A DNA stretch of 64,000 bases from a virus. Below are positions 1 through 64,000 of the stretch, piece by piece. Each line of letters begins with the position of its first letter. Within the stretch, counting starts at the first letter, position 1. The notes under the pieces are model-generated. The model was not told the DNA's origin, searched no databases, and was given only the letters and a program-made list of their open reading frames with translations. The stretch covers positions 45,842 to 109,841 of the IMG/VR virus record IMGVR_UViG_3300032092_000011; one strand, given 5' to 3'. Made by a program: the position numbers and the translations under genes.

Positions 1-493
1 ATTTAGAACCATCTTCTCCCGCAGCGCCTTGTACTCCCGCAGCGCCTTGTGTTCCTATAGAACCCTGTGCTCCTATTTCACCCTGTGCTCCTGTTGCTCC
101 TTGTGCTCCATCTAATCCAGATCCACCTTCAAGAATTGTCCAAATACCGTTTCCTCCATATACTAAATTATATGCAGTGTATGGAACATCCATTGAAGAA
201 TATCCAATTGAATTGATATTAACACCATTTATAATTATATTAGCTGTTTCATCAGGATGCCTGATGATTTTAGGACCTCCATTGCTAATGACTCCATTAG
301 GATCGCTAATAGAGAATGTCATTCCTGGTAAGAGTTTAATTCTACCAGATTGAACAGTTCTAGGAAGTCTAATATAAAAATCAGGACCGCCTGTTCCAGG
401 CCCTAATATAAATTCTGAACTTGTTAATGGAAGGACATAATATGGTTGTCCACCTGTTGAAGTAATGGTACTAACATTAGTAAATGCTGACAT
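1..493 (-). CDS. Collagen-like fibre protein, N-terminal part (runs off the window)
   Basis: An open frame starts with ATG at 493 and is still open at base 1, so only about 164 residues are visible. The first ~125 residues are a beta-rich head with no family I recognise. From there Gly-X-Y triplets of the form [10 protein letters not shown] begin, the same collagen-like repeat as in the next gene upstream. It is probably another tail or head fibre. A strong hairpin at 580-611 separates it from the upstream fibre gene, so it may have its own transcript, although no clear promoter box was seen. Confidence 0.8.
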   Translation of the reverse strand, partial: MSAFTNVSTITSTGGQPYYVLPLTSSEFILGPGTGGPDFYIRLPRTVQSGRIKLLPGMTFSISDPNGVISNGGPKIIRHPDETANIIINGVNINSIGYSSMDVPYTAYNLVYGGNGIWTILEGGSGLDGAQGATGAQGEIGAQGSIGTQGAAGVQGAAGEDGSK

Positions 494-579
494 TTAAAGT
501 GACGTATTTTTGGTATCTTTACTATGTATCTATCCCTAAAAATAAGTTAAAAATTTAGAATTATCCTAAATTCTAAATT

Positions 580-611
580 GAGAATGCCTAAGACTAGTCT
601 TAGGCATTCTC
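580..611 (-). terminator. Perfect 16-bp palindromic hairpin after the large fibre gene
   Basis: GAGAATGCCTAAGACT is followed directly by its exact reverse complement. It lies 20 bases past the stop of the 1646-residue fibre gene. The downstream U-run is weak, so it may be a terminator or a processing/stability hairpin. A second weaker inverted repeat (AATTTAGAA / TTCTAAATT) lies at about 552-579. Confidence 0.65.
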
Positions 612-631
612 TTTATACTAATTTTGTATTA

Positions 632-3600
632 TTAGTATGGACTTATAGTCGGCATATTAAATACAATAATATTAGGAACTTGTGAATTTGGGGGTAATTG
701 AATCCAACCGCCTTGAGGATCAATACCACCAGAAATACAATTTGAACCAACATAATAGTTATCAACTGCATTTACATCATTCCATAATGATAAGTGTAAT
801 CCAGTTGGTGAGTGCATATAAACAGAATCTAATAAAATGCTTCTATCTTGAGTACCTACTTGCGGTGCAGTTAAGATAAATCCACCACCTGAAACAATAT
901 CCATTGATGTTTGATGCAATATAATTCTATGTTTTATTGAACCGTTTTGAGTTTCTCTAATAATCCATGAATTTAATGCTGCATAACCCGTACCTACGTC
1001 TGGTGTTGATTCTATATCATAGCCTTGATGATTAAGTTTTAGTGTTGATGATTTAGAACTAATAGTTCCACTAATCAATCTAATAACTGAAGACCAACCT
1101 TGTGCTGTTGAAAATAATTCTAAATGACAATTATCAACGAATAAATCGGCATTTACAACTTCAACAACAACGCCATCCATAAATCCAGAATCGCTGCAAT
1201 CAACTTTAACATAAATATCATTTAATGATATTATCATTTCCGATCCATCGTTACCTTGAATTAATCCTCTACCATTAACATATATTTTGCTTTGACTTCT
1301 TCCGCCTCCCTTTATTTTAAATTCAGCACCGTTGTTTATTTCGAATATACATGAAAGTTGACCACCTACTGCATTAATTCTTACATTTGGTGAAAGATTT
1401 AAAGCAACAGTACCGATAATATCGATTGGATTTGTAGCTGACATGCCGTAAATACCAGGATTTACGTAAACTTCATATCTTGTAATACTATTTGTTATAC
1501 AATATCCCATTGCTCCTTCAATAGTTGCCCATGGATTTGTAGGATCTCCTAATACAGCAGTACCATCGTTACCATTTGGATCAACATATAATATTTGATC
1601 GTATAATACTGAGAATCCAACTCCATTAGAACCTTGTGCTCCAGTTGGACCTTGGTTACCTTGTGCACCACTAGTTCCATTAATACCTTGGAAACCTAAA
1701 GGACCTTGATTTCCTTGAGGACCCGCAATACCCTGAGCTCCGGTTGGACCTTGACGACCTTGAGAACCTTGAGCTCCCGTAGAACCTTGTGCGCCAATTG
1801 TATTAAATGAGAAATCCCAATTTCCACCATTCCAAGTATAAAAATCACCAGTTAATACATCAATATATGTTTGACCTACAAATGATCCTATTACATTATT
1901 ACTATTAGGATCTCCATTTCCAGAAAGTGTGCCACTAGCACCATTATCACCCTGTGATCCAGTGTTTCCTTGAGGACCAGTTGGACCTTGTACACCTTGT
2001 AAACCTTGAGGACCGGTTGGACCTTGTCTACCCTGTGCTCCCGTCGAACCAGTATCTCCTTGAGCTCCAGTCGGACCTTGACGACCTTGAGAACCTTGAG
2101 CTCCTGCAGAACCTTGAGCTCCAGTAGAACCTTGAGCTCCAGAACTACCAACAGAACCTTTAATATTTCCTTGAGGAATCCAGTTTGCTCCGTCCCATTC
2201 ATAAACATCGCCATTGTCTAAATCTAACCAATGTTCTCCAATAATGAATATTCCTGGATTGTATGCTCCTGGAGGTACTCCATTTTCAGAATACCACTTA
2301 ATAACTTCACCAGTCGAACCTTGTGCTCCTGCAGAACCTTGTGCTCCAGTTGGACCTTGAATTCCTTGAATACCAGTTGAACCTTGCGGGCCATGATCTC
2401 CCTGGAATCCTTTTTCTCCTTGTGGACCCGTTAAACCCTGAGGACCTGTTGAACCTTGAATACCAGTAGGTCCTTGATTTCCTTGAGGACCTGAAATACC
2501 TTGATTTCCTTGAGGACCTAAAGGACCTTGATTTCCTTGAGGACCTGCAACACCTTGAGAACCAGTTGGACCTTGAACTCCAGCTGCACCAACAACCGAC
2601 ATATCAGTAATATAAGTCCATTGCGCACCATCCCAAAGATATAATTTACCATAATCTGGATCGCTTGGATCTAAACTTCCTGCAACTAAACCAAATTCTC
2701 CGGCCGGAGTTGAGGTATCTGATAATAAACTATTCAAATCATTATAGATTTGATTAATATGGAATCCTTGACCAACATCACCTTGGAATCCTTGAGCTCC
2801 AATTGAACCTTGCGCTCCAGTTGGACCTTGGTTACCTTGGTTACCTTGAGCTCCAGTTGGACCTTGGTTACCTTGAGCTCCAGTTGCTCCTTGAAGACCG
2901 GTTGGACCTTGGTTACCTTGAGCTCCAGTTGCTCCTTGAAGACCGGTTGGACCTTGGTTACCTTGTTGACCGGTTGGACCTTGGTTACCTTGAGCTCCAG
3001 TTGCTCCTTGAAGACCGGTTGGACCTTGGTTACCTTGAGAACCCTGTTGACCAGTTGGACCTTGGTTACCTTGAGCTCCAGTTGCTCCTTGAAGACCGGT
3101 TGGACCTTGGTTACCTTGAGAACCCTGTTGTCCAGTCGGACCTTGATTTCCTTGAGCTCCAGTCGGACCTTGATTTCCTTGAGCTCCAGTCGGACCTTGA
3201 TTTCCTTGAGAACCCTGAGGACCAGTAGGACCTTCAGTAGCACCTAACGTTGTAACAATATGTGAATAATCAGCAACACCCTCAGTATAAAACTTAATAG
3301 TTCTATTAGCATTATCATCATTTGTTGCAAATATTTCAACTAATACTTTATCAGTTGGGTCAACATATTTAGTTGTTATAAATAGATCTTGGTAAACATC
3401 AACAATTGTGGTTGCATTTGTGTCCCATCCAATTAAATGTGCATTCGTTGTTCCCCAAACTTGTAAAACATTACCATTTGGATCAGTTCTTGATACTTTT
3501 ACGTATACTTGAATATTATCATTTACCGATGCTTTTGTAAAGTGCATTTTAAATTGCTGAATTCCCGCCGGAACAAGCGCAACGCCTAATCCAACGGGTG

Positions 3601-5572
3601 TTAAGAATTTAGTTACTAATGCATCTGATTGTAGAGCAGTAAGATTCGTTGTAACAGTTTGTTGAGCTCCAGAAACTGGAATCGGAGATATTTCATTAAT
3701 ATCATTTGCTCCTCCTCCATTATTAACAAGAACAACCGACTCATTCATATAGAATGTTTGTCCGCTTGACGAACCTCTATCACCTTGGAATCCTTGAGGA
3801 CCTTGATTTCCTTGAGGACCAGTAACTCCCTGCAATCCTGTTGAACCTTGTAAACCAGTTGGACCTTGATTTCCTTGTGCTCCAGTTGCTCCCTGTGCTC
3901 CAGTATCTCCTTGTGCTCCAGTATCTCCTTGAGGACCAGTTGGACCTTGATCACCTTGAGGTCCTGGAGTACCGGTTACAAACGATATGCTCCAAATATT
4001 ATTTGAAAATACATCATAATATCCAGATCCTCCTGAAATAAACGTTAAAGCATAAAAAGCATATGTACCGTAAAAGCTAGAAGTTGTTATTTCGTAAGTT
4101 GCATAGCTATTAGCGTCTACAGTATTTGTTAGAATAACCTTAGTTCCGGCGGTAATTGAAGATAGAAAAGAAGTCTGATCACCGATTGGATTACCATTCA
4201 CATCAATAGCCTCATTACTTACCAATAATTGAGCAAATCCAGCTAATGTATTACTAGGACCACCATTAAAACGGTAATGTGTATTTGATGGATTTCCTCC
4301 TATGTAATAATGTAATGTTGTTGATGGAGAATCAATACCTGTATCTCCTTGAGGACCGGTTTCTCCTTGAGGACCAGTAGGTCCTTGATTTCCTTGATTT
4401 CCTTGTGCTCCAGTTGCTCCTTGAGATCCAATAGAACCTTGAGGACCTGTAGGACCTTGTACACCATCAGCACCTTGAACCGACATATCAGTAATATATT
4501 GCCATTGGGCACCATCCCATAAATAGAGTGCTCCATAATTTGGATCATTTTGCGGTAAATTACCAGCAACTAAACCAAATTTACCAGGTTGTACATTCTG
4601 GCTTGGATTATCAGCTAATAGCAATTGTAGGTCATCATAGATAAAATCAATTTCAAAACCATATCCAGTATCACCTTGACTACCTTGTGCTCCAACATTT
4701 CCTTGTGCTCCAACATTTCCTTGAGCTCCAGTCGAACCTTGAGGACCTGTTAGACCTTGAAGACCAGTTGGACCTTGGTTTCCTTGAAACCCAGTTGGAC
4801 CTTGGTTTCCTTGTGCTCCTAATCCACCTTGAGCACCTACAGAACCTTGAACTCCAGTTGCTCCCTGCGCTCCAGTATCTCCTTGAGGACCCATTATTGA
4901 ACCTTGAAGAATCCAGTTTCCATTCTGGAAAATATAAACATTTCCGCTATTAATTTCTAAATAGTGATCGTTTTCTTCATATGGCTGACCTGTATATACA
5001 TTAATAGGCTGAGGTTGTATAATATCACTATACCATTTGCTTCCATCAGCACCGCCAACACCTTGAGAACCTACAGCTCCTTGATTACCTATAGAACCTT
5101 GAGCTCCTGTATTACCTTGAGCTCCTGTTGCACCAGTTGAACCTTGAGCTCCTGTATTACCTTGAGCTCCTGCGGAACCTTGTGGTCCAGTTGGACCTTG
5201 TCTACCTTGATAGCCTTGAGTTCCTAAAGGTCCAGTTGCTCCTTGAGCACCAGTATTTCCTTGAGGACCAGTAGGACCGCCAGATGAAACTGATTCAACA
5301 TTCCAAAAGTAATTACCGTTAATATCTTGTCTAAATACTAGTGTTTTACCAATATCTGAATTAGACATTTCATATTGATCTTCGCCGGTTGCATTACCTC
5401 TAATGGCATAATTTTTAATCATTTCTCCAGCAAGAGCAAGATTATAGTCCATTTCTTCGTGTGTCAATGGACGATCAAAATCCGATGGAATTAATGGAAT
5501 ATAAAAACCATTAACGTCACGATGTTTACCGTGATCGAAACTGTATTCTGTGATTTTCTTTAATGTAGACAT
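632..5572 (-). CDS. Giant collagen-like fibre protein with inserted globular modules
   Basis: A 1646-residue protein, probably a virion fibre (tail or head surface). It has a short N-terminal head (about 1-95), then long runs of Gly-X-Y, mostly GPTGPQG, GAQGNQG and GAQGSTG. Several globular inserts interrupt these runs. Two are near copies ending in [16 protein letters not shown] (about 300-370 and 940-1005). Others share a Y-D-x-x-x-G-x-x-Y-x-W-x-G-x-N-W pattern. The last ~300 residues start [11 protein letters not shown] and look like a right-handed beta-helix (pectate-lyase-like), typical of receptor-binding or glycan-binding tips. The start follows the upstream gene stop by 8 bases. The repeat tract is prone to length change by slippage. 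Confidence 0.9.
2816..3215. repeat. Tandem DNA repeats encoding collagen triplets
   Basis: Near-identical 27- to 54-base units (for example CTTGGTTACCTTGAGCTCCA on the + strand) recur through this stretch of the large fibre gene, each encoding [13 protein letters not shown]-type triplets. Identity between units is high even at third codon positions, which points to recent expansion or gene conversion and not only protein-level selection. Confidence 0.85.
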
Positions 5573-5580
5573 TAAACTGA

Positions 5581-6102
5581 TTAGTATGTTTTGTATGTAT
5601 TATATAATTGAAGTATTTCTTCGATTGATGAATTAAACATCTGATGAATATATCCGCAGTCAATATATTCGCTTTGAGCTTTAATATATTCATCAAGATA
5701 TAATTCATCATAAATTTTACGAACTTTATTAAGTGTTCTAGTGTATTCAGATAATTGTGAAAATTGCATTGCATTAATCTTATCCACATCTTTGGAAATC
5801 CAACCAGTGCCTTCTCTATATTCGATAAAACGATTAGCTCTATCAACACTAAAATTAAAACTTCTTAATGAATATAAACATTGATCGATACAATTTCTTT
5901 CAACTGCTGTTCTAGTGGTAATTGGAGCTGTATTTTGTATATAGTCTCCAAGTTCATCCATATTCATTTTCACAAGAGTTTTGGTTGAGTTTCTAAACTT
6001 GTTTTCTTTCAAAATCATGATTTCATTAACTTCTCCGCCAAATGCTCTAAAATTATCTAGGTAAATGTACGCTAGAACTAATGTGATTCTATCAACTATC
6101 AT
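5581..6102 (-). CDS. Hypothetical protein, 173 aa
   Basis: No family recognised. The protein is mostly helical and polar and ends in a Tyr-rich tail. It sits between the giant fibre gene (9-base gap) and a small membrane protein gene (1-base gap), so it is probably co-transcribed with the fibre and could be a fibre-associated or tail-assembly factor. That role is inferred from position only. Confidence 0.75.
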
Positions 6103-6103
6103 A

Positions 6104-6505
6104 TTATTTCACTCCCATATATTTAGTAAAGTAATAAATGATAATAGTACCTATTCCAGAAAGAAGACCCCATAAAATTTTTGTCGCAGTTGACTTAAAT
6201 TTCATAAGTTCTTCATGTTCTCTTACCATTTTTTCATAATTATCCTCATCTTTTTCTTTTTCAATTCGAAAAGATGTGTTTTTATTCACAGCAACAACAA
6301 TTCCATCATTTGGATTAAGTAGTTGTTTTTTAAGCTCGCGAATTTCATTTTTCATTTCATTTTGATTTTCCATTAGGAGTCGAATTGCTGACTCTAATTG
6401 AATATACGATGGATCTTCCATCTTACGACGAAATGATTCAAAAGCCTTATATAAGCTCTCGATTAACTCTTTTGGTGACTGATTGTCTGGATTTTCTGGA
6501 AACAC
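6104..6505 (-). CDS. Coiled-coil protein with C-terminal membrane segment, 133 aa
   Basis: The apparent start is GTG at 6505. Residues ~15-100 are charged and heptad-like (RLLMENQNEMKNEIRELKKQ), followed by a basic/acidic stretch and a hydrophobic segment near residues 110-128 (LLSGIGTIIIYYF). The topology fits a tail-anchored membrane protein. A late-type promoter box lies 27 bases upstream inside a terminator loop. Function unknown. Confidence 0.75.
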   Translation of the reverse strand: MFPENPDNQSPKELIESLYKAFESFRRKMEDPSYIQLESAIRLLMENQNEMKNEIRELKKQLLNPNDGIVVAVNKNTSFRIEKEKDEDNYEKMVREHEELMKFKSTATKILWGLLSGIGTIIIYYFTKYMGVK

Positions 6506-6510
6506 GATAA

Positions 6511-6562
6511 GTCCTATTCTTTTTTTATCAGTTTATATATTCTTGACAAAAAAGAATAGGAC
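6511..6562 (-). terminator. Terminator hairpin with a promoter box in its loop
   Basis: GTCCTATTCTTTTTT pairs with AAAAAAGAATAGGAC across a ~22-base loop, just past the stop of the 148-residue gene. The loop carries the ATATATAAA box that precedes the next gene, so termination and re-initiation signals are interleaved. Confidence 0.7.
6532..6540 (-). promoter_or_regulatory. Late-type promoter box (ATATATAAA)
   Basis: Minus-strand ATATATAAA lies 27 bases before the GTG of the coiled-coil membrane protein. It matches the ATATATAGA/ATATATAAA box found 21-45 bases before many other starts in this window. Confidence 0.5.
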
Positions 6563-6585
6563 CAGTTAAATGATATATACTTGGC

Positions 6586-7032
6586 TTAATTGTTAGAATC
6601 TGAACCGTCTAAATTGGCTCCTACAGCATAGTGTGCCATATATTCTTCACGGCTCATAGCATGTTGAGATGCTAAATGTGCAATTTGATCGCGATCAAAA
6701 TTAGGATCTGGAGTTGGAACTTGAACATTTGAAGTTCCAATGTTTTTAACAGACCAAAGTCCATAAGTTAAAACTTGTGGATTTCCAGCATTAGGATTAG
6801 TTACAATAACATCATCTTCAATGCCTTCTTGTAATTTATGAAAATTTTGGCTTGCTTGTGTAATATAGTTTTCAGCTTTTGCAATATGGTCTTGAATCCA
6901 ACCTGGAATATCAAATTCCATAGTACCAATTTTACCTTGCAACTCGGTGGCCGCATCAATAATAGCCTTTAAACTATTATGTGCCATTGAAACTTCATGG
7001 TCTCCAGCTTCTTTAATAAGTTTTTTACTCAT
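6586..7032 (-). CDS. Small virion-type protein, 148 aa (T4-like phage family)
   Basis: The central part (about 20-65) has the pattern AATELQGKI..MEFDIPGWIQDHIAKAENYI, which I associate with small conserved proteins of T4-like marine phages; the assignment is from memory and not from a search. The N-terminus MSKKLIKEAG contains an I-K-E-A site of the kind cut by T4-type prohead proteases, so it may be an internal head protein. A late-type box is 23 bases upstream and a strong terminator follows. It is a single-gene unit. Confidence 0.75.
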   Translation of the reverse strand: MSKKLIKEAGDHEVSMAHNSLKAIIDAATELQGKIGTMEFDIPGWIQDHIAKAENYITQASQNFHKLQEGIEDDVIVTNPNAGNPQVLTYGLWSVKNIGTSNVQVPTPDPNFDRDQIAHLASQHAMSREEYMAHYAVGANLDGSDSNN

Positions 7033-7054
7033 CGGAATTGTATAATTTTTCTAT

Positions 7055-7063
7055 TCTATATAT
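7055..7063 (-). promoter_or_regulatory. Late-type promoter box (ATATATAGA)
   Basis: ATATATAGA on the minus strand, 23 bases upstream of the ATG at 7032, in the 33-base gap after the glucosaminidase gene. Confidence 0.55.
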
Positions 7064-7065
7064 CT

Positions 7066-7635
7066 TTATTGGAAAAGTTCCTTCAGATCATAGTCATCGA
7101 TGGTCTTTTTAAGAGCTTGAATATAATGAGGTGCTTCAGCATAGCTAGCAGAAAGATATTGATAATATGCTTCTTCAGAATTTATACTACCTAAATAACG
7201 AGCTTGGTAAAATGCATAATCATAAACTGATTCTCTCCAAGTATTATAATATGCATGGTTATTTTGAGTACCAGATGATGTTGTAACTCTAGCTCGAGCC
7301 TCTTTCATGCCAAATAGATTATTGTTCTCACGAAAGATGTGGCTTTTCCAGTGACCAGTTTCAACCATCGATTGAGCTAATGGAATCCATGGATATTTGA
7401 TATTTAAATCTTTCATCATCATGACGAGTTTATCCTTGGTAAAAACATCATGTTGTTTGATTTCTATCACTCTCTCCATATCAGACATTCCCTCTAAAGC
7501 CTTCATTTTACCACGTTGATAGGAAATGTACATTGTTAAACAATATGCTGTCGTGATGATTGTAAATACACGTAAATAAGCCTTGAAACTTATTTTTTCG
7601 TGGATAATCTTTGATTTATTGTAACGATATAACAT
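7066..7635 (-). CDS. Membrane-anchored glucosaminidase (FlgJ/Bax-type peptidoglycan hydrolase)
   Basis: 189 residues from ATG 7635. Upstream codons in the same frame run through the promoter box and are unlikely to be translated. An N-terminal transmembrane segment (about 20-38) anchors a glucosaminidase domain: IPLAQSMVETGHWKS holds the likely catalytic Glu, followed by NNLFGMK and YNTWRESVYDYA, both typical of the endo-beta-N-acetylglucosaminidase family. It would cut host peptidoglycan, either in lysis or as a virion-associated enzyme. It has its own early-type promoter and is separated from the gene before it by a strong terminator. Confidence 0.85.
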   Translation of the reverse strand: MLYRYNKSKIIHEKISFKAYLRVFTIITTAYCLTMYISYQRGKMKALEGMSDMERVIEIKQHDVFTKDKLVMMMKDLNIKYPWIPLAQSMVETGHWKSHIFRENNNLFGMKEARARVTTSSGTQNNHAYYNTWRESVYDYAFYQARYLGSINSEEAYYQYLSASYAEAPHYIQALKKTIDDYDLKELFQ

Positions 7636-7654
7636 AATCTTATTTTTGTTTACA

Positions 7655-7690
7655 ATGTAAATATAAACAAAATTTTTCAAACGGTAAAAC
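7655..7690 (-). promoter_or_regulatory. Early/middle-type promoter (TTGTTTATATTTACAT)
   Basis: Minus strand reads GTTTTACCGT...TTGTTTATATTTACAT, ending 20 bases before ATG 7635. The same two-part motif recurs at nine places in the window, always upstream of a minus-strand gene or RNA unit. Confidence 0.7.
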
Positions 7691-7728
7691 TTTTTTTGAA
7701 AAAAAGTGAAAAAAAGTGAAAAAAGTTT

Positions 7729-7775
7729 AGAGAGCAAAGTCAAGTGCTGACCCGGCGTACCTTCATTTGCTCTCT
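7729..7775 (-). terminator. Rho-independent terminator overlapping a gene end
   Basis: AGAGAGCAAA pairs with TTTGCTCTCT across a ~27-base loop and is followed on the minus strand by long T runs. The stop codon of the small membrane protein lies inside the stem. Confidence 0.75.
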
Positions 7776-7975
7776 ACTTGTTCGTCTTTACGACGCAAAT
7801 AAAAGTATAAGCCAAAAAATGATGCTGATCCTAGGTAAAATATTCCAGACGTCATCCAATAAGAATTTGTCCATTGCATTACAGTATAAAAAGCTGCGTC
7901 GAAACCCAGGGGGTTCAGAAAGGTCGCTATCACCAAGGCAGCAGTTGCTCGATTCTTTTTGATTATTTTTCTCAC
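7763..7975 (-). CDS. Small two-segment membrane protein, ~70 aa
   Basis: The reading frame gives KIIKKNRATAALVIATFLNP followed by a second hydrophobic stretch and a basic C-terminus (YLRRKDEQ). This looks like a genuine two-helix membrane protein of the holin/inner-membrane size class. The start is uncertain. An ATG at 8092 would give 109 residues and overlaps the upstream stop as ATGA, but a terminator hairpin (8057-8080) and a late-type promoter box (8034-8042) lie between it and the conserved part. I therefore prefer the GTG at 7975. Confidence 0.55.
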   Translation of the reverse strand: MRKIIKKNRATAALVIATFLNPLGFDAAFYTVMQWTNSYWMTSGIFYLGSASFFGLYFYLRRKDEQVESK

Positions 7976-8033
7976 GTTGTATACTGTCTCCGTCCATATT
8001 ATTAGGTTGTGATTTGTTGACCATAGTCGACAA

Positions 8034-8042
8034 TCTATATAT
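8034..8042 (-). promoter_or_regulatory. Late-type promoter box (ATATATAGA)
   Basis: ATATATAGA directly downstream of a terminator hairpin and about 60 bases before the preferred GTG start of the small membrane protein. It supports a transcript starting there. Confidence 0.45.
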
Positions 8043-8056
8043 CTTTTAAAAGAAAA

Positions 8057-8080
8057 AAGCACCTTGTTTCCAAAGTGCTT
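8057..8080 (-). terminator. Rho-independent terminator
   Basis: AAGCAC / GTGCTT stem followed on the minus strand by TTTTTCTTTT, nine bases past the stop of the 66-residue gene. Confidence 0.75.
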
Positions 8081-8088
8081 TAATTTTT

Positions 8089-8289
8089 TCATGCTGGACC
8101 TCCAACTCCGAAATAGACCCACCAATCTGACTCATCGTTTTCATCGATGTGAAAATACGAAAGATAGTCAATATTCTCATGGAGACTATTTTCTAAACTT
8201 TCTAATTTCTCGCACACAGACTTTACCGGGTTTGTCTTACTGGGATCATTTTCAGAAGGACGTAACAGCTCTTCTGATAAATGTTCCAT
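8089..8289 (-). CDS. Hypothetical acidic protein, 66 aa
   Basis: No recognised family. Acidic, with WWVYFGVGGP at the C-terminus. It has its own late-type promoter box 48 bases upstream and a terminator immediately after, so it forms a monocistronic unit. Confidence 0.6.
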   Translation of the reverse strand: MEHLSEELLRPSENDPSKTNPVKSVCEKLESLENSLHENIDYLSYFHIDENDESDWWVYFGVGGPA

Positions 8290-8336
8290 AGTGCTGAAAA
8301 ATGATGTTTTTGGTGTGAAGTAGAATTACTTCTCAA

Positions 8337-8345
8337 TCTATATAT
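8337..8345 (-). promoter_or_regulatory. Late-type promoter box (ATATATAGA)
   Basis: ATATATAGA on the minus strand, 48 bases before ATG 8289. Confidence 0.5.
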
Positions 8346-8386
8346 TATAATAATACTAAAATGTTTACTCTTTAGAGTGAAATATT

Positions 8387-8809
8387 TTAATTTTGTTGTG
8401 TTATCTTACTGTTAACATAATCAGTCAAATCTTTAACACTTCCTCTAAATGCTCTAATATCTACTAATCTTTTATCTTCACCTGGATCTCCAACAAATGT
8501 ATCAGAATCTTTAGATTCATTAAGATTATTCATAATGATAATTTCAACATCTAATGGACTAAATGTGTTTGATAAAATACCAATGTCTTCTAAATTGGCT
8601 CTAACTTGTTTTGCTGCTTTTTCAGCATCTTTTCCAATAAGAGTTTTATGTTTCTTTAAAGCATCTTCAATTTCACGAAGTGCTTCTTTTGGAATATAAT
8701 TAACATGAAGTTGTGCAGTACTATCTAGCGCATCTAAAATATTCTTTGCAATCTTAGAAAGATTAGCAGCCTCATTTACATGTTGTTCGTATAACTTAAT
8801 ATGCTTCAT
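8387..8809 (-). CDS. Putative internal head protein with capsid-targeting-like N-terminus, 140 aa
   Basis: It begins MKHIKLYEQHVNEA, one of twelve genes here with this type of leader. By analogy with T4 internal proteins (leader MKTYQEFIAE, cut after [IL]xE by the prohead protease) the first 13 residues would be removed after E13. The body is helical (TAQLHVNYIPKEALREIEDA) and a second possible cut site NLNES lies near residue 97. No enzyme family recognised. It is the last gene of a run of four targeted genes with 4-5 base gaps. Confidence 0.8.
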   Translation of the reverse strand: MKHIKLYEQHVNEAANLSKIAKNILDALDSTAQLHVNYIPKEALREIEDALKKHKTLIGKDAEKAAKQVRANLEDIGILSNTFSPLDVEIIIMNNLNESKDSDTFVGDPGEDKRLVDIRAFRGSVKDLTDYVNSKITQQN

Positions 8810-8813
8810 GTTA

Positions 8814-9314
8814 TTATTTTATTTGTTGAATAGTATATTCAATTAGTTCTAGCGCTGGTTTTTCTAAATCTTTATCCATTTTAAAGATAGCGCGTTTATT
8901 AAAGGGTTCAAAGTTCATATCAAAATACTTCTTAGCAGCAATAAAGATATCTGCAACTTTTTTTGCTATACCCTTTGGATCTGCTTTAAGTTCATCAATA
9001 GTGAGTGTTATGGTATCACCGATAGATTTACGATAGAGTTTCACACCTTTATCATCTTCAGAACCACACCCTACTTTAACATAAAGCTTATTATCACGGT
9101 TTGAATGCTCAATAACTATAAGAACATTACTAGGTAATCCGAGGTAATTCAAGTACTTACCCCCAAATACTTCACCTGAATAGTAAATGTAATTTGTGCC
9201 GTGATGATTATTTATAATTTCTGGGTTTCTTCCATTCCAAAGAGCAGCATTAATAGTCAATCTTTCTGCTTTTTCTTCGTTAATAAAATGTTCGAATAAC
9301 TTAATATGCTTCAT
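8814..9314 (-). CDS. Putative internal head protein with capsid-targeting-like N-terminus, 166 aa
   Basis: It begins MKHIKLFEHFINEE; the predicted cut is after E13. The body is a mixed alpha/beta domain of about 150 residues with no family I recognise (GGKYLNYLGLPSNVLIVIEH). Four bases separate it from each neighbour, both of which also carry the leader. It is probably packaged with the genome, but what it does in the new host cannot be read from sequence. Confidence 0.8.
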   Translation of the reverse strand: MKHIKLFEHFINEEKAERLTINAALWNGRNPEIINNHHGTNYIYYSGEVFGGKYLNYLGLPSNVLIVIEHSNRDNKLYVKVGCGSEDDKGVKLYRKSIGDTITLTIDELKADPKGIAKKVADIFIAAKKYFDMNFEPFNKRAIFKMDKDLEKPALELIEYTIQQIK

Positions 9315-9318
9315 GTTA

Positions 9319-9909
9319 TTATTTTAATTTTTTATCATGACCGCCATCTCTAACTTCTTTGGCTAAATCCTTGTCAGCTTTACCCCAAGTTCCATCACCT
9401 TTAGTAAGGAATGAATTTACTCGAGCATAACCCCATTGCTGTTGATTAGCTCCAGGTCTGTGGCCTGTTTTCCAAGCTGCCATACCACGTCTCATTACTG
9501 CTCTAAGAATTCCAATTGGAACTCCGGTCTCTTCAGATTTATTCTTTAAACCAGTTTCAATAGCATCATCATCAATAGGACTTCTATCAGTTGATTGTTC
9601 TACTTCCTCGACGATTCTTGAAATTTCTACACTAGTATATTCAAAAGCCTCATCCTTCTTATCACCGTATAATTCATGATAAGTTTTAGTATGTTTAGAT
9701 GTTTTTACCTTTCCTTTTTCTCTAGCCTCTTCATCTCCAGGTAATTCTTTATAGGCTTTTGGATTATCATCATCCATTTCAGCCTGTTTCTTCATCTGTT
9801 CTTTCTTATCCTCTTCAGTTTCATCATCTAATCCAGTCATATAAGGGTCTGGACCGCGCTTTTTATCAGCTTCAATAACGTATTGTTCGTATAGTTTAAT
9901 GAATTTCAT
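9319..9909 (-). CDS. Putative internal head protein with capsid-targeting-like N-terminus, 196 aa
   Basis: It begins MKFIKLYEQYVIEA from ATG 9909; an in-frame TTG nine bases further up is ignored. The first half is very acidic and lysine-rich and probably disordered. The C-terminal ~80 residues (GVPIGILRAVMRRGMAAWKT, then a WGYARVNSFL stretch) resemble a small domain seen in many phage proteins of unknown function. The predicted prohead-protease cut is after E13 (V-I-E). Confidence 0.8.
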   Translation of the reverse strand: MKFIKLYEQYVIEADKKRGPDPYMTGLDDETEEDKKEQMKKQAEMDDDNPKAYKELPGDEEAREKGKVKTSKHTKTYHELYGDKKDEAFEYTSVEISRIVEEVEQSTDRSPIDDDAIETGLKNKSEETGVPIGILRAVMRRGMAAWKTGHRPGANQQQWGYARVNSFLTKGDGTWGKADKDLAKEVRDGGHDKKLK

Positions 9910-9918
9910 TATAAACAA

Positions 9919-11475
9919 TTAGTTTTTTGGCCATAAAAATACTGTTCCTGGATCGCCAAATTGGCCATACCAACCGCATTTATCTAAGAATTTAGCAAGA
10001 TCTTTATGTATTCCTTGTGGATATTTAGATCCACCATGATAATAGTTAAACATATCATCTTTAGCATTTGGCATTAATTTACCTTCACTACCACCTAACC
10101 AAATACCGCCTTCTTCGCCATCAAATTCTTCAGAAGTTTTTACAAAACTAAGGCCATATTTATCACGCATTGTAGTCATCATTTCATCTCTTGTTAAGAT
10201 TTTAGCTTCATTAACTTTAGATTCAAAAGCTTTATCTTTTTTAGGAGCAGGAAGAATATCACCGGGTTGAGGTAATTTATCATATTGTTTTAACCAATTC
10301 TCCTCAAGCATCATACCAAACATTCCATGGAATCTTTTATCTGGAACCTTTGAAGTATCAGGAAAACTTGACATGATTACTTTATTAACATTAATAACGT
10401 AGATTTCATCGGCTTTAGTATCAATTGCATAAGTTACTAAAGTTTTTTCGTAATCTTTAGCCTTAAACATTGCTTCATTAACAAACATCTCTTCATTCCA
10501 AACTACCATTCCACCAGCATCTTCAATATGAATTTTTGCTCTAGGATATTCTCTACGTAATGCTTCAAATTCAGCAGGTAAAATTTCTTTAGTTTTAATA
10601 TCAATTCTTTGACCTACTACTTTTTTATTCTCAATAGCAACTAGTGACCAAGGACCAGAACCTCCAGCCTTAACACCTCTCATCATTTTTGCCCACGATG
10701 TAGTTGCTTCTTCAAATATACCATTAGATGCTAAATCAAAAAGAATTTCAGCAATCTTTTTAGCCTTTGAGCCTTTATGGCCATAACCGCTTACAGTTTC
10801 TTCTGCTTCATCTTTGGTCATATCACCAAGTTCCCATGGATCATATTCTCCTAATAAATCTTGAAGAATTGCTTTTGCTTCTTTTTCTTCAGCAGATTCA
10901 TTAACAAATGATTCTTCAATTTTCTTAGCAGCTAATTTAGAATCTTTCTTAGAAACATTATCTAAGTAAGAACCATCTCCCCACCAAGCAACAACTGCTT
11001 CAGTATCTGCTGTAGAATGAAAACCTGATCCAGCTTTATAGATTGCAATTTCTTTGCATTTACCTGATGCAATCTTCTCTTTAGTAAATAACATTGCGTC
11101 TTTCTCAGATTTAAACTTTTTAGCAGCACGAACTCCATCGGAATAATGTACTTCAAAAGCTTCGGTTATGAATGATTCTTCAATATAGCTCCAAACTTCT
11201 CCATCTAATTCACCAGCACTTAAACCTTCTCCATCAAATGAACCAGAATTTAATTCTTTATCATCTCCGTCATAAATGGTCCACCAAATGTCATCACCAT
11301 CATTGTCTATTTCAAGCCTTCTTTCTTCACCATCTTCATCATAATATTTAGAAGCTAGTTTGCCTTTTACATCCCAACCATCTCTTTTTAAATCAGATAA
11401 AACTGACGACCATGATGAACTACCAACTCTAGCGGCTTCACCAATAAAATGTTCAAATAATCTTACTTTTTTCAT
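9919..11475 (-). CDS. Putative internal-head polyprotein with five protease-like cut motifs, 518 aa
   Basis: It begins MKKVRLFEHFIGEA. The motif [FK][IV]xE[AS] recurs at residues 10-14 (FIGEA), 102-106 (FITEA), 190-194 (FVNES), 331-335 (FVNEA) and 420-424 (KVNEA), splitting the chain into pieces of roughly 92, 88, 141, 89 and 95 residues. The pieces are small alpha/beta modules, for example one with AVVAWWGDGSY. T4-type prohead proteases cut after [IL]xE, so I infer one precursor yielding five packaged peptides. A late-type box is 21 bases upstream. Confidence 0.8.
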   Translation of the reverse strand: MKKVRLFEHFIGEAARVGSSSWSSVLSDLKRDGWDVKGKLASKYYDEDGEERRLEIDNDGDDIWWTIYDGDDKELNSGSFDGEGLSAGELDGEVWSYIEESFITEAFEVHYSDGVRAAKKFKSEKDAMLFTKEKIASGKCKEIAIYKAGSGFHSTADTEAVVAWWGDGSYLDNVSKKDSKLAAKKIEESFVNESAEEKEAKAILQDLLGEYDPWELGDMTKDEAEETVSGYGHKGSKAKKIAEILFDLASNGIFEEATTSWAKMMRGVKAGGSGPWSLVAIENKKVVGQRIDIKTKEILPAEFEALRREYPRAKIHIEDAGGMVVWNEEMFVNEAMFKAKDYEKTLVTYAIDTKADEIYVINVNKVIMSSFPDTSKVPDKRFHGMFGMMLEENWLKQYDKLPQPGDILPAPKKDKAFESKVNEAKILTRDEMMTTMRDKYGLSFVKTSEEFDGEEGGIWLGGSEGKLMPNAKDDMFNYYHGGSKYPQGIHKDLAKFLDKCGWYGQFGDPGTVFLWPKN

Positions 11476-11495
11476 TGTTTAACTATATTTTATAG

Positions 11496-11504
11496 TCTAT
11501 ATAT
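11496..11504 (-). promoter_or_regulatory. Late-type promoter box (ATATATAGA)
   Basis: ATATATAGA on the minus strand, 21 bases before ATG 11475. It drives the block of four targeted genes 11475-8387. Confidence 0.6.
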
Positions 11505-11956
11505 TACTTTGATAAAAGATAATCTAAAACTATGCTCCAATCTTTGAAATTAGGCTGTCCAAATTGAATCCATTCACCTTTAAATTCTGCGGCGCCATTA
11601 TTTGGTCGATCATCAATAAGATAATCACCAATGCAAAGGTCTTTACGATGAGAAAGGATTAAACGTTTATGTGCATATTTACCAAGATGTTGTTGAACCC
11701 ATCTGCGCTTTGCACTGAAAGCACTTACGTTGCTCCAAGGAGCAGTGCTTAAGAAATAAATGTCGTATTTGTCCCAAAGTGTCTTGATAGCTTCAATGGC
11801 TCCAGGCATTGGATCTGGATCATCAAATAGATGTTTATCAATCGAAGTTAATTTACCTAGTTTTGAAACAGCATCGGCGCCATGGCGCTTAATAGCATGA
11901 TTTTCTAGGTCGACCATGACTCCGTCAAGGTCAATATACAGGATTTTCTTATTCAT
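11504..11956 (-). CDS. 5'(3')-deoxyribonucleotidase-like HAD phosphatase, 150 aa
   Basis: HAD-superfamily fold of the NT5C type. The nucleophile motif is YIDLDGVMVDLE (D-x-D at residues 9-11), motif II is FLSTAPW and motif IV is DYLIDDRPNNG. The length fits phage deoxyribonucleotidases. It would dephosphorylate deoxynucleoside monophosphates and so tune dNTP pools together with ThyA at 55.8 kb. It sits 1 base from a small conserved gene and is driven from the early-type promoter at 12194. Confidence 0.88.
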   Translation of the reverse strand: MNKKILYIDLDGVMVDLENHAIKRHGADAVSKLGKLTSIDKHLFDDPDPMPGAIEAIKTLWDKYDIYFLSTAPWSNVSAFSAKRRWVQQHLGKYAHKRLILSHRKDLCIGDYLIDDRPNNGAAEFKGEWIQFGQPNFKDWSIVLDYLLSK

Positions 11957-11957
11957 A

Positions 11958-12173
11958 TTATCGTTCTAAAATTACAAATGTACCAAAATGTTTATCAAAA
12001 ACTTGAACTAAATGTTCATAATCACCAGCAATCATTTCTCCAATTATTTGATCTTTATTTAAACCGAGTTGGCTTGCTAATCTGGTCGCAGTTCCCATTA
12101 AGAAGAATGCGTTTCCTTGAGGACCAGTAAGATCGATAATAATTTCTGAAGATTGTTGTTTTTCTCTAATCAT
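11958..12173 (-). CDS. Conserved small phage protein, 71 aa
   Basis: The sequence IIIDLTGPQGNAFFLMGTAT followed by a helix and FDKHFGTFVILE matches a small protein type I have seen in many phages and never with a known function. It is the first gene after an early-type promoter and is followed by the deoxyribonucleotidase gene after one base. Confidence 0.75.
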   Translation of the reverse strand: MIREKQQSSEIIIDLTGPQGNAFFLMGTATRLASQLGLNKDQIIGEMIAGDYEHLVQVFDKHFGTFVILER

Positions 12174-12193
12174 ATTCTTTTCTAATTAATGAT

Positions 12194-12229
12194 ATGTAAA
12201 TATAAACAATTTTCTTTAAATGGTAAAAC
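12194..12229 (-). promoter_or_regulatory. Early/middle-type promoter
   Basis: GTTTTACCA then TTGTTTATATTTACAT on the minus strand, 21 bases before ATG 12173. Confidence 0.7.
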
Positions 12230-12270
12230 TTTTTTCACCATTTTCAAAAAAAGTTATTAACATTTTTAAA

Positions 12271-12570
12271 TTAATCACCAGAATCAATATGATATGCATC
12301 ACCGCAGTGAATACATTCATGTCTGTGATAACAATTACTTATTGTTTTAGAAACATATTCATGAGTACATGGCGTTCCGTCTGGTCGTAGTTTAACTTCT
12401 CCAGTTGGTCGACCAAACATGTATTGGCTTCCACAGTTTCCACATCCCAAGGTATGAGTTTCTTTATCATACCCAGAATAAATGCGACAATATCTTTCTT
12501 GTTCTGGTTTTACTGGAACTCTTTTGGTTCCATTGCAAACGGGACAGGTTCCCTTTAGATTCGTATTCAT
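12271..12570 (-). CDS. Zinc-ribbon protein, 99 aa
   Basis: Four Cys/His pairs suggest two zinc sites: CPVCNGT near the start, CGNCGSQY in the middle, CTHEY, and HECIHCGDAYH at the end. CxxC spacing is typical of zinc ribbons. It is monocistronic behind a promoter variant. The target (nucleic acid or protein) is unknown. Confidence 0.75.
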   Translation of the reverse strand: MNTNLKGTCPVCNGTKRVPVKPEQERYCRIYSGYDKETHTLGCGNCGSQYMFGRPTGEVKLRPDGTPCTHEYVSKTISNCYHRHECIHCGDAYHIDSGD

Positions 12571-12582
12571 ATTGATTAATTT

Positions 12583-12598
12583 ATGTAAATATAATCAA
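12583..12598 (-). promoter_or_regulatory. Early/middle-type promoter variant
   Basis: TTGATTATATTTACAT on the minus strand, 13 bases before ATG 12570. One base differs from the TTGTTTATATTTACAT consensus and the GTTTTACC part is less well kept. Confidence 0.6.
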
Positions 12599-12633
12599 TT
12601 TCCATGAAACGAAAAAACTTTTAGTGAATTATT

Positions 12634-13368
12634 TTAAGAAATTTTATTCTTGTCTGGAACTGACATTTCTTTGATCCATTTCTTACCGATCGGATTCTCA
12701 ACTGGTTTATGTGCTGATTTGCCAATAATGCGTTCCATTTCACTAACTGTACTATTATCGCTTCCTGAATTATCAACAATAAACATTTTATTCTTAAAGA
12801 AGTTTTGAAAACGACCTAGATTTTGTTGAACTTCTTTCCACATAGATTCAACCATTTCTGGAGCTAGTGTTCTCTGGCGCATCATATTTCTTTCCTGTGC
12901 CACTTCTAGAGAAGTATTTACAAAAATCATATGAACATCATACCCAAAATCTTTCAACATAGTAGCCCATCCTGTGATTTTATCATAGTCCTTACCAGTA
13001 CCATCAATAATCATGCCTAAACGACCATTAATATACGCATCCATTCGGTGCTTAGTAACATTCTTAGCCTTGTCTCTAAGTTTCATTACCTCATCCCAAG
13101 TTGTTGCATCATTTTTATAATCACCTAGTTTCGAGGCTTCATAACCCATTCTTTCAAGTTCATATTGAAATGCAAGATCTGAATTAATTAATTTTAGGCC
13201 AGTGCTCATTGAAAGAGTTGAGGTTGAGTCCTCTCTAAAGCCAAAAATTTGATTAACCACATAAGATTTACCTGAACCTGGTCCACCAGCCATAAAATAG
13301 GCTTTTAGGATCCCTGGATCGTGAACTCCTTCACTAATAAACTGTTCAAATAATTTTATATGTTTCAT
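12634..13368 (-). CDS. Zeta-like P-loop kinase with capsid-targeting-like N-terminus, 244 aa
   Basis: It begins MKHIKLFEQFISEG (predicted cut after E13). A P-loop kinase domain follows: YFMAGGPGSGKSYV is Walker A (about residues 27-40), then IIDGTGKDYDKI and MIFVNTSLEVAQERN with an RxxR-like lid region. This resembles zeta-toxin/polynucleotide-kinase-type phosphotransferases. Substrate is unknown (sugar nucleotide, RNA 5'-OH or protein). Carrying the leader suggests it is delivered into the host with DNA. ATG 13368 is used; the in-frame TTG at 13380 would overlap the upstream gene. Confidence 0.83.
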   Translation of the reverse strand: MKHIKLFEQFISEGVHDPGILKAYFMAGGPGSGKSYVVNQIFGFREDSTSTLSMSTGLKLINSDLAFQYELERMGYEASKLGDYKNDATTWDEVMKLRDKAKNVTKHRMDAYINGRLGMIIDGTGKDYDKITGWATMLKDFGYDVHMIFVNTSLEVAQERNMMRQRTLAPEMVESMWKEVQQNLGRFQNFFKNKMFIVDNSGSDNSTVSEMERIIGKSAHKPVENPIGKKWIKEMSVPDKNKIS

Positions 13369-13369
13369 A

Positions 13370-13927
13370 TTAATATTCAAATGGAGGTGTTCCGTAATCA
13401 GAGTGTTTTACAGCATACCACATGCTAGCAGGACCTTGAATATACCACCAACCACGATCAGAATCTACCAGTTGATATTCACCTTTTAATTTAACATCTT
13501 TAAAACCACCTCTAGAGAAGTTTTTTGTTACTGGAACTCCATCGTCCCAAGTTTTATTAGTTGATTGAGCTTTAAAAGTTGTACCATCAAATTTACCTAG
13601 AAAAACTTTAGCATCATATCCATCAGCTTGCTCATCTTTTGCAAATTGATTAACTGCACTTTCATTAGCTTCATTTACAGATTCTTTAACTGCAGCCTTG
13701 GCAAGTTTACCTAAATCTTGGTATTTGATGCCATATTTCATCAAACCATCTTCATCAGCATACATATCTAAGAATTCTTCCATGCCTTTAACATCACCAG
13801 CACTAATTAGTTCATAGTATTCATCCTGTAATTCAGGATCTTCAGGCATCCATTTATCAATGTTACCTAACGCATTTTGGATTTTGTCTTCATTAACGAA
13901 GCTTTCAAATAATTTTACCTTTTTCAT
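13370..13927 (-). CDS. Putative internal head protein with capsid-targeting-like N-terminus, 185 aa
   Basis: It begins MKKVKLFESFVNED. A second site VNEAN occurs near residue 107 (KESVNEANES), so it may be cut twice. The N-terminal half is acidic and helical, and the C-terminal half is beta-rich (VFLGKFDGTTFKAQ). No family recognised. It is immediately followed by the zeta-like kinase gene. Confidence 0.8.
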   Translation of the reverse strand: MKKVKLFESFVNEDKIQNALGNIDKWMPEDPELQDEYYELISAGDVKGMEEFLDMYADEDGLMKYGIKYQDLGKLAKAAVKESVNEANESAVNQFAKDEQADGYDAKVFLGKFDGTTFKAQSTNKTWDDGVPVTKNFSRGGFKDVKLKGEYQLVDSDRGWWYIQGPASMWYAVKHSDYGTPPFEY

Positions 13928-13934
13928 ATACTAT

Positions 13935-14234
13935 TTATTCTAATTCTAAGTTATCAATATCACCGCGCTTAATTGCATCTAGTTGTGTCTTAATTTCATG
14001 AACTCTCCATTCATAGTCAAAAACTTCATCAGCATTACAGCGACCGCCTTTATGTGCCTTTTTGATGACTGATAACTCCTTCTTGGCACGTTGTAATTCT
14101 TTTTCTAATGCCTCTTGAATAGCATGATTTTTATCAATGGTAACAAGTGAGGGCTGCTGAGGTTTCTTTTCTTCTTTCGTAACTTGGATTCCAAAGTCGC
14201 TAAAGATGTACTGGGCCATTTCAAAACGTGTCAT
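13935..14234 (-). CDS. Hypothetical coiled-coil protein, ~99 aa
   Basis: Preferred start ATG 14234 (MTRFEMAQYIF); a TTG nine codons upstream is also open. Residues ~50-95 are a charged helix (QEALEKELQRAKKELSVIKK). No family recognised. It lies between the glycosyltransferase gene and the targeted gene cluster. Confidence 0.65.
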   Translation of the reverse strand: MTRFEMAQYIFSDFGIQVTKEEKKPQQPSLVTIDKNHAIQEALEKELQRAKKELSVIKKAHKGGRCNADEVFDYEWRVHEIKTQLDAIKRGDIDNLELE

Positions 14235-14265
14235 AGTGGTAGAGTTTTTATTTTCCAACAACTCT

Positions 14266-16239
14266 TTATTTATTCACTTCTAAGTCTTTAAAATATTCGT
14301 CTTTTAAAATATTATTAGAATCTACTAAGGTTACCATTGATCCAGCGTGGTGGGGTTGCCCTTCATCATGAACTAGGACTTTTTTGCCCGCACTAATTCC
14401 AAGCCACATGTGGTCCCCAGCTCCGCAAATTAAGTAATCTGCCCAATGCAGCGCATTCCAAACATGTCCCCAATTCCCATCAATACGAATGGCATCTTTC
14501 AGGGTCATTCCAACACTCAGGATGTCTCGACCCATGCGCTTATGTATATCAATAATCTCTTGCCAAGCATCTAAACTAAGTGAACTGCCTTGATTTGAGA
14601 CAACTACATATCGATTCTGTGTTGGTCTAGAAACAGCTCTCAGAGTTACAAATTGTAGCCTCTCTTCAACTTTAACGCCTAATTGTTTACCAACTTCCTC
14701 TAACCAATCACCATCGGTTAGGTTAATCTCCTGTGTCATATCAATTTCAGGTTTCCAAATGCTCCATTCAGTAGGCCACATAGGAGCAACTTTTGCCTTA
14801 CGAGTATACCAACCCCAGTTAATTATATCATGAAAGGCTGATCGGAGCCAAACCTTACCCAGACCCTTCTCAATGCTCCATTGTGCAATGGCTTCGACGG
14901 CTGCAAGTGTTGCGCCAAGGGTTTCGTTCTTGAGTTCTAATAGAACATGTGCACCTTTTAAATATGGTGCATGTCGCTCTTCTCGATCCTCCCATTTTAC
15001 CGTAATTGATGCGTCCTCTCGAAGTGGTAGTGCAATTCTAGTTTGGCGTTCATCTGAAAGTAAAATTGTTCCACCCTCTTCATTACCTAGACTCCATTTG
15101 ATCTCACACTCTCGATCCGAGAGGTTAGTAACAATTGGACCATTGTGCCATTCAATACTCAATTGATGTGGTGGCTGCTCTACTGCGTCTCTACTAGGTT
15201 TTTCTTGTAATAGGTCATGATATGTTAATGATAACTGTTGACGAAATCTAATGTTATCCTCACCATTTATTGGTTTAGGACTAGGGCATCCGCAGTTTAA
15301 ACGGTCATGTAGTGTAAATACATCGGCATCTAGGTTTCCGGTCATTGGAGTAAAAATGCCCTCATATTGGTCTCGGTATGACCGAAGCGGCAATGCAATC
15401 ATGCGAACTCCATAGGCCATGGCTTGTCGGCATTGGAAAGGGTCAATGTCTTGGATGGTGGTGTGCAGCATTATGTCGGCAACTCGAAGCCACTTCCAGA
15501 CATCTACTTGCTCTCCCCAGGCGATGACATTCGGTGGCAGGGCCAGTAGGTCGACCTGGTGGCCCATGGGTCCGACCATGTGAAACTGGTATTTATCACC
15601 TTGGGTTTCCCAGAATTTTTGGGCTATGCTTAGGAAATAGTCCTGGTTATTGGCCTCGGTGAAGGGGCCGATATTTACGATATGTTTTTTCTCACCTGAA
15701 ATTTTAAAATCTCCTAAAATCTCCTGAGTGCTCATAGACTCTGAAGAATCTTCAACATCAATAGGAAATTGGATTAGAAATAGGGGCGACCTCATCAGAG
15801 CAAATTGATTCTCGACTTGGTCTAATGAATGTAGATAGAAAGCATCTGGTTCCCACTGTTTTCTGCAAATTGCGTCAGCCGCCGAAGTGTGCGAAGTTTC
15901 TACTATTCTCCAATTCTTTTGAGGGTCATAAATCCAATCATATAAGTTTTTTGGCATAACTGGTTCTAGATTCTCTGGCATTTCCTCAAAGTGGATAATA
16001 TCAGGTTGAACATCTAGTAGGAACCCTGTTAATTCATTAGGAGTACCAAGAGTCAGGAAATGGTTATTATCAACCAATTCCATTACTTTATCCCTGTGTA
16101 AGCTCGGTGTTTTGGTCCACTCAACAATATACACATCATGTGAATCTTTTTTCATTTCAACTATTCTTCGCATCAGCATTGTAGTTGCTGGCGACATTTC
16201 TAATCTCGGAATGATATAAACTATTTTTAAACTATTCAT
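14266..16239 (-). CDS. Two-domain glycosyltransferase (GT4-like plus GT9-like), 657 aa
   Basis: The N-terminal half (1-335) has a GT-B layout: IVYIIPRLEMSP at the start, PDIIHFEEMP mid-domain and a C-lobe with VNIGPFTEANNQ and ADIMLHTTIQDIDPFQCRQA, close to GT4 donor-binding regions. The C-terminal half ends with VVVSNQGSSLSLDAWQEI and YLICGAGDHMWLGI, resembling heptosyltransferase-type (GT9) folds. It may glycosylate virion proteins, phage DNA or host envelope. About 15.3-15.7 kb is far richer in G+C than its surroundings, suggesting recent acquisition of part of the gene. Confidence 0.8.
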   Translation of the reverse strand: MNSLKIVYIIPRLEMSPATTMLMRRIVEMKKDSHDVYIVEWTKTPSLHRDKVMELVDNNHFLTLGTPNELTGFLLDVQPDIIHFEEMPENLEPVMPKNLYDWIYDPQKNWRIVETSHTSAADAICRKQWEPDAFYLHSLDQVENQFALMRSPLFLIQFPIDVEDSSESMSTQEILGDFKISGEKKHIVNIGPFTEANNQDYFLSIAQKFWETQGDKYQFHMVGPMGHQVDLLALPPNVIAWGEQVDVWKWLRVADIMLHTTIQDIDPFQCRQAMAYGVRMIALPLRSYRDQYEGIFTPMTGNLDADVFTLHDRLNCGCPSPKPINGEDNIRFRQQLSLTYHDLLQEKPSRDAVEQPPHQLSIEWHNGPIVTNLSDRECEIKWSLGNEEGGTILLSDERQTRIALPLREDASITVKWEDREERHAPYLKGAHVLLELKNETLGATLAAVEAIAQWSIEKGLGKVWLRSAFHDIINWGWYTRKAKVAPMWPTEWSIWKPEIDMTQEINLTDGDWLEEVGKQLGVKVEERLQFVTLRAVSRPTQNRYVVVSNQGSSLSLDAWQEIIDIHKRMGRDILSVGMTLKDAIRIDGNWGHVWNALHWADYLICGAGDHMWLGISAGKKVLVHDEGQPHHAGSMVTLVDSNNILKDEYFKDLEVNK

Positions 16240-16660
16240 AGCTTTCTAATATTTGCTTAATTTCTTGTTTAGTTTCTTCAATAACCCGGTATACCGAATT
16301 AATTCTGGTTGTCTTAAACCTAAATTTATAAATGTAATTATTATATTGTCCTTTTACTGAAAGTTCACAAAAAACAGTATAACGTGGTTTCTTTTTTAAT
16401 AAAAATTCGGCCAAATCAGTTTTAATAATTTGAGATTTAGCCTTACCAGTTAGAGCGTAATCAACCGTCACATAAGCAGATAGGTCTAGATACTGGTTGT
16501 CATATTCCATAAAATCATATCTTCTTTTGACACCATTTGTTAAAAGAAACATCTCATAAGCAACAAAAGCACTTCCTTGTTGGACGTGCTTAAGAGTGTT
16601 GCTTTCTAATTCTTTTGAAATATATGGTCTTGGAATATTAATTAGATTTTCAAGAATCAT
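16232..16660 (-). CDS. Hypothetical protein, 142 aa
   Basis: No family recognised. Beta-rich central part (YDNQYLDLSAYVTVDYALTG) and basic C-terminal helix. It overlaps the glycosyltransferase start by 8 bases and so is probably translationally coupled to it. Confidence 0.75.
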   Translation of the reverse strand: MILENLINIPRPYISKELESNTLKHVQQGSAFVAYEMFLLTNGVKRRYDFMEYDNQYLDLSAYVTVDYALTGKAKSQIIKTDLAEFLLKKKPRYTVFCELSVKGQYNNYIYKFRFKTTRINSVYRVIEETKQEIKQILESYE

Positions 16661-16662
16661 AC

Positions 16663-17388
16663 TTATTTTCTTTTAAGATAAAAACCATTTTGATCCTGAT
16701 CTTTATCAAAATCAACAATTATAGATCTTTTTGTCTTATTAGAATTAACTAATCCCTCGCTAGATTCCTGATTTGACTGTTCAATAATATCAACTAAATC
16801 TGGTAAACTTTCAGAAGATTCAATGCTTTTTTCAACTGATTGAAAATCTTCTTCGGTTGGCTGAACATTTTTAATTTCTTCTTGTAAATCATCGTATGAA
16901 TTTACAACATTTCGCATGTCCTCAATCGATTCTTCCAGAGGATATTCAGGAGTTTTAGTATCAGGTTTAATATAATCTACTAATGATTTAATAAATCCTA
17001 GTGCTACAAGTGGTAAGATAGCACCAGAAACAAACGCAAGAATACGCTTTTGATACAATGGATCTTCTTCAATTAAATTAAAAAGTTGAGACCATGTTTC
17101 ATAATTCTGAATATTCTTAAATGCATAATACATGTTTCCTTGCATCTGCATTAATGTAATCGTAATGAATAATGCCCATACTAATGTTTTATTCATTTTA
17201 TCTAAAACAATTAATGATGCTAGTGATGCTGCTGCACCAAGCTCAAAGGCTATAGCCAATGTTACTGCTAACCAATACGGGTTTGATAATTCAAAAAAGT
17301 CAACTACGTGAATGGTAGAAATAACACTAACCATTAAATATAATGATACAAAAGTACCAATAATAAATTTACTCGTTAGGTTCTTCAT
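16663..17388 (-). CDS. Four-helix membrane protein with long cytoplasmic tail, 241 aa
   Basis: Hydrophobic segments lie at about 8-28, 38-62, 68-88 and 115-140. The remaining ~100 residues form an acidic, probably disordered tail with many Glu/Asp/Ser. No family recognised. It overlaps the preceding small gene by 20 bases. Confidence 0.75.
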   Translation of the reverse strand: MKNLTSKFIIGTFVSLYLMVSVISTIHVVDFFELSNPYWLAVTLAIAFELGAAASLASLIVLDKMNKTLVWALFITITLMQMQGNMYYAFKNIQNYETWSQLFNLIEEDPLYQKRILAFVSGAILPLVALGFIKSLVDYIKPDTKTPEYPLEESIEDMRNVVNSYDDLQEEIKNVQPTEEDFQSVEKSIESSESLPDLVDIIEQSNQESSEGLVNSNKTKRSIIVDFDKDQDQNGFYLKRK

Positions 17389-17572
17389 CTTTATTTTCCT
17401 TTTGGTTTTTATACGGAAGCCATTGATTAACTACTTCAGCTCGATCTTCGCAGCCGCAATCCTCGTATCCCGCTAATTTTGCTATAGAATCAGCAAGTTT
17501 GGCGATCCCTATTTTTTTATTAAAATTTAATAGGGTATCGCCAAATCCACGTTCTTCTTTTTCAATTGCCAT
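17369..17572 (-). CDS. Hypothetical protein, 67 aa
   Basis: Small charged protein with a CGCED stretch near residue 40 (possible metal or disulfide site). It overlaps both neighbours (20 bases with the membrane protein, 1 base with the upstream gene), typical of a coupled operon. Confidence 0.6.
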   Translation of the reverse strand: MAIEKEERGFGDTLLNFNKKIGIAKLADSIAKLAGYEDCGCEDRAEVVNQWLPYKNQKENKDEEPNE

Positions 17573-17862
17573 TATTTAGATGACTCTAATTTTTGTAATT
17601 CTTTATCAATTTCAGTCTGACGTGTTACATCAAGCAACTTACGATCAGTTGATTGAATCATACGCTTTTCAGATTTTAAACCTTCGATTTTAAGATCTTT
17701 AGAACTTGGCAAAGAATCAATTACTGCTTTTTGAGCTTGAAACTCTTTTTTAACTTTAGTAATTTCAGAATCAATAGAGCATGCTTTTAACCATGTCATG
17801 ATAACTAATGCTAAAATTAGTTTAGTTCCGTGTTTTTCTAAAAATAAATTAAATTTTTCCAT
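17572..17862 (-). CDS. Small protein with N-terminal membrane anchor and coiled coil, 96 aa
   Basis: A hydrophobic stretch at about 14-27 is followed by WLKACS and then a charged helix to the end. The topology resembles spanin-like or membrane-tethered coiled-coil proteins, but there is no proof of a lysis role. A late-type promoter box lies 23 bases upstream. Confidence 0.65.
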   Translation of the reverse strand: MEKFNLFLEKHGTKLILALVIMTWLKACSIDSEITKVKKEFQAQKAVIDSLPSSKDLKIEGLKSEKRMIQSTDRKLLDVTRQTEIDKELQKLESSK

Positions 17863-17884
17863 GATTTTACTTTTTATATTATAT

Positions 17885-17893
17885 TCTATATAT
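17885..17893 (-). promoter_or_regulatory. Late-type promoter box (ATATATAGA)
   Basis: ATATATAGA on the minus strand, 23 bases before ATG 17862 and overlapping the TAG stop of the nuclease gene. Confidence 0.5.
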
Positions 17894-18632
17894 TTTGCAT
17901 AGATTGTTTAAACTCGGCAAGTCTCTTTTGAAACTCAGCGAAATAGTATTTTATGTCTTTTTCTGTCAATGTGAATATCTGCGGACATTCATCAATCTCA
18001 TTAGCAATCCAAATTTCAGCGCCCATTGGTCGAATTCCAGTTCTTTCCCAAAATGCAACGAAATAGGCTGCGGCCTGTAGATAATAATCTTGAATCCAAT
18101 CATCTTTCTTAGGCTTTCGGCTATTTTTATAGTCAATAATAAGTACTCTTTGATTTATCAATCTTGAAACATTATCGACTGTTCCAGCATATCCACCACC
18201 CTTAATAGACCATAAGAATTTTTCAGCGGCTAAAACCTCTTCAATCTTATCAAAAAACTGATCATGATTGTTCCAAAACTTCATAAAGAATTTTAAGCCT
18301 TCTTCAATGAATTCTACATCAAATTTCTTGATTTCTCGATCTTTATATAAAACCTTTCTTAATTCACCTAGTCTTTCCTCTTTAGAACCCTTTATTTGCT
18401 TGTATAATTCTATAAGACGGTGCATAACAGTTCCCCTGTTTGCTGAAAGTGTTGAGATTCTATTAGCCTCTTCTTCTCCAACTCTCTGTCTCCATGAATC
18501 TAAACCAGACTGATCACTGGTTCCACCAAGAACCGTGGTTACAGACGGAAAGAGGCCAAGAATTTCTTTGCCTCTTTTGACTTGGTAAAACCTTTTACCC
18601 TTTATTTCAACTCGTTTGATTGTTTCACTCAT
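17886..18632 (-). CDS. PD-(D/E)XK nuclease (RecB/Cas4/MGME1-like), 248 aa
   Basis: RecB-family nuclease fold. The signature is RGTVMHRLIE in the N-terminal helix, then GGGYAGTVDNV (first catalytic Asp) and VLIIDYKNSRKPK (D-Y-K, catalytic Asp and Lys), then QDYYLQAAAYFVAF where the QxxxY helix usually sits. Such enzymes are 5'-3' or 3'-5' single-strand exonucleases in replication and recombination. It ends in TAG, showing that TAG is a real stop codon in this phage. Confidence 0.88.
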   Translation of the reverse strand: MSETIKRVEIKGKRFYQVKRGKEILGLFPSVTTVLGGTSDQSGLDSWRQRVGEEEANRISTLSANRGTVMHRLIELYKQIKGSKEERLGELRKVLYKDREIKKFDVEFIEEGLKFFMKFWNNHDQFFDKIEEVLAAEKFLWSIKGGGYAGTVDNVSRLINQRVLIIDYKNSRKPKKDDWIQDYYLQAAAYFVAFWERTGIRPMGAEIWIANEIDECPQIFTLTEKDIKYYFAEFQKRLAEFKQSMQNI

Positions 18633-18633
18633 A

Positions 18634-19074
18634 CTATACTATTTTGTCCCATGGTACAAACTTAACGATTGCCCAACCTGCAACAGAATATGCACTGGTC
18701 ATAAATGATGCAGTTAAAAAGGATCCAAAATTAGCATAATCAGTTTCTGGATAGAGAATCACAAGATACGAACTTGTACCTTCAATTTTACGGATATCTG
18801 GATATAAAACATCAGATAATCCATATTTCATTAAAATATTACTAATTGGACTTAAGGCTTGAATCACTAGAGATTGTTGTAGTAATTCTGGTTGTTTTAA
18901 TTCTTCGTCATCTAAATTAATAACTGCATAAACTCTACCGATCCAATCTACTCTCAATCCTTGTTCGAATAGAGTAGGCTCAATTCCTTTAACAGCCTTA
19001 TAAGCTTTAAATAATAAAATAAGTTCTTTTACAAAGTACCACCAGTACCTTACTAAATTAATTGGATTCCACAT
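18634..19074 (-). CDS. Hypothetical protein with terminal hydrophobic segments, 146 aa
   Basis: A hydrophobic N-terminal segment (VRYWWYFVKELILLF) and a C-terminal one (SFMTSAYSVAGWAIVKFV) flank a soluble middle. No family recognised. It overlaps the thioredoxin gene by 17 bases. Confidence 0.7.
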   Translation of the reverse strand: MWNPINLVRYWWYFVKELILLFKAYKAVKGIEPTLFEQGLRVDWIGRVYAVINLDDEELKQPELLQQSLVIQALSPISNILMKYGLSDVLYPDIRKIEGTSSYLVILYPETDYANFGSFLTASFMTSAYSVAGWAIVKFVPWDKIV

Positions 19075-19351
19075 ATTCTAATTTGGTTTTCAGATTTTGT
19101 AAACTCTGAACACCGTGTAAACGATCGATCGGCTCGCCATCTTTAAATATTATAATCGTAGGAATATTCCTAATATTGTATTTAGATGCCATATCAAATG
19201 CCACATCAATGTCCACGCGATGAACTTTTACTTTACTTATATACTCTTCTTCAAATTTGTTTAAAGATGGTTCTAAAGCTCTACATGGTTGGCACCACTC
19301 AGCTCCAAATTTAACAAAATGAATACCCTTGTCTTCAAATTCCTGCGTCAT
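19058..19351 (-). CDS. Thioredoxin
   Basis: 97 residues, the usual length. The active site is WCQPC (C20, C23); cis-Pro lies in NIRNIPTIIIFKDG, and the thioredoxin core VKFGAEW...VHRVDID is intact. It could reduce a phage ribonucleotide reductase outside this window or act as a processivity or folding factor. It overlaps neighbours at both ends (4 bases with the upstream gene). Confidence 0.92.
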   Translation of the reverse strand: MTQEFEDKGIHFVKFGAEWCQPCRALEPSLNKFEEEYISKVKVHRVDIDVAFDMASKYNIRNIPTIIIFKDGEPIDRLHGVQSLQNLKTKLEYVESN

Positions 19352-19677
19352 TTTATTTCTAATTTTATTTGTTTATTTGTATTGAACCATCCATTCTCTT
19401 GGTTAGCCTCATCAATTTCTCCAGATTCTAAAGATCCAGTATATTGAAGAGTAGAAGAATCATAATACACTTGATTCGGACCTTCAACCAAAAGATGAAC
19501 TGGATGTTCGTAATAAGAATCGTCATTAATAATTTCTTTAAAATTATTTGACAAATATTCTAAAAATGCCTTTTCTGTTTTTCCTTTAAATTCTGGAAAA
19601 TCAACTGAATCTAATTCTACTGGCAATGTTGTTACTTTAATAACGCGTTCTTGCGTTCTTCTTACTGTTAACTTCAT
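19348..19677 (-). CDS. Hypothetical protein, 109 aa
   Basis: No family recognised. Basic N-terminus (MKLTVRRTQERVIKV), acidic centre. The stop overlaps the thioredoxin start as ATGA-type coupling. Confidence 0.7.
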   Translation of the reverse strand: MKLTVRRTQERVIKVTTLPVELDSVDFPEFKGKTEKAFLEYLSNNFKEIINDDSYYEHPVHLLVEGPNQVYYDSSTLQYTGSLESGEIDEANQENGWFNTNKQIKLEIK

Positions 19678-19680
19678 AGA

Positions 19681-19848
19681 TTATTTATTTGGTGTAAAAA
19701 ACCATAGCAGAAGGTATGGTGCGCCTAATCCTGGAATAAAAACAAATGCAAATCTCCAAAAAATAGGATCAATACTAGTGTATTCACCTAAACCCTCACA
19801 TACTCCACCGATATAACCATCCTTTGAATTTCTATAAAATTTGCGCAT
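19681..19848 (-). CDS. PspC-domain peptide, 55 aa
   Basis: A short frame with RKFYRNSKDGYIGGVCEGLG, then a hydrophobic helix ending LLLWFFTP. GGVCgGLaeYfgiDp-type sequence followed by a membrane helix is the PspC signature. Host PspC proteins sense envelope stress, so a minimal phage copy could titrate or mimic that signalling. ATG 19848 overlaps the next gene by 17 bases. Confidence 0.82.
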   Translation of the reverse strand: MRKFYRNSKDGYIGGVCEGLGEYTSIDPIFWRFAFVFIPGLGAPYLLLWFFTPNK

Positions 19849-20092
19849 ATTTAACTATAACTAAAATTATTACTATTATCATAATTGCTATGAAAGAATA
19901 AGCTCCCATTTTTTCAAAAAACTCAACTTGATCCTTTCTTCGACCTTGGTAATCTCTAGAATATTGAAATCTTTCAATATCTTCTACTGCCTTTTTCTTA
20001 CATTTTGGATTTTCACAAAGATAGATTTCTCCAAGGTCTGGTTCAAAACCTATTTTCTTAACGGCTTTTTTATTACAATTAAAGCATTCCAT
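19832..20092 (-). CDS. Zinc-finger protein with C-terminal membrane helix, 86 aa
   Basis: CFNCNKK near the start and CENPKCKKK around residue 30 form a four-Cys zinc site. A hydrophobic segment near residues 66-84 (IAIMIIVIILVIV) anchors it. Function unknown. Confidence 0.7.
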   Translation of the reverse strand: MECFNCNKKAVKKIGFEPDLGEIYLCENPKCKKKAVEDIERFQYSRDYQGRRKDQVEFFEKMGAYSFIAIMIIVIILVIVKYAQIL

Positions 20093-20102
20093 ATTATTAT
20101 TG

Positions 20103-20315
20103 TTAGTAAACTATAAAATCTTTAAATTCTTCTCCATACTTTTCAAGATAAAACTTTTTAAAAGCTTTTTCATAAAGAAAAGCTTTAGCTTGATGTGGTG
20201 GTAGCGGATTTTTAATTAATTCATTAGTAACATAACTTTGGACTTCTTGATGAATTCCATAGTTATATGCTTGGAATAGAATTGCTTCTATATGTTTTCC
20301 ATCATTAATTGGCAT
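20103..20315 (-). CDS. Hypothetical protein, 70 aa
   Basis: ATG 20315 (MPINDGKHIEAI) is preferred because it gives a short overlap with the upstream gene; an ATG at 20345 would add ten residues. Helical, no family recognised. Confidence 0.6.
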   Translation of the reverse strand: MPINDGKHIEAILFQAYNYGIHQEVQSYVTNELIKNPLPPHQAKAFLYEKAFKKFYLEKYGEEFKDFIVY

Positions 20316-20496
20316 CGCGCATTTTTTGTTTTTGTTTAATAACATGCTCTTTCAATTTTCCAGTCCATTCATGGAATTTTTCAATTGCATTATTACTATT
20401 TACTTGAACACATTTAAAAGTTTCGCCATCCTTTCTAATGAGAATTAAATCATCAGATAGTTCAATTTGGTAGCCGAGTTCGAGATTGTTAACCAT
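20305..20496 (-). CDS. Hypothetical protein, 63 aa
   Basis: Small beta-then-helix protein (LGYQIELSDDLILIRKDGET). No family recognised. It overlaps the next gene by 11 bases. Confidence 0.6.
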   Translation of the reverse strand: MVNNLELGYQIELSDDLILIRKDGETFKCVQVNSNNAIEKFHEWTGKLKEHVIKQKQKMRDAN

Positions 20497-20535
20497 ACTT
20501 ATTTTATTTTAAATTTTGATTTTGTTTACTAAAAA

Positions 20536-20817
20536 TTAAATAGCTTCAGTCAAGCTAAGTGGAGCAGAAATAAGACTAATTTTACCATCTTCTCTTAAAT
20601 GTACTTTAGTGCGGTTGATTTTGACAACTTTAAAGGTTTTACCAGCAGCTTGCGGATGGTTTACTTTAACAGTCATACCAACTTCAAGAGAACGTTTAAC
20701 CATACGAGCATCTTGGCGGCGGCGCATTTTAATAATGTCAATAAGATCTGCATTTAACTGTGAAAGTTCGGCAGTAGAAAGGGTGTTGATTTGAGAAAGG
20801 ATTTGTGAGTAGTTCAT
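20536..20817 (-). CDS. Small protein with SH3/KOW-like C-terminal part, 93 aa
   Basis: The N-terminal helix (QILSQINTLSTAELSQL) is followed by basic residues and a beta-barrel-like segment LEVGMTVKVNHPQAAGKTFK typical of SH3-like or KOW folds that bind nucleic acid or ribosomes. Its own early-type promoter lies 24 bases upstream. Confidence 0.65.
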   Translation of the reverse strand: MNYSQILSQINTLSTAELSQLNADLIDIIKMRRRQDARMVKRSLEVGMTVKVNHPQAAGKTFKVVKINRTKVHLREDGKISLISAPLSLTEAI

Positions 20818-20841
20818 TTTGTTATTGTTTTAATTAATGAT

Positions 20842-20877
20842 ATGTAAATATAACTATAATTTTTCAAACGGTAAAAC
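20842..20877 (-). promoter_or_regulatory. Early/middle-type promoter
   Basis: GTTTTACCGTTTG then ATAGTTATATTTACAT on the minus strand, 24 bases before ATG 20817. Confidence 0.65.
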
Positions 20878-20900
20878 TTTTTTCAAAAAAGTTATTAACA

Positions 20901-21332
20901 TTATGCAGCTTGTTTCTGCAAAGACTTTCTCCAATAAGGTAACAATTTATCATGAATGGACTTACCAGCAGAAGAATAGGTAGAAATACCTAATTTCCAA
21001 AGATAGAAATCAATATCCCAACCGCTATCAACAACACCAGCATCAGCCAACCAACGAAGAGCTGTACGTTCATTACCAGCTCCTAAAGCAATGGTCTTTT
21101 TAACAGACTCGTTAAAAGCTTCAACAGCTTTAGCTTCGGCTACAGCTTCAGCTTCAGCATTCTCTTTGCATACTTCAGCAAAACGAGCAAAATCAGCCTC
21201 AAGATCCTCTAAGGACATAGAATCATAATCGATACCACGGGGACGAAAACCATAAGCATCTTTATGGAAGTCAGAATAGATTTGAATCATTTCTTCACGT
21301 GGAGTAAGTTTTGTAAGTTCTGAAGTTGTCAT
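20901..21332 (-). CDS. Conserved phage hypothetical protein, 143 aa
   Basis: It starts with TPREEMIQIYSDFHKDAYGF, a sequence type common at the N-terminus of small phage proteins of unknown function, followed by an Ala/Glu-rich helix and a C-terminal globular part. It is monocistronic behind an early-type promoter. Confidence 0.7.
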   Translation of the reverse strand: MTTSELTKLTPREEMIQIYSDFHKDAYGFRPRGIDYDSMSLEDLEADFARFAEVCKENAEAEAVAEAKAVEAFNESVKKTIALGAGNERTALRWLADAGVVDSGWDIDFYLWKLGISTYSSAGKSIHDKLLPYWRKSLQKQAA

Positions 21333-21354
21333 AATGTTATTGTTAATTTGTTAT

Positions 21355-21390
21355 ATGTAAATATAAACAATTTTCTCCAAACGGTAAAAC
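21355..21390 (-). promoter_or_regulatory. Early/middle-type promoter
   Basis: GTTTTACCGTTTGG then TTGTTTATATTTACAT on the minus strand, 22 bases before ATG 21332. This is the best-conserved copy. Confidence 0.72.
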
Positions 21391-21405
21391 TTTTTCACTT
21401 TATTT

Positions 21406-22008
21406 TTAAAAATTTTTTAAAAAATTTATAGGTTCTTGACGACCAATATTATAGGATGGAATATTAACCTCTTCTCGTTCAGGATGCCATTGAACCCCCA
21501 TGATAGTTTTATCAGGATTAATAAATCCTTCTACTGTGTAATCTAATGAATAATGTGATGGTATCAATTTTCGACCGATAATTGCACAGTGTTGATGGTG
21601 TCTAGAATTTACAATGAATGTCTCTCCATTCTTAATATTCTTTACCCAATGAAATTGAGATAATCTTTCATTATGGCATTCATCATCAGCAAATTGATCG
21701 ATTAGATGGTTTTCTAAAACTCGTTCATTTAAGTTTTCTACAGTTCCACCAAAATGTATGTTGATAAGTTGCATGCCTCGACAAATACCTAAAACTTTAT
21801 ATCCTCCTTCGATTGCTTGTTTTAGCCATTCAAACTCTAATTCGTCTCTAACTTTATTAATTCCAATATCTGGCCCACCAGACAAAATTAGGGTCCCATC
21901 AACTTTATCTCCAGCTGATAGGACCCTGTATTCAATTTTGTTTGCAGCCAACCATTCAATATAATTCTTAAGTTCAATAATTCCTTTAGGTGGTGCGATA
22001 TTTACCAT
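21406..22008 (-). CDS. Class I glutamine amidotransferase-like (peptidase C26) hydrolase, 200 aa
   Basis: The nucleophile elbow is VLGICRGMQLINI (Cys76); the His/Glu pair lies in GVQWHPERE near residue 175, and the oxyanion region is LSGGPDIG. This matches gamma-glutamyl-GABA hydrolase / PuuD-like proteins or a stand-alone amidotransferase. Substrate unknown; it might act in nucleotide or amino-group metabolism or in modified-base synthesis. Confidence 0.85.
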   Translation of the reverse strand: MVNIAPPKGIIELKNYIEWLAANKIEYRVLSAGDKVDGTLILSGGPDIGINKVRDELEFEWLKQAIEGGYKVLGICRGMQLINIHFGGTVENLNERVLENHLIDQFADDECHNERLSQFHWVKNIKNGETFIVNSRHHQHCAIIGRKLIPSHYSLDYTVEGFINPDKTIMGVQWHPEREEVNIPSYNIGRQEPINFLKNF

Positions 22009-22012
22009 GGTT

Positions 22013-22240
22013 CTACTTTTTCCAAGTTAATTTACCATCAACATGAATTTCTAAAATCTTAGATGCATCCTGTGAATTTAGAAGTGTGTTGACATATTTA
22101 CTAGGATATTTAATCTTATCATAATCAACCGCATGTGTTTCAAATATAACCCTGACGACTGAACCGCCTGGTTTGACTGAAAGATGATTAGTTCTCATCT
22201 CATCAGTTGGTTGATATAATTTTTTAAACTGTTCGTCCAT
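22013..22240 (-). CDS. Hypothetical protein, 75 aa
   Basis: No family recognised. It overlaps the DNA ligase stop by 17 bases and ends 5 bases before the amidotransferase start, so it is within the ligase operon. Confidence 0.65.
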   Translation of the reverse strand: MDEQFKKLYQPTDEMRTNHLSVKPGGSVVRVIFETHAVDYDKIKYPSKYVNTLLNSQDASKILEIHVDGKLTWKK

Positions 22241-23528
22241 TTTCGTATACGTGTTTTATAACTGGGAATCGAAGTGAATAACCACCATTTTGGTTTTGGC
22301 TCTCTTCAAAATACTGAACTGTGATTGTTTTACCAATGATTTCTCCAGGACTTGTGTAATAATGTCTACGTTGTTCTTGACTAAATCCACTACCAACCTG
22401 AACTCGACAACCTTTATGTTCAATTACAACATTTCGCAACATGATTTCTTCAACCTCTTTACCATCAACAATTACTCGGTGAGGACCCATATCAACATCA
22501 ACAACAACGTATTCTTCATCAAAGAATTGTTTAACTTTCATAATATCGTTGCTACGTTTTCCTTGGTATGCTGCATCTTTACGGAGCATTAAGCCTTCCC
22601 ATTTGTTTTGAGTTGCAACTGCAAGGTGTTGTTGAAATTCTTCTTCAGTATCAACTTTAACTTGCTCAAGTGGAGTAACAAAATCTAGTTCTCCAGCATA
22701 ATTTTCAAACCAAGCTTTCATATTTGCTTGGCGTTCACTAAAAGTACGAACTGAAGATTGTGAACTAAATTCGCCAATCGTTAGCATATCAAATACAACA
22801 AATCTTGGTCGACGAATGGTATGATTTTTGCGTTTGATTTCCTTCATGATACCTTGGAAATCTTCATTTCCGTTCTCATCCATGATACAAATTTCACCAT
22901 CAAGAACCAAACTTTGTGGAATTCGACTTAATTCTTGTTGAATAACTCCAAGGGTTTCGAATTCATTTCCAGCGCGTGAGTAGAATTTTACTTCTCCGTT
23001 AGGCTGCATAATACAAATACAACGACAACCATCTAATTTACGACTTACGAACCACCTGTCTGACCACTTTACTTTCTTCTTTGTATCATTATTATAAGTC
23101 GCAGCTAGTGCAACCTCGAATGTCGGAATACATCCAGGAATCACTTTATTAATCATTGATGTAGTTGATCGAGTTTTAAGGTTTCGATCAAGAATCATCC
23201 AAATTATCTCTTCGAATTCAGCATTTTCGCTAACAAACGTATTAACAGCTTGAATGGCGGAGTGGCCAGTGATATTACGATCACAGAGATCATCCAAAAG
23301 ACTAAAAATATTAGTATAGTTGTTTTGTAGACCACGTAGGTCGTTGCGTTTTTGACAATTTTTTGAAGTGACATAATATTGTTTAAAAGGCGAGTAAGTA
23401 TACTCTAGAGCCTTAACAACTTCAGGATATTGAGAAAACTCTTTAATAACTGCAAGTTTGTCAGTGTTAGAGTTTGTCTGGTTTGATTTGTTTACAAAGT
23501 CCTGTAGTAGTTGTAACGTTTTTTCCAT
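22224..23528 (-). CDS. ATP-dependent DNA ligase
   Basis: 434 residues from ATG 23528; an in-frame TTG further up is ignored. Motif I is RKLDGCRC with nucleotidyl-acceptor Lys164. Downstream nucleotidyltransferase motifs are visible (LVLDGEICI, RPRFVVFDML, EGLMLRK, and a VKQF-type motif V), followed by an OB-fold that includes RVQVGSGFS. It would seal nicks in phage replication and repair. The gene opens the operon behind an early-type promoter fused to a terminator. Confidence 0.93.
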   Translation of the reverse strand: MEKTLQLLQDFVNKSNQTNSNTDKLAVIKEFSQYPEVVKALEYTYSPFKQYYVTSKNCQKRNDLRGLQNNYTNIFSLLDDLCDRNITGHSAIQAVNTFVSENAEFEEIIWMILDRNLKTRSTTSMINKVIPGCIPTFEVALAATYNNDTKKKVKWSDRWFVSRKLDGCRCICIMQPNGEVKFYSRAGNEFETLGVIQQELSRIPQSLVLDGEICIMDENGNEDFQGIMKEIKRKNHTIRRPRFVVFDMLTIGEFSSQSSVRTFSERQANMKAWFENYAGELDFVTPLEQVKVDTEEEFQQHLAVATQNKWEGLMLRKDAAYQGKRSNDIMKVKQFFDEEYVVVDVDMGPHRVIVDGKEVEEIMLRNVVIEHKGCRVQVGSGFSQEQRRHYYTSPGEIIGKTITVQYFEESQNQNGGYSLRFPVIKHVYENGRTV

Positions 23529-23567
23529 ATTTATTTTATTTGATAATTTCAATTTGTTTAATTTGAT

Positions 23568-23583
23568 ATGTAAATATAAACAA
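23568..23583 (-). promoter_or_regulatory. Early/middle-type promoter directly after a terminator
   Basis: TTGTTTATATTTACAT, 39 bases before ATG 23528. The terminator U-run runs straight into the promoter. Confidence 0.7.
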
Positions 23584-23587
23584 AAAA

Positions 23588-23609
23588 CCCGACATAAAAA
23601 AATGTCGGG
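23588..23609 (-). terminator. Rho-independent terminator (CCCGACAT hairpin)
   Basis: CCCGACAT / ATGTCGGG stem followed by TTTTTTG on the minus strand. It ends the block of five targeted genes 25803-23637. A twin copy with the same stem lies at 62739. Confidence 0.85.
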
Positions 23610-23636
23610 TGAAATATTTTCAAAAAGTTATTAACA

Positions 23637-23864
23637 TTATGCCTTTAAGTACTTCTCAGGTTCTCTAATAATATATTCTTCGGAGCTACCTTCAAATCGG
23701 CCAAAAATCTTGTTTCCTTCGATTTTAGTGATTTCTACCGGCTTTACAACTTTAATATTCTCTTTAGCCTTAGGATCCCATTCCATACCGTGCCAATTAT
23801 AAGTTTTACCAACCTTAAATTTACCTTCATTAATGAAGCTTTCAAATAGTCTAACCTTTTTCAT
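23637..23864 (-). CDS. Small protein with capsid-targeting-like N-terminus, 75 aa
   Basis: It begins MKKVRLFESFINEG; the predicted cut after E13 leaves ~62 residues. The remainder is a small beta-rich module (YNWHGMEWDPKAKENIKVV) of unknown family. Last gene of a five-gene targeted block. Confidence 0.8.
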   Translation of the reverse strand: MKKVRLFESFINEGKFKVGKTYNWHGMEWDPKAKENIKVVKPVEITKIEGNKIFGRFEGSSEEYIIREPEKYLKA

Positions 23865-23865
23865 A

Positions 23866-24105
23866 TTAATCTTTTAATGATAAAATTTTCATGTCCAATT
23901 GTAACATTTGATTCTTTAAATGATTCTTTTGGATCTTTAATTGTGTGATTGCCATTTTAACTGGGTCTGGATCTTCATCCTTTCCCATATCTCTTAATGA
24001 TTGTTCTAAATCTTGAAGTTGACTTCTAACATCTGTTATCTTTTGAGATAATTCAGATCTATCATTCTCAAGTATAAATTCCTCAAATAATCTAACAGAT
24101 TTCAT
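23866..24105 (-). CDS. Small coiled-coil protein with capsid-targeting-like N-terminus, 79 aa
   Basis: It begins MKSVRLFEEFILEN. After the predicted cut (I-L-E) the chain is a two-helix coiled coil (LSQKITDVRSQLQDLEQSLR). Its start overlaps the upstream stop by one base. Confidence 0.8.
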   Translation of the reverse strand: MKSVRLFEEFILENDRSELSQKITDVRSQLQDLEQSLRDMGKDEDPDPVKMAITQLKIQKNHLKNQMLQLDMKILSLKD

Positions 24106-24665
24106 TAAATCTCTAATTTAATTTTTTCGCCATTTGGTTGACTATAAACTATATATTCTGGATTAACTTGAAATTCCGTACCCTTTAACATATCAACATA
24201 TTTCTGACCAAGACCCTTTTTAATATATGCGATTGTCATGTGTGGATGGTAATCAGGATATGAGTTAGTATGTGGTAATTTACAAAGTGCATCATTACAA
24301 GCATGCAAGAAGTTATTGCCTTCTTCCGTATAACCAACATCAAATTTTAAAACATCATATTGATTTTCAAAAAGAGATGCATTATGTAATTTTAATTTGT
24401 CATATTGAAATTGACTAACAATTTCTTTAATATCATCAACCGTTACTTCTTTGTGTAAACCGTATAAAAGTGTACAATGTGGCTCATCTTCTAAACCATA
24501 AGTTCTGTCTTCATCTTCGGTATAAAGATGATCTGGATTTATTGCGTCATGAATTTTATTAATTTGAGAAAAACCAAAATATAACATAACACAACCATAG
24601 TCATAAGAATCTCCTTTCTTTTCATCGATTGCGATGAATTCTTCAAATAATTTTATATGTTTCAT
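24105..24665 (-). CDS. 2H phosphoesterase (LigT-like) with capsid-targeting-like N-terminus, 186 aa
   Basis: It begins MKHIKLFEEFIAIDE; the likely cut is after I-D-E at residue 15. The two H-x-T motifs that define the 2H family are present: PHCTLLYG (H63, T65) and HPHMTIAYI (H142, T144). Members open 2',3'-cyclic phosphates or cut cyclic and 2'-5' oligonucleotides; the T4 anti-CBASS protein Acb1 is in this superfamily. Together with the leader this suggests a pre-packaged enzyme against a nucleotide-signal defence or for RNA repair. Both roles are inferred. Confidence 0.87.
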   Translation of the reverse strand: MKHIKLFEEFIAIDEKKGDSYDYGCVMLYFGFSQINKIHDAINPDHLYTEDEDRTYGLEDEPHCTLLYGLHKEVTVDDIKEIVSQFQYDKLKLHNASLFENQYDVLKFDVGYTEEGNNFLHACNDALCKLPHTNSYPDYHPHMTIAYIKKGLGQKYVDMLKGTEFQVNPEYIVYSQPNGEKIKLEI

Positions 24666-25066
24666 ATCTTTACAAGATTTACTTTAATTTTAGTTTCACC
24701 AAGAGCCCATGCCGTCATTAATCGATGGTGACCATCATAGATTGATATTCCATCTGAAAATTGAACTACATTAATTATTGGTAATTTACCAGGCTCAGCA
24801 ATCATTCTTTTTACTTTATTGGCCTGAATATTTGGTTGAGTTATTTGAATATCTTTTACATTTACTGATTTAACTTTTGCATCTTTTTGGTTAGATTCAA
24901 ATGCCTCAATCACTTCACTCCAAGTATGCTTGCTTTTATCAAAAACACCATCAATTTTTTTGGCATCTTCAAAGGTTGCACCCTTTGGCAAATCATCAAT
25001 TTTTTGATTTGCTAATTCAACCTTTGATTCGTTAATAAATTGCTCAAATAACCTTACGAATTTCAT
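24662..25066 (-). CDS. ParB/sulfiredoxin-fold protein with capsid-targeting-like N-terminus, 134 aa
   Basis: It begins MKFVRLFEQFINES. The C-terminal ~75 residues form a ParB-like nuclease/CTPase-fold domain with the hallmark ISIYDGHHRLMTAWALG. Such domains bind nucleotides or nick DNA. The N-terminal part is a helical linker. It overlaps neighbours by 1 and 4 bases in the targeted block. Confidence 0.82.
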   Translation of the reverse strand: MKFVRLFEQFINESKVELANQKIDDLPKGATFEDAKKIDGVFDKSKHTWSEVIEAFESNQKDAKVKSVNVKDIQITQPNIQANKVKRMIAEPGKLPIINVVQFSDGISIYDGHHRLMTAWALGETKIKVNLVKI

Positions 25067-25803
25067 TATTTCTTTGGTTCTTTTTTATCATAATATTCCC
25101 AAACCTCATCTAATTGTTTAGGATCTACTAACCAACTTTCCCACCAGCCACCTCCAACTTCTTCAACAAGAGATCCGTCTTTTAATTTACGATATTCTTT
25201 CTCGTGAACTGTAATTTTAAAAGTTTTAGGTATAAATGGTAATGATTTAATATATTGAAATGAACCGACCTTTTCATCACTGCCTTCGGTGATAGAAACG
25301 CCATTTCCAGTAAATCCATAATCTTTTCCTTCAGGTACAAATACGATTGCATTCAGATAGTAAGGTTTACCATCTTTACCCTGTTTAAATACAGAACTAA
25401 GTCTTTTATTTTGAAATGTTCCAGTTCCTTCTTCAGCATCTTCATAAACTGAGCAATCTGACCATTCATCATCAGTACATTCAATACCTTCACCAAGAGG
25501 CTCTTGTGCCAACATCTTTTTAATAGTATCAACAATTGCTCCAGCCGTAAAAGGCGCTGAAGCTCCAGATTGACCTGATTGTCCAAATTTATCAACAAGT
25601 GCTTCAATTTCTGGTACAAATTCGGCTATTAAAAGATTTTTACCTTCTTTTTCTGCTTTATCTAAAAGTCTCTTTAATTCAGGATATTTAGATTCATTAA
25701 GAGATTCAACTTGAATCATCTTAATTCCTTCATGCAGAACTTTAACCAATTCCATCCTAATAGAATCCGTTAAAAACTCTTCAAATAATTTTATCTTTTT
25801 CAT
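25066..25803 (-). CDS. Putative internal head protein with capsid-targeting-like N-terminus, 245 aa
   Basis: It begins MKKIKLFEEFLTDS, where the usual Glu of the cut site is Asp. A canonical site SLNES lies at residues ~33-38, which may be the true cut. The body is acidic and beta-rich near the C-terminus, with VEEVGGGWWESWLVDP. No enzyme family recognised. First gene of the five-gene block. Confidence 0.78.
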   Translation of the reverse strand: MKKIKLFEEFLTDSIRMELVKVLHEGIKMIQVESLNESKYPELKRLLDKAEKEGKNLLIAEFVPEIEALVDKFGQSGQSGASAPFTAGAIVDTIKKMLAQEPLGEGIECTDDEWSDCSVYEDAEEGTGTFQNKRLSSVFKQGKDGKPYYLNAIVFVPEGKDYGFTGNGVSITEGSDEKVGSFQYIKSLPFIPKTFKITVHEKEYRKLKDGSLVEEVGGGWWESWLVDPKQLDEVWEYYDKKEPKK

Positions 25804-25813
25804 ATACTATATA

Positions 25814-34115: not shown

Positions 34116-34133
34116 TGTTCTATAATATATTTC

Positions 34134-34265
34134 GGATTCCTGTTATATGGACCAGCGCGTTTACCAATTTCGCCACCCTTCAGATTATTTATTCGATTGT
34201 TGAAGGGGTAGGACTCGAACCTACAGTATACCGGTTTCTTTCCTTAATTTTGCTGTAAGGAATCC
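34134..34265 (-). tRNA. Circularly permuted tRNA (Leu-like D-arm), anticodon not assignable
   Basis: 3' half (34235-34200): ACCGG, TATACT, T-arm GTAGG/CCTAC with TTCGAGT, acceptor CCCTTCA, A73. A 17-base linker follows, then the 5' half (34182-34151): TGAAGGG, TG, Leu-like D-arm GCGAAATTGGTAAACGC, G, CTGGT. Acceptors pair 7 of 7. CTGGT pairs with ACCGG. The outer flanks GGATTCCT and AGGAATCC pair 8 of 8. No junction yields U33, and the variable loop is short for Leu, so it may be decayed or need unusual processing. Confidence 0.6.
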
Positions 34266-34271
34266 ATTTGG

Positions 34272-34345
34272 CGGCTCGTACGGGACTCGAACCCGTGACC
34301 TTCGCCGTGACAGGGCGACATTGTAACCAACTCTACTAACGAGCC
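34272..34345 (-). tRNA. tRNA-Asp(GTC)
   Basis: Acceptor GGCTCGT/ACGAGCC, anticodon loop CTGTCAC, discriminator G. Confidence 0.95.
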
Positions 34346-34351
34346 AAATAG

Positions 34352-34425
34352 TAGACAATGATGGACTCGAACCATCGACCTCCTCGGTATCAGCGAGGCG
34401 CTCTAACCAACTGAGCTAAATGTCT
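34352..34425 (-). tRNA. tRNA-Ile(GAT)
   Basis: Acceptor AGACATT/ATTGTCT, anticodon loop CTGATAC, discriminator A. Confidence 0.95.
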
Positions 34426-34545
34426 AAATATGAGAGGTCTCCGATGCCTCCTCTCGCGGTGGATATTTAATGACGTTTTGTATAATGCTGTATCAGCAAG
34501 TCGCAAGTTCCACTTATACGTCAAACTCGAATCGGTATTAAGGTG
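34426..34545 (-). ncRNA. Structured spacer between tRNA-Ile and tRNA-Glu
   Basis: Helices GACGTATAA / TTATAC..ACGTC and TGCTG/CAGCA, a terminator-like GAGAGG/CCTCTC hairpin, and GTGGA inside the first helix able to pair with TCCAC outside it (pseudoknot). No ORF. Confidence 0.5.
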
Positions 34546-34617
34546 TAGCCCGTACGAGAATCGAACTCGTCTCTCATCCGTGAAAGGGATGCGTCCTAAC
34601 CGATAGACTAACGGGCC
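34546..34617 (-). tRNA. tRNA-Glu(TTC)
   Basis: Acceptor GGCCCGT/ACGGGCT, anticodon loop CTTTCAC, discriminator A. Confidence 0.95.
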
Positions 34618-34624
34618 AAATTTG

Positions 34625-34696
34625 CTCCCCGGGTAGGATTTGAACCTACGACCACACGATTAACAGTCGCGTGCTCTACCACTGAGCTACCGAGGA
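34625..34696 (-). tRNA. tRNA-Asn(GTT), conventional
   Basis: Acceptor TCCTCGG/CCGGGGA, anticodon loop CTGTTAA, T-loop TTCAAAT, discriminator G. A second, permuted copy with the same anticodon lies at 33.0 kb. Confidence 0.95.
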
Positions 34697-34700
34697 ATAA

Positions 34701-34894
34701 AATAAATCTTCCATGCGCATTAACATGGTCAAGAAGTAACCGATGGTTTGTTCCCCATCGCCTGATGCCGTGCACAGCAGAGCAGGGTCTCCTACATAGC
34801 AACTCGGGGCATGATTACTCTCAATAAAGGTTGCGATCCTGCGAGAGCCGAGTTCCCTTTCAACGGTGCTAATCCGTCCTATGTGAGATTTATT
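34701..34894 (-). ncRNA. ~194-nt multi-helix RNA between tRNA-Asn and tRNA-Ala
   Basis: Closed by AATAAATCT/AGATTTATT. Inside are ACATAG/CTATGT, AACTCGG/CCGAGTT, CTCTC/GAGAG, a CGATGG/CCATCG hairpin and a CCATG/CATGG hairpin. No coding frame fits. It is comparable in size and position to the stable RNAs C and D of the T4 tRNA cluster, whose function is unknown. Confidence 0.6.
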
Positions 34895-34896
34895 CG

Positions 34897-34970
34897 TGGA
34901 GGATATCGGATTCGAACCGATGACCCCTTGCGTGCAAGGCAAGTGCTCTAGCCAACTGAGCTAATCCCCC
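34897..34970 (-). tRNA. tRNA-Ala(TGC)
   Basis: Acceptor GGGGGAT/ATCCTCC, anticodon loop CTTGCAC, discriminator A. Confidence 0.95.
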
Positions 34971-34975
34971 GAAAA

Positions 34976-35032
34976 GAGTTAGGATCTGAGTCTTACGATA
35001 CCTAGGATTCTTCTGCTCCATCCATACTCTCT
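34976..35032 (-). ncRNA. Stem-enclosed spacer between tRNA-Ala and tRNA-fMet
   Basis: AAAGAG/CTCTTT and GGAT/ATCC close the spacer; an internal GGAT...ATCC hairpin is also possible. It is short and has no ORF. Confidence 0.4.
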
Positions 35033-35036
35033 TTGG

Positions 35037-35109
<73 letters not shown>

Positions 35110-35117
35110 ATATATTG

Positions 35118-35188
35118 TTGTCCCCGAAGGATTCGAACCTCCACTAGATGGACCAAAACCATCTGTCCTGCCATTAGACGAGAGGACA
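35118..35188 (-). tRNA. tRNA-Gln(TTG)
   Basis: Acceptor TGTCCTC/GGGGACA, anticodon loop TTTTGGT, discriminator A. Confidence 0.93.
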
Positions 35189-35194
35189 AGATAC

Positions 35195-35252
35195 TGGATG
35201 CGCTTGTGTCAAAGTTAAAGTTTGATTTTGTAAAATTTGCTGCATGCATCCA
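35195..35252 (-). ncRNA. GGATGC-type stem element upstream of tRNA-Gln
   Basis: TGGATGC pairs with GCATCCA; CAGCAAATTTTAC lies just inside. Same framework as 29508-29562 and the flanks of the two permuted tRNAs, also directly before a tRNA. Confidence 0.5.
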
Positions 35253-35258
35253 AAATTC

Positions 35259-35591
35259 TTATTGCTCTTCCGATATGTCAAAGATCGATTTGCCTTTTTT
35301 AGTCATAAAGATAATGTCTTCACCATTAGCATCTTCAACCCAATCAATTAGTCCATCTTCTTTCATTTGGTCTAATTCTTGATTAAATCTTGCTTTAAAA
35401 AAAGCATATTCAAATTGCTCTTCAGTCATTTGAAATTCTTCTCCTTTTGTAAAACATTCGAAGAATATTTCAGAAATAGATTCAACTAAATATTCAGGAG
35501 TTGGATCTTCTTCTTGCAATGTTGGTTTAAGTAATTCAACAACATTTTCAGCTTCAACTCTGACTTTCTGTGGCCAATTTGTTTTTTCCAT
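35259..35591 (-). CDS. Hypothetical acidic protein, 110 aa
   Basis: Acidic, helical, with EDIIFMTKKGKSIFDI at the C-terminus. No family recognised. It is two bases from the lipoprotein gene. Confidence 0.72.
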   Translation of the reverse strand: MEKTNWPQKVRVEAENVVELLKPTLQEEDPTPEYLVESISEIFFECFTKGEEFQMTEEQFEYAFFKARFNQELDQMKEDGLIDWVEDANGEDIIFMTKKGKSIFDISEEQ

Positions 35592-35593
35592 TG

Positions 35594-35860
35594 TTATTTT
35601 ATAATGAATACTCGATAAGGTTTCATGAGTGTCAATTTAGAACCATCTGAATTGTAGTACCAAATAGAATCTTCATTCTGACCATAAATTGTATCAGTGT
35701 ACGCGATTGCTGGTCTAAGTTCTTCTGTAACATTAATCTCAGTCAAGCCAACTTGACGCTCGATTCTAGTTGGAACCATTCCTTCAATCTTGTACTTATA
35801 TTCTTTACCTTTACATGAAAAGAAAAGAATTGATAAACCTATTGCATAAATTACTTTCAT
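35594..35860 (-). CDS. Small lipoprotein, 88 aa
   Basis: ATG 35860 gives MKVIYAIGLSILFFSCKG, a signal peptide with lipobox FFSC. Longer in-frame extensions would run into tRNA-Leu. The body is beta-like with no family recognised. Confidence 0.75.
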   Translation of the reverse strand: MKVIYAIGLSILFFSCKGKEYKYKIEGMVPTRIERQVGLTEINVTEELRPAIAYTDTIYGQNEDSIWYYNSDGSKLTLMKPYRVFIIK

Positions 35861-35875
35861 CTTATAAAATTTTGG

Positions 35876-35961
35876 TACTCGAGGCGGGAATCGAACCCGC
35901 ACGAACCTTACGGTCCATCAGATTTTAAGTCTGACGTGTCTACCTATTCCACCACCCGAGC
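35876..35961 (-). tRNA. tRNA-Leu(TAA)
   Basis: Class II: acceptor GCTCGGG/CTCGAGT, anticodon loop CTTAAAA, long variable arm, T-loop TTCGATT. Confidence 0.95.
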
Positions 35962-35974
35962 ATGTTTAAGTATC

Positions 35975-36045
35975 TTCAATAACTTTAAGAACGTTACATC
36001 TATTATATCTGATGAAATCAGATTGTTTCATAACATGTTATTGAA
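35975..36045 (-). ncRNA. Inverted-repeat spacer between the fibre gene and tRNA-Leu
   Basis: TTCAATAAC/GTTATTGAA encloses a perfect ATCTGAT/ATCAGAT hairpin. It probably separates the fibre mRNA from the tRNA; it may also act as terminator or processing stem. Confidence 0.5.
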
Positions 36046-39000
36046 TTATCCGCAATAAAGATAACCGTAGATTCCAGTTGCCTTACCTTCACTATCAAAA
36101 GTACAATCTTCCATACATTTACCCAATGTAAATGAATTTATAGTTTGTCTTTCCTCGTATTGAGGTGTTCCATTGTCAAATCCAATAATGACATATTCAA
36201 CTGGTTGTTTCATTGCGTATCCTGGTACGTCAGAAGAACATAGTAAATCTCCTTTTAGAACTGGACCATTTTGGTTACATACTTTTATACCTTGTAATCC
36301 TGTTTTAGCATCGAATGAATCTCCTAATGAAGCAACTCTCCATATACTTTTTTGATTTCTGTCCGCCAATGGTATTTTATTTCCAAATGAATCTCTATAT
36401 TGATAATCTTTTTCTGAAGTATCTTTTCCATTTATTAAGAATCTATCTAATGGACTTTCCTGTATAGAAAAATCAACTTCTTGCCATAAAATACCAACAA
36501 TTGCCGGGTCTTTTGCAGAAGATGCTTTAACTAATTCATTGTTTCCATCTAATTTAACAAGATCTCCAACTTCTAATATAACATCATTTCTTTTAGTATA
36601 TTGGTGAGACAATGTTGTTGCTATTGCTTCTCCATATGGTTGCTCACGAGGATCTGTACCTCCTCTGTAATTTACATAGTCATCTGCGAGTAATTCAAAA
36701 TCTTGTTGATATTGAATAAAATTAGTTTTCGTTGATTCAAAATCAGTTTTAAAAGCACCAAATCTTGTAGTTCCAATGTACGCATCATTTCTCATTTTAA
36801 GCATTTGACGTGCACCTAATTCCGGATCTTCAACGATGTCAACTTCAAAGAAATCATTCATTGGACTTCCGCCTACCGTAGCACCTGAAGTAATATCAAT
36901 ATCTCCTTTAAATGCTGCGGTACCGTCTGGTGCAATATAGAAGTTTTTAGCATTGATTGCACCTAGATCTAAGTTAATACCCATACCAGCCGTAGAATAA
37001 GTATTCCATGCTGATGTGTGATTTGCTGGGAAGTTACCATTCTTAATTATACCAGTAGTTATCTTTCCACCATCAATAGTAGTGGATGTTGTTAAAAACT
37101 GAGAAGTATCTGGAGCTGGACCTTGTGGACCTGTGGCTCCCTGAATAGATTTTGCAAAACTTTGAGTTTTAGTAAAGCTAAAACTTGCACCATTTGCTCT
37201 TTTTCCAGAAATCGTGTATGTTATCGATGCTGTATTAGCTGTCATATTATTATGATCGCCAATCGTTGCATAATTACCGCTATCAGTAATACTTCCCGGA
37301 GTAATTGAACTACCTGTTCTTGTTAAAGTCCATCTACTAGCAGAGGTTCCTGATCCATCATAAATTAATTCAGTAGCTCCTTCATATAATCTTATGGTAG
37401 TTCCTGAACCAGTATAAGTAACAACACCAGCACTAGTTGTAGGTAAAGTATGCGCTTCATTACTAAGAATTACTGTCATACCATCAGTACCAGGTGCTCC
37501 ATCGATACCATTAACGCCATCAACTCCGTCTCTACCATTAACGCCATCAACTCCGTCTCTACCATTAGTACCATTAGTACCATTAGCACCATTAGTACCA
37601 TTAGTTCCTGGTTTAATTCCAGACATTGTGATTTGGTCACGTGCTAAAACTGTACCTGTTGTACCGCCTTCTCTAATCTGTACTTCTATTTTGTCAGGCA
37701 TACTGTCAAAACTAGATTGTGGAGTATATGTGTATGTTGTAGAAGTACCATTTTGAACAGATACATCATTTTTAAAGAATTGATAATATACAGTTCCGCT
37801 TGTATTTAAAGCAGCTGCAGTAATTGTAGTGCTTGTAGGAGATGGAGTTGTTCCAGAAGTATTATATACAAATACCTGATCTACACAAGTTAGGTTTACA
37901 GCTCTTGCATTTGCTCCAGCTGCACCGTCTGCTCCGTCTGCACCGTCAACACCATTAGCACCTTGAATAGATTTTGCAAAACTTTGAGTTTTAGTAAAGC
38001 TAAAGCTTGTACCATTTGCTCTTTTTCCAGTAATAGCATACACTATAGAAGCTACGTTAGCAGTCATGTTGCTGTGATCGCCAATCGTTGCATAATTACC
38101 GCTATCAGTAATACTTCCCGGAGTAATTGAACTCCCTGTTCTTGTTAAAGTCCATTTACCAGCGGTAGAACCAGATCCATCATAGACTAATTCAGTAGCG
38201 CCTTCATATAATCTTATAGTAGTTCCTGAACCAGCATATGTAACTGTTCCTGTGTTTGTTGTTGGCAGAGTATGTGCTTCATTACTAAGAATTACTGTCA
38301 TACCATCAGTACCAGGTGCTCCATCGATACCATTAACGCCATCAACTCCGTCTCTACCATCAGTACCATCAGTACCATTAGTTCCTGGTTTAATTCCAGA
38401 CATTGTGATTTGGTCACGTGCTAAAACTGTGCCTGTTGTACCGCCTTCTCTAATCTGTACTTCTATCTTGTCAGGCATGCTAGCAAAACTAGATTGTGGA
38501 GTATATGTGTATGTTGATGCTGTCCCATTTTGAACAGATACATCATTTTTAAAGAATTGATAATATACAGTTCCGCTTGTATTTAAAGCAGCGGCTGTTA
38601 TTACTGAACTAACTGGTGAAGGATTTGTTCCGGACGCATCATATACAAATACCTGATCTACGCAAGTTAGGTTTACGGCTCTTGCATTTGCTCCAGCTGA
38701 ACCGTCTGCTCCGTCTGCTCCGTCAACACCGTCAGCTCCTTTGACTAAAACCCAATTATAAAGTGATGAATCTGTTGAATCAGCTTCGGTAAAATCAGTA
38801 TAAGTTCCCATATACTCTCTACCAGTCGGATCGCTTACGCTAAAATCAATAATTTGATTGCTGCCATTTTTATTTGCATATGCAATATGTAAATATGAAG
38901 TTTGTCCATCAACACCATTAACACCAGGAAGACCATTCTCACCATTAGCTCCATCAGCACCTTTAACTAATTGCCATTTCCATAAAGTACTTCCAGATGG

Positions 39001-41013
39001 TGCATCAGCAGCGGTTGTATCAACATAAGTACCTATGTATAATTTTCCGGCTGCGTTTTGACTAAAGCCTCCTCCAGAAGCATTGTCAGCATATGCAATG
39101 TGAAAATACGTTGAAACACCATCAGCGCCAGGAGCACCAGGAAGACCATCTGCACCGTCTAAACCATTAGTACCTGGGGCACCTTGTGGGCCAGGAGCTC
39201 CATCTACACCATTAGTACCAGCAGGACCTTGTGGACCGGCAGAAAAACTAACAGCTCCATTAAATGCAACTTGTCCATCGATAATAGAGAATGGAGTTAA
39301 TAATTGTCCATTTGGACCTCCAGTAGATACTTTAAAAGAATCTGCTGTAAATGAAATTGAACTACCTGTTTCATCAGCTCCTAATCTCATTCCAGCAACA
39401 TTACCATCAGCATTTACTTCTAGAGTATATTGTGCATTTACTTTATTAGTAAGAGCATTAATATCAGCACTCATTGATTGAGTTACTCCAGCAGTTTGTT
39501 CTTCTAATTCTGCTATTAAATTAGTTGTTGAAGTTACAGTTGCTTGATTAGCAGTTGCAATTGCTGAATCAATAACTGTTTTAAGAGCAGAAGACTGGCT
39601 AAAACCAGTTATTGATCCATTATCTATTGTATATTGTGCTTCTAGTGTATTTAATCTAGTTACAGTTGCTCCATCACCATTACTTAAAGAAGCAATCTCT
39701 TCACTAATATTTGTTAATGCCTCTGCTCTAATAGCAGCTTCTCCAGCAATTGCTTCAGCAATATCAACTTCGAATTGCGTACCTAAATTAGTAACTGAAA
39801 GAGCAACGGCTTCATTAGCAGTTGTTAATGCGGATATTGAACTTTCAACTCCTGCAATTGCCTGTGTTCTTAAAAGATTTTGATTATCTTCTAGGTCTGT
39901 TAAATCACTTGCAAATGAAGCACTTAAATTAGTTACTGCTTGTGCAGTTGCTGAATTAGCATCATTTAACGTAGTCAATGTTTGATTTATACTGGAAATT
40001 GCTGATGTTCTTGCTTGAGTTTCAATTCCTAAAAGTCGTGCTCTTTCAGCAGCTTCTTCAGCAATAGCACTAACTCTTTCAGCAGCTTCTGCTTCTAAAT
40101 CTTCAATTGTTGCTAATCCAGTTAAATCAGCACCTGGAATTGAACTTACAGCACTTTGAATTGCTGATGTTCTAGCCAATACTTCAGCTGCTAGAGCATT
40201 TTGTCTTGCTAATGCTTCAGTTGAAATTGCTCCAGTAATTTCACTAGTAAAAGATGTGCTTAAATCCGTAACTGATTGCGCAGTTGCTTCATTAGCATTA
40301 GATAGTGAAGTTAAAGTTTGATTAATATCTGAAATTGCAGATATTCTTAATGCTGCTTCAGAACTAACAGCAGCTTCAATTTCAGCTTCAAAAGAAGTAT
40401 TTATATTATTTACTGTTTCGGCAAGAGCTTCATTAGCATTAGATAATGAAGTTATAGTTTGATTTATATTTGAAATTGCAGCTGTTCTTGCTAATGTTTC
40501 AGCGCCAACTGCTGTTTCAATTTCAGCTTCAAAAGAAGTATTTATATTATTTACAGTTTGTGCGAGTGCTGAATTTGAATTAGCTAATGTTGTTAATTGA
40601 CTAGTTACGCTTGTTAATGCTTGTGTTCTAGCTGTTGTTTCTAAACCAATAACTCGGGCTCTTTCAGCTGCTTCTTCTAATAATCTACTATTAGTAACTA
40701 ATTCATTACCATTAACTTGCATATTACCATTAGCCATGCTAATTGAATTTGATCCAAGATAGATTGTGCTGTTACTTAAGTAAATATCTCTAAATCTTAG
40801 AGTTGGCGTACCTAAATCATGAATTTCATTTTGATCAGGTATAATACTAAATGCAACTTGTCCATTAAAAGACGAACCAGTCCCGCCTTCAAAACCATCA
40901 AGTAGTTCAGAAATTTCAGTAAGTTGCTGATTAATTGCAGCAAAATTATCGTTAAGCGTTTTACGCGAATCTTTTATACCATCGGTTCCTAGTAGTGGTG
41001 TTATTGAAGCCAT
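36046..41013 (-). CDS. Large tail-fibre-type protein with coiled coils, collagen runs and C-terminal processing-like domain, 1655 aa
   Basis: Residues 1-110 form a head with RDIYLSNSTIYLGSNSISM, typical of phage tail proteins. About 110-540 holds ~40-residue helical repeats (ETTARTQALTSVTSQL type) forming a long coiled coil. Collagen-like G-X-Y runs (GPQGAPGTNG, GVDGVNGID) alternate with beta domains, two of which are near-identical ~270-residue duplicates. The last ~200 residues (NDVILEVGDLVKLDG..., AIVGILW) resemble peptidase-G2/intramolecular-chaperone-like C-terminal domains, which may be autocleaved. A late-type box lies 31 bases upstream. Confidence 0.85.
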   Translation of the reverse strand: MASITPLLGTDGIKDSRKTLNDNFAAINQQLTEISELLDGFEGGTGSSFNGQVAFSIIPDQNEIHDLGTPTLRFRDIYLSNSTIYLGSNSISMANGNMQVNGNELVTNSRLLEEAAERARVIGLETTARTQALTSVTSQLTTLANSNSALAQTVNNINTSFEAEIETAVGAETLARTAAISNINQTITSLSNANEALAETVNNINTSFEAEIEAAVSSEAALRISAISDINQTLTSLSNANEATAQSVTDLSTSFTSEITGAISTEALARQNALAAEVLARTSAIQSAVSSIPGADLTGLATIEDLEAEAAERVSAIAEEAAERARLLGIETQARTSAISSINQTLTTLNDANSATAQAVTNLSASFASDLTDLEDNQNLLRTQAIAGVESSISALTTANEAVALSVTNLGTQFEVDIAEAIAGEAAIRAEALTNISEEIASLSNGDGATVTRLNTLEAQYTIDNGSITGFSQSSALKTVIDSAIATANQATVTSTTNLIAELEEQTAGVTQSMSADINALTNKVNAQYTLEVNADGNVAGMRLGADETGSSISFTADSFKVSTGGPNGQLLTPFSIIDGQVAFNGAVSFSAGPQGPAGTNGVDGAPGPQGAPGTNGLDGADGLPGAPGADGVSTYFHIAYADNASGGGFSQNAAGKLYIGTYVDTTAADAPSGSTLWKWQLVKGADGANGENGLPGVNGVDGQTSYLHIAYANKNGSNQIIDFSVSDPTGREYMGTYTDFTEADSTDSSLYNWVLVKGADGVDGADGADGSAGANARAVNLTCVDQVFVYDASGTNPSPVSSVITAAALNTSGTVYYQFFKNDVSVQNGTASTYTYTPQSSFASMPDKIEVQIREGGTTGTVLARDQITMSGIKPGTNGTDGTDGRDGVDGVNGIDGAPGTDGMTVILSNEAHTLPTTNTGTVTYAGSGTTIRLYEGATELVYDGSGSTAGKWTLTRTGSSITPGSITDSGNYATIGDHSNMTANVASIVYAITGKRANGTSFSFTKTQSFAKSIQGANGVDGADGADGAAGANARAVNLTCVDQVFVYNTSGTTPSPTSTTITAAALNTSGTVYYQFFKNDVSVQNGTSTTYTYTPQSSFDSMPDKIEVQIREGGTTGTVLARDQITMSGIKPGTNGTNGANGTNGTNGRDGVDGVNGRDGVDGVNGIDGAPGTDGMTVILSNEAHTLPTTSAGVVTYTGSGTTIRLYEGATELIYDGSGTSASRWTLTRTGSSITPGSITDSGNYATIGDHNNMTANTASITYTISGKRANGASFSFTKTQSFAKSIQGATGPQGPAPDTSQFLTTSTTIDGGKITTGIIKNGNFPANHTSAWNTYSTAGMGINLDLGAINAKNFYIAPDGTAAFKGDIDITSGATVGGSPMNDFFEVDIVEDPELGARQMLKMRNDAYIGTTRFGAFKTDFESTKTNFIQYQQDFELLADDYVNYRGGTDPREQPYGEAIATTLSHQYTKRNDVILEVGDLVKLDGNNELVKASSAKDPAIVGILWQEVDFSIQESPLDRFLINGKDTSEKDYQYRDSFGNKIPLADRNQKSIWRVASLGDSFDAKTGLQGIKVCNQNGPVLKGDLLCSSDVPGYAMKQPVEYVIIGFDNGTPQYEERQTINSFTLGKCMEDCTFDSEGKATGIYGYLYCG
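37141..38720. repeat. Tandem duplication inside the fibre gene
   Basis: The stretch starting AGATTTTGCAAAACTTTGAG at ~37147 recurs at ~37972, followed by about 780 bases of near-identical sequence on each copy. The duplicated unit encodes the beta domain plus the GANGTNG/GVDGVNG collagen run, with copy-number differences in the latter. Confidence 0.85.
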
Positions 41014-41043
41014 TTCTTAGTTATTTTATATTTTAAATATCGT

Positions 41044-41052
41044 ATTATATAT
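41044..41052 (-). promoter_or_regulatory. Late-type promoter box (ATATATAAT)
   Basis: ATATATAAT on the minus strand, 31 bases before ATG 41013 of the large fibre gene. Confidence 0.5.
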
Positions 41053-41064
41053 TTAGTTTTTTTG

Positions 41065-41149
41065 CGGAAGCTACAGGATTCGAACCTGTGGGACCGTGAA
41101 GTCCGCCACTTTAGCAAAGTGGCACGATAGACCGCTCTGACAAACTTCC
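41065..41149 (-). tRNA. tRNA-Ser(GCT)
   Basis: Class II: acceptor GGAAGTT/AGCTTCC, anticodon loop TTGCTAA, long variable arm, discriminator G. Confidence 0.94.
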
Positions 41150-41154
41150 AATGG

Positions 41155-41228
41155 GGTGACCAGTGGGGATCGAACCCACGACAACTAGAACCACAATCTA
41201 GTGCTCTACCAACTGAGCTATGGCCACC
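41155..41228 (-). tRNA. tRNA-His(GTG)
   Basis: Acceptor GTGGCCA/TGGTCAC with G-1 opposite C73, the His identity pair; anticodon loop TTGTGGT. Confidence 0.95.
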
Positions 41229-41233
41229 ATGTG

Positions 41234-41308
41234 TTGCGAGACCGGGACTCGAACCCGGAACTTCGGCTTATGAGACCGACGAGATAACCATTTTCTACGC
41301 ATCTCGCA
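41234..41308 (-). tRNA. tRNA with CAT anticodon (Met or Ile2), unusual D-arm
   Basis: Acceptor TGCGAGA/TCTCGCA, anticodon loop CTCATAA, T-loop TTCGAGT. The D-arm is less regular than in the other tRNAs. It could be elongator Met or a lysidine-modified Ile tRNA. Confidence 0.85.
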
Positions 41309-41314
41309 ATATAA

Positions 41315-41440
41315 TAAAAAGAGGTTTCGGGTCTTTCAGGGTTACTGATTATTAATGTTAAGGAGATGGGTGCACTGTCTACTCTAAACCCTTTTTCGAC
41401 CTTTTTCCATCTAATTAATAATTACAGCTTCACTACCTCT
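41315..41440 (-). ncRNA. Structured spacer between tRNA(CAT) and tRNA-Arg(ACG)
   Basis: Closed by AAAGAGGT/ACCTCTTT, then ATTATTAAT/ATTAATAAT and AGATGG/CCATCT on the same axis, giving a long interrupted hairpin of ~125 nt. No ORF. Confidence 0.6.
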
Positions 41441-41446
41441 TTTTTG

Positions 41447-41518
41447 TAGTCAATAAAGGATTCGAACCCTTATCTCTTGATCCGTAGTCAAGTGTTCTAT
41501 CCGTTGAACTAATCGACT
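41447..41518 (-). tRNA. tRNA-Arg(ACG)
   Basis: Acceptor AGTCGAT/ATTGACT, anticodon loop CTACGGA. A34 would need deamination to inosine (TadA), normally host-supplied. Confidence 0.94.
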
Positions 41519-41526
41519 AAATTATG

Positions 41527-41600
41527 TGGACCAGCCTGGGCTCGAACCAGGGACCTACGCATTATGAGTGCGGTGCTCTAACCAACTGAGCTACAAGTCC
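41527..41600 (-). tRNA. tRNA with CAT anticodon (Met or Ile2)
   Basis: Acceptor GGACTTG/CTGGTCC, anticodon loop CTCATAA, regular D-arm GCTC/GAGC. Elongator Met or Ile(CAU). Confidence 0.93.
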
Positions 41601-41606
41601 ATTTTG

Positions 41607-41677
41607 CACGGGTGGAGAGATTCGAACTCCCATCGACGGTTTTGGAGACCGGAATGCTACCATTGCACCACACCCGT
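41607..41677 (-). tRNA. tRNA-Trp(CCA)
   Basis: Acceptor ACGGGTG/CACCCGT, anticodon loop CTCCAAA, discriminator G. Confidence 0.95.
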
Positions 41678-41679
41678 AA

Positions 41680-41818
41680 ATTAAGGAAAAGAGAAGATGG
41701 TTCAGTGGACATCTCTTTTTACAATCGGCTTTACTTTGGTTTATACCTGCAAACTCCGATAATAACGATCAGTATAAACTCTTGAATCATAGTTATTATC
41801 ATTCCCCGATTAACCTTA
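41680..41818 (-). ncRNA. Pseudoknot-containing spacer between tRNA-Trp and tRNA-Tyr
   Basis: GATAATAAC pairs with GTTATTATC (9 bp), while GTTTATAC inside that loop pairs with GTATAAAC downstream (8 bp): an H-type pseudoknot. An outer AATCGG/CCGATT helix and an AAAAGAG/CTCTTTT hairpin flank it. No ORF. Confidence 0.65.
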
Positions 41819-41819
41819 G

Positions 41820-41901
41820 TGCCTGCAGAAGGACTCGAACCTCCGAACCCGTAAGGGAGCTGATTTACAGTCAGCTGCAATTGCCGCTATGCGATACAGG
41901 C
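41820..41901 (-). tRNA. tRNA-Tyr(GTA)
   Basis: Class II: acceptor GCCTGTA/TGCAGGC, anticodon loop CTGTAAA, long variable arm. Confidence 0.95.
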
Positions 41902-41973
41902 AAATTCCAATTTTGATGGGCTCATCTGATAATATGTTTCAATTACCCAGCACTTGAGATTGGGAACTCCTAG
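41902..41973 (-). ncRNA. Short structured spacer between tRNA-Tyr and tRNA-Val
   Basis: CCAAT/ATTGG and TGGG/CCCA helices; weak evidence beyond the pattern shared with the other inter-tRNA gaps. Confidence 0.35.
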
Positions 41974-42048
41974 TACATCTTGAAGGATTCGAACCTCCGA
42001 CCCTCTCGGTGTAAACGAGATGCTCTAAACCAACTGAGCTAAAGATGC
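41974..42048 (-). tRNA. tRNA-Val(TAC)
   Basis: Acceptor GCATCTT/AAGATGT, anticodon loop TTTACAC. Confidence 0.95.
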
Positions 42049-42051
42049 ATG

Positions 42052-42149
42052 GCGCTTCATATTATTCACAATTGATAATCATATTGGATTATCCACTCAA
42101 ACTTACGACAGCTTTTAACTGAGAGATCGTAAGATTGTGTATGAAGCAT
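42052..42149 (-). ncRNA. Three-way-junction RNA between tRNA-Val and tRNA-Lys
   Basis: Closing stem GCTTCATA..CACAAT with ATTGTG..TATGAAGC, then two hairpins, CTTACGA/TCGTAAG and GATAATC/GATTATC. ~98 nt, no ORF. Confidence 0.65.
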
Positions 42150-42152
42150 GTG

Positions 42153-42226
42153 TGACCCCGACAAGATTCGAACTTGTGACTCCCTCATTAAAAGTGAGGT
42201 GCTCTAGCCAACTGAGCTACGAGGTC
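42153..42226 (-). tRNA. tRNA-Lys(TTT)
   Basis: Acceptor GACCTCG/CGGGGTC, anticodon loop CTTTTAA. tRNA-Lys is the usual target of the PrrC anticodon nuclease. Confidence 0.95.
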
Positions 42227-42229
42227 AAA

Positions 42230-42318
42230 TTTCGTCTTTTCCTTACCGCTTACTATTCACATTGCCAGTCCGAAGTTACTGTCGGATGCTTACTTCTTTC
42301 GAAGAGTCAATAGTACAT
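42230..42318 (-). ncRNA. Structured spacer between tRNA-Lys and tRNA-Gly
   Basis: TACTATT/AATAGTA closes two hairpins, CTTC/GAAG (loop GAAA) and TCCGA/TCGGA. No ORF. Confidence 0.5.
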
Positions 42319-42320
42319 TG

Positions 42321-42392
42321 AGCAGGTAGAGAGAATCGAACTCTCATCTCCAGATTGGAAGTCTGGAGTAATAGCCGTTATACGATACCTGC
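42321..42392 (-). tRNA. tRNA-Gly(TCC)
   Basis: Acceptor GCAGGTA/TACCTGC, anticodon loop CTTCCAA, discriminator T. Confidence 0.95.
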
Positions 42393-42398
42393 TTGTTG

Positions 42399-42474
42399 TC
42401 GGATAGGCAAGATTCGAACTTGCGTGCTCTGCATCCCAAATGCAGCGAGATAAACCTAACTCCTCTACTATCCG
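42399..42474 (-). tRNA. tRNA-Pro(TGG)
   Basis: Acceptor CGGATAG/CTATCCG, anticodon loop TTTGGGA, discriminator A. Confidence 0.95.
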
Positions 42475-42483
42475 TTTATTTTG

Positions 42484-42556
42484 TGGTGCGGGGCAGGATC
42501 GAACTGCCGACACCAGGATTTTCAGTCCTGTGCTCTACCTACTGAGCTACCGCACC
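42484..42556 (-). tRNA. tRNA-Phe(GAA)
   Basis: Acceptor GGTGCGG/CCGCACC, anticodon loop CTGAAAA, discriminator A. Confidence 0.95.
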
Positions 42557-42562
42557 AAGTTG

Positions 42563-42632
42563 AGTACAAGGTTGGAATCGAACCAACTCCGCAGATTTTG
42601 CAGACCTGCTGGCCTCCAAGACCAACTCGTAC
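42563..42632 (-). tRNA. tRNA-Cys(GCA)
   Basis: Acceptor GTACGAG/CTTGTAC, anticodon loop CTGCAAA, discriminator T (U73 is the Cys identity base). First tRNA after the array promoter. Confidence 0.95.
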
Positions 42633-42675
42633 TTTTTTTGCCAATATGTCAAAGAACTCTTGTTCCTAAAACTTT

Positions 42676-42691
42676 ATGCTAATATAAACAA
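42676..42691 (-). promoter_or_regulatory. Early/middle-type promoter of the tRNA array
   Basis: TTGTTTATATTAGCAT on the minus strand, 44 bases before tRNA-Cys. It matches the early motif except TTTAC to TTAGC. Confidence 0.6.
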
Positions 42692-42746
42692 AAAGTTTCA
42701 AATAAAAAAATATTTCAAAAACTTTTTCACTTTCACCTAAATAAAA

Positions 42747-42774
42747 AAAGCTCGACTTTTAACGGTCGAGCTTT
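42747..42774 (-). terminator. Rho-independent terminator
   Basis: AAAGCTCGAC / GTCGAGCTTT stem followed by TTTTATTT on the minus strand. It ends the short transcript that starts near 42924. Confidence 0.88.
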
Positions 42775-42923
42775 CTTGTTAGGATATATGAATATTCAAA
42801 CTGTTACAAGAGAGCCCGCCCACGATCACATGCGCCATACGGTTTAACGCTAAACCATAAATTCATGTTTTCGATATGTTGCCCTATTCGTTGCATTAGT
42901 TTGTTATTTTTGTAGTATTATAA
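42775..42923 (-). ncRNA. Candidate small RNA (or 20-aa peptide) with own promoter and terminator
   Basis: A ~150-nt unit lies between a late-type box (42924-42932) and a strong terminator (42747-42774). It contains a GGTTTA/TAAACC hairpin. The only ORF of note is 42804-42866, encoding MNLWFSVKPYGACDRGRALL. I cannot tell whether RNA or peptide is the product. Confidence 0.45.
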
Positions 42924-42932
42924 TCTATATAT
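42924..42932 (-). promoter_or_regulatory. Late-type promoter box (ATATATAGA)
   Basis: ATATATAGA on the minus strand, 17 bases after the stop of the 72-residue gene and followed by no large ORF before a terminator. Confidence 0.5.
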
Positions 42933-42949
42933 CGGTATTGTTTCAAAAA

Positions 42950-43168
42950 TTATTGATTTTTATCAAATTTTTTACAATCAATTTTTCCTACTTCCTGATA
43001 AGCTTGAAATAAGAGTGTTAAAGCTTCATCGACTTTGGTCGAAACTTCTTTCTCTAGCTTACATACTGGATGCTGTAATATATGGTCATCTATTGTACTC
43101 ATAATTACATGAAGTCGATCCAGCATTTCATGATAATGAAATTTATCTAATTTATCTTTTACACTCAT
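42950..43168 (-). CDS. Hypothetical protein, 72 aa
   Basis: Helical, no family recognised. The start overlaps the PAP2 stop by 4 bases. Confidence 0.65.
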   Translation of the reverse strand: MSVKDKLDKFHYHEMLDRLHVIMSTIDDHILQHPVCKLEKEVSTKVDEALTLLFQAYQEVGKIDCKKFDKNQ

Positions 43169-43863
43169 ATAAATGAATCTAGTGTTACTATTTTAAGACC
43201 GCATAATTTATCGCAAATTTCTCTAGAAAAATCTTGATCTGATTGATAGTGAATTCCGCCTTGTACTCTAGTGTGTGCAACTTTATCACAAAACTCTGCA
43301 ATTTTTTCTGCATGTTCTGGATATTTTTGACCAAGAATAGAAGCAATCATATATGAATCAAGAGCATGTCCACTTGGGTACGATGCAGTTGCAGCATTAG
43401 TCGGGCAAACTTGAAACATTCCAATTCCTAAAGGTCTTGCTAATTGCCATGGTCTTGCTCTATTATAATAATTCTTTAATTTATAAAGAAGAGGATCTGT
43501 AAAATCTGCGATTTTCTTTATTAAATCTTCATTGTCATCTAAACCTAACTCTTCTAGAAATTCGCCAATCACTTCATTAATATCTTTTTCAACATCTTCA
43601 ATTAACTCAATATCTTTATCAGTTAAATTATTTTGTTGTTTTAAAATGCTTTGTAATTCTTCAGCAGCTTCTGGACTTGAATTCTTTGGAAAAGGCTTGT
43701 TAAAGAATTCTTCTAAGATTCCTTTTTCACGACACATCTTCATAACAAGAGGTTCTTCTTCAACCATATATGTTTTACGATGTTTTAATGCTTCATTACC
43801 ATAACCAAGCATATCAATTTGGTTAAAGTCAGCAAACTCATTATATGATTTAATTTTTGCCAT
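43165..43863 (-). CDS. PAP2-family phosphatase, soluble, 232 aa
   Basis: All three PAP2/haloperoxidase motifs are present: KLKNYYNRARPW (K-x6-RP), YPSGHALDS (PSGH) and HTRVQGGIHYQSDQ (R-x5-H-x3-D). No transmembrane helices are visible, unlike most lipid phosphatases. The N-terminus MAKIKSYNEFADF resembles the T4 leader MKTYQEF, so it may be virion-packaged. Substrates could be lipid or nucleotide phosphates. Confidence 0.85.
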   Translation of the reverse strand: MAKIKSYNEFADFNQIDMLGYGNEALKHRKTYMVEEEPLVMKMCREKGILEEFFNKPFPKNSSPEAAEELQSILKQQNNLTDKDIELIEDVEKDINEVIGEFLEELGLDDNEDLIKKIADFTDPLLYKLKNYYNRARPWQLARPLGIGMFQVCPTNAATASYPSGHALDSYMIASILGQKYPEHAEKIAEFCDKVAHTRVQGGIHYQSDQDFSREICDKLCGLKIVTLDSFI

Positions 43864-44359
43864 TTTTAATCTTCTTTGTTATTTTTTTAAGACCTTCGTT
43901 CATAATACGATTCTGCTCTGTTAAAGTTTCATCAATTTGAATAATTGTTCGTTGCGATGATTCCATTTTAAGAACCCTTTCATCTCCTTCAGAACCTTCA
44001 TCTATTATATTAGTTTTTTGAAGATTTGTTTTATTTGGTACCTTACAATTTGCTGCAGTTCTTTGTAAATCTTCAATCATTTTTAAAATTTCTTGCTCTC
44101 TTTGAAATACTCTATCAGTGCATTCAATTTGTGTTTCTTGAACTCGTAGATTAAGGTCTGACACTTCTTTTCTAAGTTGATTAATCTCATTAGCCTTTTC
44201 GGTTAATTGAGTCTTTAGCTCAGTATCGTCATACGTTAGTGAAGAAACTATTTTGGGACCAACTGTAATAAAAGTTATTGACAATAATAAAATACACAAG
44301 GCCAGTATTCTCTGACCCTGTGTAAACTTACTTAATATTTGTGATATGTACTTAAACAT
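43850..44359 (-). CDS. Inner-membrane-anchored coiled-coil protein (spanin-like), 169 aa
   Basis: One transmembrane segment near 18-38 (RILALCILLLSITF), then a long periplasmic-type coiled coil (LTEKANEINQLRKEVSDL). Topology and neighbourhood (lysis genes) fit an i-spanin, but no o-spanin lipoprotein partner is nested here. It overlaps neighbours by 14 and 1 bases. Confidence 0.65.
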   Translation of the reverse strand: MFKYISQILSKFTQGQRILALCILLLSITFITVGPKIVSSLTYDDTELKTQLTEKANEINQLRKEVSDLNLRVQETQIECTDRVFQREQEILKMIEDLQRTAANCKVPNKTNLQKTNIIDEGSEGDERVLKMESSQRTIIQIDETLTEQNRIMNEGLKKITKKIKNGKN

Positions 44360-44949
44360 TATTTAATATCACTTGATTCAATCAATGTATAAGTGAATGA
44401 CTTACCATGGATTGCAGCTGCTTTTCTACAAATTGCCATAAATGATTCAAAATCTGCAGCTTTTTTAAATACTTGACATCCTTCTGACCAGTTTTCAACA
44501 TAAGTCGAATCAGCGCCAGCTTTGTGAATATTAATACCGAAGATACCTTCTTGAATTTTAGACTCATCATAAGTCATATCTCTATTTGGATCACGATAAA
44601 CTTTTACGGGTTTTTGTTGCTTAAGAGCTTCATATTTACCTTGGTGTAAACCTAAAGTATGCGAACCTCTATATTGACCTTCAACTAATCTAGCAACACC
44701 AGCAGCATTATGATATTCTTTAACACCTTTAGTTCCTGGATCTGTTGTACAAGGCCAGAAATGGAATTTCCATGCGCCGCCTTCTTTATATGAAACAGTC
44801 ATAATGTCATCAAATACATTGGTAACTTTATTTCCCGTAGCTGAATTTCTAACTCCTACGATATTAACATCGAAATCTTTGGCACCTTCAAACCACGCAT
44901 ATCCTTTTGCTTTTACCGCGGCTTCGATTTGTTCTCTTGTGTAACTCAT
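44359..44949 (-). CDS. L,D-transpeptidase-like / murein-active protein, 196 aa
   Basis: The region GIFGINIHKAG...ENWSEGCQVF has the H...SxGC arrangement of YkuD-type catalytic sites (catalytic Cys in SEGCQV). The Arg that usually follows Cys is replaced, so this is a divergent member. It lies in the lysis/envelope region and probably acts on peptidoglycan. Confidence 0.65.
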   Translation of the reverse strand: MSYTREQIEAAVKAKGYAWFEGAKDFDVNIVGVRNSATGNKVTNVFDDIMTVSYKEGGAWKFHFWPCTTDPGTKGVKEYHNAAGVARLVEGQYRGSHTLGLHQGKYEALKQQKPVKVYRDPNRDMTYDESKIQEGIFGINIHKAGADSTYVENWSEGCQVFKKAADFESFMAICRKAAAIHGKSFTYTLIESSDIK

Positions 44950-44986
44950 AACTAATTATTATTTTTATTTTAGGATATTTATTCTT

Positions 44987-45394
44987 TTATATTGTTGAAT
45001 AATTAAGCATTGTATTAGACCCAGAATCTACAATTTTAAGTCCTTCATTTCGGTCAATAAATAACCATTCACAATCAGTTAAATCAAATTTATTTAGATG
45101 GTCAATAACTTCTGATACTTCAAAACACGAACATGAGTAAATATCAAATTGAAACATTGCTGGATCTTGTTTATCCCAAACATGTATTGCAGCATGTGAT
45201 GTTGCTAATGTTACTGTTCCGGTAATTCCTTCATTTCCAGGTTCATCTACATAAACAGAAGTTGGACCTGCAACTACTACCATTCTTACTTTTTTAACTA
45301 GTTCTCTAAACCAATTGTTTAAAACTTCTTCTGATTTTGGTGGGTTTTTCATGTGACCTTTTACTAAAAGGTGTAAATGATTTGGCGTAAACAT
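44987..45394 (-). CDS. S-adenosylmethionine decarboxylase-like protein, 135 aa
   Basis: The core TLATSHAAIHVWDKQDPAMF followed by QFDIYSCSCF resembles SpeH-type AdoMet decarboxylases (SHxxIHxWPE...D.FTC). The Pro-Glu of the usual motif is missing, so activity is uncertain. It could supply polyamine precursors for DNA packaging, or it could be a repurposed fold. A late-type box is 22 bases upstream. Confidence 0.6.
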   Translation of the reverse strand: MFTPNHLHLLVKGHMKNPPKSEEVLNNWFRELVKKVRMVVVAGPTSVYVDEPGNEGITGTVTLATSHAAIHVWDKQDPAMFQFDIYSCSCFEVSEVIDHLNKFDLTDCEWLFIDRNEGLKIVDSGSNTMLNYSTI

Positions 45395-45415
45395 AAATGC
45401 TATACTAAGTTTTCT

Positions 45416-45424
45416 TTTATATAT
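45416..45424 (-). promoter_or_regulatory. Late-type promoter box (ATATATAAA)
   Basis: ATATATAAA on the minus strand, 22 bases before ATG 45394. Confidence 0.5.
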
Positions 45425-45443
45425 TTGTCGACGTAGTATGATA

Positions 45444-45896
45444 TTATTGATGTTTGATTATCTGATTTACTGCATTTAAGAATAACCAATCTTCGACATT
45501 TTCTAATTTACATAAAAAATTATATTCATACACGTATGCATCATGTTCTTCCTTTTTCTCTGTTAATTTAATCTTAGCTCTCCAAACATATAGGTGGTAT
45601 GATTCGTGAACCAGGATGGCCGCAATATTATTAATTGAATTCATATTCATATCTCTAACAGTGATTGCTATTGTACTCGGAAGTTTCGTCGTTGAATGGT
45701 CACCAATAATAAATTCAACCTCTTTACAATGGTCAATTAATAATTTATAAGCATTTGAATCTTTCTCTTTAATTAGAGAAATGGCTGAATCTACCTTAGA
45801 TTTCCAGCCATCTCCAACATCATCGATTTTGATTTGTCCAAAAAGAGTATTTGTGATTAATAAGAATACGAATATTAAGGCATTTTGGTAACGCAT
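45444..45896 (-). CDS. Secreted putative zinc metallopeptidase, 150 aa
   Basis: Signal peptide ending in NTLFGQ (Bacteroidetes type). The zinc-site motif LVHESYHLYV (HExxH) lies near residue 95, with several downstream acidic residues. A short catalytic domain, family not identified. It overlaps the CsgG-like gene by 22 bases and is probably exported with that envelope module. Confidence 0.72.
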   Translation of the reverse strand: MRYQNALIFVFLLITNTLFGQIKIDDVGDGWKSKVDSAISLIKEKDSNAYKLLIDHCKEVEFIIGDHSTTKLPSTIAITVRDMNMNSINNIAAILVHESYHLYVWRAKIKLTEKKEEHDAYVYEYNFLCKLENVEDWLFLNAVNQIIKHQ

Positions 45897-46327
45897 TGTT
45901 CAATAGCTCTTTTTAACGCGTTTGATACTGTCATTTTTGAGAATGGAACTTTACCATCAACGAGTTCAATCATTACTGCTCGAACTTCAGTTTCAGACTC
46001 TCCAAATCCTTCATATTTTTGGCCTTTATAATAGAATCTAACACCAACTTGAGTTACTTGATTAGTTTTTTCAACTCCTGCAATTCTAATAGTTGTTTTA
46101 GGAATTCCAAAATAAAATACTTCAATTTTAACTGGTTCCCCTTTTTCTGACAAACAATATTTTGCTGATAACATGTCTTCAGCAATTTGCTCAATACCAA
46201 ATTTAATATCTCTATTGCCAAGTTCTCTTAATTTTGCAGTTGAATAAACTGTGTCTATTTTAACACATTCTTGCGAGAATACAAAAACTGGCATTAAAAA
46301 TAATATAATTAATAATAAATTTTTCAT
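45875..46327 (-). CDS. Short CsgG-family-like exported protein, 150 aa
   Basis: Signal peptide ending PVFVFSQ. The region TNQVTQVGVRFYYKGQKYEG then VSNALKRAIEQC parallels the larger CsgG-like protein at 49.7 kb (TQITRLGLQVRF...SLETAAARIV). It is shorter than true CsgG and may be an accessory or trimmed pore subunit. It shares its first base with the lectin gene end. Confidence 0.6.
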   Translation of the reverse strand: MKNLLLIILFLMPVFVFSQECVKIDTVYSTAKLRELGNRDIKFGIEQIAEDMLSAKYCLSEKGEPVKIEVFYFGIPKTTIRIAGVEKTNQVTQVGVRFYYKGQKYEGFGESETEVRAVMIELVDGKVPFSKMTVSNALKRAIEQCVTKMP

Positions 46328-48081
46328 TAGTTAGCGAATCCTGTTTTTATCAGATAGAACGTTGAAGAACCACCTGCTGTTGGGTTAGTTAAAGTTACAG
46401 TTTGAGTACCTGGATATGTTGCAGACAAATTAGATGTTGATGTGTTTATAATACTCCATTCGGTATTTGTAAATAATCTATATGACGGTACTGTAAACGC
46501 GTTTCCATTAATTCTTTTATAGATTAAATAAACATCAGATATTGTTAAATTAGAATTTCCATTGGTATTCATTCTATAATAATCTTTAGCATTAAATGTT
46601 TGTGATAATACCTTTTGATTAAATATTGCTGCGTCAGCTGTGCTAGGTGCTGAAAAAGTTAAACCATCAATAGTTACTTGAAAATCATAACTAGCAATAT
46701 CTAATGAAGTTGAAATTGTAAATACTCCAGAACTATTAGTATTATATGTTTGTAATAACGTATATGTTGATCCTGCTTTTGTTTTATAATATAACTTAAC
46801 AGTGATATTTTGAACACCAATTCCTTCAGAATTATAAATAGTTCCTGAATAAGTAAATGGGGTTGGATAATTTACAGTTGCAACAACTGGGGTTCTTGTT
46901 GAACTAACACATCCAGTTGATGAATTTCTAGCTTGTACGTAATAAGTTGTAGTTGCTGAAATACTGGGTGTTGTAAATGATAGCGTTCCAGATCCACCAG
47001 ATAAAACGTTACCTCCAGTTGCATTAGCATACCAATCTGCAGTAATTCCAGTTCCAGTGGTTGCTGATAATGATACTGTTCCAGCAAGAGTTCTACTTCC
47101 ATCAACTCCAGTCGGCGCAGATGGTGAAGTTGCAGGACTACATGCAATTTGATGAGTAACAAAACCTGTATAAAATTGAGTAAATGTTTGATTTGCTGGA
47201 TCTGTCCATGTACCAAACTCAACTACATATCCACCGACACTTGAAAAATTACCATCACGTAAATCATTCCAGTTGCTATTTCCGTTCCATTTAGTTACAG
47301 CATGGTCTTCTCCAATTGAACCATCTGAATTATTAGGTTCTCCACCAGCCCATGCTGAATATCGACCGGGTGCTGTTGTTCCAGTGGATCCGTATGACCA
47401 TGTTGTTGCATTAGTAACAGAAGTAGATGCAGTCCAAATAACAGTTCCAGTTTCTGGTCCAGCATCAATTCTCCAAGATCCTTCTTGAGTTGCATCAGAT
47501 AAAGCTATCCAAATATTACTTACAGGTACATTTGCAAAGATAAAATTCTGTTCATCAGCATCCATGATATTTGCTAAATATCCAGTTTGACCTTTAAATG
47601 TTTGGGCAGCAGCTGCACTTTTTGCAGAAGAATAAGATACTGCACCGGTGATTGGTCGATAAAAGTGACCATTTGATGGTAAGTAAAAATATCCAGTTGG
47701 ATTTTCGGTTGCAGTTACTGCAATATAAAGATTTCCTGGAACTGAACCAGTATTTACTCTTAATGAAGCTAATACAGTATTAATATTTGATTGGGTACCA
47801 GTAAAACTAATTCTAGTAAAATTAGATGTTATGTTATAACCAGTACTTGCTGATACACCAGAAGTAGTATTAAATCGCAAAGTTGTTCCAGCTGGAGGAT
47901 TTACTAATCCAACAGTAACTAATAAAGTTGTAGTTGAATTAAATCCAGAAACAGAAAAGCCAGAAGCGCTTTGATTTGAAGTACTTTGATTGTATGAAGT
48001 TGCTGACGGACTTGTAACACTTTGTGTAAATCCATCTAATGTTAATAAAACACATGTTAGAAATATTAATAATCTTTTCAT
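46327..48081 (-). CDS. Secreted C-type-lectin adhesin with Ig-like and dockerin-like modules, 584 aa
   Basis: Signal peptide 1-20 (LTLDGFTQ). Residues ~20-120 form a beta repeat. A C-type lectin domain (~125-300) follows, with WIALSDATQEGSWR, WAGGEPNNSDG and WNDLRDG (the EPN sugar-specificity motif is intact). Then come an Ig-like domain (~320-405, TTYYVQARNSSTGCV) and a C-terminal module with the dockerin-like NGNSNLTISDVYLI that is also present in the T9SS adhesin at 51.1 kb. It would bind glycans outside the host cell or on the virion. Confidence 0.82.
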   Translation of the reverse strand: MKRLLIFLTCVLLTLDGFTQSVTSPSATSYNQSTSNQSASGFSVSGFNSTTTLLVTVGLVNPPAGTTLRFNTTSGVSASTGYNITSNFTRISFTGTQSNINTVLASLRVNTGSVPGNLYIAVTATENPTGYFYLPSNGHFYRPITGAVSYSSAKSAAAAQTFKGQTGYLANIMDADEQNFIFANVPVSNIWIALSDATQEGSWRIDAGPETGTVIWTASTSVTNATTWSYGSTGTTAPGRYSAWAGGEPNNSDGSIGEDHAVTKWNGNSNWNDLRDGNFSSVGGYVVEFGTWTDPANQTFTQFYTGFVTHQIACSPATSPSAPTGVDGSRTLAGTVSLSATTGTGITADWYANATGGNVLSGGSGTLSFTTPSISATTTYYVQARNSSTGCVSSTRTPVVATVNYPTPFTYSGTIYNSEGIGVQNITVKLYYKTKAGSTYTLLQTYNTNSSGVFTISTSLDIASYDFQVTIDGLTFSAPSTADAAIFNQKVLSQTFNAKDYYRMNTNGNSNLTISDVYLIYKRINGNAFTVPSYRLFTNTEWSIINTSTSNLSATYPGTQTVTLTNPTAGGSSTFYLIKTGFAN

Positions 48082-49664
48082 TACAATAACATTCTAGTTC
48101 CCATCATCACTGTATAATTTAGGGCAGCATCTTTAATAGCCCAAGCTCCACCAACATTAATATTTATTTTAAATCTTTTTGTGATACCGACATTAGTTCC
48201 AATGATAGGTAAAACTACATGAGGTGATTTTAATAATATATCGTTATAATAACTAACATATGGGGCGTAAACATAGAGTAACATTGTTTTAACTGCGATT
48301 CTCTTATTTACATTCCAATCATGCATTCCTCCGGCAATTACGGCAGTTCCAATAAAAGGTTCTCCATAAACTTGACCAGAAGAAGCTGTTAACATATAAA
48401 CAAGCTTCATATTTTTAGGCTTATTAAGCGTCCACATCTGTCCTAACGCTAATGTTCCATAAAGAGTTGGCTTAGCTTCAAATCCAATTGTTACTGAAGT
48501 TGAAATTAGGTCAATTCTTTTTGGTTTCATAAATGCATAGAATCCTGTAATATTTGGACCTCTAAGTGCAGAAGTGTAATCAGCATTTATACCCCAACTT
48601 CTTCTACCATCCCATCTCATTGATGTTAAACCACCTGTAACTTTACCACCGTAAGTAACATCAGAATTCTTAAAGTTGAACCCAACAAAATCACTACTTG
48701 CTAAAATTGAAGGTCTATTTCCATTTTTTGCGCCAGCTCCCGCTGCTTTATTATTTCCACCAGAACTTCCACTACCATCTCCAGAAGAAGATCCAATTGA
48801 ATTTACTGAGCTTCCAACTAAGTTTGTTTTCCCTTCGCTTTCTGATCCAGTTGTTCCTGTTTCTTGAGAATTTCCTTGGCCCGAACCATTGCCTGTTCCA
48901 GTTCCATTCCCGCCTGAACCAGTATTGCCGCTATTCTGACCTGATCCGTTGTTGGTTGTTGATCCTGTAGTTCCTGAGCCTTGCGAACCAGATCCGGTTG
49001 AACTCGAACCTTGCGAACTTGTGCCGGTTGAACTTGATCCTGTGGTTCCTGAACTTTGCGAACTTGTGCCGGTTGAACTTGATCCGCCCTGTGTGCCATT
49101 TTGGTTTCCCTGTCCATTATTAGATCCAGTGCTACTTGAGTTATTGCCAGTCCCGCTACCATTGCTAGAACCACTAGACACATTATTGTTACTATTGTTT
49201 CCATTTGATTGGTTATTTTTATTACCACCTTTAGATCCAGAACTAGAATTTCCACCGGTAGAAGTTTGCATACTACCAACACTTCCACCCAGCATATTAC
49301 TAGTTCCAGTTGCCATATCTGCTAATGATGATAATGAGTTAACAATACCTAAAAAATTAATAGCAGAACTTTGAGCAACTGTTACAGCAGCTGGCATACC
49401 AACAACGCTAGCACATGGATTATTATTACCAAACGATGAAAAAACACCTTGCGCCCAAGACTCGAACGTTCCACTGTAAAAGTCTCCTGGCGCAAATGTT
49501 CTAATTTGTCCGTAATATGTTACAGTAACTCCATTAGAAGGTACCGATATTGTTTTTATTGCTCCAGTACATGGATCAGTGTATGAATATGAAATTGTCT
49601 GTCCATAAGATACTCCTGAAAATAACAAGAAAAACAAGAAGATGATAAGATTTTTAACATACAT
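48081..49664 (-). CDS. Outer-membrane barrel protein with long Ser/Gly/Thr/Asn linker, 527 aa
   Basis: Signal peptide 1-22 (SGVSYGQ), a small N-terminal domain to ~135, then ~170 residues of low complexity (SSTGTSSQGSS type), and a C-terminal ~200-residue beta-barrel ending with aromatic/hydrophobic alternation (VMMGTRMLL). It fits an outer-membrane protein exposing a flexible tether. It shares one base with the lectin gene and follows the CsgG-like gene by 2 bases, so the three are coupled. Confidence 0.72.
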   Translation of the reverse strand: MYVKNLIIFLFFLLFSGVSYGQTISYSYTDPCTGAIKTISVPSNGVTVTYYGQIRTFAPGDFYSGTFESWAQGVFSSFGNNNPCASVVGMPAAVTVAQSSAINFLGIVNSLSSLADMATGTSNMLGGSVGSMQTSTGGNSSSGSKGGNKNNQSNGNNSNNNVSSGSSNGSGTGNNSSSTGSNNGQGNQNGTQGGSSSTGTSSQSSGTTGSSSTGTSSQGSSSTGSGSQGSGTTGSTTNNGSGQNSGNTGSGGNGTGTGNGSGQGNSQETGTTGSESEGKTNLVGSSVNSIGSSSGDGSGSSGGNNKAAGAGAKNGNRPSILASSDFVGFNFKNSDVTYGGKVTGGLTSMRWDGRRSWGINADYTSALRGPNITGFYAFMKPKRIDLISTSVTIGFEAKPTLYGTLALGQMWTLNKPKNMKLVYMLTASSGQVYGEPFIGTAVIAGGMHDWNVNKRIAVKTMLLYVYAPYVSYYNDILLKSPHVVLPIIGTNVGITKRFKININVGGAWAIKDAALNYTVMMGTRMLL

Positions 49665-49665
49665 T

Positions 49666-50385
49666 TTATGATTTAAAGATTCCTTTTTTAATCATACGAC
49701 TTACAATTCTTGCTGCGGCTGTTTCTAGTGACTTCTTAGTTGTAATACCAATATGAGATTGATTGAATTTAATTTCACTATCGTCAATTCCATCTAGAAT
49801 TGAAACAGTTTTAACCGTTTTAGCCTCTCCTAATCCAGATCCGACTAAAACTTCTCCAGTCTCAGCATCAACAAAGCGAACTTGAAGACCTAAACGCGTA
49901 ATTTGTGTTGTTTGAGATTGTCCATTAATTTTTACAACCTCATCATCAGATACTGAAAAGTCATATACCTCAATATAAACAAAGTATTTAGCAAGTTTAA
50001 TTTTACCCTTGCCATCCATTGTATTTTCAGTAAATCCTTTTGCTGATGCTTTAAATTGGTTAATCATTCTTTCTTTGATTTCCAATTTATCTTCAGTAAA
50101 TACGAATCGGTTTGTATATTCTAAATATTCTAATACAATATTAGTTACACCAAGACCAACTCTTTTGTCCTTTAATTCAGGGTACATTTCATATAGTTCT
50201 TCGCTGATTCCAATTTTTAAGATTTGAATTGGAATCTTAATAGTGTCTTTATATTCAGGTACCGAATCAATTGACATTTTCTTTTCAAAGTCAGCTTGGT
50301 ACTGCTCAGACTTGATAGTTCCGATCTGAGCAGTTGCCATAGCTACATTGAAAATTAAACAAATTAAAAGTGCTAATTTTTTCAT
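49666..50385 (-). CDS. CsgG-like outer-membrane secretion/pore protein, 239 aa
   Basis: ATG 50385 gives a signal peptide ending MATAQ. The body matches the CsgG family: RVGLGVTNIVLEYLEYTNRF, then YFVYIEVYDF, TRLGLQVRFVDAETGEVL and AAARIVSRMIKKG. CsgG forms a nonameric outer-membrane channel for curli subunits. Unlike CsgG, no lipobox Cys is evident at the cleavage site. Here it probably serves the adjacent phage-encoded exported proteins, or forms a lysis pore. Confidence 0.8.
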   Translation of the reverse strand: MKKLALLICLIFNVAMATAQIGTIKSEQYQADFEKKMSIDSVPEYKDTIKIPIQILKIGISEELYEMYPELKDKRVGLGVTNIVLEYLEYTNRFVFTEDKLEIKERMINQFKASAKGFTENTMDGKGKIKLAKYFVYIEVYDFSVSDDEVVKINGQSQTTQITRLGLQVRFVDAETGEVLVGSGLGEAKTVKTVSILDGIDDSEIKFNQSHIGITTKKSLETAAARIVSRMIKKGIFKS

Positions 50386-50386
50386 T

Positions 50387-50749
50387 TTAAACATCTGTTG
50401 TATTTGATAGAGAAACTCCATCTTCTTCATCAACTTTTTGAATTAACATTTTGTCTCTGTCTTCTGAATTGAACCAATAATCTACAACTTTATTAAGATT
50501 ACCAACAAAGGCTCCTAATAAGATTAATAACATTTCTTTCCAATCTTCACCGACAGTTAATCCAAACATAATTCCTGCATTAATTCCTAATATGATAAAG
50601 AAAAATAAGAATAATACTATTCCTGTAATTTTCCAACGATTAGATTGCATTTGTTGTAACATAAAATAGAATCGATTTTTATCTTCTACTTTTATGTAAT
50701 CTTCTTTACCAAATCCTAACATTTTCTTAATTGACATAAAGATATTCAT
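50387..50749 (-). CDS. Two-helix membrane protein (holin-like), 120 aa
   Basis: Two hydrophobic segments (ITGIVLFLFFFIILGI and a second near residue 80) with charged ends. Size and location beside the endolysin region fit a holin or antiholin. No family recognised. Confidence 0.65.
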   Translation of the reverse strand: MNIFMSIKKMLGFGKEDYIKVEDKNRFYFMLQQMQSNRWKITGIVLFLFFFIILGINAGIMFGLTVGEDWKEMLLILLGAFVGNLNKVVDYWFNSEDRDKMLIQKVDEEDGVSLSNTTDV

Positions 50750-50756
50750 TTATTTT

Positions 50757-51098
50757 TTACCAAGGAGCGTCTTCAGTTTCGCTCTTTTTCTCTTTTTTCT
50801 TCTCTTCTTTCTTTTCAGTTGCTGGTTTTTCAACAACTCTTTCACGAATGATCGTGTTAGTTCCACCACCATTTGATGAATTATTTTGAGATGAGTTATC
50901 AACATTTAAGTTAATAACAGGTTGCGCTGGAGCAGCTTGTTCAGTTTTGGTTTCTTCCTTATCGTCACCACCATTGAAAAGTGTAGTAGTAACCCAAGTA
51001 CCGCCAGCTAAAACTGCTGTTGAAAGAGTACCGATTAAGGTTTTCTTTAAACCTGACCAAGTACCATCATTAGTCTCTACGTTTTGTTCGTCTGACAT
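50757..51098 (-). CDS. Single-pass membrane protein with charged tail, 113 aa
   Basis: A hydrophobic segment near residues 20-40 (LIGTLSTAVLAGGTW), then an Asn/Ser-rich linker and a Lys/Glu-rich tail (EKKEEKKKEKK). No family recognised; lysis-region neighbour. Confidence 0.65.
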   Translation of the reverse strand: MSDEQNVETNDGTWSGLKKTLIGTLSTAVLAGGTWVTTTLFNGGDDKEETKTEQAAPAQPVINLNVDNSSQNNSSNGGGTNTIIRERVVEKPATEKKEEKKKEKKSETEDAPW

Positions 51099-51119
51099 AG
51101 TAATTAATATTTGTTTTGT

Positions 51120-53051
51120 TTAGTTTTTAATAATTCTAACCGATCCCTTTTGACCAGTTGCTTGTAAAGTTCCAAAATATAAGCCTTGCGCGACATGATT
51201 GATATTAAAATCATAATTATAAACTCCAGCAGGCATATCTTTATCAAAAATAACATGTATTGGTCGACCATTCATATCATATACTTCTAATCTAACTCGA
51301 CCTGTATTTTTAACTTCGAATTTAATATTTGCGTAACCAGTGGTTGGATTTGGATAAACCATCATTTTAGTTTCTTCTTCAGTTACACCAATTGTACTTG
51401 GCGCTGACATTTTAAATACAACTAAAATACCATTAGTTGGAGAAACTGATAAATCTTTAGAATTTACATCTCCTGAAAACTTTCTAGTAGTTGCAAGAGG
51501 TGACTGACCCCATTGATTTTGTGGTCTTTTTGCAATAAATCTTAGTTTAAAAACTTCATATCCGTCAGGAATCATATAATCTTTATTTACAGATGGGTCA
51601 TAACCTGCCCATTCAATCATATCGTCCATTGGATTAAGAGAAGACATCCAAAACATTGCTTTTGGCGAGTTTTTAATATCTTTAAATTCTAATAAACTAT
51701 CATTATAAATTAAACCTAATTGAAGTGAAGATACTTCTAAACCATTAGTATTAACAACTACTGGAAGTTCAACTAAGTTGCCTTCAGTAACTGTTAGGTG
51801 TGGTAGGTTCACTTCAATATTGTTAGTTGGAAAATCATATTCAACCTTCATGTCAATCACATTTTCAATAGCGGCTGGTGTGCCGGGTTGAGGATTTGTG
51901 GTAACTTCAATTGGCGTTAAACGCGCCATGTTATAACCAGTACCGTTCGCATCACCAGGAACTAGAACATAGAATTGAACTGAATCAGGTTGACCTGGTA
52001 AAATATTATAATAGAAATTAGTTACACCAGGAATAGATGAAGTATAGTTAGTTGCAGGTGTACCAGTGATAGTATTCTTTTCAGATACTGTAAAGAATTT
52101 AACATCTTTTACACCATTGGGCCAAGCTGAAAATCTTCCGGCAATTCTACCAAATACACCATAAGCATCGGTGATTGAGATATTATTAGATCCATTAACA
52201 TCGCCAGTGTAGAAATCCCACGCTGATGGAGTTGCAGATCCTAGTACCCATTGATTAATTAATTGAGCATCTGCTGTTGAAATTACGTTGCCAACAGTCA
52301 TTGTATCACCTTTAATTGCTAAACGAACATCATAGTATGTTGTATCAATTAATTCAGTAAATGCAAAATCGCCATTTAAATCAGTAGTGTAAGATGCATG
52401 TTGAGACCAAGTTGATCCAGTTTTAACTTTCTTTTCTAATGCCAATGTTAGGTTTTTAGCACCAGTTCCAGTTACGTTTGTAAATGTACCATGGAAATTA
52501 AGTTCTGGCTTTTCCCATACACCACCATAACTATGTAAAGTTAAAGTTGTGTCCATACCATCTTGAGTAGCTGCAACTTGAGAATACGTTGCAGAACCAG
52601 TCCATGTTAAATCAGAAATTGCAGAAAGAGCATAGAAAGAAGATGCAGTAACGTGTGTGAATGTCATTTCAAATCTTTCTCCATCTGGAATTTCATACGT
52701 AGATGACGAACCTGTATAAACAACGGTAGCGGTAAGATAACCGCCAGCATTATTGTCAACAAATTGTAAGTTTAAGTTTGATGTAGAACCTAATAGAGCA
52801 ATAGAAGCTGCTGAAAAGGCATTTTTATCATAAAAAATTCTAAACTGATAACCAGTTATTAGAGTTGAAGTGGTGTTTTGAACTGTTAATTTGGCTTTTG
52901 ATTGAGCCTGAATACTAGTACCGACTTGGTATGTTGTATCGATAATAACATAGATTCCATTACCTGGTGCCGGAGGTCCTGTTTGAGAGAAACCAACGAA
53001 TGGAGTAATGAAAGCTAATAGAATGAGTAGATTCTTTAAAAAGTTTTTCAT
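51120..53051 (-). CDS. Secreted cohesin/dockerin-like adhesin with type IX sorting domain, 643 aa
   Basis: Signal peptide ending FVGFSQ. A cohesin-like beta domain (~25-165) is followed by a CNA-B-like module, a dockerin-like stretch DVNGSNNISITDAYGV (~290), a second cohesin-like domain (~430-550), and a C-terminal domain (~565-643) with MMVYPNPTTGYANI, VYDMNGRPI and a final KGSVRIIKN. That last domain is the type IX secretion sorting signal used by Bacteroidetes. The protein should be exported by the host T9SS and attached to the surface or released. Confidence 0.85.
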   Translation of the reverse strand: MKNFLKNLLILLAFITPFVGFSQTGPPAPGNGIYVIIDTTYQVGTSIQAQSKAKLTVQNTTSTLITGYQFRIFYDKNAFSAASIALLGSTSNLNLQFVDNNAGGYLTATVVYTGSSSTYEIPDGERFEMTFTHVTASSFYALSAISDLTWTGSATYSQVAATQDGMDTTLTLHSYGGVWEKPELNFHGTFTNVTGTGAKNLTLALEKKVKTGSTWSQHASYTTDLNGDFAFTELIDTTYYDVRLAIKGDTMTVGNVISTADAQLINQWVLGSATPSAWDFYTGDVNGSNNISITDAYGVFGRIAGRFSAWPNGVKDVKFFTVSEKNTITGTPATNYTSSIPGVTNFYYNILPGQPDSVQFYVLVPGDANGTGYNMARLTPIEVTTNPQPGTPAAIENVIDMKVEYDFPTNNIEVNLPHLTVTEGNLVELPVVVNTNGLEVSSLQLGLIYNDSLLEFKDIKNSPKAMFWMSSLNPMDDMIEWAGYDPSVNKDYMIPDGYEVFKLRFIAKRPQNQWGQSPLATTRKFSGDVNSKDLSVSPTNGILVVFKMSAPSTIGVTEEETKMMVYPNPTTGYANIKFEVKNTGRVRLEVYDMNGRPIHVIFDKDMPAGVYNYDFNINHVAQGLYFGTLQATGQKGSVRIIKN

Positions 53052-53064
53052 TTTTTATTTTAGA

Positions 53065-53886
53065 TTATTTTAAAAGGTTGTAGTATTCTTTGAAATGCTT
53101 AATACGATCAGCAAGACCAATTGTACCACCGTTTACTCTTTTAGTTACTGCAGTAACTGTAGCATCATCAGCACCTCTATCACAAATAGACCATAATCCA
53201 TTTGAATTAAAGAAGAATGCAGCAGAAGCTAAAGGATATTTAGTTGCAACTAAATCAGGATTTGCAATAGTATCTTCACCAATAAATTTAGCAAAGTTTG
53301 TGTAGTTTGATTTACCAGTTAATTGGATATAACCTCTACCACGGAATTTAAATCCTTCTTTTGATGCCTCATCTCCATTACCCATTCTAGATGCGTAAAC
53401 CTTTGATGCAATTTTTTCAGGGTTTCTAGCATATCCAGCTGCTGTAGTTGCATTGAAATACTTTCCAAAGATTTTTACTAATCCATCAGCTGAATAATTA
53501 AGATTTTCTGAAACTGCCTTGAAGCCGCCACTTTCATGTCCACATTGTGCTAGAAAATGAGCAAGTCTTAATGTATTTGTAATTCCAAACTTAGCAGCAG
53601 TATCTGGAATTTGTGCAATAACGGCGTCAGGAATATGTCCTTTTAAAGCCTCTAACTTAAATTGAGAAGCTGGAATTGAAACTGGAGCTGCGGTCGATGC
53701 AGAAGATCCGAACATCTTTCCCCAAGTTCCATCACCAACAATACCATCTGGTGTTAAACCATTTTTTGATTGCCAAGCCTTTACAGCTTCAGTAGTTTTT
53801 GGTCCAAATGAACCATCGGCCGGAAGGCCTAATTTTTCTTGTAATTTTTTAACGTCTTCACCTGAAGACCCTACTTTTAGTAACAT
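53065..53886 (-). CDS. Endolysin: peptidoglycan-binding plus GH19 domain, 273 aa
   Basis: An N-terminal PG-binding domain (VKKLQEKLGL...GSFGPKTTEAVKAW, 1-60), linker, then a GH19 chitinase-like lysozyme domain: LAHFLAQCGHESGGF (catalytic Glu), FKFRGRGYIQLTGKSNY and the VTKRVNGG tail. It has no signal peptide, so it depends on a holin. It lies 21 bases after the two-helix gene at 53.9 kb. Confidence 0.93.
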   Translation of the reverse strand: MLLKVGSSGEDVKKLQEKLGLPADGSFGPKTTEAVKAWQSKNGLTPDGIVGDGTWGKMFGSSASTAAPVSIPASQFKLEALKGHIPDAVIAQIPDTAAKFGITNTLRLAHFLAQCGHESGGFKAVSENLNYSADGLVKIFGKYFNATTAAGYARNPEKIASKVYASRMGNGDEASKEGFKFRGRGYIQLTGKSNYTNFAKFIGEDTIANPDLVATKYPLASAAFFFNSNGLWSICDRGADDATVTAVTKRVNGGTIGLADRIKHFKEYYNLLK

Positions 53887-53906
53887 AGTATATTAAATTA
53901 TTTTTC

Positions 53907-54203
53907 TTATTCTGCTGTTTCTTCTGCTATTTCTTGAGAAGTTGCTTTCTTTACATCTTTTTTAGCAGCTGTAAATTTATCAATTGAAGATAAACCTAAG
54001 CAACCAAAAGCTAAAAGAGCAACTGCATCTACAAGGTAAGGAGCAGGAGCAACATCAACAGTTGAAAAACTATTGTGATACATTGTTACACAAAGCGCTA
54101 CAGCACACATAATGCCGACAAAACGTTTTGATGATGGGGTTCCAGACTCGTCTTTGAACAAGCCGCCAACCCATTTTACAGAGTTTTCGATTAATTTTTT
54201 CAT
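53907..54203 (-). CDS. Holin-like protein, 98 aa
   Basis: Two hydrophobic segments (RFVGIMCAVALCVTM and YLVDAVALLAFGCLG) with a Lys/Glu-rich C-terminus. Length, topology and adjacency to the endolysin gene fit a phage holin. Confidence 0.75.
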   Translation of the reverse strand: MKKLIENSVKWVGGLFKDESGTPSSKRFVGIMCAVALCVTMYHNSFSTVDVAPAPYLVDAVALLAFGCLGLSSIDKFTAAKKDVKKATSQEIAEETAE

Positions 54204-54247
54204 GACCTAATTGCGATTTAATTTAAACTGAGTTGGGTTCAGTTTGC

Positions 54248-54256
54248 TTTATATAT
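54248..54256 (-). promoter_or_regulatory. Late-type promoter box (ATATATAAA)
   Basis: ATATATAAA on the minus strand, 45 bases before the holin-like ATG; it would drive holin and endolysin. Confidence 0.45.
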
Positions 54257-54273
54257 CATATTAATATAATAGA

Positions 54274-54299
54274 AAAAGGACTCAATATTGAGTCCTTTT
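54274..54299 (-). terminator. Rho-independent terminator (perfect palindrome)
   Basis: AAAAGGACTCAAT followed directly by ATTGAGTCCTTTT, 23 bases past the stop of the nuclease gene. Confidence 0.85.
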
Positions 54300-54321
54300 A
54301 AATATTTAAAGTTAATTAATT

Positions 54322-54912
54322 TTATCTGCAGTTACATTTAAATTTAGTGTAATCTGAGTTTAGTGGTTTAACATTTGGAAAGAAATAACAGTCAATATTA
54401 TTTCCGTACCTAACAGTTTTATAGAATCCGGTTGGAATTGCAGCACCAGATGACAATCTAGTTATTTTATTAAATTCAACTTTGATAGTTACATAGACAT
54501 CGTATCTTTTTGCAAGCTCTCGTTCAGAAATTTCTAGCATTTTCCATGGTCCACGATTTAGGCTTTGTTGTTGAAGTGCTGAATTAGCGTATGAGAAAGT
54601 TGTACGCAGCATTGTTGTGTTGCAGTTAAAAGATGCGGCTGGGGCCATGTGACCTTTATCCCATTCATTTGCAACATAATCAGCATTATCAGAAGTTTTA
54701 AGACCTGGCACCGTATAGAAATCCATACCCGATCTTGATGCAGTTCCAGTTGGACATAAAACTTTATATTCAACTGCTCTAGGCTGTTCTAATACTTCTG
54801 AATAGAGAATCTTAAAATACTCGTTTTGAACTACAACACTGTCTCGAAGAGTTTGTGACCACCCTGTGACAGCTGTCAAGGTGATTAATAGAAATAATAA
54901 TAATTTTTTCAT
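54322..54912 (-). CDS. Secreted DNA/RNA non-specific endonuclease, 196 aa
   Basis: ATG 54912 gives a signal peptide (MKKLLLFLLITLTAVTGWSQ). The catalytic motif is WDKGHMAPAA (His88, usual DRGH), and the metal-site Asn region is YANSALQQQSLNRGPW. It is a NucA/Serratia-type betabetaalpha-Me nuclease. It would act in the periplasm or outside the cell, for example clearing extracellular DNA or excluding other phages' DNA. Confidence 0.88.
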   Translation of the reverse strand: MKKLLLFLLITLTAVTGWSQTLRDSVVVQNEYFKILYSEVLEQPRAVEYKVLCPTGTASRSGMDFYTVPGLKTSDNADYVANEWDKGHMAPAASFNCNTTMLRTTFSYANSALQQQSLNRGPWKMLEISERELAKRYDVYVTIKVEFNKITRLSSGAAIPTGFYKTVRYGNNIDCYFFPNVKPLNSDYTKFKCNCR

Positions 54913-54922
54913 TAGTCTGGTT

Positions 54923-55165
54923 TTATTTATTAGCTTCAATCAATATAGTAATACCAGCTGCTCCAGCCGATATCATATATTTATTGTATCTATTATCATT
55001 TAACCAGCCATATTTTTTAAACTCAAATATGATAGTATCTTTATCCTCAAACCAGACATGTATCGCATTTGTTGCATAATCTATTGATGGATGTTTCATT
55101 AAACCCAATTTCCAACTTTCTCTATATTCTTCCTTTAATTCGTCGGGTGTTATATGAATAATCAT
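54923..55165 (-). CDS. Hypothetical protein, 80 aa
   Basis: Contains NAIHVWFEDKDTIIFEF, loosely similar to the core of the AdoMet-decarboxylase-like protein at 45 kb. No firm family. One base separates it from the thioesterase stop region. Confidence 0.6.
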   Translation of the reverse strand: MIIHITPDELKEEYRESWKLGLMKHPSIDYATNAIHVWFEDKDTIIFEFKKYGWLNDNRYNKYMISAGAAGITILIEANK

Positions 55166-55552
55166 TTACTTTTGATATTTTTCCTTGACTCTTTGGGAAA
55201 TTGGAATTGCAGCTCCGTGGTCATCGATTCTAACAAATTTAATCTTAGTTGATAAAATTACAGTTTGTTCTCCAGAATAGACATTATGTGCTCTTGCCTC
55301 AAGATAGAGAGTTATTGAAGTGTTACCAATTTCAAATACTTCCCCATAAATTTTAAGTAGTTGACCTTCTCTTGCTGGTTTGGTAAAAACACATTCATCG
55401 ATTTTGATTGTAACCATTCTAGGAGTATCGCATACTTCCATTGCAAGAGCAGCTCCAGCCGCATCAATCCATGCCATTAATTTTCCGCCAAAAAGATTAG
55501 CATGAAAACCAAGATCGGCTTTTTTAATTGGGTGTGTTGATATTAATTGCAT
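55166..55552 (-). CDS. Acyl-CoA thioesterase (YciA-like hotdog fold), 128 aa
   Basis: The hotdog signature is HANLFGGKLMAWIDAAGAAL (Asp of the catalytic site), followed by VTIKIDECVF and VFEIGNTSITLYLEA. It matches bacterial YciA/BFIT thioesterases in length and motif. It hydrolyses acyl-CoA, unusual for a phage; it could shift lipid metabolism during infection. Confidence 0.88.
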   Translation of the reverse strand: MQLISTHPIKKADLGFHANLFGGKLMAWIDAAGAALAMEVCDTPRMVTIKIDECVFTKPAREGQLLKIYGEVFEIGNTSITLYLEARAHNVYSGEQTVILSTKIKFVRIDDHGAAIPISQRVKEKYQK

Positions 55553-55821
55553 TATTCAGTCTCGTCAGAAATTATATTACCATATTGTTCAGCTGCCTTT
55601 GGATTTCGCTCTAGAAAAATTTGATATGCAACTTCATATCTTCCTAACTCCACTTCAAGTGGAAATATTTCGTAATTTAATGAATCTAATTGATACTGTA
55701 GAGAATCGATCTTTTTCTTATCTGCAATTGATTGTTCTTTTAATTCAGATAGTGAAATACTTTGATATGATAGTATTCCAATGATAAAGACGACAAGAAC
55801 CGCAAGAAATCCATTTTTCAT
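55552..55821 (-). CDS. Membrane-anchored coiled-coil protein, 89 aa
   Basis: An N-terminal hydrophobic segment (FLAVLVVFIIGILSY) followed by a charged coiled coil. No family recognised. Confidence 0.68.
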   Translation of the reverse strand: MKNGFLAVLVVFIIGILSYQSISLSELKEQSIADKKKIDSLQYQLDSLNYEIFPLEVELGRYEVAYQIFLERNPKAAEQYGNIISDETE

Positions 55822-55833
55822 ATAGTATTTATT

Positions 55834-56961
55834 TTAATTACTTAAAGGTGCCTTAATTTCAGGCTGTGATTTATAGTTTACTAATTTAATTGAGTTTCTA
55901 TCAATTTTTTCAAAAGCAGTTATGTACCCTTGAGTTTTTTCGTATTCAAAATCCAAATTAATAGTTGGTAGTTCTAAAGGTTCGCGACTGATTTGTTCTT
56001 TTGCCTGCTCAAGATGATTTAAATACAAATGAGTATCTCCAAGATTTCCAATCAATTCATCAGGAACCATGTTAACTCGCTTAGCCAACATTTCCAATAA
56101 TAGACCATAAGAAGCAATATTAAATGGTAAACCTAAGAATGTATCGACTGATCGTTGATTCCACATTAAAGAGATTGCTCGTTTTGGAACAGGGTATAGT
56201 TTATCAATTTCATCATGGTCAATTTTAGCAGGATGACCAAAATCAAATGGGTCAAATACGCTATATGTTTTTGCTGCTAAATCTAATCTTTCTGATACAT
56301 TTAGCTCTCTTGTATAAACTTGAAATCCATAATGACAGGGTGGAAGTGTCATTTTATCAAGATCTGCAACATTCCAAGCGTTAACCATCAGGCGTCTAGA
56401 ATCTGGATTCCTTTCAAGATCTGCAATAAGTCGAAGTATTTGGTCATACCAAAGAGAACCATGTCCAGTTGAACCATCATTATTTTTATATTGCATCCAA
56501 CCTTGCCATTGTCTCCATTGTTTACCATAAACTGGGCCAAGTTCTCCCCAAACTTTTGAGAATTCTGGCCAATTCTTAATTGCATCAACAAATTCAGCTT
56601 CGGTCATAATACGAATCTTAGACTCTTCAAGATCCTCAACATGAACACTCATATCTGGCTCTTCTAAGTTAGAGGCATACTGTTTATATTTCTTGTAGGC
56701 ATCTCCATTCCAAATATTACAACCATTATCAACAAGATATTTGATATTAGTGTCGCCCTGTAAAAACCAGAGCAGTTCAGTTACCATTGACTTAAATGCC
56801 ATTTTCTTAGTTGTCAAAAGAGGATAACCTTCAGACATTTTATGGCGGATCTGGCGACCAAAAACAGAAATCGTACCAGTTCCAGTACGATCTTTTTTAA
56901 CTATGCCATTTTCAAGAATATCTTTTAATAAATCTTGGTATTGTTTATCAATATTATTCAT
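55834..56961 (-). CDS. thyA: Thymidylate synthase
   Basis: 375 residues, longer than E. coli ThyA (264) owing to inserts near residues 85-160. Key motifs are KDRTGTGTISVFGRQIRH (N-terminal Arg loop), MLPPCHYGFQVY-type PPCHYGFQVY with the catalytic Cys, MWNQRSVDTFLGLPFNIASY, and LGDTHLYLNHLEQ. It converts dUMP to dTMP with methylene-tetrahydrofolate, serving phage DNA synthesis with the deoxyribonucleotidase at 11.5 kb. Confidence 0.95.
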   Translation of the reverse strand: MNNIDKQYQDLLKDILENGIVKKDRTGTGTISVFGRQIRHKMSEGYPLLTTKKMAFKSMVTELLWFLQGDTNIKYLVDNGCNIWNGDAYKKYKQYASNLEEPDMSVHVEDLEESKIRIMTEAEFVDAIKNWPEFSKVWGELGPVYGKQWRQWQGWMQYKNNDGSTGHGSLWYDQILRLIADLERNPDSRRLMVNAWNVADLDKMTLPPCHYGFQVYTRELNVSERLDLAAKTYSVFDPFDFGHPAKIDHDEIDKLYPVPKRAISLMWNQRSVDTFLGLPFNIASYGLLLEMLAKRVNMVPDELIGNLGDTHLYLNHLEQAKEQISREPLELPTINLDFEYEKTQGYITAFEKIDRNSIKLVNYKSQPEIKAPLSN

Positions 56962-57058
56962 ATATGTTCAATGTTTCTAATAAAATAAAAATAGTAATAA
57001 ATGGAGTCATAATAACTCCAAATAAAAATGCGGTAATTCCGGTTAATGCTCGCCTCAT
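56954..57058 (-). CDS. 34-aa membrane peptide
   Basis: ATG 57058 overlaps the upstream stop as ATGA and its own stop overlaps the thyA start by 8 bases, so it is well placed for coupled translation. The sequence is a single hydrophobic helix (ALTGITAFLFGVIM...) with basic N-terminus MRRA. Confidence 0.65.
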   Translation of the reverse strand: MRRALTGITAFLFGVIMTPFITIFILLETLNIYE

Positions 57059-57375
57059 ATCGATTGAATATATGTAATTAATGTTAGTGACAATTTATAA
57101 CCAGTAAAGGCTCCAATTGCAGATGGAAGTGGGAAAACAATAAGTTTTCCCAAGTCCGTTACATATTTAGGTCGGTTAACAATCCTTCCCATATATGAAT
57201 AATAAACTAAATATCCAAGTAAAACTGCTATATCTGTTCTTGTTGAAATAAAAACTACTAGAATTGCACCTAAAAATCCAAAAATAAAATTATCACGGAC
57301 TCCTTCCCAAATCTCTTTAGTCGTGGCTTCATTCCACTCTTTAACAATTTTATGATATTTAGTCTTTTTAGACAT
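57055..57375 (-). CDS. Three-helix membrane protein, 106 aa
   Basis: ATG 57375 (MSKKTKYHKIVKEW) is preferred to an upstream frame. Hydrophobic segments follow (FIFGFLGAILVVFIS, AVLLGYLVYYSYM, and a C-terminal one). No family recognised. Confidence 0.68.
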   Translation of the reverse strand: MSKKTKYHKIVKEWNEATTKEIWEGVRDNFIFGFLGAILVVFISTRTDIAVLLGYLVYYSYMGRIVNRPKYVTDLGKLIVFPLPSAIGAFTGYKLSLTLITYIQSI

Positions 57376-57562
57376 ATTTGTTAAATATTTCTTTTGCTTT
57401 TGCAATTTCTTCTGGTTTATCTTCACTCTCCAAAAGAGTCATAATAATAGTTGTAGCCTCTTCTTCACTACATTTTGTTTCGATAATTTCAATATACTTG
57501 TCAACATCTACTTCTAATGTGTCAGCAATCACCTGATCCATTATATCGAAAAATCCTTGCAT
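57368..57562 (-). CDS. Hypothetical acidic protein, 64 aa
   Basis: Acidic and helical (VDVDKYIEIIETKCSEEEAT). It overlaps the next gene by 8 bases. No family recognised. Confidence 0.65.
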   Translation of the reverse strand: MQGFFDIMDQVIADTLEVDVDKYIEIIETKCSEEEATTIIMTLLESEDKPEEIAKAKEIFNKYV

Positions 57563-57564
57563 TG

Positions 57565-57783
57565 TTAATCTTTTTTAGATGTGCTACTTGTTGATTTAAA
57601 TAACAAGTGAAATAGAATATTAATTCCTAGAGCTTGCCAAAACCCAATTTCATGAACTCCATCTACTGCAGGAACTAAACATCCATTCCATAGAAGTTGA
57701 GTTGGCCAAGCCATTACTACAGCTGCAATAACCACTGTTACTAATGCCATTCCGATTGTTGCAAATACTTTACTTTGATCCAT
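57565..57783 (-). CDS. Two-helix membrane protein, 72 aa
   Basis: Hydrophobic segments at ~9-30 and ~45-60 with a Ser/Lys-rich C-terminal tail. No family recognised. Confidence 0.65.
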   Translation of the reverse strand: MDQSKVFATIGMALVTVVIAAVVMAWPTQLLWNGCLVPAVDGVHEIGFWQALGINILFHLLFKSTSSTSKKD

Positions 57784-57799
57784 TTTTTTATATTTTATA

Positions 57800-58288
57800 T
57801 TAACAAAATTGTACTAAACCGCTATCTCGAGAAACTTCAAATGCTTTTGCAAAATTATCATATGTTCCCATAACCCAATCATAGCTTTCATCATCCGAAA
57901 TAAAGTTATCAAGACAATACTTAATTAATGTTTTACGATGAGTTATAAAATCATTGTAAAGTTTTTCGCTAACTTCAGGACCAAAACAACCATCACAGTC
58001 TGAAAATTCAATAATTTCGAAGAAAGGTCGACCTTCATAAGAATCATTATGTGCCCAAATTGTTGCAGCTGGAACTCCATAAATAGCTCGTGCTAGAATA
58101 TTGCGAAAACCATTATAAGTGCCATAGCTTCCGGCCCTAAAATGATGTTCAACAGATTCATTTGTTCGATCATAATTACCTGGCTCGAGACCACCAATTC
58201 GGTTAAAGCTGTCGACCCAAACACTAAGCTCTGATTCTTCTTCATTTACTTTTTTAATTCGGCTAATTGCAAAAACATCTAATCCCAT
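57800..58288 (-). CDS. Conserved phage hypothetical protein, 162 aa
   Basis: It starts MGLDVFAISRIKK, a typical opening of a phage/bacterial hypothetical family (MGLDMY...), with FSDCDGCFGPEVSEKLYNDF in the middle. Function unknown. Confidence 0.72.
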   Translation of the reverse strand: MGLDVFAISRIKKVNEEESELSVWVDSFNRIGGLEPGNYDRTNESVEHHFRAGSYGTYNGFRNILARAIYGVPAATIWAHNDSYEGRPFFEIIEFSDCDGCFGPEVSEKLYNDFITHRKTLIKYCLDNFISDDESYDWVMGTYDNFAKAFEVSRDSGLVQFC

Positions 58289-58340
58289 ATCTAATTTAAT
58301 TTTAACTCTATTATTATAGAGAGAATCTTAAAATTGTTTC

Positions 58341-64000: not shown

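What the first reader, a model, noticed from the sequence alone, without database searches (positions are those of the whole stretch)
45444..50385. CsgG-like pore plus outer-membrane barrel, lectin and protease in one coupled operon
Five genes overlap or nearly touch: a CsgG-like channel protein, a tethered outer-membrane barrel, a C-type lectin adhesin, a short CsgG-like protein and an HExxH peptidase, all with signal peptides. CsgG normally exports curli subunits. A phage-coded secretion-like set in the envelope/lysis region is unusual; it may remodel the host surface late in infection or act as an outer-membrane disruption system.
Basis: partly seen in the sequence, partly recalled or inferred. 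Interest (0 to 1): 0.78.

Follow-up and report, generated by a model that had tools for sequence, protein, structure and literature searches.

The report
Phage-encoded host-surface adhesin display operon
Large viruses of Bacteroidota bacteria carry a conserved gene set that appears to build a small outer-membrane assembly and sticky lectin proteins on the surface of the infected cell, partly by using the host's own type IX secretion route; the parts are clear from sequence and fold, but what they do for the virus is not yet tested.

Summary
The upstream gene is the key missed piece. P1 has the CsgG fold: the top Foldseek hits are all CsgG, and a host CsgG-family profile finds it. Pfam CsgG does not match it, and its two membrane-hairpin regions are short, polar and nearly free of aromatics, unlike E. 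coli and pelagiphage CsgG. It is more likely a PelC/FlgT-like periplasmic ring than a pore. P4 is its short paralogue. P2 is a separate 12-stranded outer-membrane barrel (autotransporter/FapF-like). P3 carries a lectin with a dockerin-like C-terminus. In 60 of 60 distinct phage loci with enough flank, cohesin/T9SS protein + P1 + P2 + P4 occur together; P1 is essentially phage-only. Best reading: an envelope module that displays adhesins on the infected cell, often next to endolysin. A lysis role is the main rival; the Immutovirus layout and a separate Rz-like gene count against it. CsgG in marine phages and phage T9SS cargo are already known; this combination was not found in the literature searched.

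The parts
49666..50385 (-). P1: secreted CsgG-fold protein (239 aa), predicted periplasmic/outer-membrane ring
   Evidence: AF2 model (pLDDT 67): Foldseek top 24 all CsgG, best E 2.5e-8; VIA Z 12.1 to CsgG 6l7a over 176 residues, next PelC 9.9; host CsgG-family HMM ranks P1 proteins first among phage ORFs, E 2e-7; no Pfam match
48081..49664 (-). P2: N-terminal small domain + helix 84-118, ~195-aa disordered Gly/Ser/Asn/Thr linker, C-terminal 12-stranded outer-membrane beta-barrel
   Evidence: AF2 model; VIA Z 24.8 EspP, 24.5 NalP, 19.8 KdgM, 19.3 FapF; Foldseek FapF E 1.1e-6
46327..48081 (-). P3: surface adhesin, C-type lectin (EPN/WND motifs) + Ig_7 + conserved dockerin-like C-terminus
   Evidence: Pfam Ig_7 2.2e-17, Lectin_C 0.0017 for the window copy, Lectin_C in 18 of 26 relatives, best 3.5e-17; C-terminus conserved while N-terminal domains swap
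45875..46327 (-). P4: short secreted paralogue of P1
   Evidence: hhalign P1 vs P4 families 97%, E 5e-11; same HMM family
45444..45896 (-). P5: secreted HExxH metallopeptidase-like protein, accessory
   Evidence: invariant HESxH and EE..Y..E in 21 relatives; weak DUF2268/SprT matches; present in 39 of 60 loci
50387..50749 (-). g50387: conserved two-TM membrane protein; function unknown, possibly holin-like
   Evidence: in 32 of 60 loci; no consistent Pfam match (the one Phage_holin_4_1 hit is probably the immuto holin added as an outgroup row)
50757..51098 (-). g50757: N-in single-TM protein with Pro/Ala/Lys-rich periplasmic tail ending APW/ESW; inner-membrane partner
   Evidence: in 58 of 60 loci; gap to P1, where adjacent, 30 nt or less in 80 of 103 pairs; sequences
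51120..53051 (-). Cohesin-domain scaffold with dockerin-like segment and T9SS type A C-terminal sorting domain
   Evidence: Por_Secre_tail 2.9e-10 and Cohesin 9e-8, both over curated cut-off; TIGR04183 7e-10; sorting domain in 23 of 23 and cohesin in 21 of 23 relatives
53065..53886 (-). GH19-type endolysin with peptidoglycan-binding domain, same run of genes
   Evidence: Pfam PG_binding_1 1.9e-14, Glyco_hydro_19 3.5e-10; PHROG endolysin 1.8e-69
53907..54203 (-). Small holin-like membrane ORF at head of the run
   Evidence: 98 aa, hydrophobic segments, directly upstream of endolysin; no PHROG match
54274..54299 (-). Terminator-like hairpin upstream of the run
   Evidence: 11-bp stem, loop 4, T-rich tail

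Best explanation
A conserved envelope and surface-display module of Bacteroidota phages. Shown by sequence or fold: a Sec-exported cohesin scaffold with a T9SS type A sorting signal; a secreted lectin with a dockerin-like C-terminus; CsgG-fold proteins P1 and P4; an outer-membrane barrel P2; an inner-membrane protein g50757; all co-occurring. Inferred: the scaffold is exported and anchored on the cell surface by the HOST type IX system. P1 and P4 form a CsgG/PelC-like periplasmic ring which, with g50757 on the inner side and the P2 barrel in the outer membrane, exports or anchors the lectin protein (P3), which has no T9SS signal. P3 then docks through its dockerin-like end onto the scaffold's cohesins. 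The infected cell is thereby coated with glycan-binding adhesins. The likely benefit is adhesion or aggregation of infected cells to new hosts or particles ('sibling capture'), or masking of the surface against other phages. In most of these genomes the genes sit near the endolysin, so expression is probably late.
For: Co-occurrence of cohesin/T9SS + P1 + P2 + P4 in 60 of 60 distinct loci with flanks, g50757 in 58 (P1 is present by construction, its partners are not). T9SS sorting domain in 23 of 23 scaffolds, cohesin in 21 of 23. P3 relatives swap binding domains (18 Lectin_C, 8 Laminin_G_3, PA14, GEVED) on a constant dockerin-like C-terminus, the pattern of an adhesin rather than a lysis enzyme. 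CsgG fold of P1. Separate 12-stranded barrel P2. Signal peptides on all surface proteins. P1 in only two host-genome contigs, so it is a phage family under strong constraint (76% mean column identity). Immuto keeps the module away from holin/chitinase and structural genes.
Against: No localisation, expression or interaction data. The dockerin assignment is weak: best Pfam E about 4e-4 to 6e-4, below the curated cut-off in the window protein, and only one intact Ca-loop in the consensus. Export of P3 by P1/P2/P4 is inferred from gene order only. P1 model confidence is modest (pLDDT 67). Proximity to endolysin (38 of 60 within 2 kb) would also fit a lysis role.
Confidence: 0.5

Rival explanations
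1. Lysis module: P1 (outer-membrane-associated ring), P2 (barrel) and g50757 (inner-membrane anchored periplasmic tail) bridge and break the outer membrane after holin and endolysin action, in place of or beside spanins; a CsgG-type pore was proposed as a lysis trigger in phage Melnitz.
For: Operon headed by holin-like ORF and endolysin in the window; endolysin within 2 kb of the module in 38 of 60 loci; lipobox-like signal in 60 of 141 P1 homologues; Melnitz precedent (PMC9004378).
Against: Immuto has its holin and chitinase at 43.7-44.8 kb but the module at 10.5-16.4 kb; endolysin on the other strand or absent nearby in many loci; the window has a separate Rz-like spanin candidate at 43850-44359; obligate presence of cohesin, T9SS signal and lectins has no role in lysis.
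Confidence: 0.22
2. Superinfection exclusion: displayed lectins/scaffold or the ring-barrel complex mask or block receptors, with the recurrent secreted nuclease degrading incoming DNA.
For: Surface-exposed glycan-binding proteins; secreted DNA/RNA non-specific endonuclease (54322-54939) just upstream and in 10 of 60 loci near the module, including directly before it in immuto; a similar role was proposed for Cryophage T9SS cargo (PMC7468147).
Against: No PADLOC match; the nuclease is not a constant part; the apparent late position next to lysis genes in many genomes would be late for exclusion.
Confidence: 0.15
3. The proteins are virion parts (adsorption apparatus or decorations).
For: Lectin and Ig-like domains are common on virions (general knowledge).
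Against: Sec signal peptides on all, a T9SS sorting signal on the scaffold, an outer-membrane barrel, and position outside the structural block in immuto.
Confidence: 0.06
4. True type VIII (curli) secretion with unrecognised amyloid subunits; P1 is a pore and P2/P3 are substrates or nucleators.
For: CsgG fold; P2 resembles FapF, an amyloid secretion barrel; complete T8SS sets exist in pelagiphages (PMC9599517).
Against: No Pfam CsgG, CsgE, CsgF or curlin match in the module; membrane hairpins polar and short; no repeat-containing small subunit gene seen.
Confidence: 0.07

Closest known systems
Phage-encoded type VIII (curli) genes of pelagimyophages, HTVC023P-type pelagiphages and Methylophilales phage Melnitz (CsgG, CsgF, curlin-repeat genes)
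   Same: Phage-borne CsgG-fold gene in a conserved envelope operon; function unproven; 'sibling capture' (PMC7029224) and lysis (PMC9004378) were proposed; next to ssDNA-binding protein genes in HTVC008M and Melnitz, as near replication genes in immuto.
   Different: Their CsgG is 37-40% identical to E. coli CsgG and keeps the membrane hairpins; P1 is not found by E. coli CsgG, scores about 26 bits against 144-148 with the same host CsgG profile, has no CsgF/curlin partners, and comes with a separate barrel, cohesin/T9SS scaffold and lectin.
Phage-encoded T9SS cargo (Cryophage; crAss-like BACON/T9SS ORFs)
   Same: Phage protein with type A sorting domain that would use the host T9SS (PMC7468147, PMC6949934).
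   Different: There variable single enzymes or repeat proteins; here a conserved cohesin scaffold (23 of 23) inside a fixed multi-gene module.
PelB-PelC exopolysaccharide exporter
   Same: CsgG-related lipoprotein ring lacking its own pore, paired with a separate outer-membrane barrel (general knowledge); PelC is the best non-CsgG match of P1 (Z 9.9, rmsd 2.7 over 129 residues).
   Different: P2 has 12 strands and no TPR repeats seen; no Pel enzymes; membership not claimed.
FapF (Pseudomonas functional amyloid exporter) and autotransporter translocators
   Same: 12-stranded barrel with N-terminal helix; Foldseek and VIA matches.
   Different: 195-residue disordered Gly/Ser/Asn linker between helix and barrel; no Fap partners; no detectable sequence similarity in the PDB.
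Cellulosome cohesin-dockerin assembly
   Same: Cohesin domains on a cell-bound scaffold, dockerin-like domain on the binding proteins.
   Different: Dockerin is weak and has one clear Ca-loop; no cellulases; phage-encoded.

Membership tests
CsgG / curli (type VIII) secretion channel | CsgG fold | tested here: met
   Foldseek top 24 hits all CsgG, E 2.5e-8; VIA Z 12.1
CsgG / curli (type VIII) secretion channel | Matches curated CsgG model PF03783 | tested here: not met
   No match; 0 in own record at E<=10
CsgG / curli (type VIII) secretion channel | Two amphipathic membrane-spanning hairpins | tested here: not met
   Aligned segments 21 and 28 aa, 0% and 4% aromatic, 31% and 25% charged, versus 26 and 37 aa with 12% and 14% aromatic in E. 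coli CsgG; pelagiphage CsgG keeps them. Sequence-level test only
CsgG / curli (type VIII) secretion channel | Lipoprotein | tested here: inconclusive
   Window copy has no lipobox; 60 of 141 P1 homologue ORFs have a lipobox-like signal
CsgG / curli (type VIII) secretion channel | CsgE/CsgF/curlin partners in the operon | tested here: not met
   No such Pfam match among the ten module proteins
T9SS type A cargo | Sec signal peptide plus type A C-terminal sorting domain | tested here: met
   51120-53051: TIGR04183 7e-10, PF18962 2.9e-10, both above cut-off; 23 of 23 relatives
T9SS type A cargo | Exported and anchored by a host T9SS | not testable with these tools
   Host of this contig unknown; needs experiment
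Cohesin-dockerin system | Cohesin domain | tested here: met
   PF00963 32.8 bits against cut-off 24.1; 21 of 23 relatives
Cohesin-dockerin system | Dockerin type I domain in partner | tested here: inconclusive
   Dockerin_1 in 6 of 26 P3 relatives, best 5.9e-4; window scaffold 14.6 bits against cut-off 22.9; consensus loop DVNNDGxxTISD
FapF / autotransporter barrel | 12-stranded outer-membrane barrel | tested here: met
   Model with 12 strands 319-526, pLDDT mostly 86-93; Z 24.8 EspP, 19.3 FapF
FapF / autotransporter barrel | Family-level sequence relationship | tested here: not met
   No Pfam match; no PDB sequence match
PelC | CsgG-like ring subunit without membrane barrel | tested here: inconclusive
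   Z 9.9 to PelC; oligomer not modelled
Spanin / outer-membrane disruption | Inner-membrane i-spanin with outer-membrane o-spanin, lysis genes adjacent | tested here: inconclusive
   g50757 + P1 topology compatible and endolysin near in 38 of 60, but the Rz-like match is to another gene, 43850-44359

The most novel reading that the evidence does not exclude
Phages build a cellulosome-like adhesive layer on the infected cell: a T9SS-exported cohesin scaffold to which dockerin-tagged, exchangeable lectins dock, exported by a phage-encoded two-part outer-membrane machine (pore-less CsgG/PelC-like ring P1/P4 plus dedicated 12-stranded barrel P2). This would be an export system distinct from type VIII and from T9SS.
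Probability: 0.3. Interest if true: 0.85.

Novelty: new variant of a known kind. Interest (0 to 1): 0.66.

Why it matters
It would show that phages dress infected cells in their own adhesins by combining a hijacked host secretion system with one they bring themselves. The module is widespread (at least 168 relatives of P1 matched in the viral collection) and is carried by an isolated phage with a named laboratory host (Flavobacterium phage immuto, host LMO8), so the open question of what CsgG-type genes do in phages becomes directly testable.

Tried and rejected
P1, P2 and P4 gave no curated-family match in Pfam, NCBIfam or PHROGs, nor in PADLOC, and no PDB sequence match. My first host CsgG alignment was contaminated with wrong-strand ORFs; redone. 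The idea that P1 is a host curli gene caught by the phage: rejected, only two host-genome contigs hold relatives and neither genome has a Pfam CsgG. Known pelagiphage-type CsgG: rejected, different sequence and partners. Defence system: no PADLOC match. Holin identity of g50387: not supported by Pfam. Structural-gene location: not so in immuto. Literature on virion proteomics of immuto: none found.
Full report
WHAT WAS CHECKED. The five reported genes are real, on the minus strand, with signal peptides and close or overlapping junctions. The window is positions 45842-109841 of a 109,841-base virus record. Reading outward, the run of closely spaced genes starts at 54203, just after a terminator-like hairpin (54299-54274), with a small holin-like ORF (53907-54203), a GH19 endolysin (53065-53886), a cohesin protein with a T9SS type A sorting domain (51120-53051), two small membrane proteins (50757-51098, 50387-50749), and then P1 to P5. 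The largest gap between 53886 and 45444 is 21 nt.

P1 IS CsgG-FOLD BUT PROBABLY NOT A CsgG PORE. An AF2 model from 24 relatives (pLDDT 67) has CsgG as its top 24 Foldseek hits (best E 2.5e-8). VIA gives CsgG Z 12.1 (rmsd 3.9 over 176 residues), then PelC 9.9, with LptE, FlgT and LPHT-ring entries near 8-9. A profile built from CsgG-family proteins of Bacteroidota genomes ranks P1 proteins first among all phage ORFs (E 2e-7), and hhalign scores 36 against at most 18.3 in 60 column shuffles. Pfam PF03783 does not match. In an alignment with E. coli and host CsgG, the first membrane hairpin region of P1 is 21 residues with no aromatic residue in 24 sequences, and the second is 28 residues with 4% aromatics; E. 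coli and the phage CsgG of HTVC008M and Melnitz keep the 26- and 37/38-residue hairpins. This is a sequence argument on a low-identity alignment, not a structure. P4 is a short homologue of P1. About 43% of P1 homologue ORFs (60 of 141) have a lipobox-like signal; the window copy does not.

P2 IS A SEPARATE BARREL. The AF2 model has 12 strands (319-526, pLDDT mostly 86-93), an N-terminal small domain and helix 84-118, and a 195-residue disordered Gly/Ser/Asn/Thr linker. Closest folds are autotransporter translocators (EspP Z 24.8, NalP 24.5), KdgM (19.8) and FapF (19.3) (Foldseek FapF E 1.1e-6). More residues align than the barrel holds, so the helix may lie in the pore as in autotransporters; this is a model inference. 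Outer-membrane barrels are not rare in phage proteins.

THE SURFACE PROTEINS. The upstream protein carries cohesin (32.8 bits, cut-off 24.1) and a T9SS sorting domain (40.7 bits, cut-off 27). Among 23 distinct relatives the sorting domain is present in all and cohesin in 21. P3 has a C-type lectin with EPN and WND motifs, an Ig_7 domain and a dockerin-like end. In 26 relatives the N-terminal binding domains are exchanged (Lectin_C 18, Laminin_G_3 8, GEVED 3, PA14 1) while the C-terminus is kept. Dockerin_1 itself is reached weakly (best 3.9e-4 to 5.9e-4), so cohesin-dockerin docking is a hypothesis.

DISTRIBUTION. At least 168 relatives of P1 were matched in the viral collection and 113 from the immuto query, partly overlapping. 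Only two contigs in the 84,980-species host genome collection hold one. Among annotated phages only Flavobacterium phage immuto (160 kb) has it, as hypothetical proteins. In 60 distinct loci with enough flank: cohesin/T9SS protein 60, P2 60, P4 60, g50757 58, lectin/dockerin gene downstream 47 (in immuto-type loci it lies upstream instead), P5 39, g50387 32, endolysin within the locus 44. The endolysin lies within 2 kb of the module in 38 and on the same strand in 32. In immuto the module sits at 10.5-16.4 kb after DNA replication genes and a secreted nuclease; chitinase and holin are at 43.7-44.8 kb and structural genes from about 80 kb.

MECHANISM. The fixed partners are one host-T9SS cargo, one lectin without a T9SS signal, two CsgG-fold proteins, one outer-membrane barrel and one inner-membrane protein. 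The simplest account is display of adhesins on the infected cell, with P1/P4/P2/g50757 as assembly or export parts for P3, by analogy to PelC-PelB and CsgG. The lysis reading is next best because of the endolysin neighbourhood and the Melnitz proposal (PMC9004378), but it does not explain the cohesin, T9SS and lectin parts, and the window has a distinct Rz-like gene (43850-44359).

KNOWN WORK. CsgG and CsgF in pelagimyophages, with the 'sibling capture' idea (PMC7029224); a fuller T8SS in pelagiphages (PMC9599517); Melnitz (PMC9004378); phage T9SS cargo in Cryophage (PMC7468147) and near BACON ORFs (PMC6949934). I found no paper on this combination in the library searched, which lacks most subscription journals and preprints.

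LIMITS. Loci were found by P1 similarity, so P1 presence is by construction. ORF calls are mechanical. Only single-chain models were made. No function was tested.

Noticed in passing
window 54322-54939: Secreted DNA/RNA non-specific endonuclease (Endonuclease_NS 1.3e-22) with signal peptide; a homologue directly precedes the module in immuto and lies inside or near it in 10 of 60 loci.
   Followed up: partly
window 43850-44359: N-terminal TM plus coiled-coil protein matching Rz-like spanin phrog_739 (4.9e-5), next to an endolysin-related protein at 44359-44949 that looks L,D-transpeptidase-like by eye.
   Followed up: partly
window 44987-45394: Phage S-adenosylmethionine decarboxylase (AdoMet_dc 3.9e-11) just downstream of the module.
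   Followed up: no
window 28414-42632: 25 tRNA genes in the window, most amino acids covered.
   Followed up: no
window 36046-41013 and 632-5572: Two giant tail-fibre-like ORFs (1655 and 1646 aa); Pfam collagen repeats found in the first, collagen-like/tail-fibre PHROG matches in both.
   Followed up: no
window 43165-43863: PAP2-superfamily phosphatase (1.4e-7), possible envelope lipid enzyme, in the same region.
   Followed up: no
L034:10212-12923: Lectin P3 and short P4 read as one 903-aa ORF, while near-identical contigs have two ORFs; probably a frameshift or sequencing error, but a natural fusion would support P3-P4 interaction.
   Followed up: no
window 48722-49305 region of P2: P2 linker is long Gly/Ser/Asn/Thr low-complexity sequence, highly variable in length among relatives.
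   Followed up: no

What the first reader, a model, noticed from the sequence alone, without database searches (positions are those of the whole stretch)
51120..53051. Phage protein with a type IX secretion sorting domain
The C-terminal ~80 residues (MMVYPNPTTG...KGSVRIIKN) are the T9SS sorting signal that Bacteroidetes use to place adhesins on their surface. The phage therefore appears to export a large cohesin/dockerin-type adhesin through the host machine. Possible uses: blocking receptors against other phages, clumping cells, or binding virions to host debris.
Basis: partly seen in the sequence, partly recalled or inferred. Interest (0 to 1): 0.75.

Follow-up and report, generated by a model that had tools for sequence, protein, structure and literature searches.

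The report
Phage-made lectin scaffold for host surface
Viruses of Flavobacterium-type bacteria carry a conserved set of genes that appears to use the host's own type IX secretion machine to put a virus-made, sugar-binding protein complex on the infected cell's surface; this is a rarely noted trick, and a cultured virus carries the set, so it can be tested directly.

Summary
ORF 51120-53051(-), 643 aa (COH), has a Sec signal peptide, a cohesin domain, an X-module/dockerin-like module and a C-terminal type A T9SS sorting domain above the Pfam and NCBIfam cut-offs. It is not isolated. It belongs to a compact operon, COH - g16 (1 TM) - "HOL" (2 TM) - g17 - g18 - LEC (lectin) - g19. The operon recurs in 80 IMG/VR contigs (36 lineages, counting the window and Immutovirus) and in the cultured Flavobacterium phage vB_FspM_immuto, where COH is split into a dockerin half and a cohesin+CTD half. 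All 80 loci have the CTD protein next to g17, and 30/30 records carry exactly one CTD. The CTD is under purifying selection. LEC carries sugar-binding heads on the same dockerin-like tail as COH. g17 is modelled with the fold of CsgG (curli pore); g18 as a 12-stranded outer-membrane barrel. Best reading: a virus-made trans-envelope surface-display module in which host T9SS exports a cohesin scaffold and lectins dock on it. Its purpose (superinfection exclusion favoured, then adhesion) is inferred. Phage-encoded T9SS cargo has been reported twice; the conserved module was not found described in the papers searched.

The parts
51120..53051 (-). COH: T9SS-targeted cohesin/dockerin scaffold protein, 643 aa
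   Evidence: 80/80 related loci
52986..53051 (-). COH Sec signal peptide, cleavage before Q23 (Q-rule; Q invariant in 31 homologues)
   Evidence: heuristic, no SignalP run
52575..52898 (-). COH N-terminal cohesin-like domain (weak)
   Evidence: PF00963 18.6 bits, below cut-off
51936..52493 (-). COH X-module + dockerin-like module (Ca-loop at 52164-52286), homologous to LEC tail
   Evidence: hhalign Prob 99.9, E 4.8e-33 to LEC tail; Dockerin_1 in 8/31; Ca-loop motif 32/34 vs 3% in shuffles
51510..51815 (-). COH C-terminal cohesin domain
   Evidence: PF00963 E 9e-8; 27/31 homologues; PDB cohesin 6kg8
51120..51359 (-). COH type A T9SS C-terminal sorting domain (with stop codon)
   Evidence: PF18962, TIGR04183; PDB CTDs 8glk, 8glj, 8qb1
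50757..51098 (-). g16: protein with one hydrophobic segment and a charged Q/N-rich tail
   Evidence: conserved in the module, 33 reps
50387..50749 (-). 'HOL': two-TM inner-membrane protein (holin identity not established)
   Evidence: sequences; 29 reps
49666..50385 (-). g17: exported protein with CsgG (curli pore) fold; start likely the ATG at 50385
   Evidence: AF2 pLDDT 70; Foldseek 4uv2 E 6.3e-8; VIA Z 12.2
48081..49664 (-). g18: exported protein, disordered linker, 12-stranded outer-membrane beta-barrel (48084-48710)
   Evidence: AF2 barrel pLDDT mostly 85-93; Foldseek FapF E 1.9e-7; VIA NalP/EspP Z 23.9
46327..48081 (-). LEC: exported lectin with dockerin-like C-terminal tail (46330-46857)
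   Evidence: Lectin_C 25/31, Laminin_G_3 13/31; tail homologous to COH module
45875..46327 (-). g19: small exported protein, weak TraT/YajG-type similarity
   Evidence: TraT in 2/32, E 0.0018; signal peptide 29/32
45444..45896 (-). Frequent extra exported protein of the cassette (150 aa, weak DUF2268)
   Evidence: signal peptide with Q in 19/22
53065..53886 (-). Endolysin (PG-binding + GH19), 13 nt upstream of COH in the same run
   Evidence: PHROG 181 E 1.8e-69; found in 20 reps, position varies

Best explanation
During infection the phage makes a trans-envelope surface-display module. COH enters the periplasm by Sec, its type A CTD is read by the host T9SS (SprA/PorV/PorU route), and COH is exported and anchored on, or released at, the cell surface as a scaffold (inferred from sequence). 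LEC, a C-type/ConA-like lectin with a calcium-loop dockerin-like tail, docks on the COH cohesin, possibly already in the periplasm so that it rides out with COH (inferred). g17 (CsgG-like) and g18 (12-stranded barrel), with inner-membrane partners g16 and 'HOL', form an accompanying envelope assembly, perhaps the exit or anchor for LEC (speculative). The likeliest use is coating the infected cell with lectins that occupy its own surface glycans, the probable phage receptors, and so exclude competing phages or stop progeny being lost on spent cells (my estimate for this use alone: about 0.35).
For: CTD above curated cut-offs, in 31/31 homologues, next to g17 in 80/80 loci, exactly one per record in 30/30 records, dN/dS mostly 0.1-0.2. 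Signal peptides with the Bacteroidetes Q-rule in COH 30/36, LEC 30/33, g17 34/36, g18 34/35, g19 29/32 (Q-rule PMC10653852). Operon in the window with gaps of -22 to 21 nt and variable flanking genes. Split COH in Immutovirus, dockerin half gp14 and cohesin+CTD half gp15, each with a signal peptide, a Rosetta-stone hint that the halves bind. The same dockerin-like module is on LEC. LEC heads vary: Lectin_C 25/31, Laminin_G_3 13/31, PA14 2/31. g17 CsgG fold; g18 outer-membrane barrel. SprA (T9SS pore) in 3 of 4 MAGs whose contigs hold the module.
Against: No experiment shows secretion, surface location or cohesin-dockerin binding. The dockerin has one canonical Ca loop and a degenerate repeat, and passes Pfam significance in a minority of members. 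g17 model confidence is moderate (pLDDT 70) and a shared fold does not prove a pore. Timing of expression is unknown; the endolysin neighbour suggests late expression, when exclusion is less useful. The exclusion role has no direct evidence.
Confidence: 0.6

Rival explanations
1. Adhesion/aggregation module: the exported lectin scaffold glues infected cells or lysis debris to other cells or particles, so that progeny are released near new hosts.
For: Lectin heads diverse and swapped; COH and LEC both predicted extracellular; the endolysin lies just upstream of COH in the window, compatible with late expression.
Against: Nothing shows the glycan targets; indistinguishable from the coat model by sequence.
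Confidence: 0.2
2. Envelope-breaching (lysis) module: g16/HOL/g17/g18/g19 span the envelope and help break the outer membrane; COH and LEC are accessory.
For: Two inner-membrane proteins, exported proteins and an outer-membrane barrel; an endolysin or nuclease gene lies nearby in many loci.
Against: The endolysin is not a constant neighbour and sits on either side or strand. Lectin, cohesin and T9SS CTD have no known lysis role. Spanin-like features were not seen in the sequences read, though no spanin search was run.
Confidence: 0.12
3. Phage-encoded secretion pore (curli-like or autotransporter-like) exporting LEC independently of T9SS, with COH as the only T9SS client. This overlaps with the best explanation and differs in how LEC leaves the cell.
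For: g17 best matches CsgG; g18 best matches FapF and autotransporter barrels with a helix in the aligned range; LEC has no CTD.
Against: No CsgF or curlin repeat in 12 phage records; no consistent lipobox in g17; pore hairpins not established.
Confidence: 0.25
4. COH/LEC are virion (tail-fibre or decoration) proteins and the CTD-like domain is incidental.
For: Cohesin, lectin and Ig domains occur in fibres generally (general knowledge); fibre-like collagen proteins exist elsewhere in this genome.
Against: Signal peptides with Q-rule on nearly all exported members; the independent gp15 (SP+cohesin+CTD) in Immutovirus; CTD kept in 31/31 with low dN/dS; neighbours are nucleotide metabolism, lysis and tRNA genes rather than tail genes.
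Confidence: 0.06

Closest known systems
T9SS type A cargo proteins of Bacteroidota (TIGR04183/PF18962)
   Same: Sec signal peptide plus C-terminal sorting domain over curated cut-offs
   Different: Phage-encoded, one per genome, within a dedicated operon; no homologue of the rest of the protein in 148 other Flavobacteriaceae genomes
Phage-encoded T9SS cargo in Cryophage (Bellas 2020, PMC7468147) and a crAss-like BACON/T9SS ORF (de Jonge 2019, PMC6949934)
   Same: Phage genes with T9SS CTDs; hijack for superinfection exclusion already suggested for Cryophage
   Different: Those are flexible/variable enzyme or PA14/BACON genes; here one conserved cohesin/dockerin cargo in a conserved seven-gene module, with a cultured representative
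Cellulosome scaffoldin / cohesin-dockerin systems
   Same: Cohesin and X-module+dockerin modules; a lectin subunit with a dockerin-like tail
   Different: No glycoside hydrolases with dockerin seen in the module; viral; T9SS-targeted
CsgG curli secretion channel (and PelC, LptE, TraT of the same fold group)
   Same: g17 model matches CsgG along most of its length (Z 12.2)
   Different: No lipobox pattern in most members, no CsgF or curlin partner found, pore hairpins unproven
FapF and classical autotransporter barrels
   Same: g18: 12-stranded outer-membrane barrel, preceding helix included in the aligned range
   Different: About 200-aa disordered linker between helix and barrel; no sequence similarity detected

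Membership tests
T9SS type A cargo | C-terminal TIGR04183/PF18962 domain over cut-off at the extreme C-terminus | tested here: met
   31/31 homologues match
T9SS type A cargo | Sec signal peptide | tested here: met
   heuristic scan, Q-rule cleavage, Q23 invariant
T9SS type A cargo | Host possesses T9SS | tested here: inconclusive
   SprA in 3 of 4 MAGs whose contigs carry the module; true host of the window phage unknown, host LMO8 not searched
T9SS type A cargo | T9SS-dependent secretion and PorU cleavage of the CTD | not testable with these tools
   needs experiment
Cohesin-dockerin scaffold (cellulosome-like) | Cohesin domain | tested here: met
   27/31
Cohesin-dockerin scaffold (cellulosome-like) | Dockerin with Ca-binding loops on a partner | tested here: inconclusive
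   Ca-loop motif in 30/32 LEC and 32/34 COH, but Dockerin_1 significant only in 7/31 and 8/31
Cohesin-dockerin scaffold (cellulosome-like) | Dockerin-borne glycoside hydrolases | tested here: not met
   no glycoside-hydrolase family on COH or LEC members; genomes not searched for others
CsgG / curli (type VIII) secretion | CsgG fold | tested here: met
   on a moderate-confidence model; Pfam CsgG in 2/35 only
CsgG / curli (type VIII) secretion | N-terminal lipidated cysteine | tested here: not met
   lipobox pattern in only 5/36; most show Sec/Q cleavage
CsgG / curli (type VIII) secretion | CsgF and curlin partners | tested here: not met
   none in 12 records, controls rang in E. coli
CsgG / curli (type VIII) secretion | Two amphipathic transmembrane hairpins forming the pore | tested here: inconclusive
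   long strands 150-169/172-189 in the model, low confidence at 215-221
FapF / autotransporter barrel | 12-stranded barrel with plug helix | tested here: inconclusive
   12 strands modelled and helix region in the aligned range; helix placement not inspected

The most novel reading that the evidence does not exclude
A lytic phage lineage carries its own trans-envelope display apparatus (inner-membrane proteins, CsgG-like ring, outer-membrane barrel) that works with the host T9SS to build a cohesin-dockerin lectin coat on infected cells. This would be a viral, cellulosome-like surface complex with exchangeable lectin heads.
Probability: 0.35. Interest if true: 0.85.

Novelty: new variant of a known kind. 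Interest (0 to 1): 0.68.

Why it matters
It suggests that many lytic Bacteroidota phages remodel the infected cell's surface through the host's type IX secretion system using a dedicated, conserved gene set rather than an occasional cargo gene. Because the isolated Immutovirus immuto / Flavobacterium sp. LMO8 pair carries it, the open question of why phages encode exported, sugar-binding proteins that look non-structural becomes directly testable. It also defines a family of CsgG-fold and outer-membrane-barrel phage proteins of unknown role.

Tried and rejected
Virion-protein reading: judged unlikely (signal peptides; separate gp15). Recent host pick-up or moron: the region without the CTD found nothing in 148 other Flavobacteriaceae genomes (the single hit, 26% identity over part, is in the MAG that carries the phage contig), and g17 nothing in 198. 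Curli membership of g17: direct Pfam CsgG search of the own record negative, PDB sequence searches negative, CsgF/curlin absent; kept only as a fold match. hhalign between the two COH cohesin-like regions was weak (E 0.023), so the N-terminal one is called cohesin-like only. The paper that I believe describes Immutovirus is not held; the Baltic Flavobacterium phage paper held (PMC7077304) covers host LMO8 but not Immutovirus. One SprA search of phage records had no ringing control, so it shows nothing. PHROGs gave no informative match for the COH, g16, g17, g18, LEC or g19 genes.

Full report
WHAT WAS CHECKED. The ORF at 51120-53051(-) exists as described. Its last 79 residues match the type A T9SS sorting domain in two curated libraries, both above cut-off (PF18962 40.7 bits, cut-off 27; TIGR04183 38.7 bits, cut-off 23). 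A cohesin domain is also above cut-off. A profile built from 31 homologues recovers solved T9SS CTD structures (8glk, 8glj, 8qb1), a cohesin (6kg8) and a scaffoldin dockerin region (4uyp) in the PDB. The window is positions 45842-109841 of a 109,841-bp virus record; the family PF18962 rings once in it.

RELATIVES. Close homologues of COH (63-70% identity) lie in seven IMG/VR records. A more distant homologue is in the isolated Flavobacterium phage vB_FspM_immuto (Immutovirus; host Flavobacterium sp. LMO8), where it is two genes: gp14 (signal peptide, N-terminal and dockerin-like part) and gp15 (signal peptide, cohesin, CTD). Among 50,697 INPHARED records, CTD-like tblastn matches at these limits are Immutovirus plus three metagenomic records.

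THE OPERON. A scan with the neighbour g17 found 118 relatives, 80 kept. In all 80 a CTD-bearing protein lies next to g17. Dereplicated to 36 lineages (window and Immutovirus included), the core COH - g16 - HOL - g17 - g18 - LEC - g19 recurs with small order changes, while flanking genes and their strands vary. In the window the genes follow each other with gaps of -22 to 21 nt once the artefactual TTG start of g17 is replaced by the ATG at 50385 (my reading). In 30 phage records searched whole, each holds exactly one PF18962 match. No integrase was found in 19 records, which fits a lytic life. g17 was found in none of 198 other Flavobacteriaceae genomes and in four contigs of MAGs, three of which come from genomes with SprA.

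PARTS. COH, LEC, g17, g18 and g19 nearly all carry a hydrophobic N-terminus followed by an A-x-A|Q-type site, the Bacteroidetes Q-rule (PMC10653852). The COH CTD has invariant P567, P569, G595, G623 and Y625, and dN/dS is mostly 0.1-0.2 there, slightly above the rest of the protein. LEC carries Lectin_C in 25/31, Laminin_G_3 in 13/31 and PA14 in 2/31. Its C-terminal module is homologous to COH residues 203-370 or so (hhalign probability 99.9, E 4.8e-33; HMM hits in nearly all LEC, the weakest E 2.6e-15). The Ca-loop pattern is in 30/32 LEC and 32/34 COH against 0.7% and 3% of shuffles.

STRUCTURES. g17 (34 sequences, mean pLDDT 70) matches CsgG best by Foldseek (E 6.3e-8, the first 24 ranks all curli CsgG entries) and by VIA-align (Z 12.2, next family PelC 9.9). 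g18 (33 sequences) has a helix at 83-118, a disordered stretch 120-313 and a 12-stranded barrel at 319-526 with pLDDT mostly 85-93. Its best matches are FapF (E 1.9e-7) and autotransporter barrels (Z 23.9). These show fold, not function.

MECHANISM. Shown: sequence features, operon conservation, selection on the CTD, fold matches of models. Inferred: export of COH by host T9SS; docking of LEC on COH through cohesin-dockerin contact (supported by the fusion/split in Immutovirus and the shared module); envelope assembly of g16/HOL/g17/g18/g19. Speculative: use. I favour a lectin coat that occupies the infected cell's glycans and excludes rival phages. Adhesion/aggregation is next, and a lysis role or a virion role less likely.

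KNOWN OR NEW. T9SS cargo in phages was reported for Cryophage, with superinfection exclusion suggested (PMC7468147), and for a crAss-like BACON ORF (PMC6949934). In the papers searched I found no description of the conserved module, the lectin-dockerin partner, or the CsgG-fold and barrel proteins, but the paper that I believe describes Immutovirus is not held. Hence new variant of a known kind.

LIMITS. No experimental data. Signal peptides were scored by a simple rule. Records are mostly incomplete fragments. Loci were gathered through g17, so the statement is that g17 implies the CTD protein, not the reverse. The identity of the window phage's host is not known.

Noticed in passing
window 632-5572 and 36046-41013 (-): Two giant (about 1,650 aa) proteins rich in collagen triple-helix repeats, probably fibres.
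   Followed up: no
window 28414-42632 (-): 25 tRNA genes covering many anticodons.
   Followed up: no
window 44987-45394 and 43165-43863 (-): An S-adenosylmethionine decarboxylase and a PAP2-superfamily protein just downstream of the module.
   Followed up: no
window 55834-56961 (-) and L098:7123-8100 (-): Two thymidylate synthases in one phage record: one ThyA-like by sequence, the other a thymidylate-synthase PHROG match.
   Followed up: no
window 54322-54939 (-): DNA/RNA non-specific endonuclease with a predicted signal peptide; homologues move around the module (gp12 in Immutovirus).
   Followed up: partly
L077, L078, L080 and L083 COH genes: CTD dS 0.02-0.06 while the rest of the gene has dS about 0.48, suggesting recombination that swaps the CTD or the body.
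   Followed up: no
window 27517-28395 (-): NAD-dependent epimerase/GDP-mannose dehydratase-like sugar nucleotide enzyme, possibly for surface glycan change.
   Followed up: no
L095: Module relative in a MAG labelled Sphingomonadaceae whose genome shows no SprA; probably a mis-binned phage contig.
   Followed up: no
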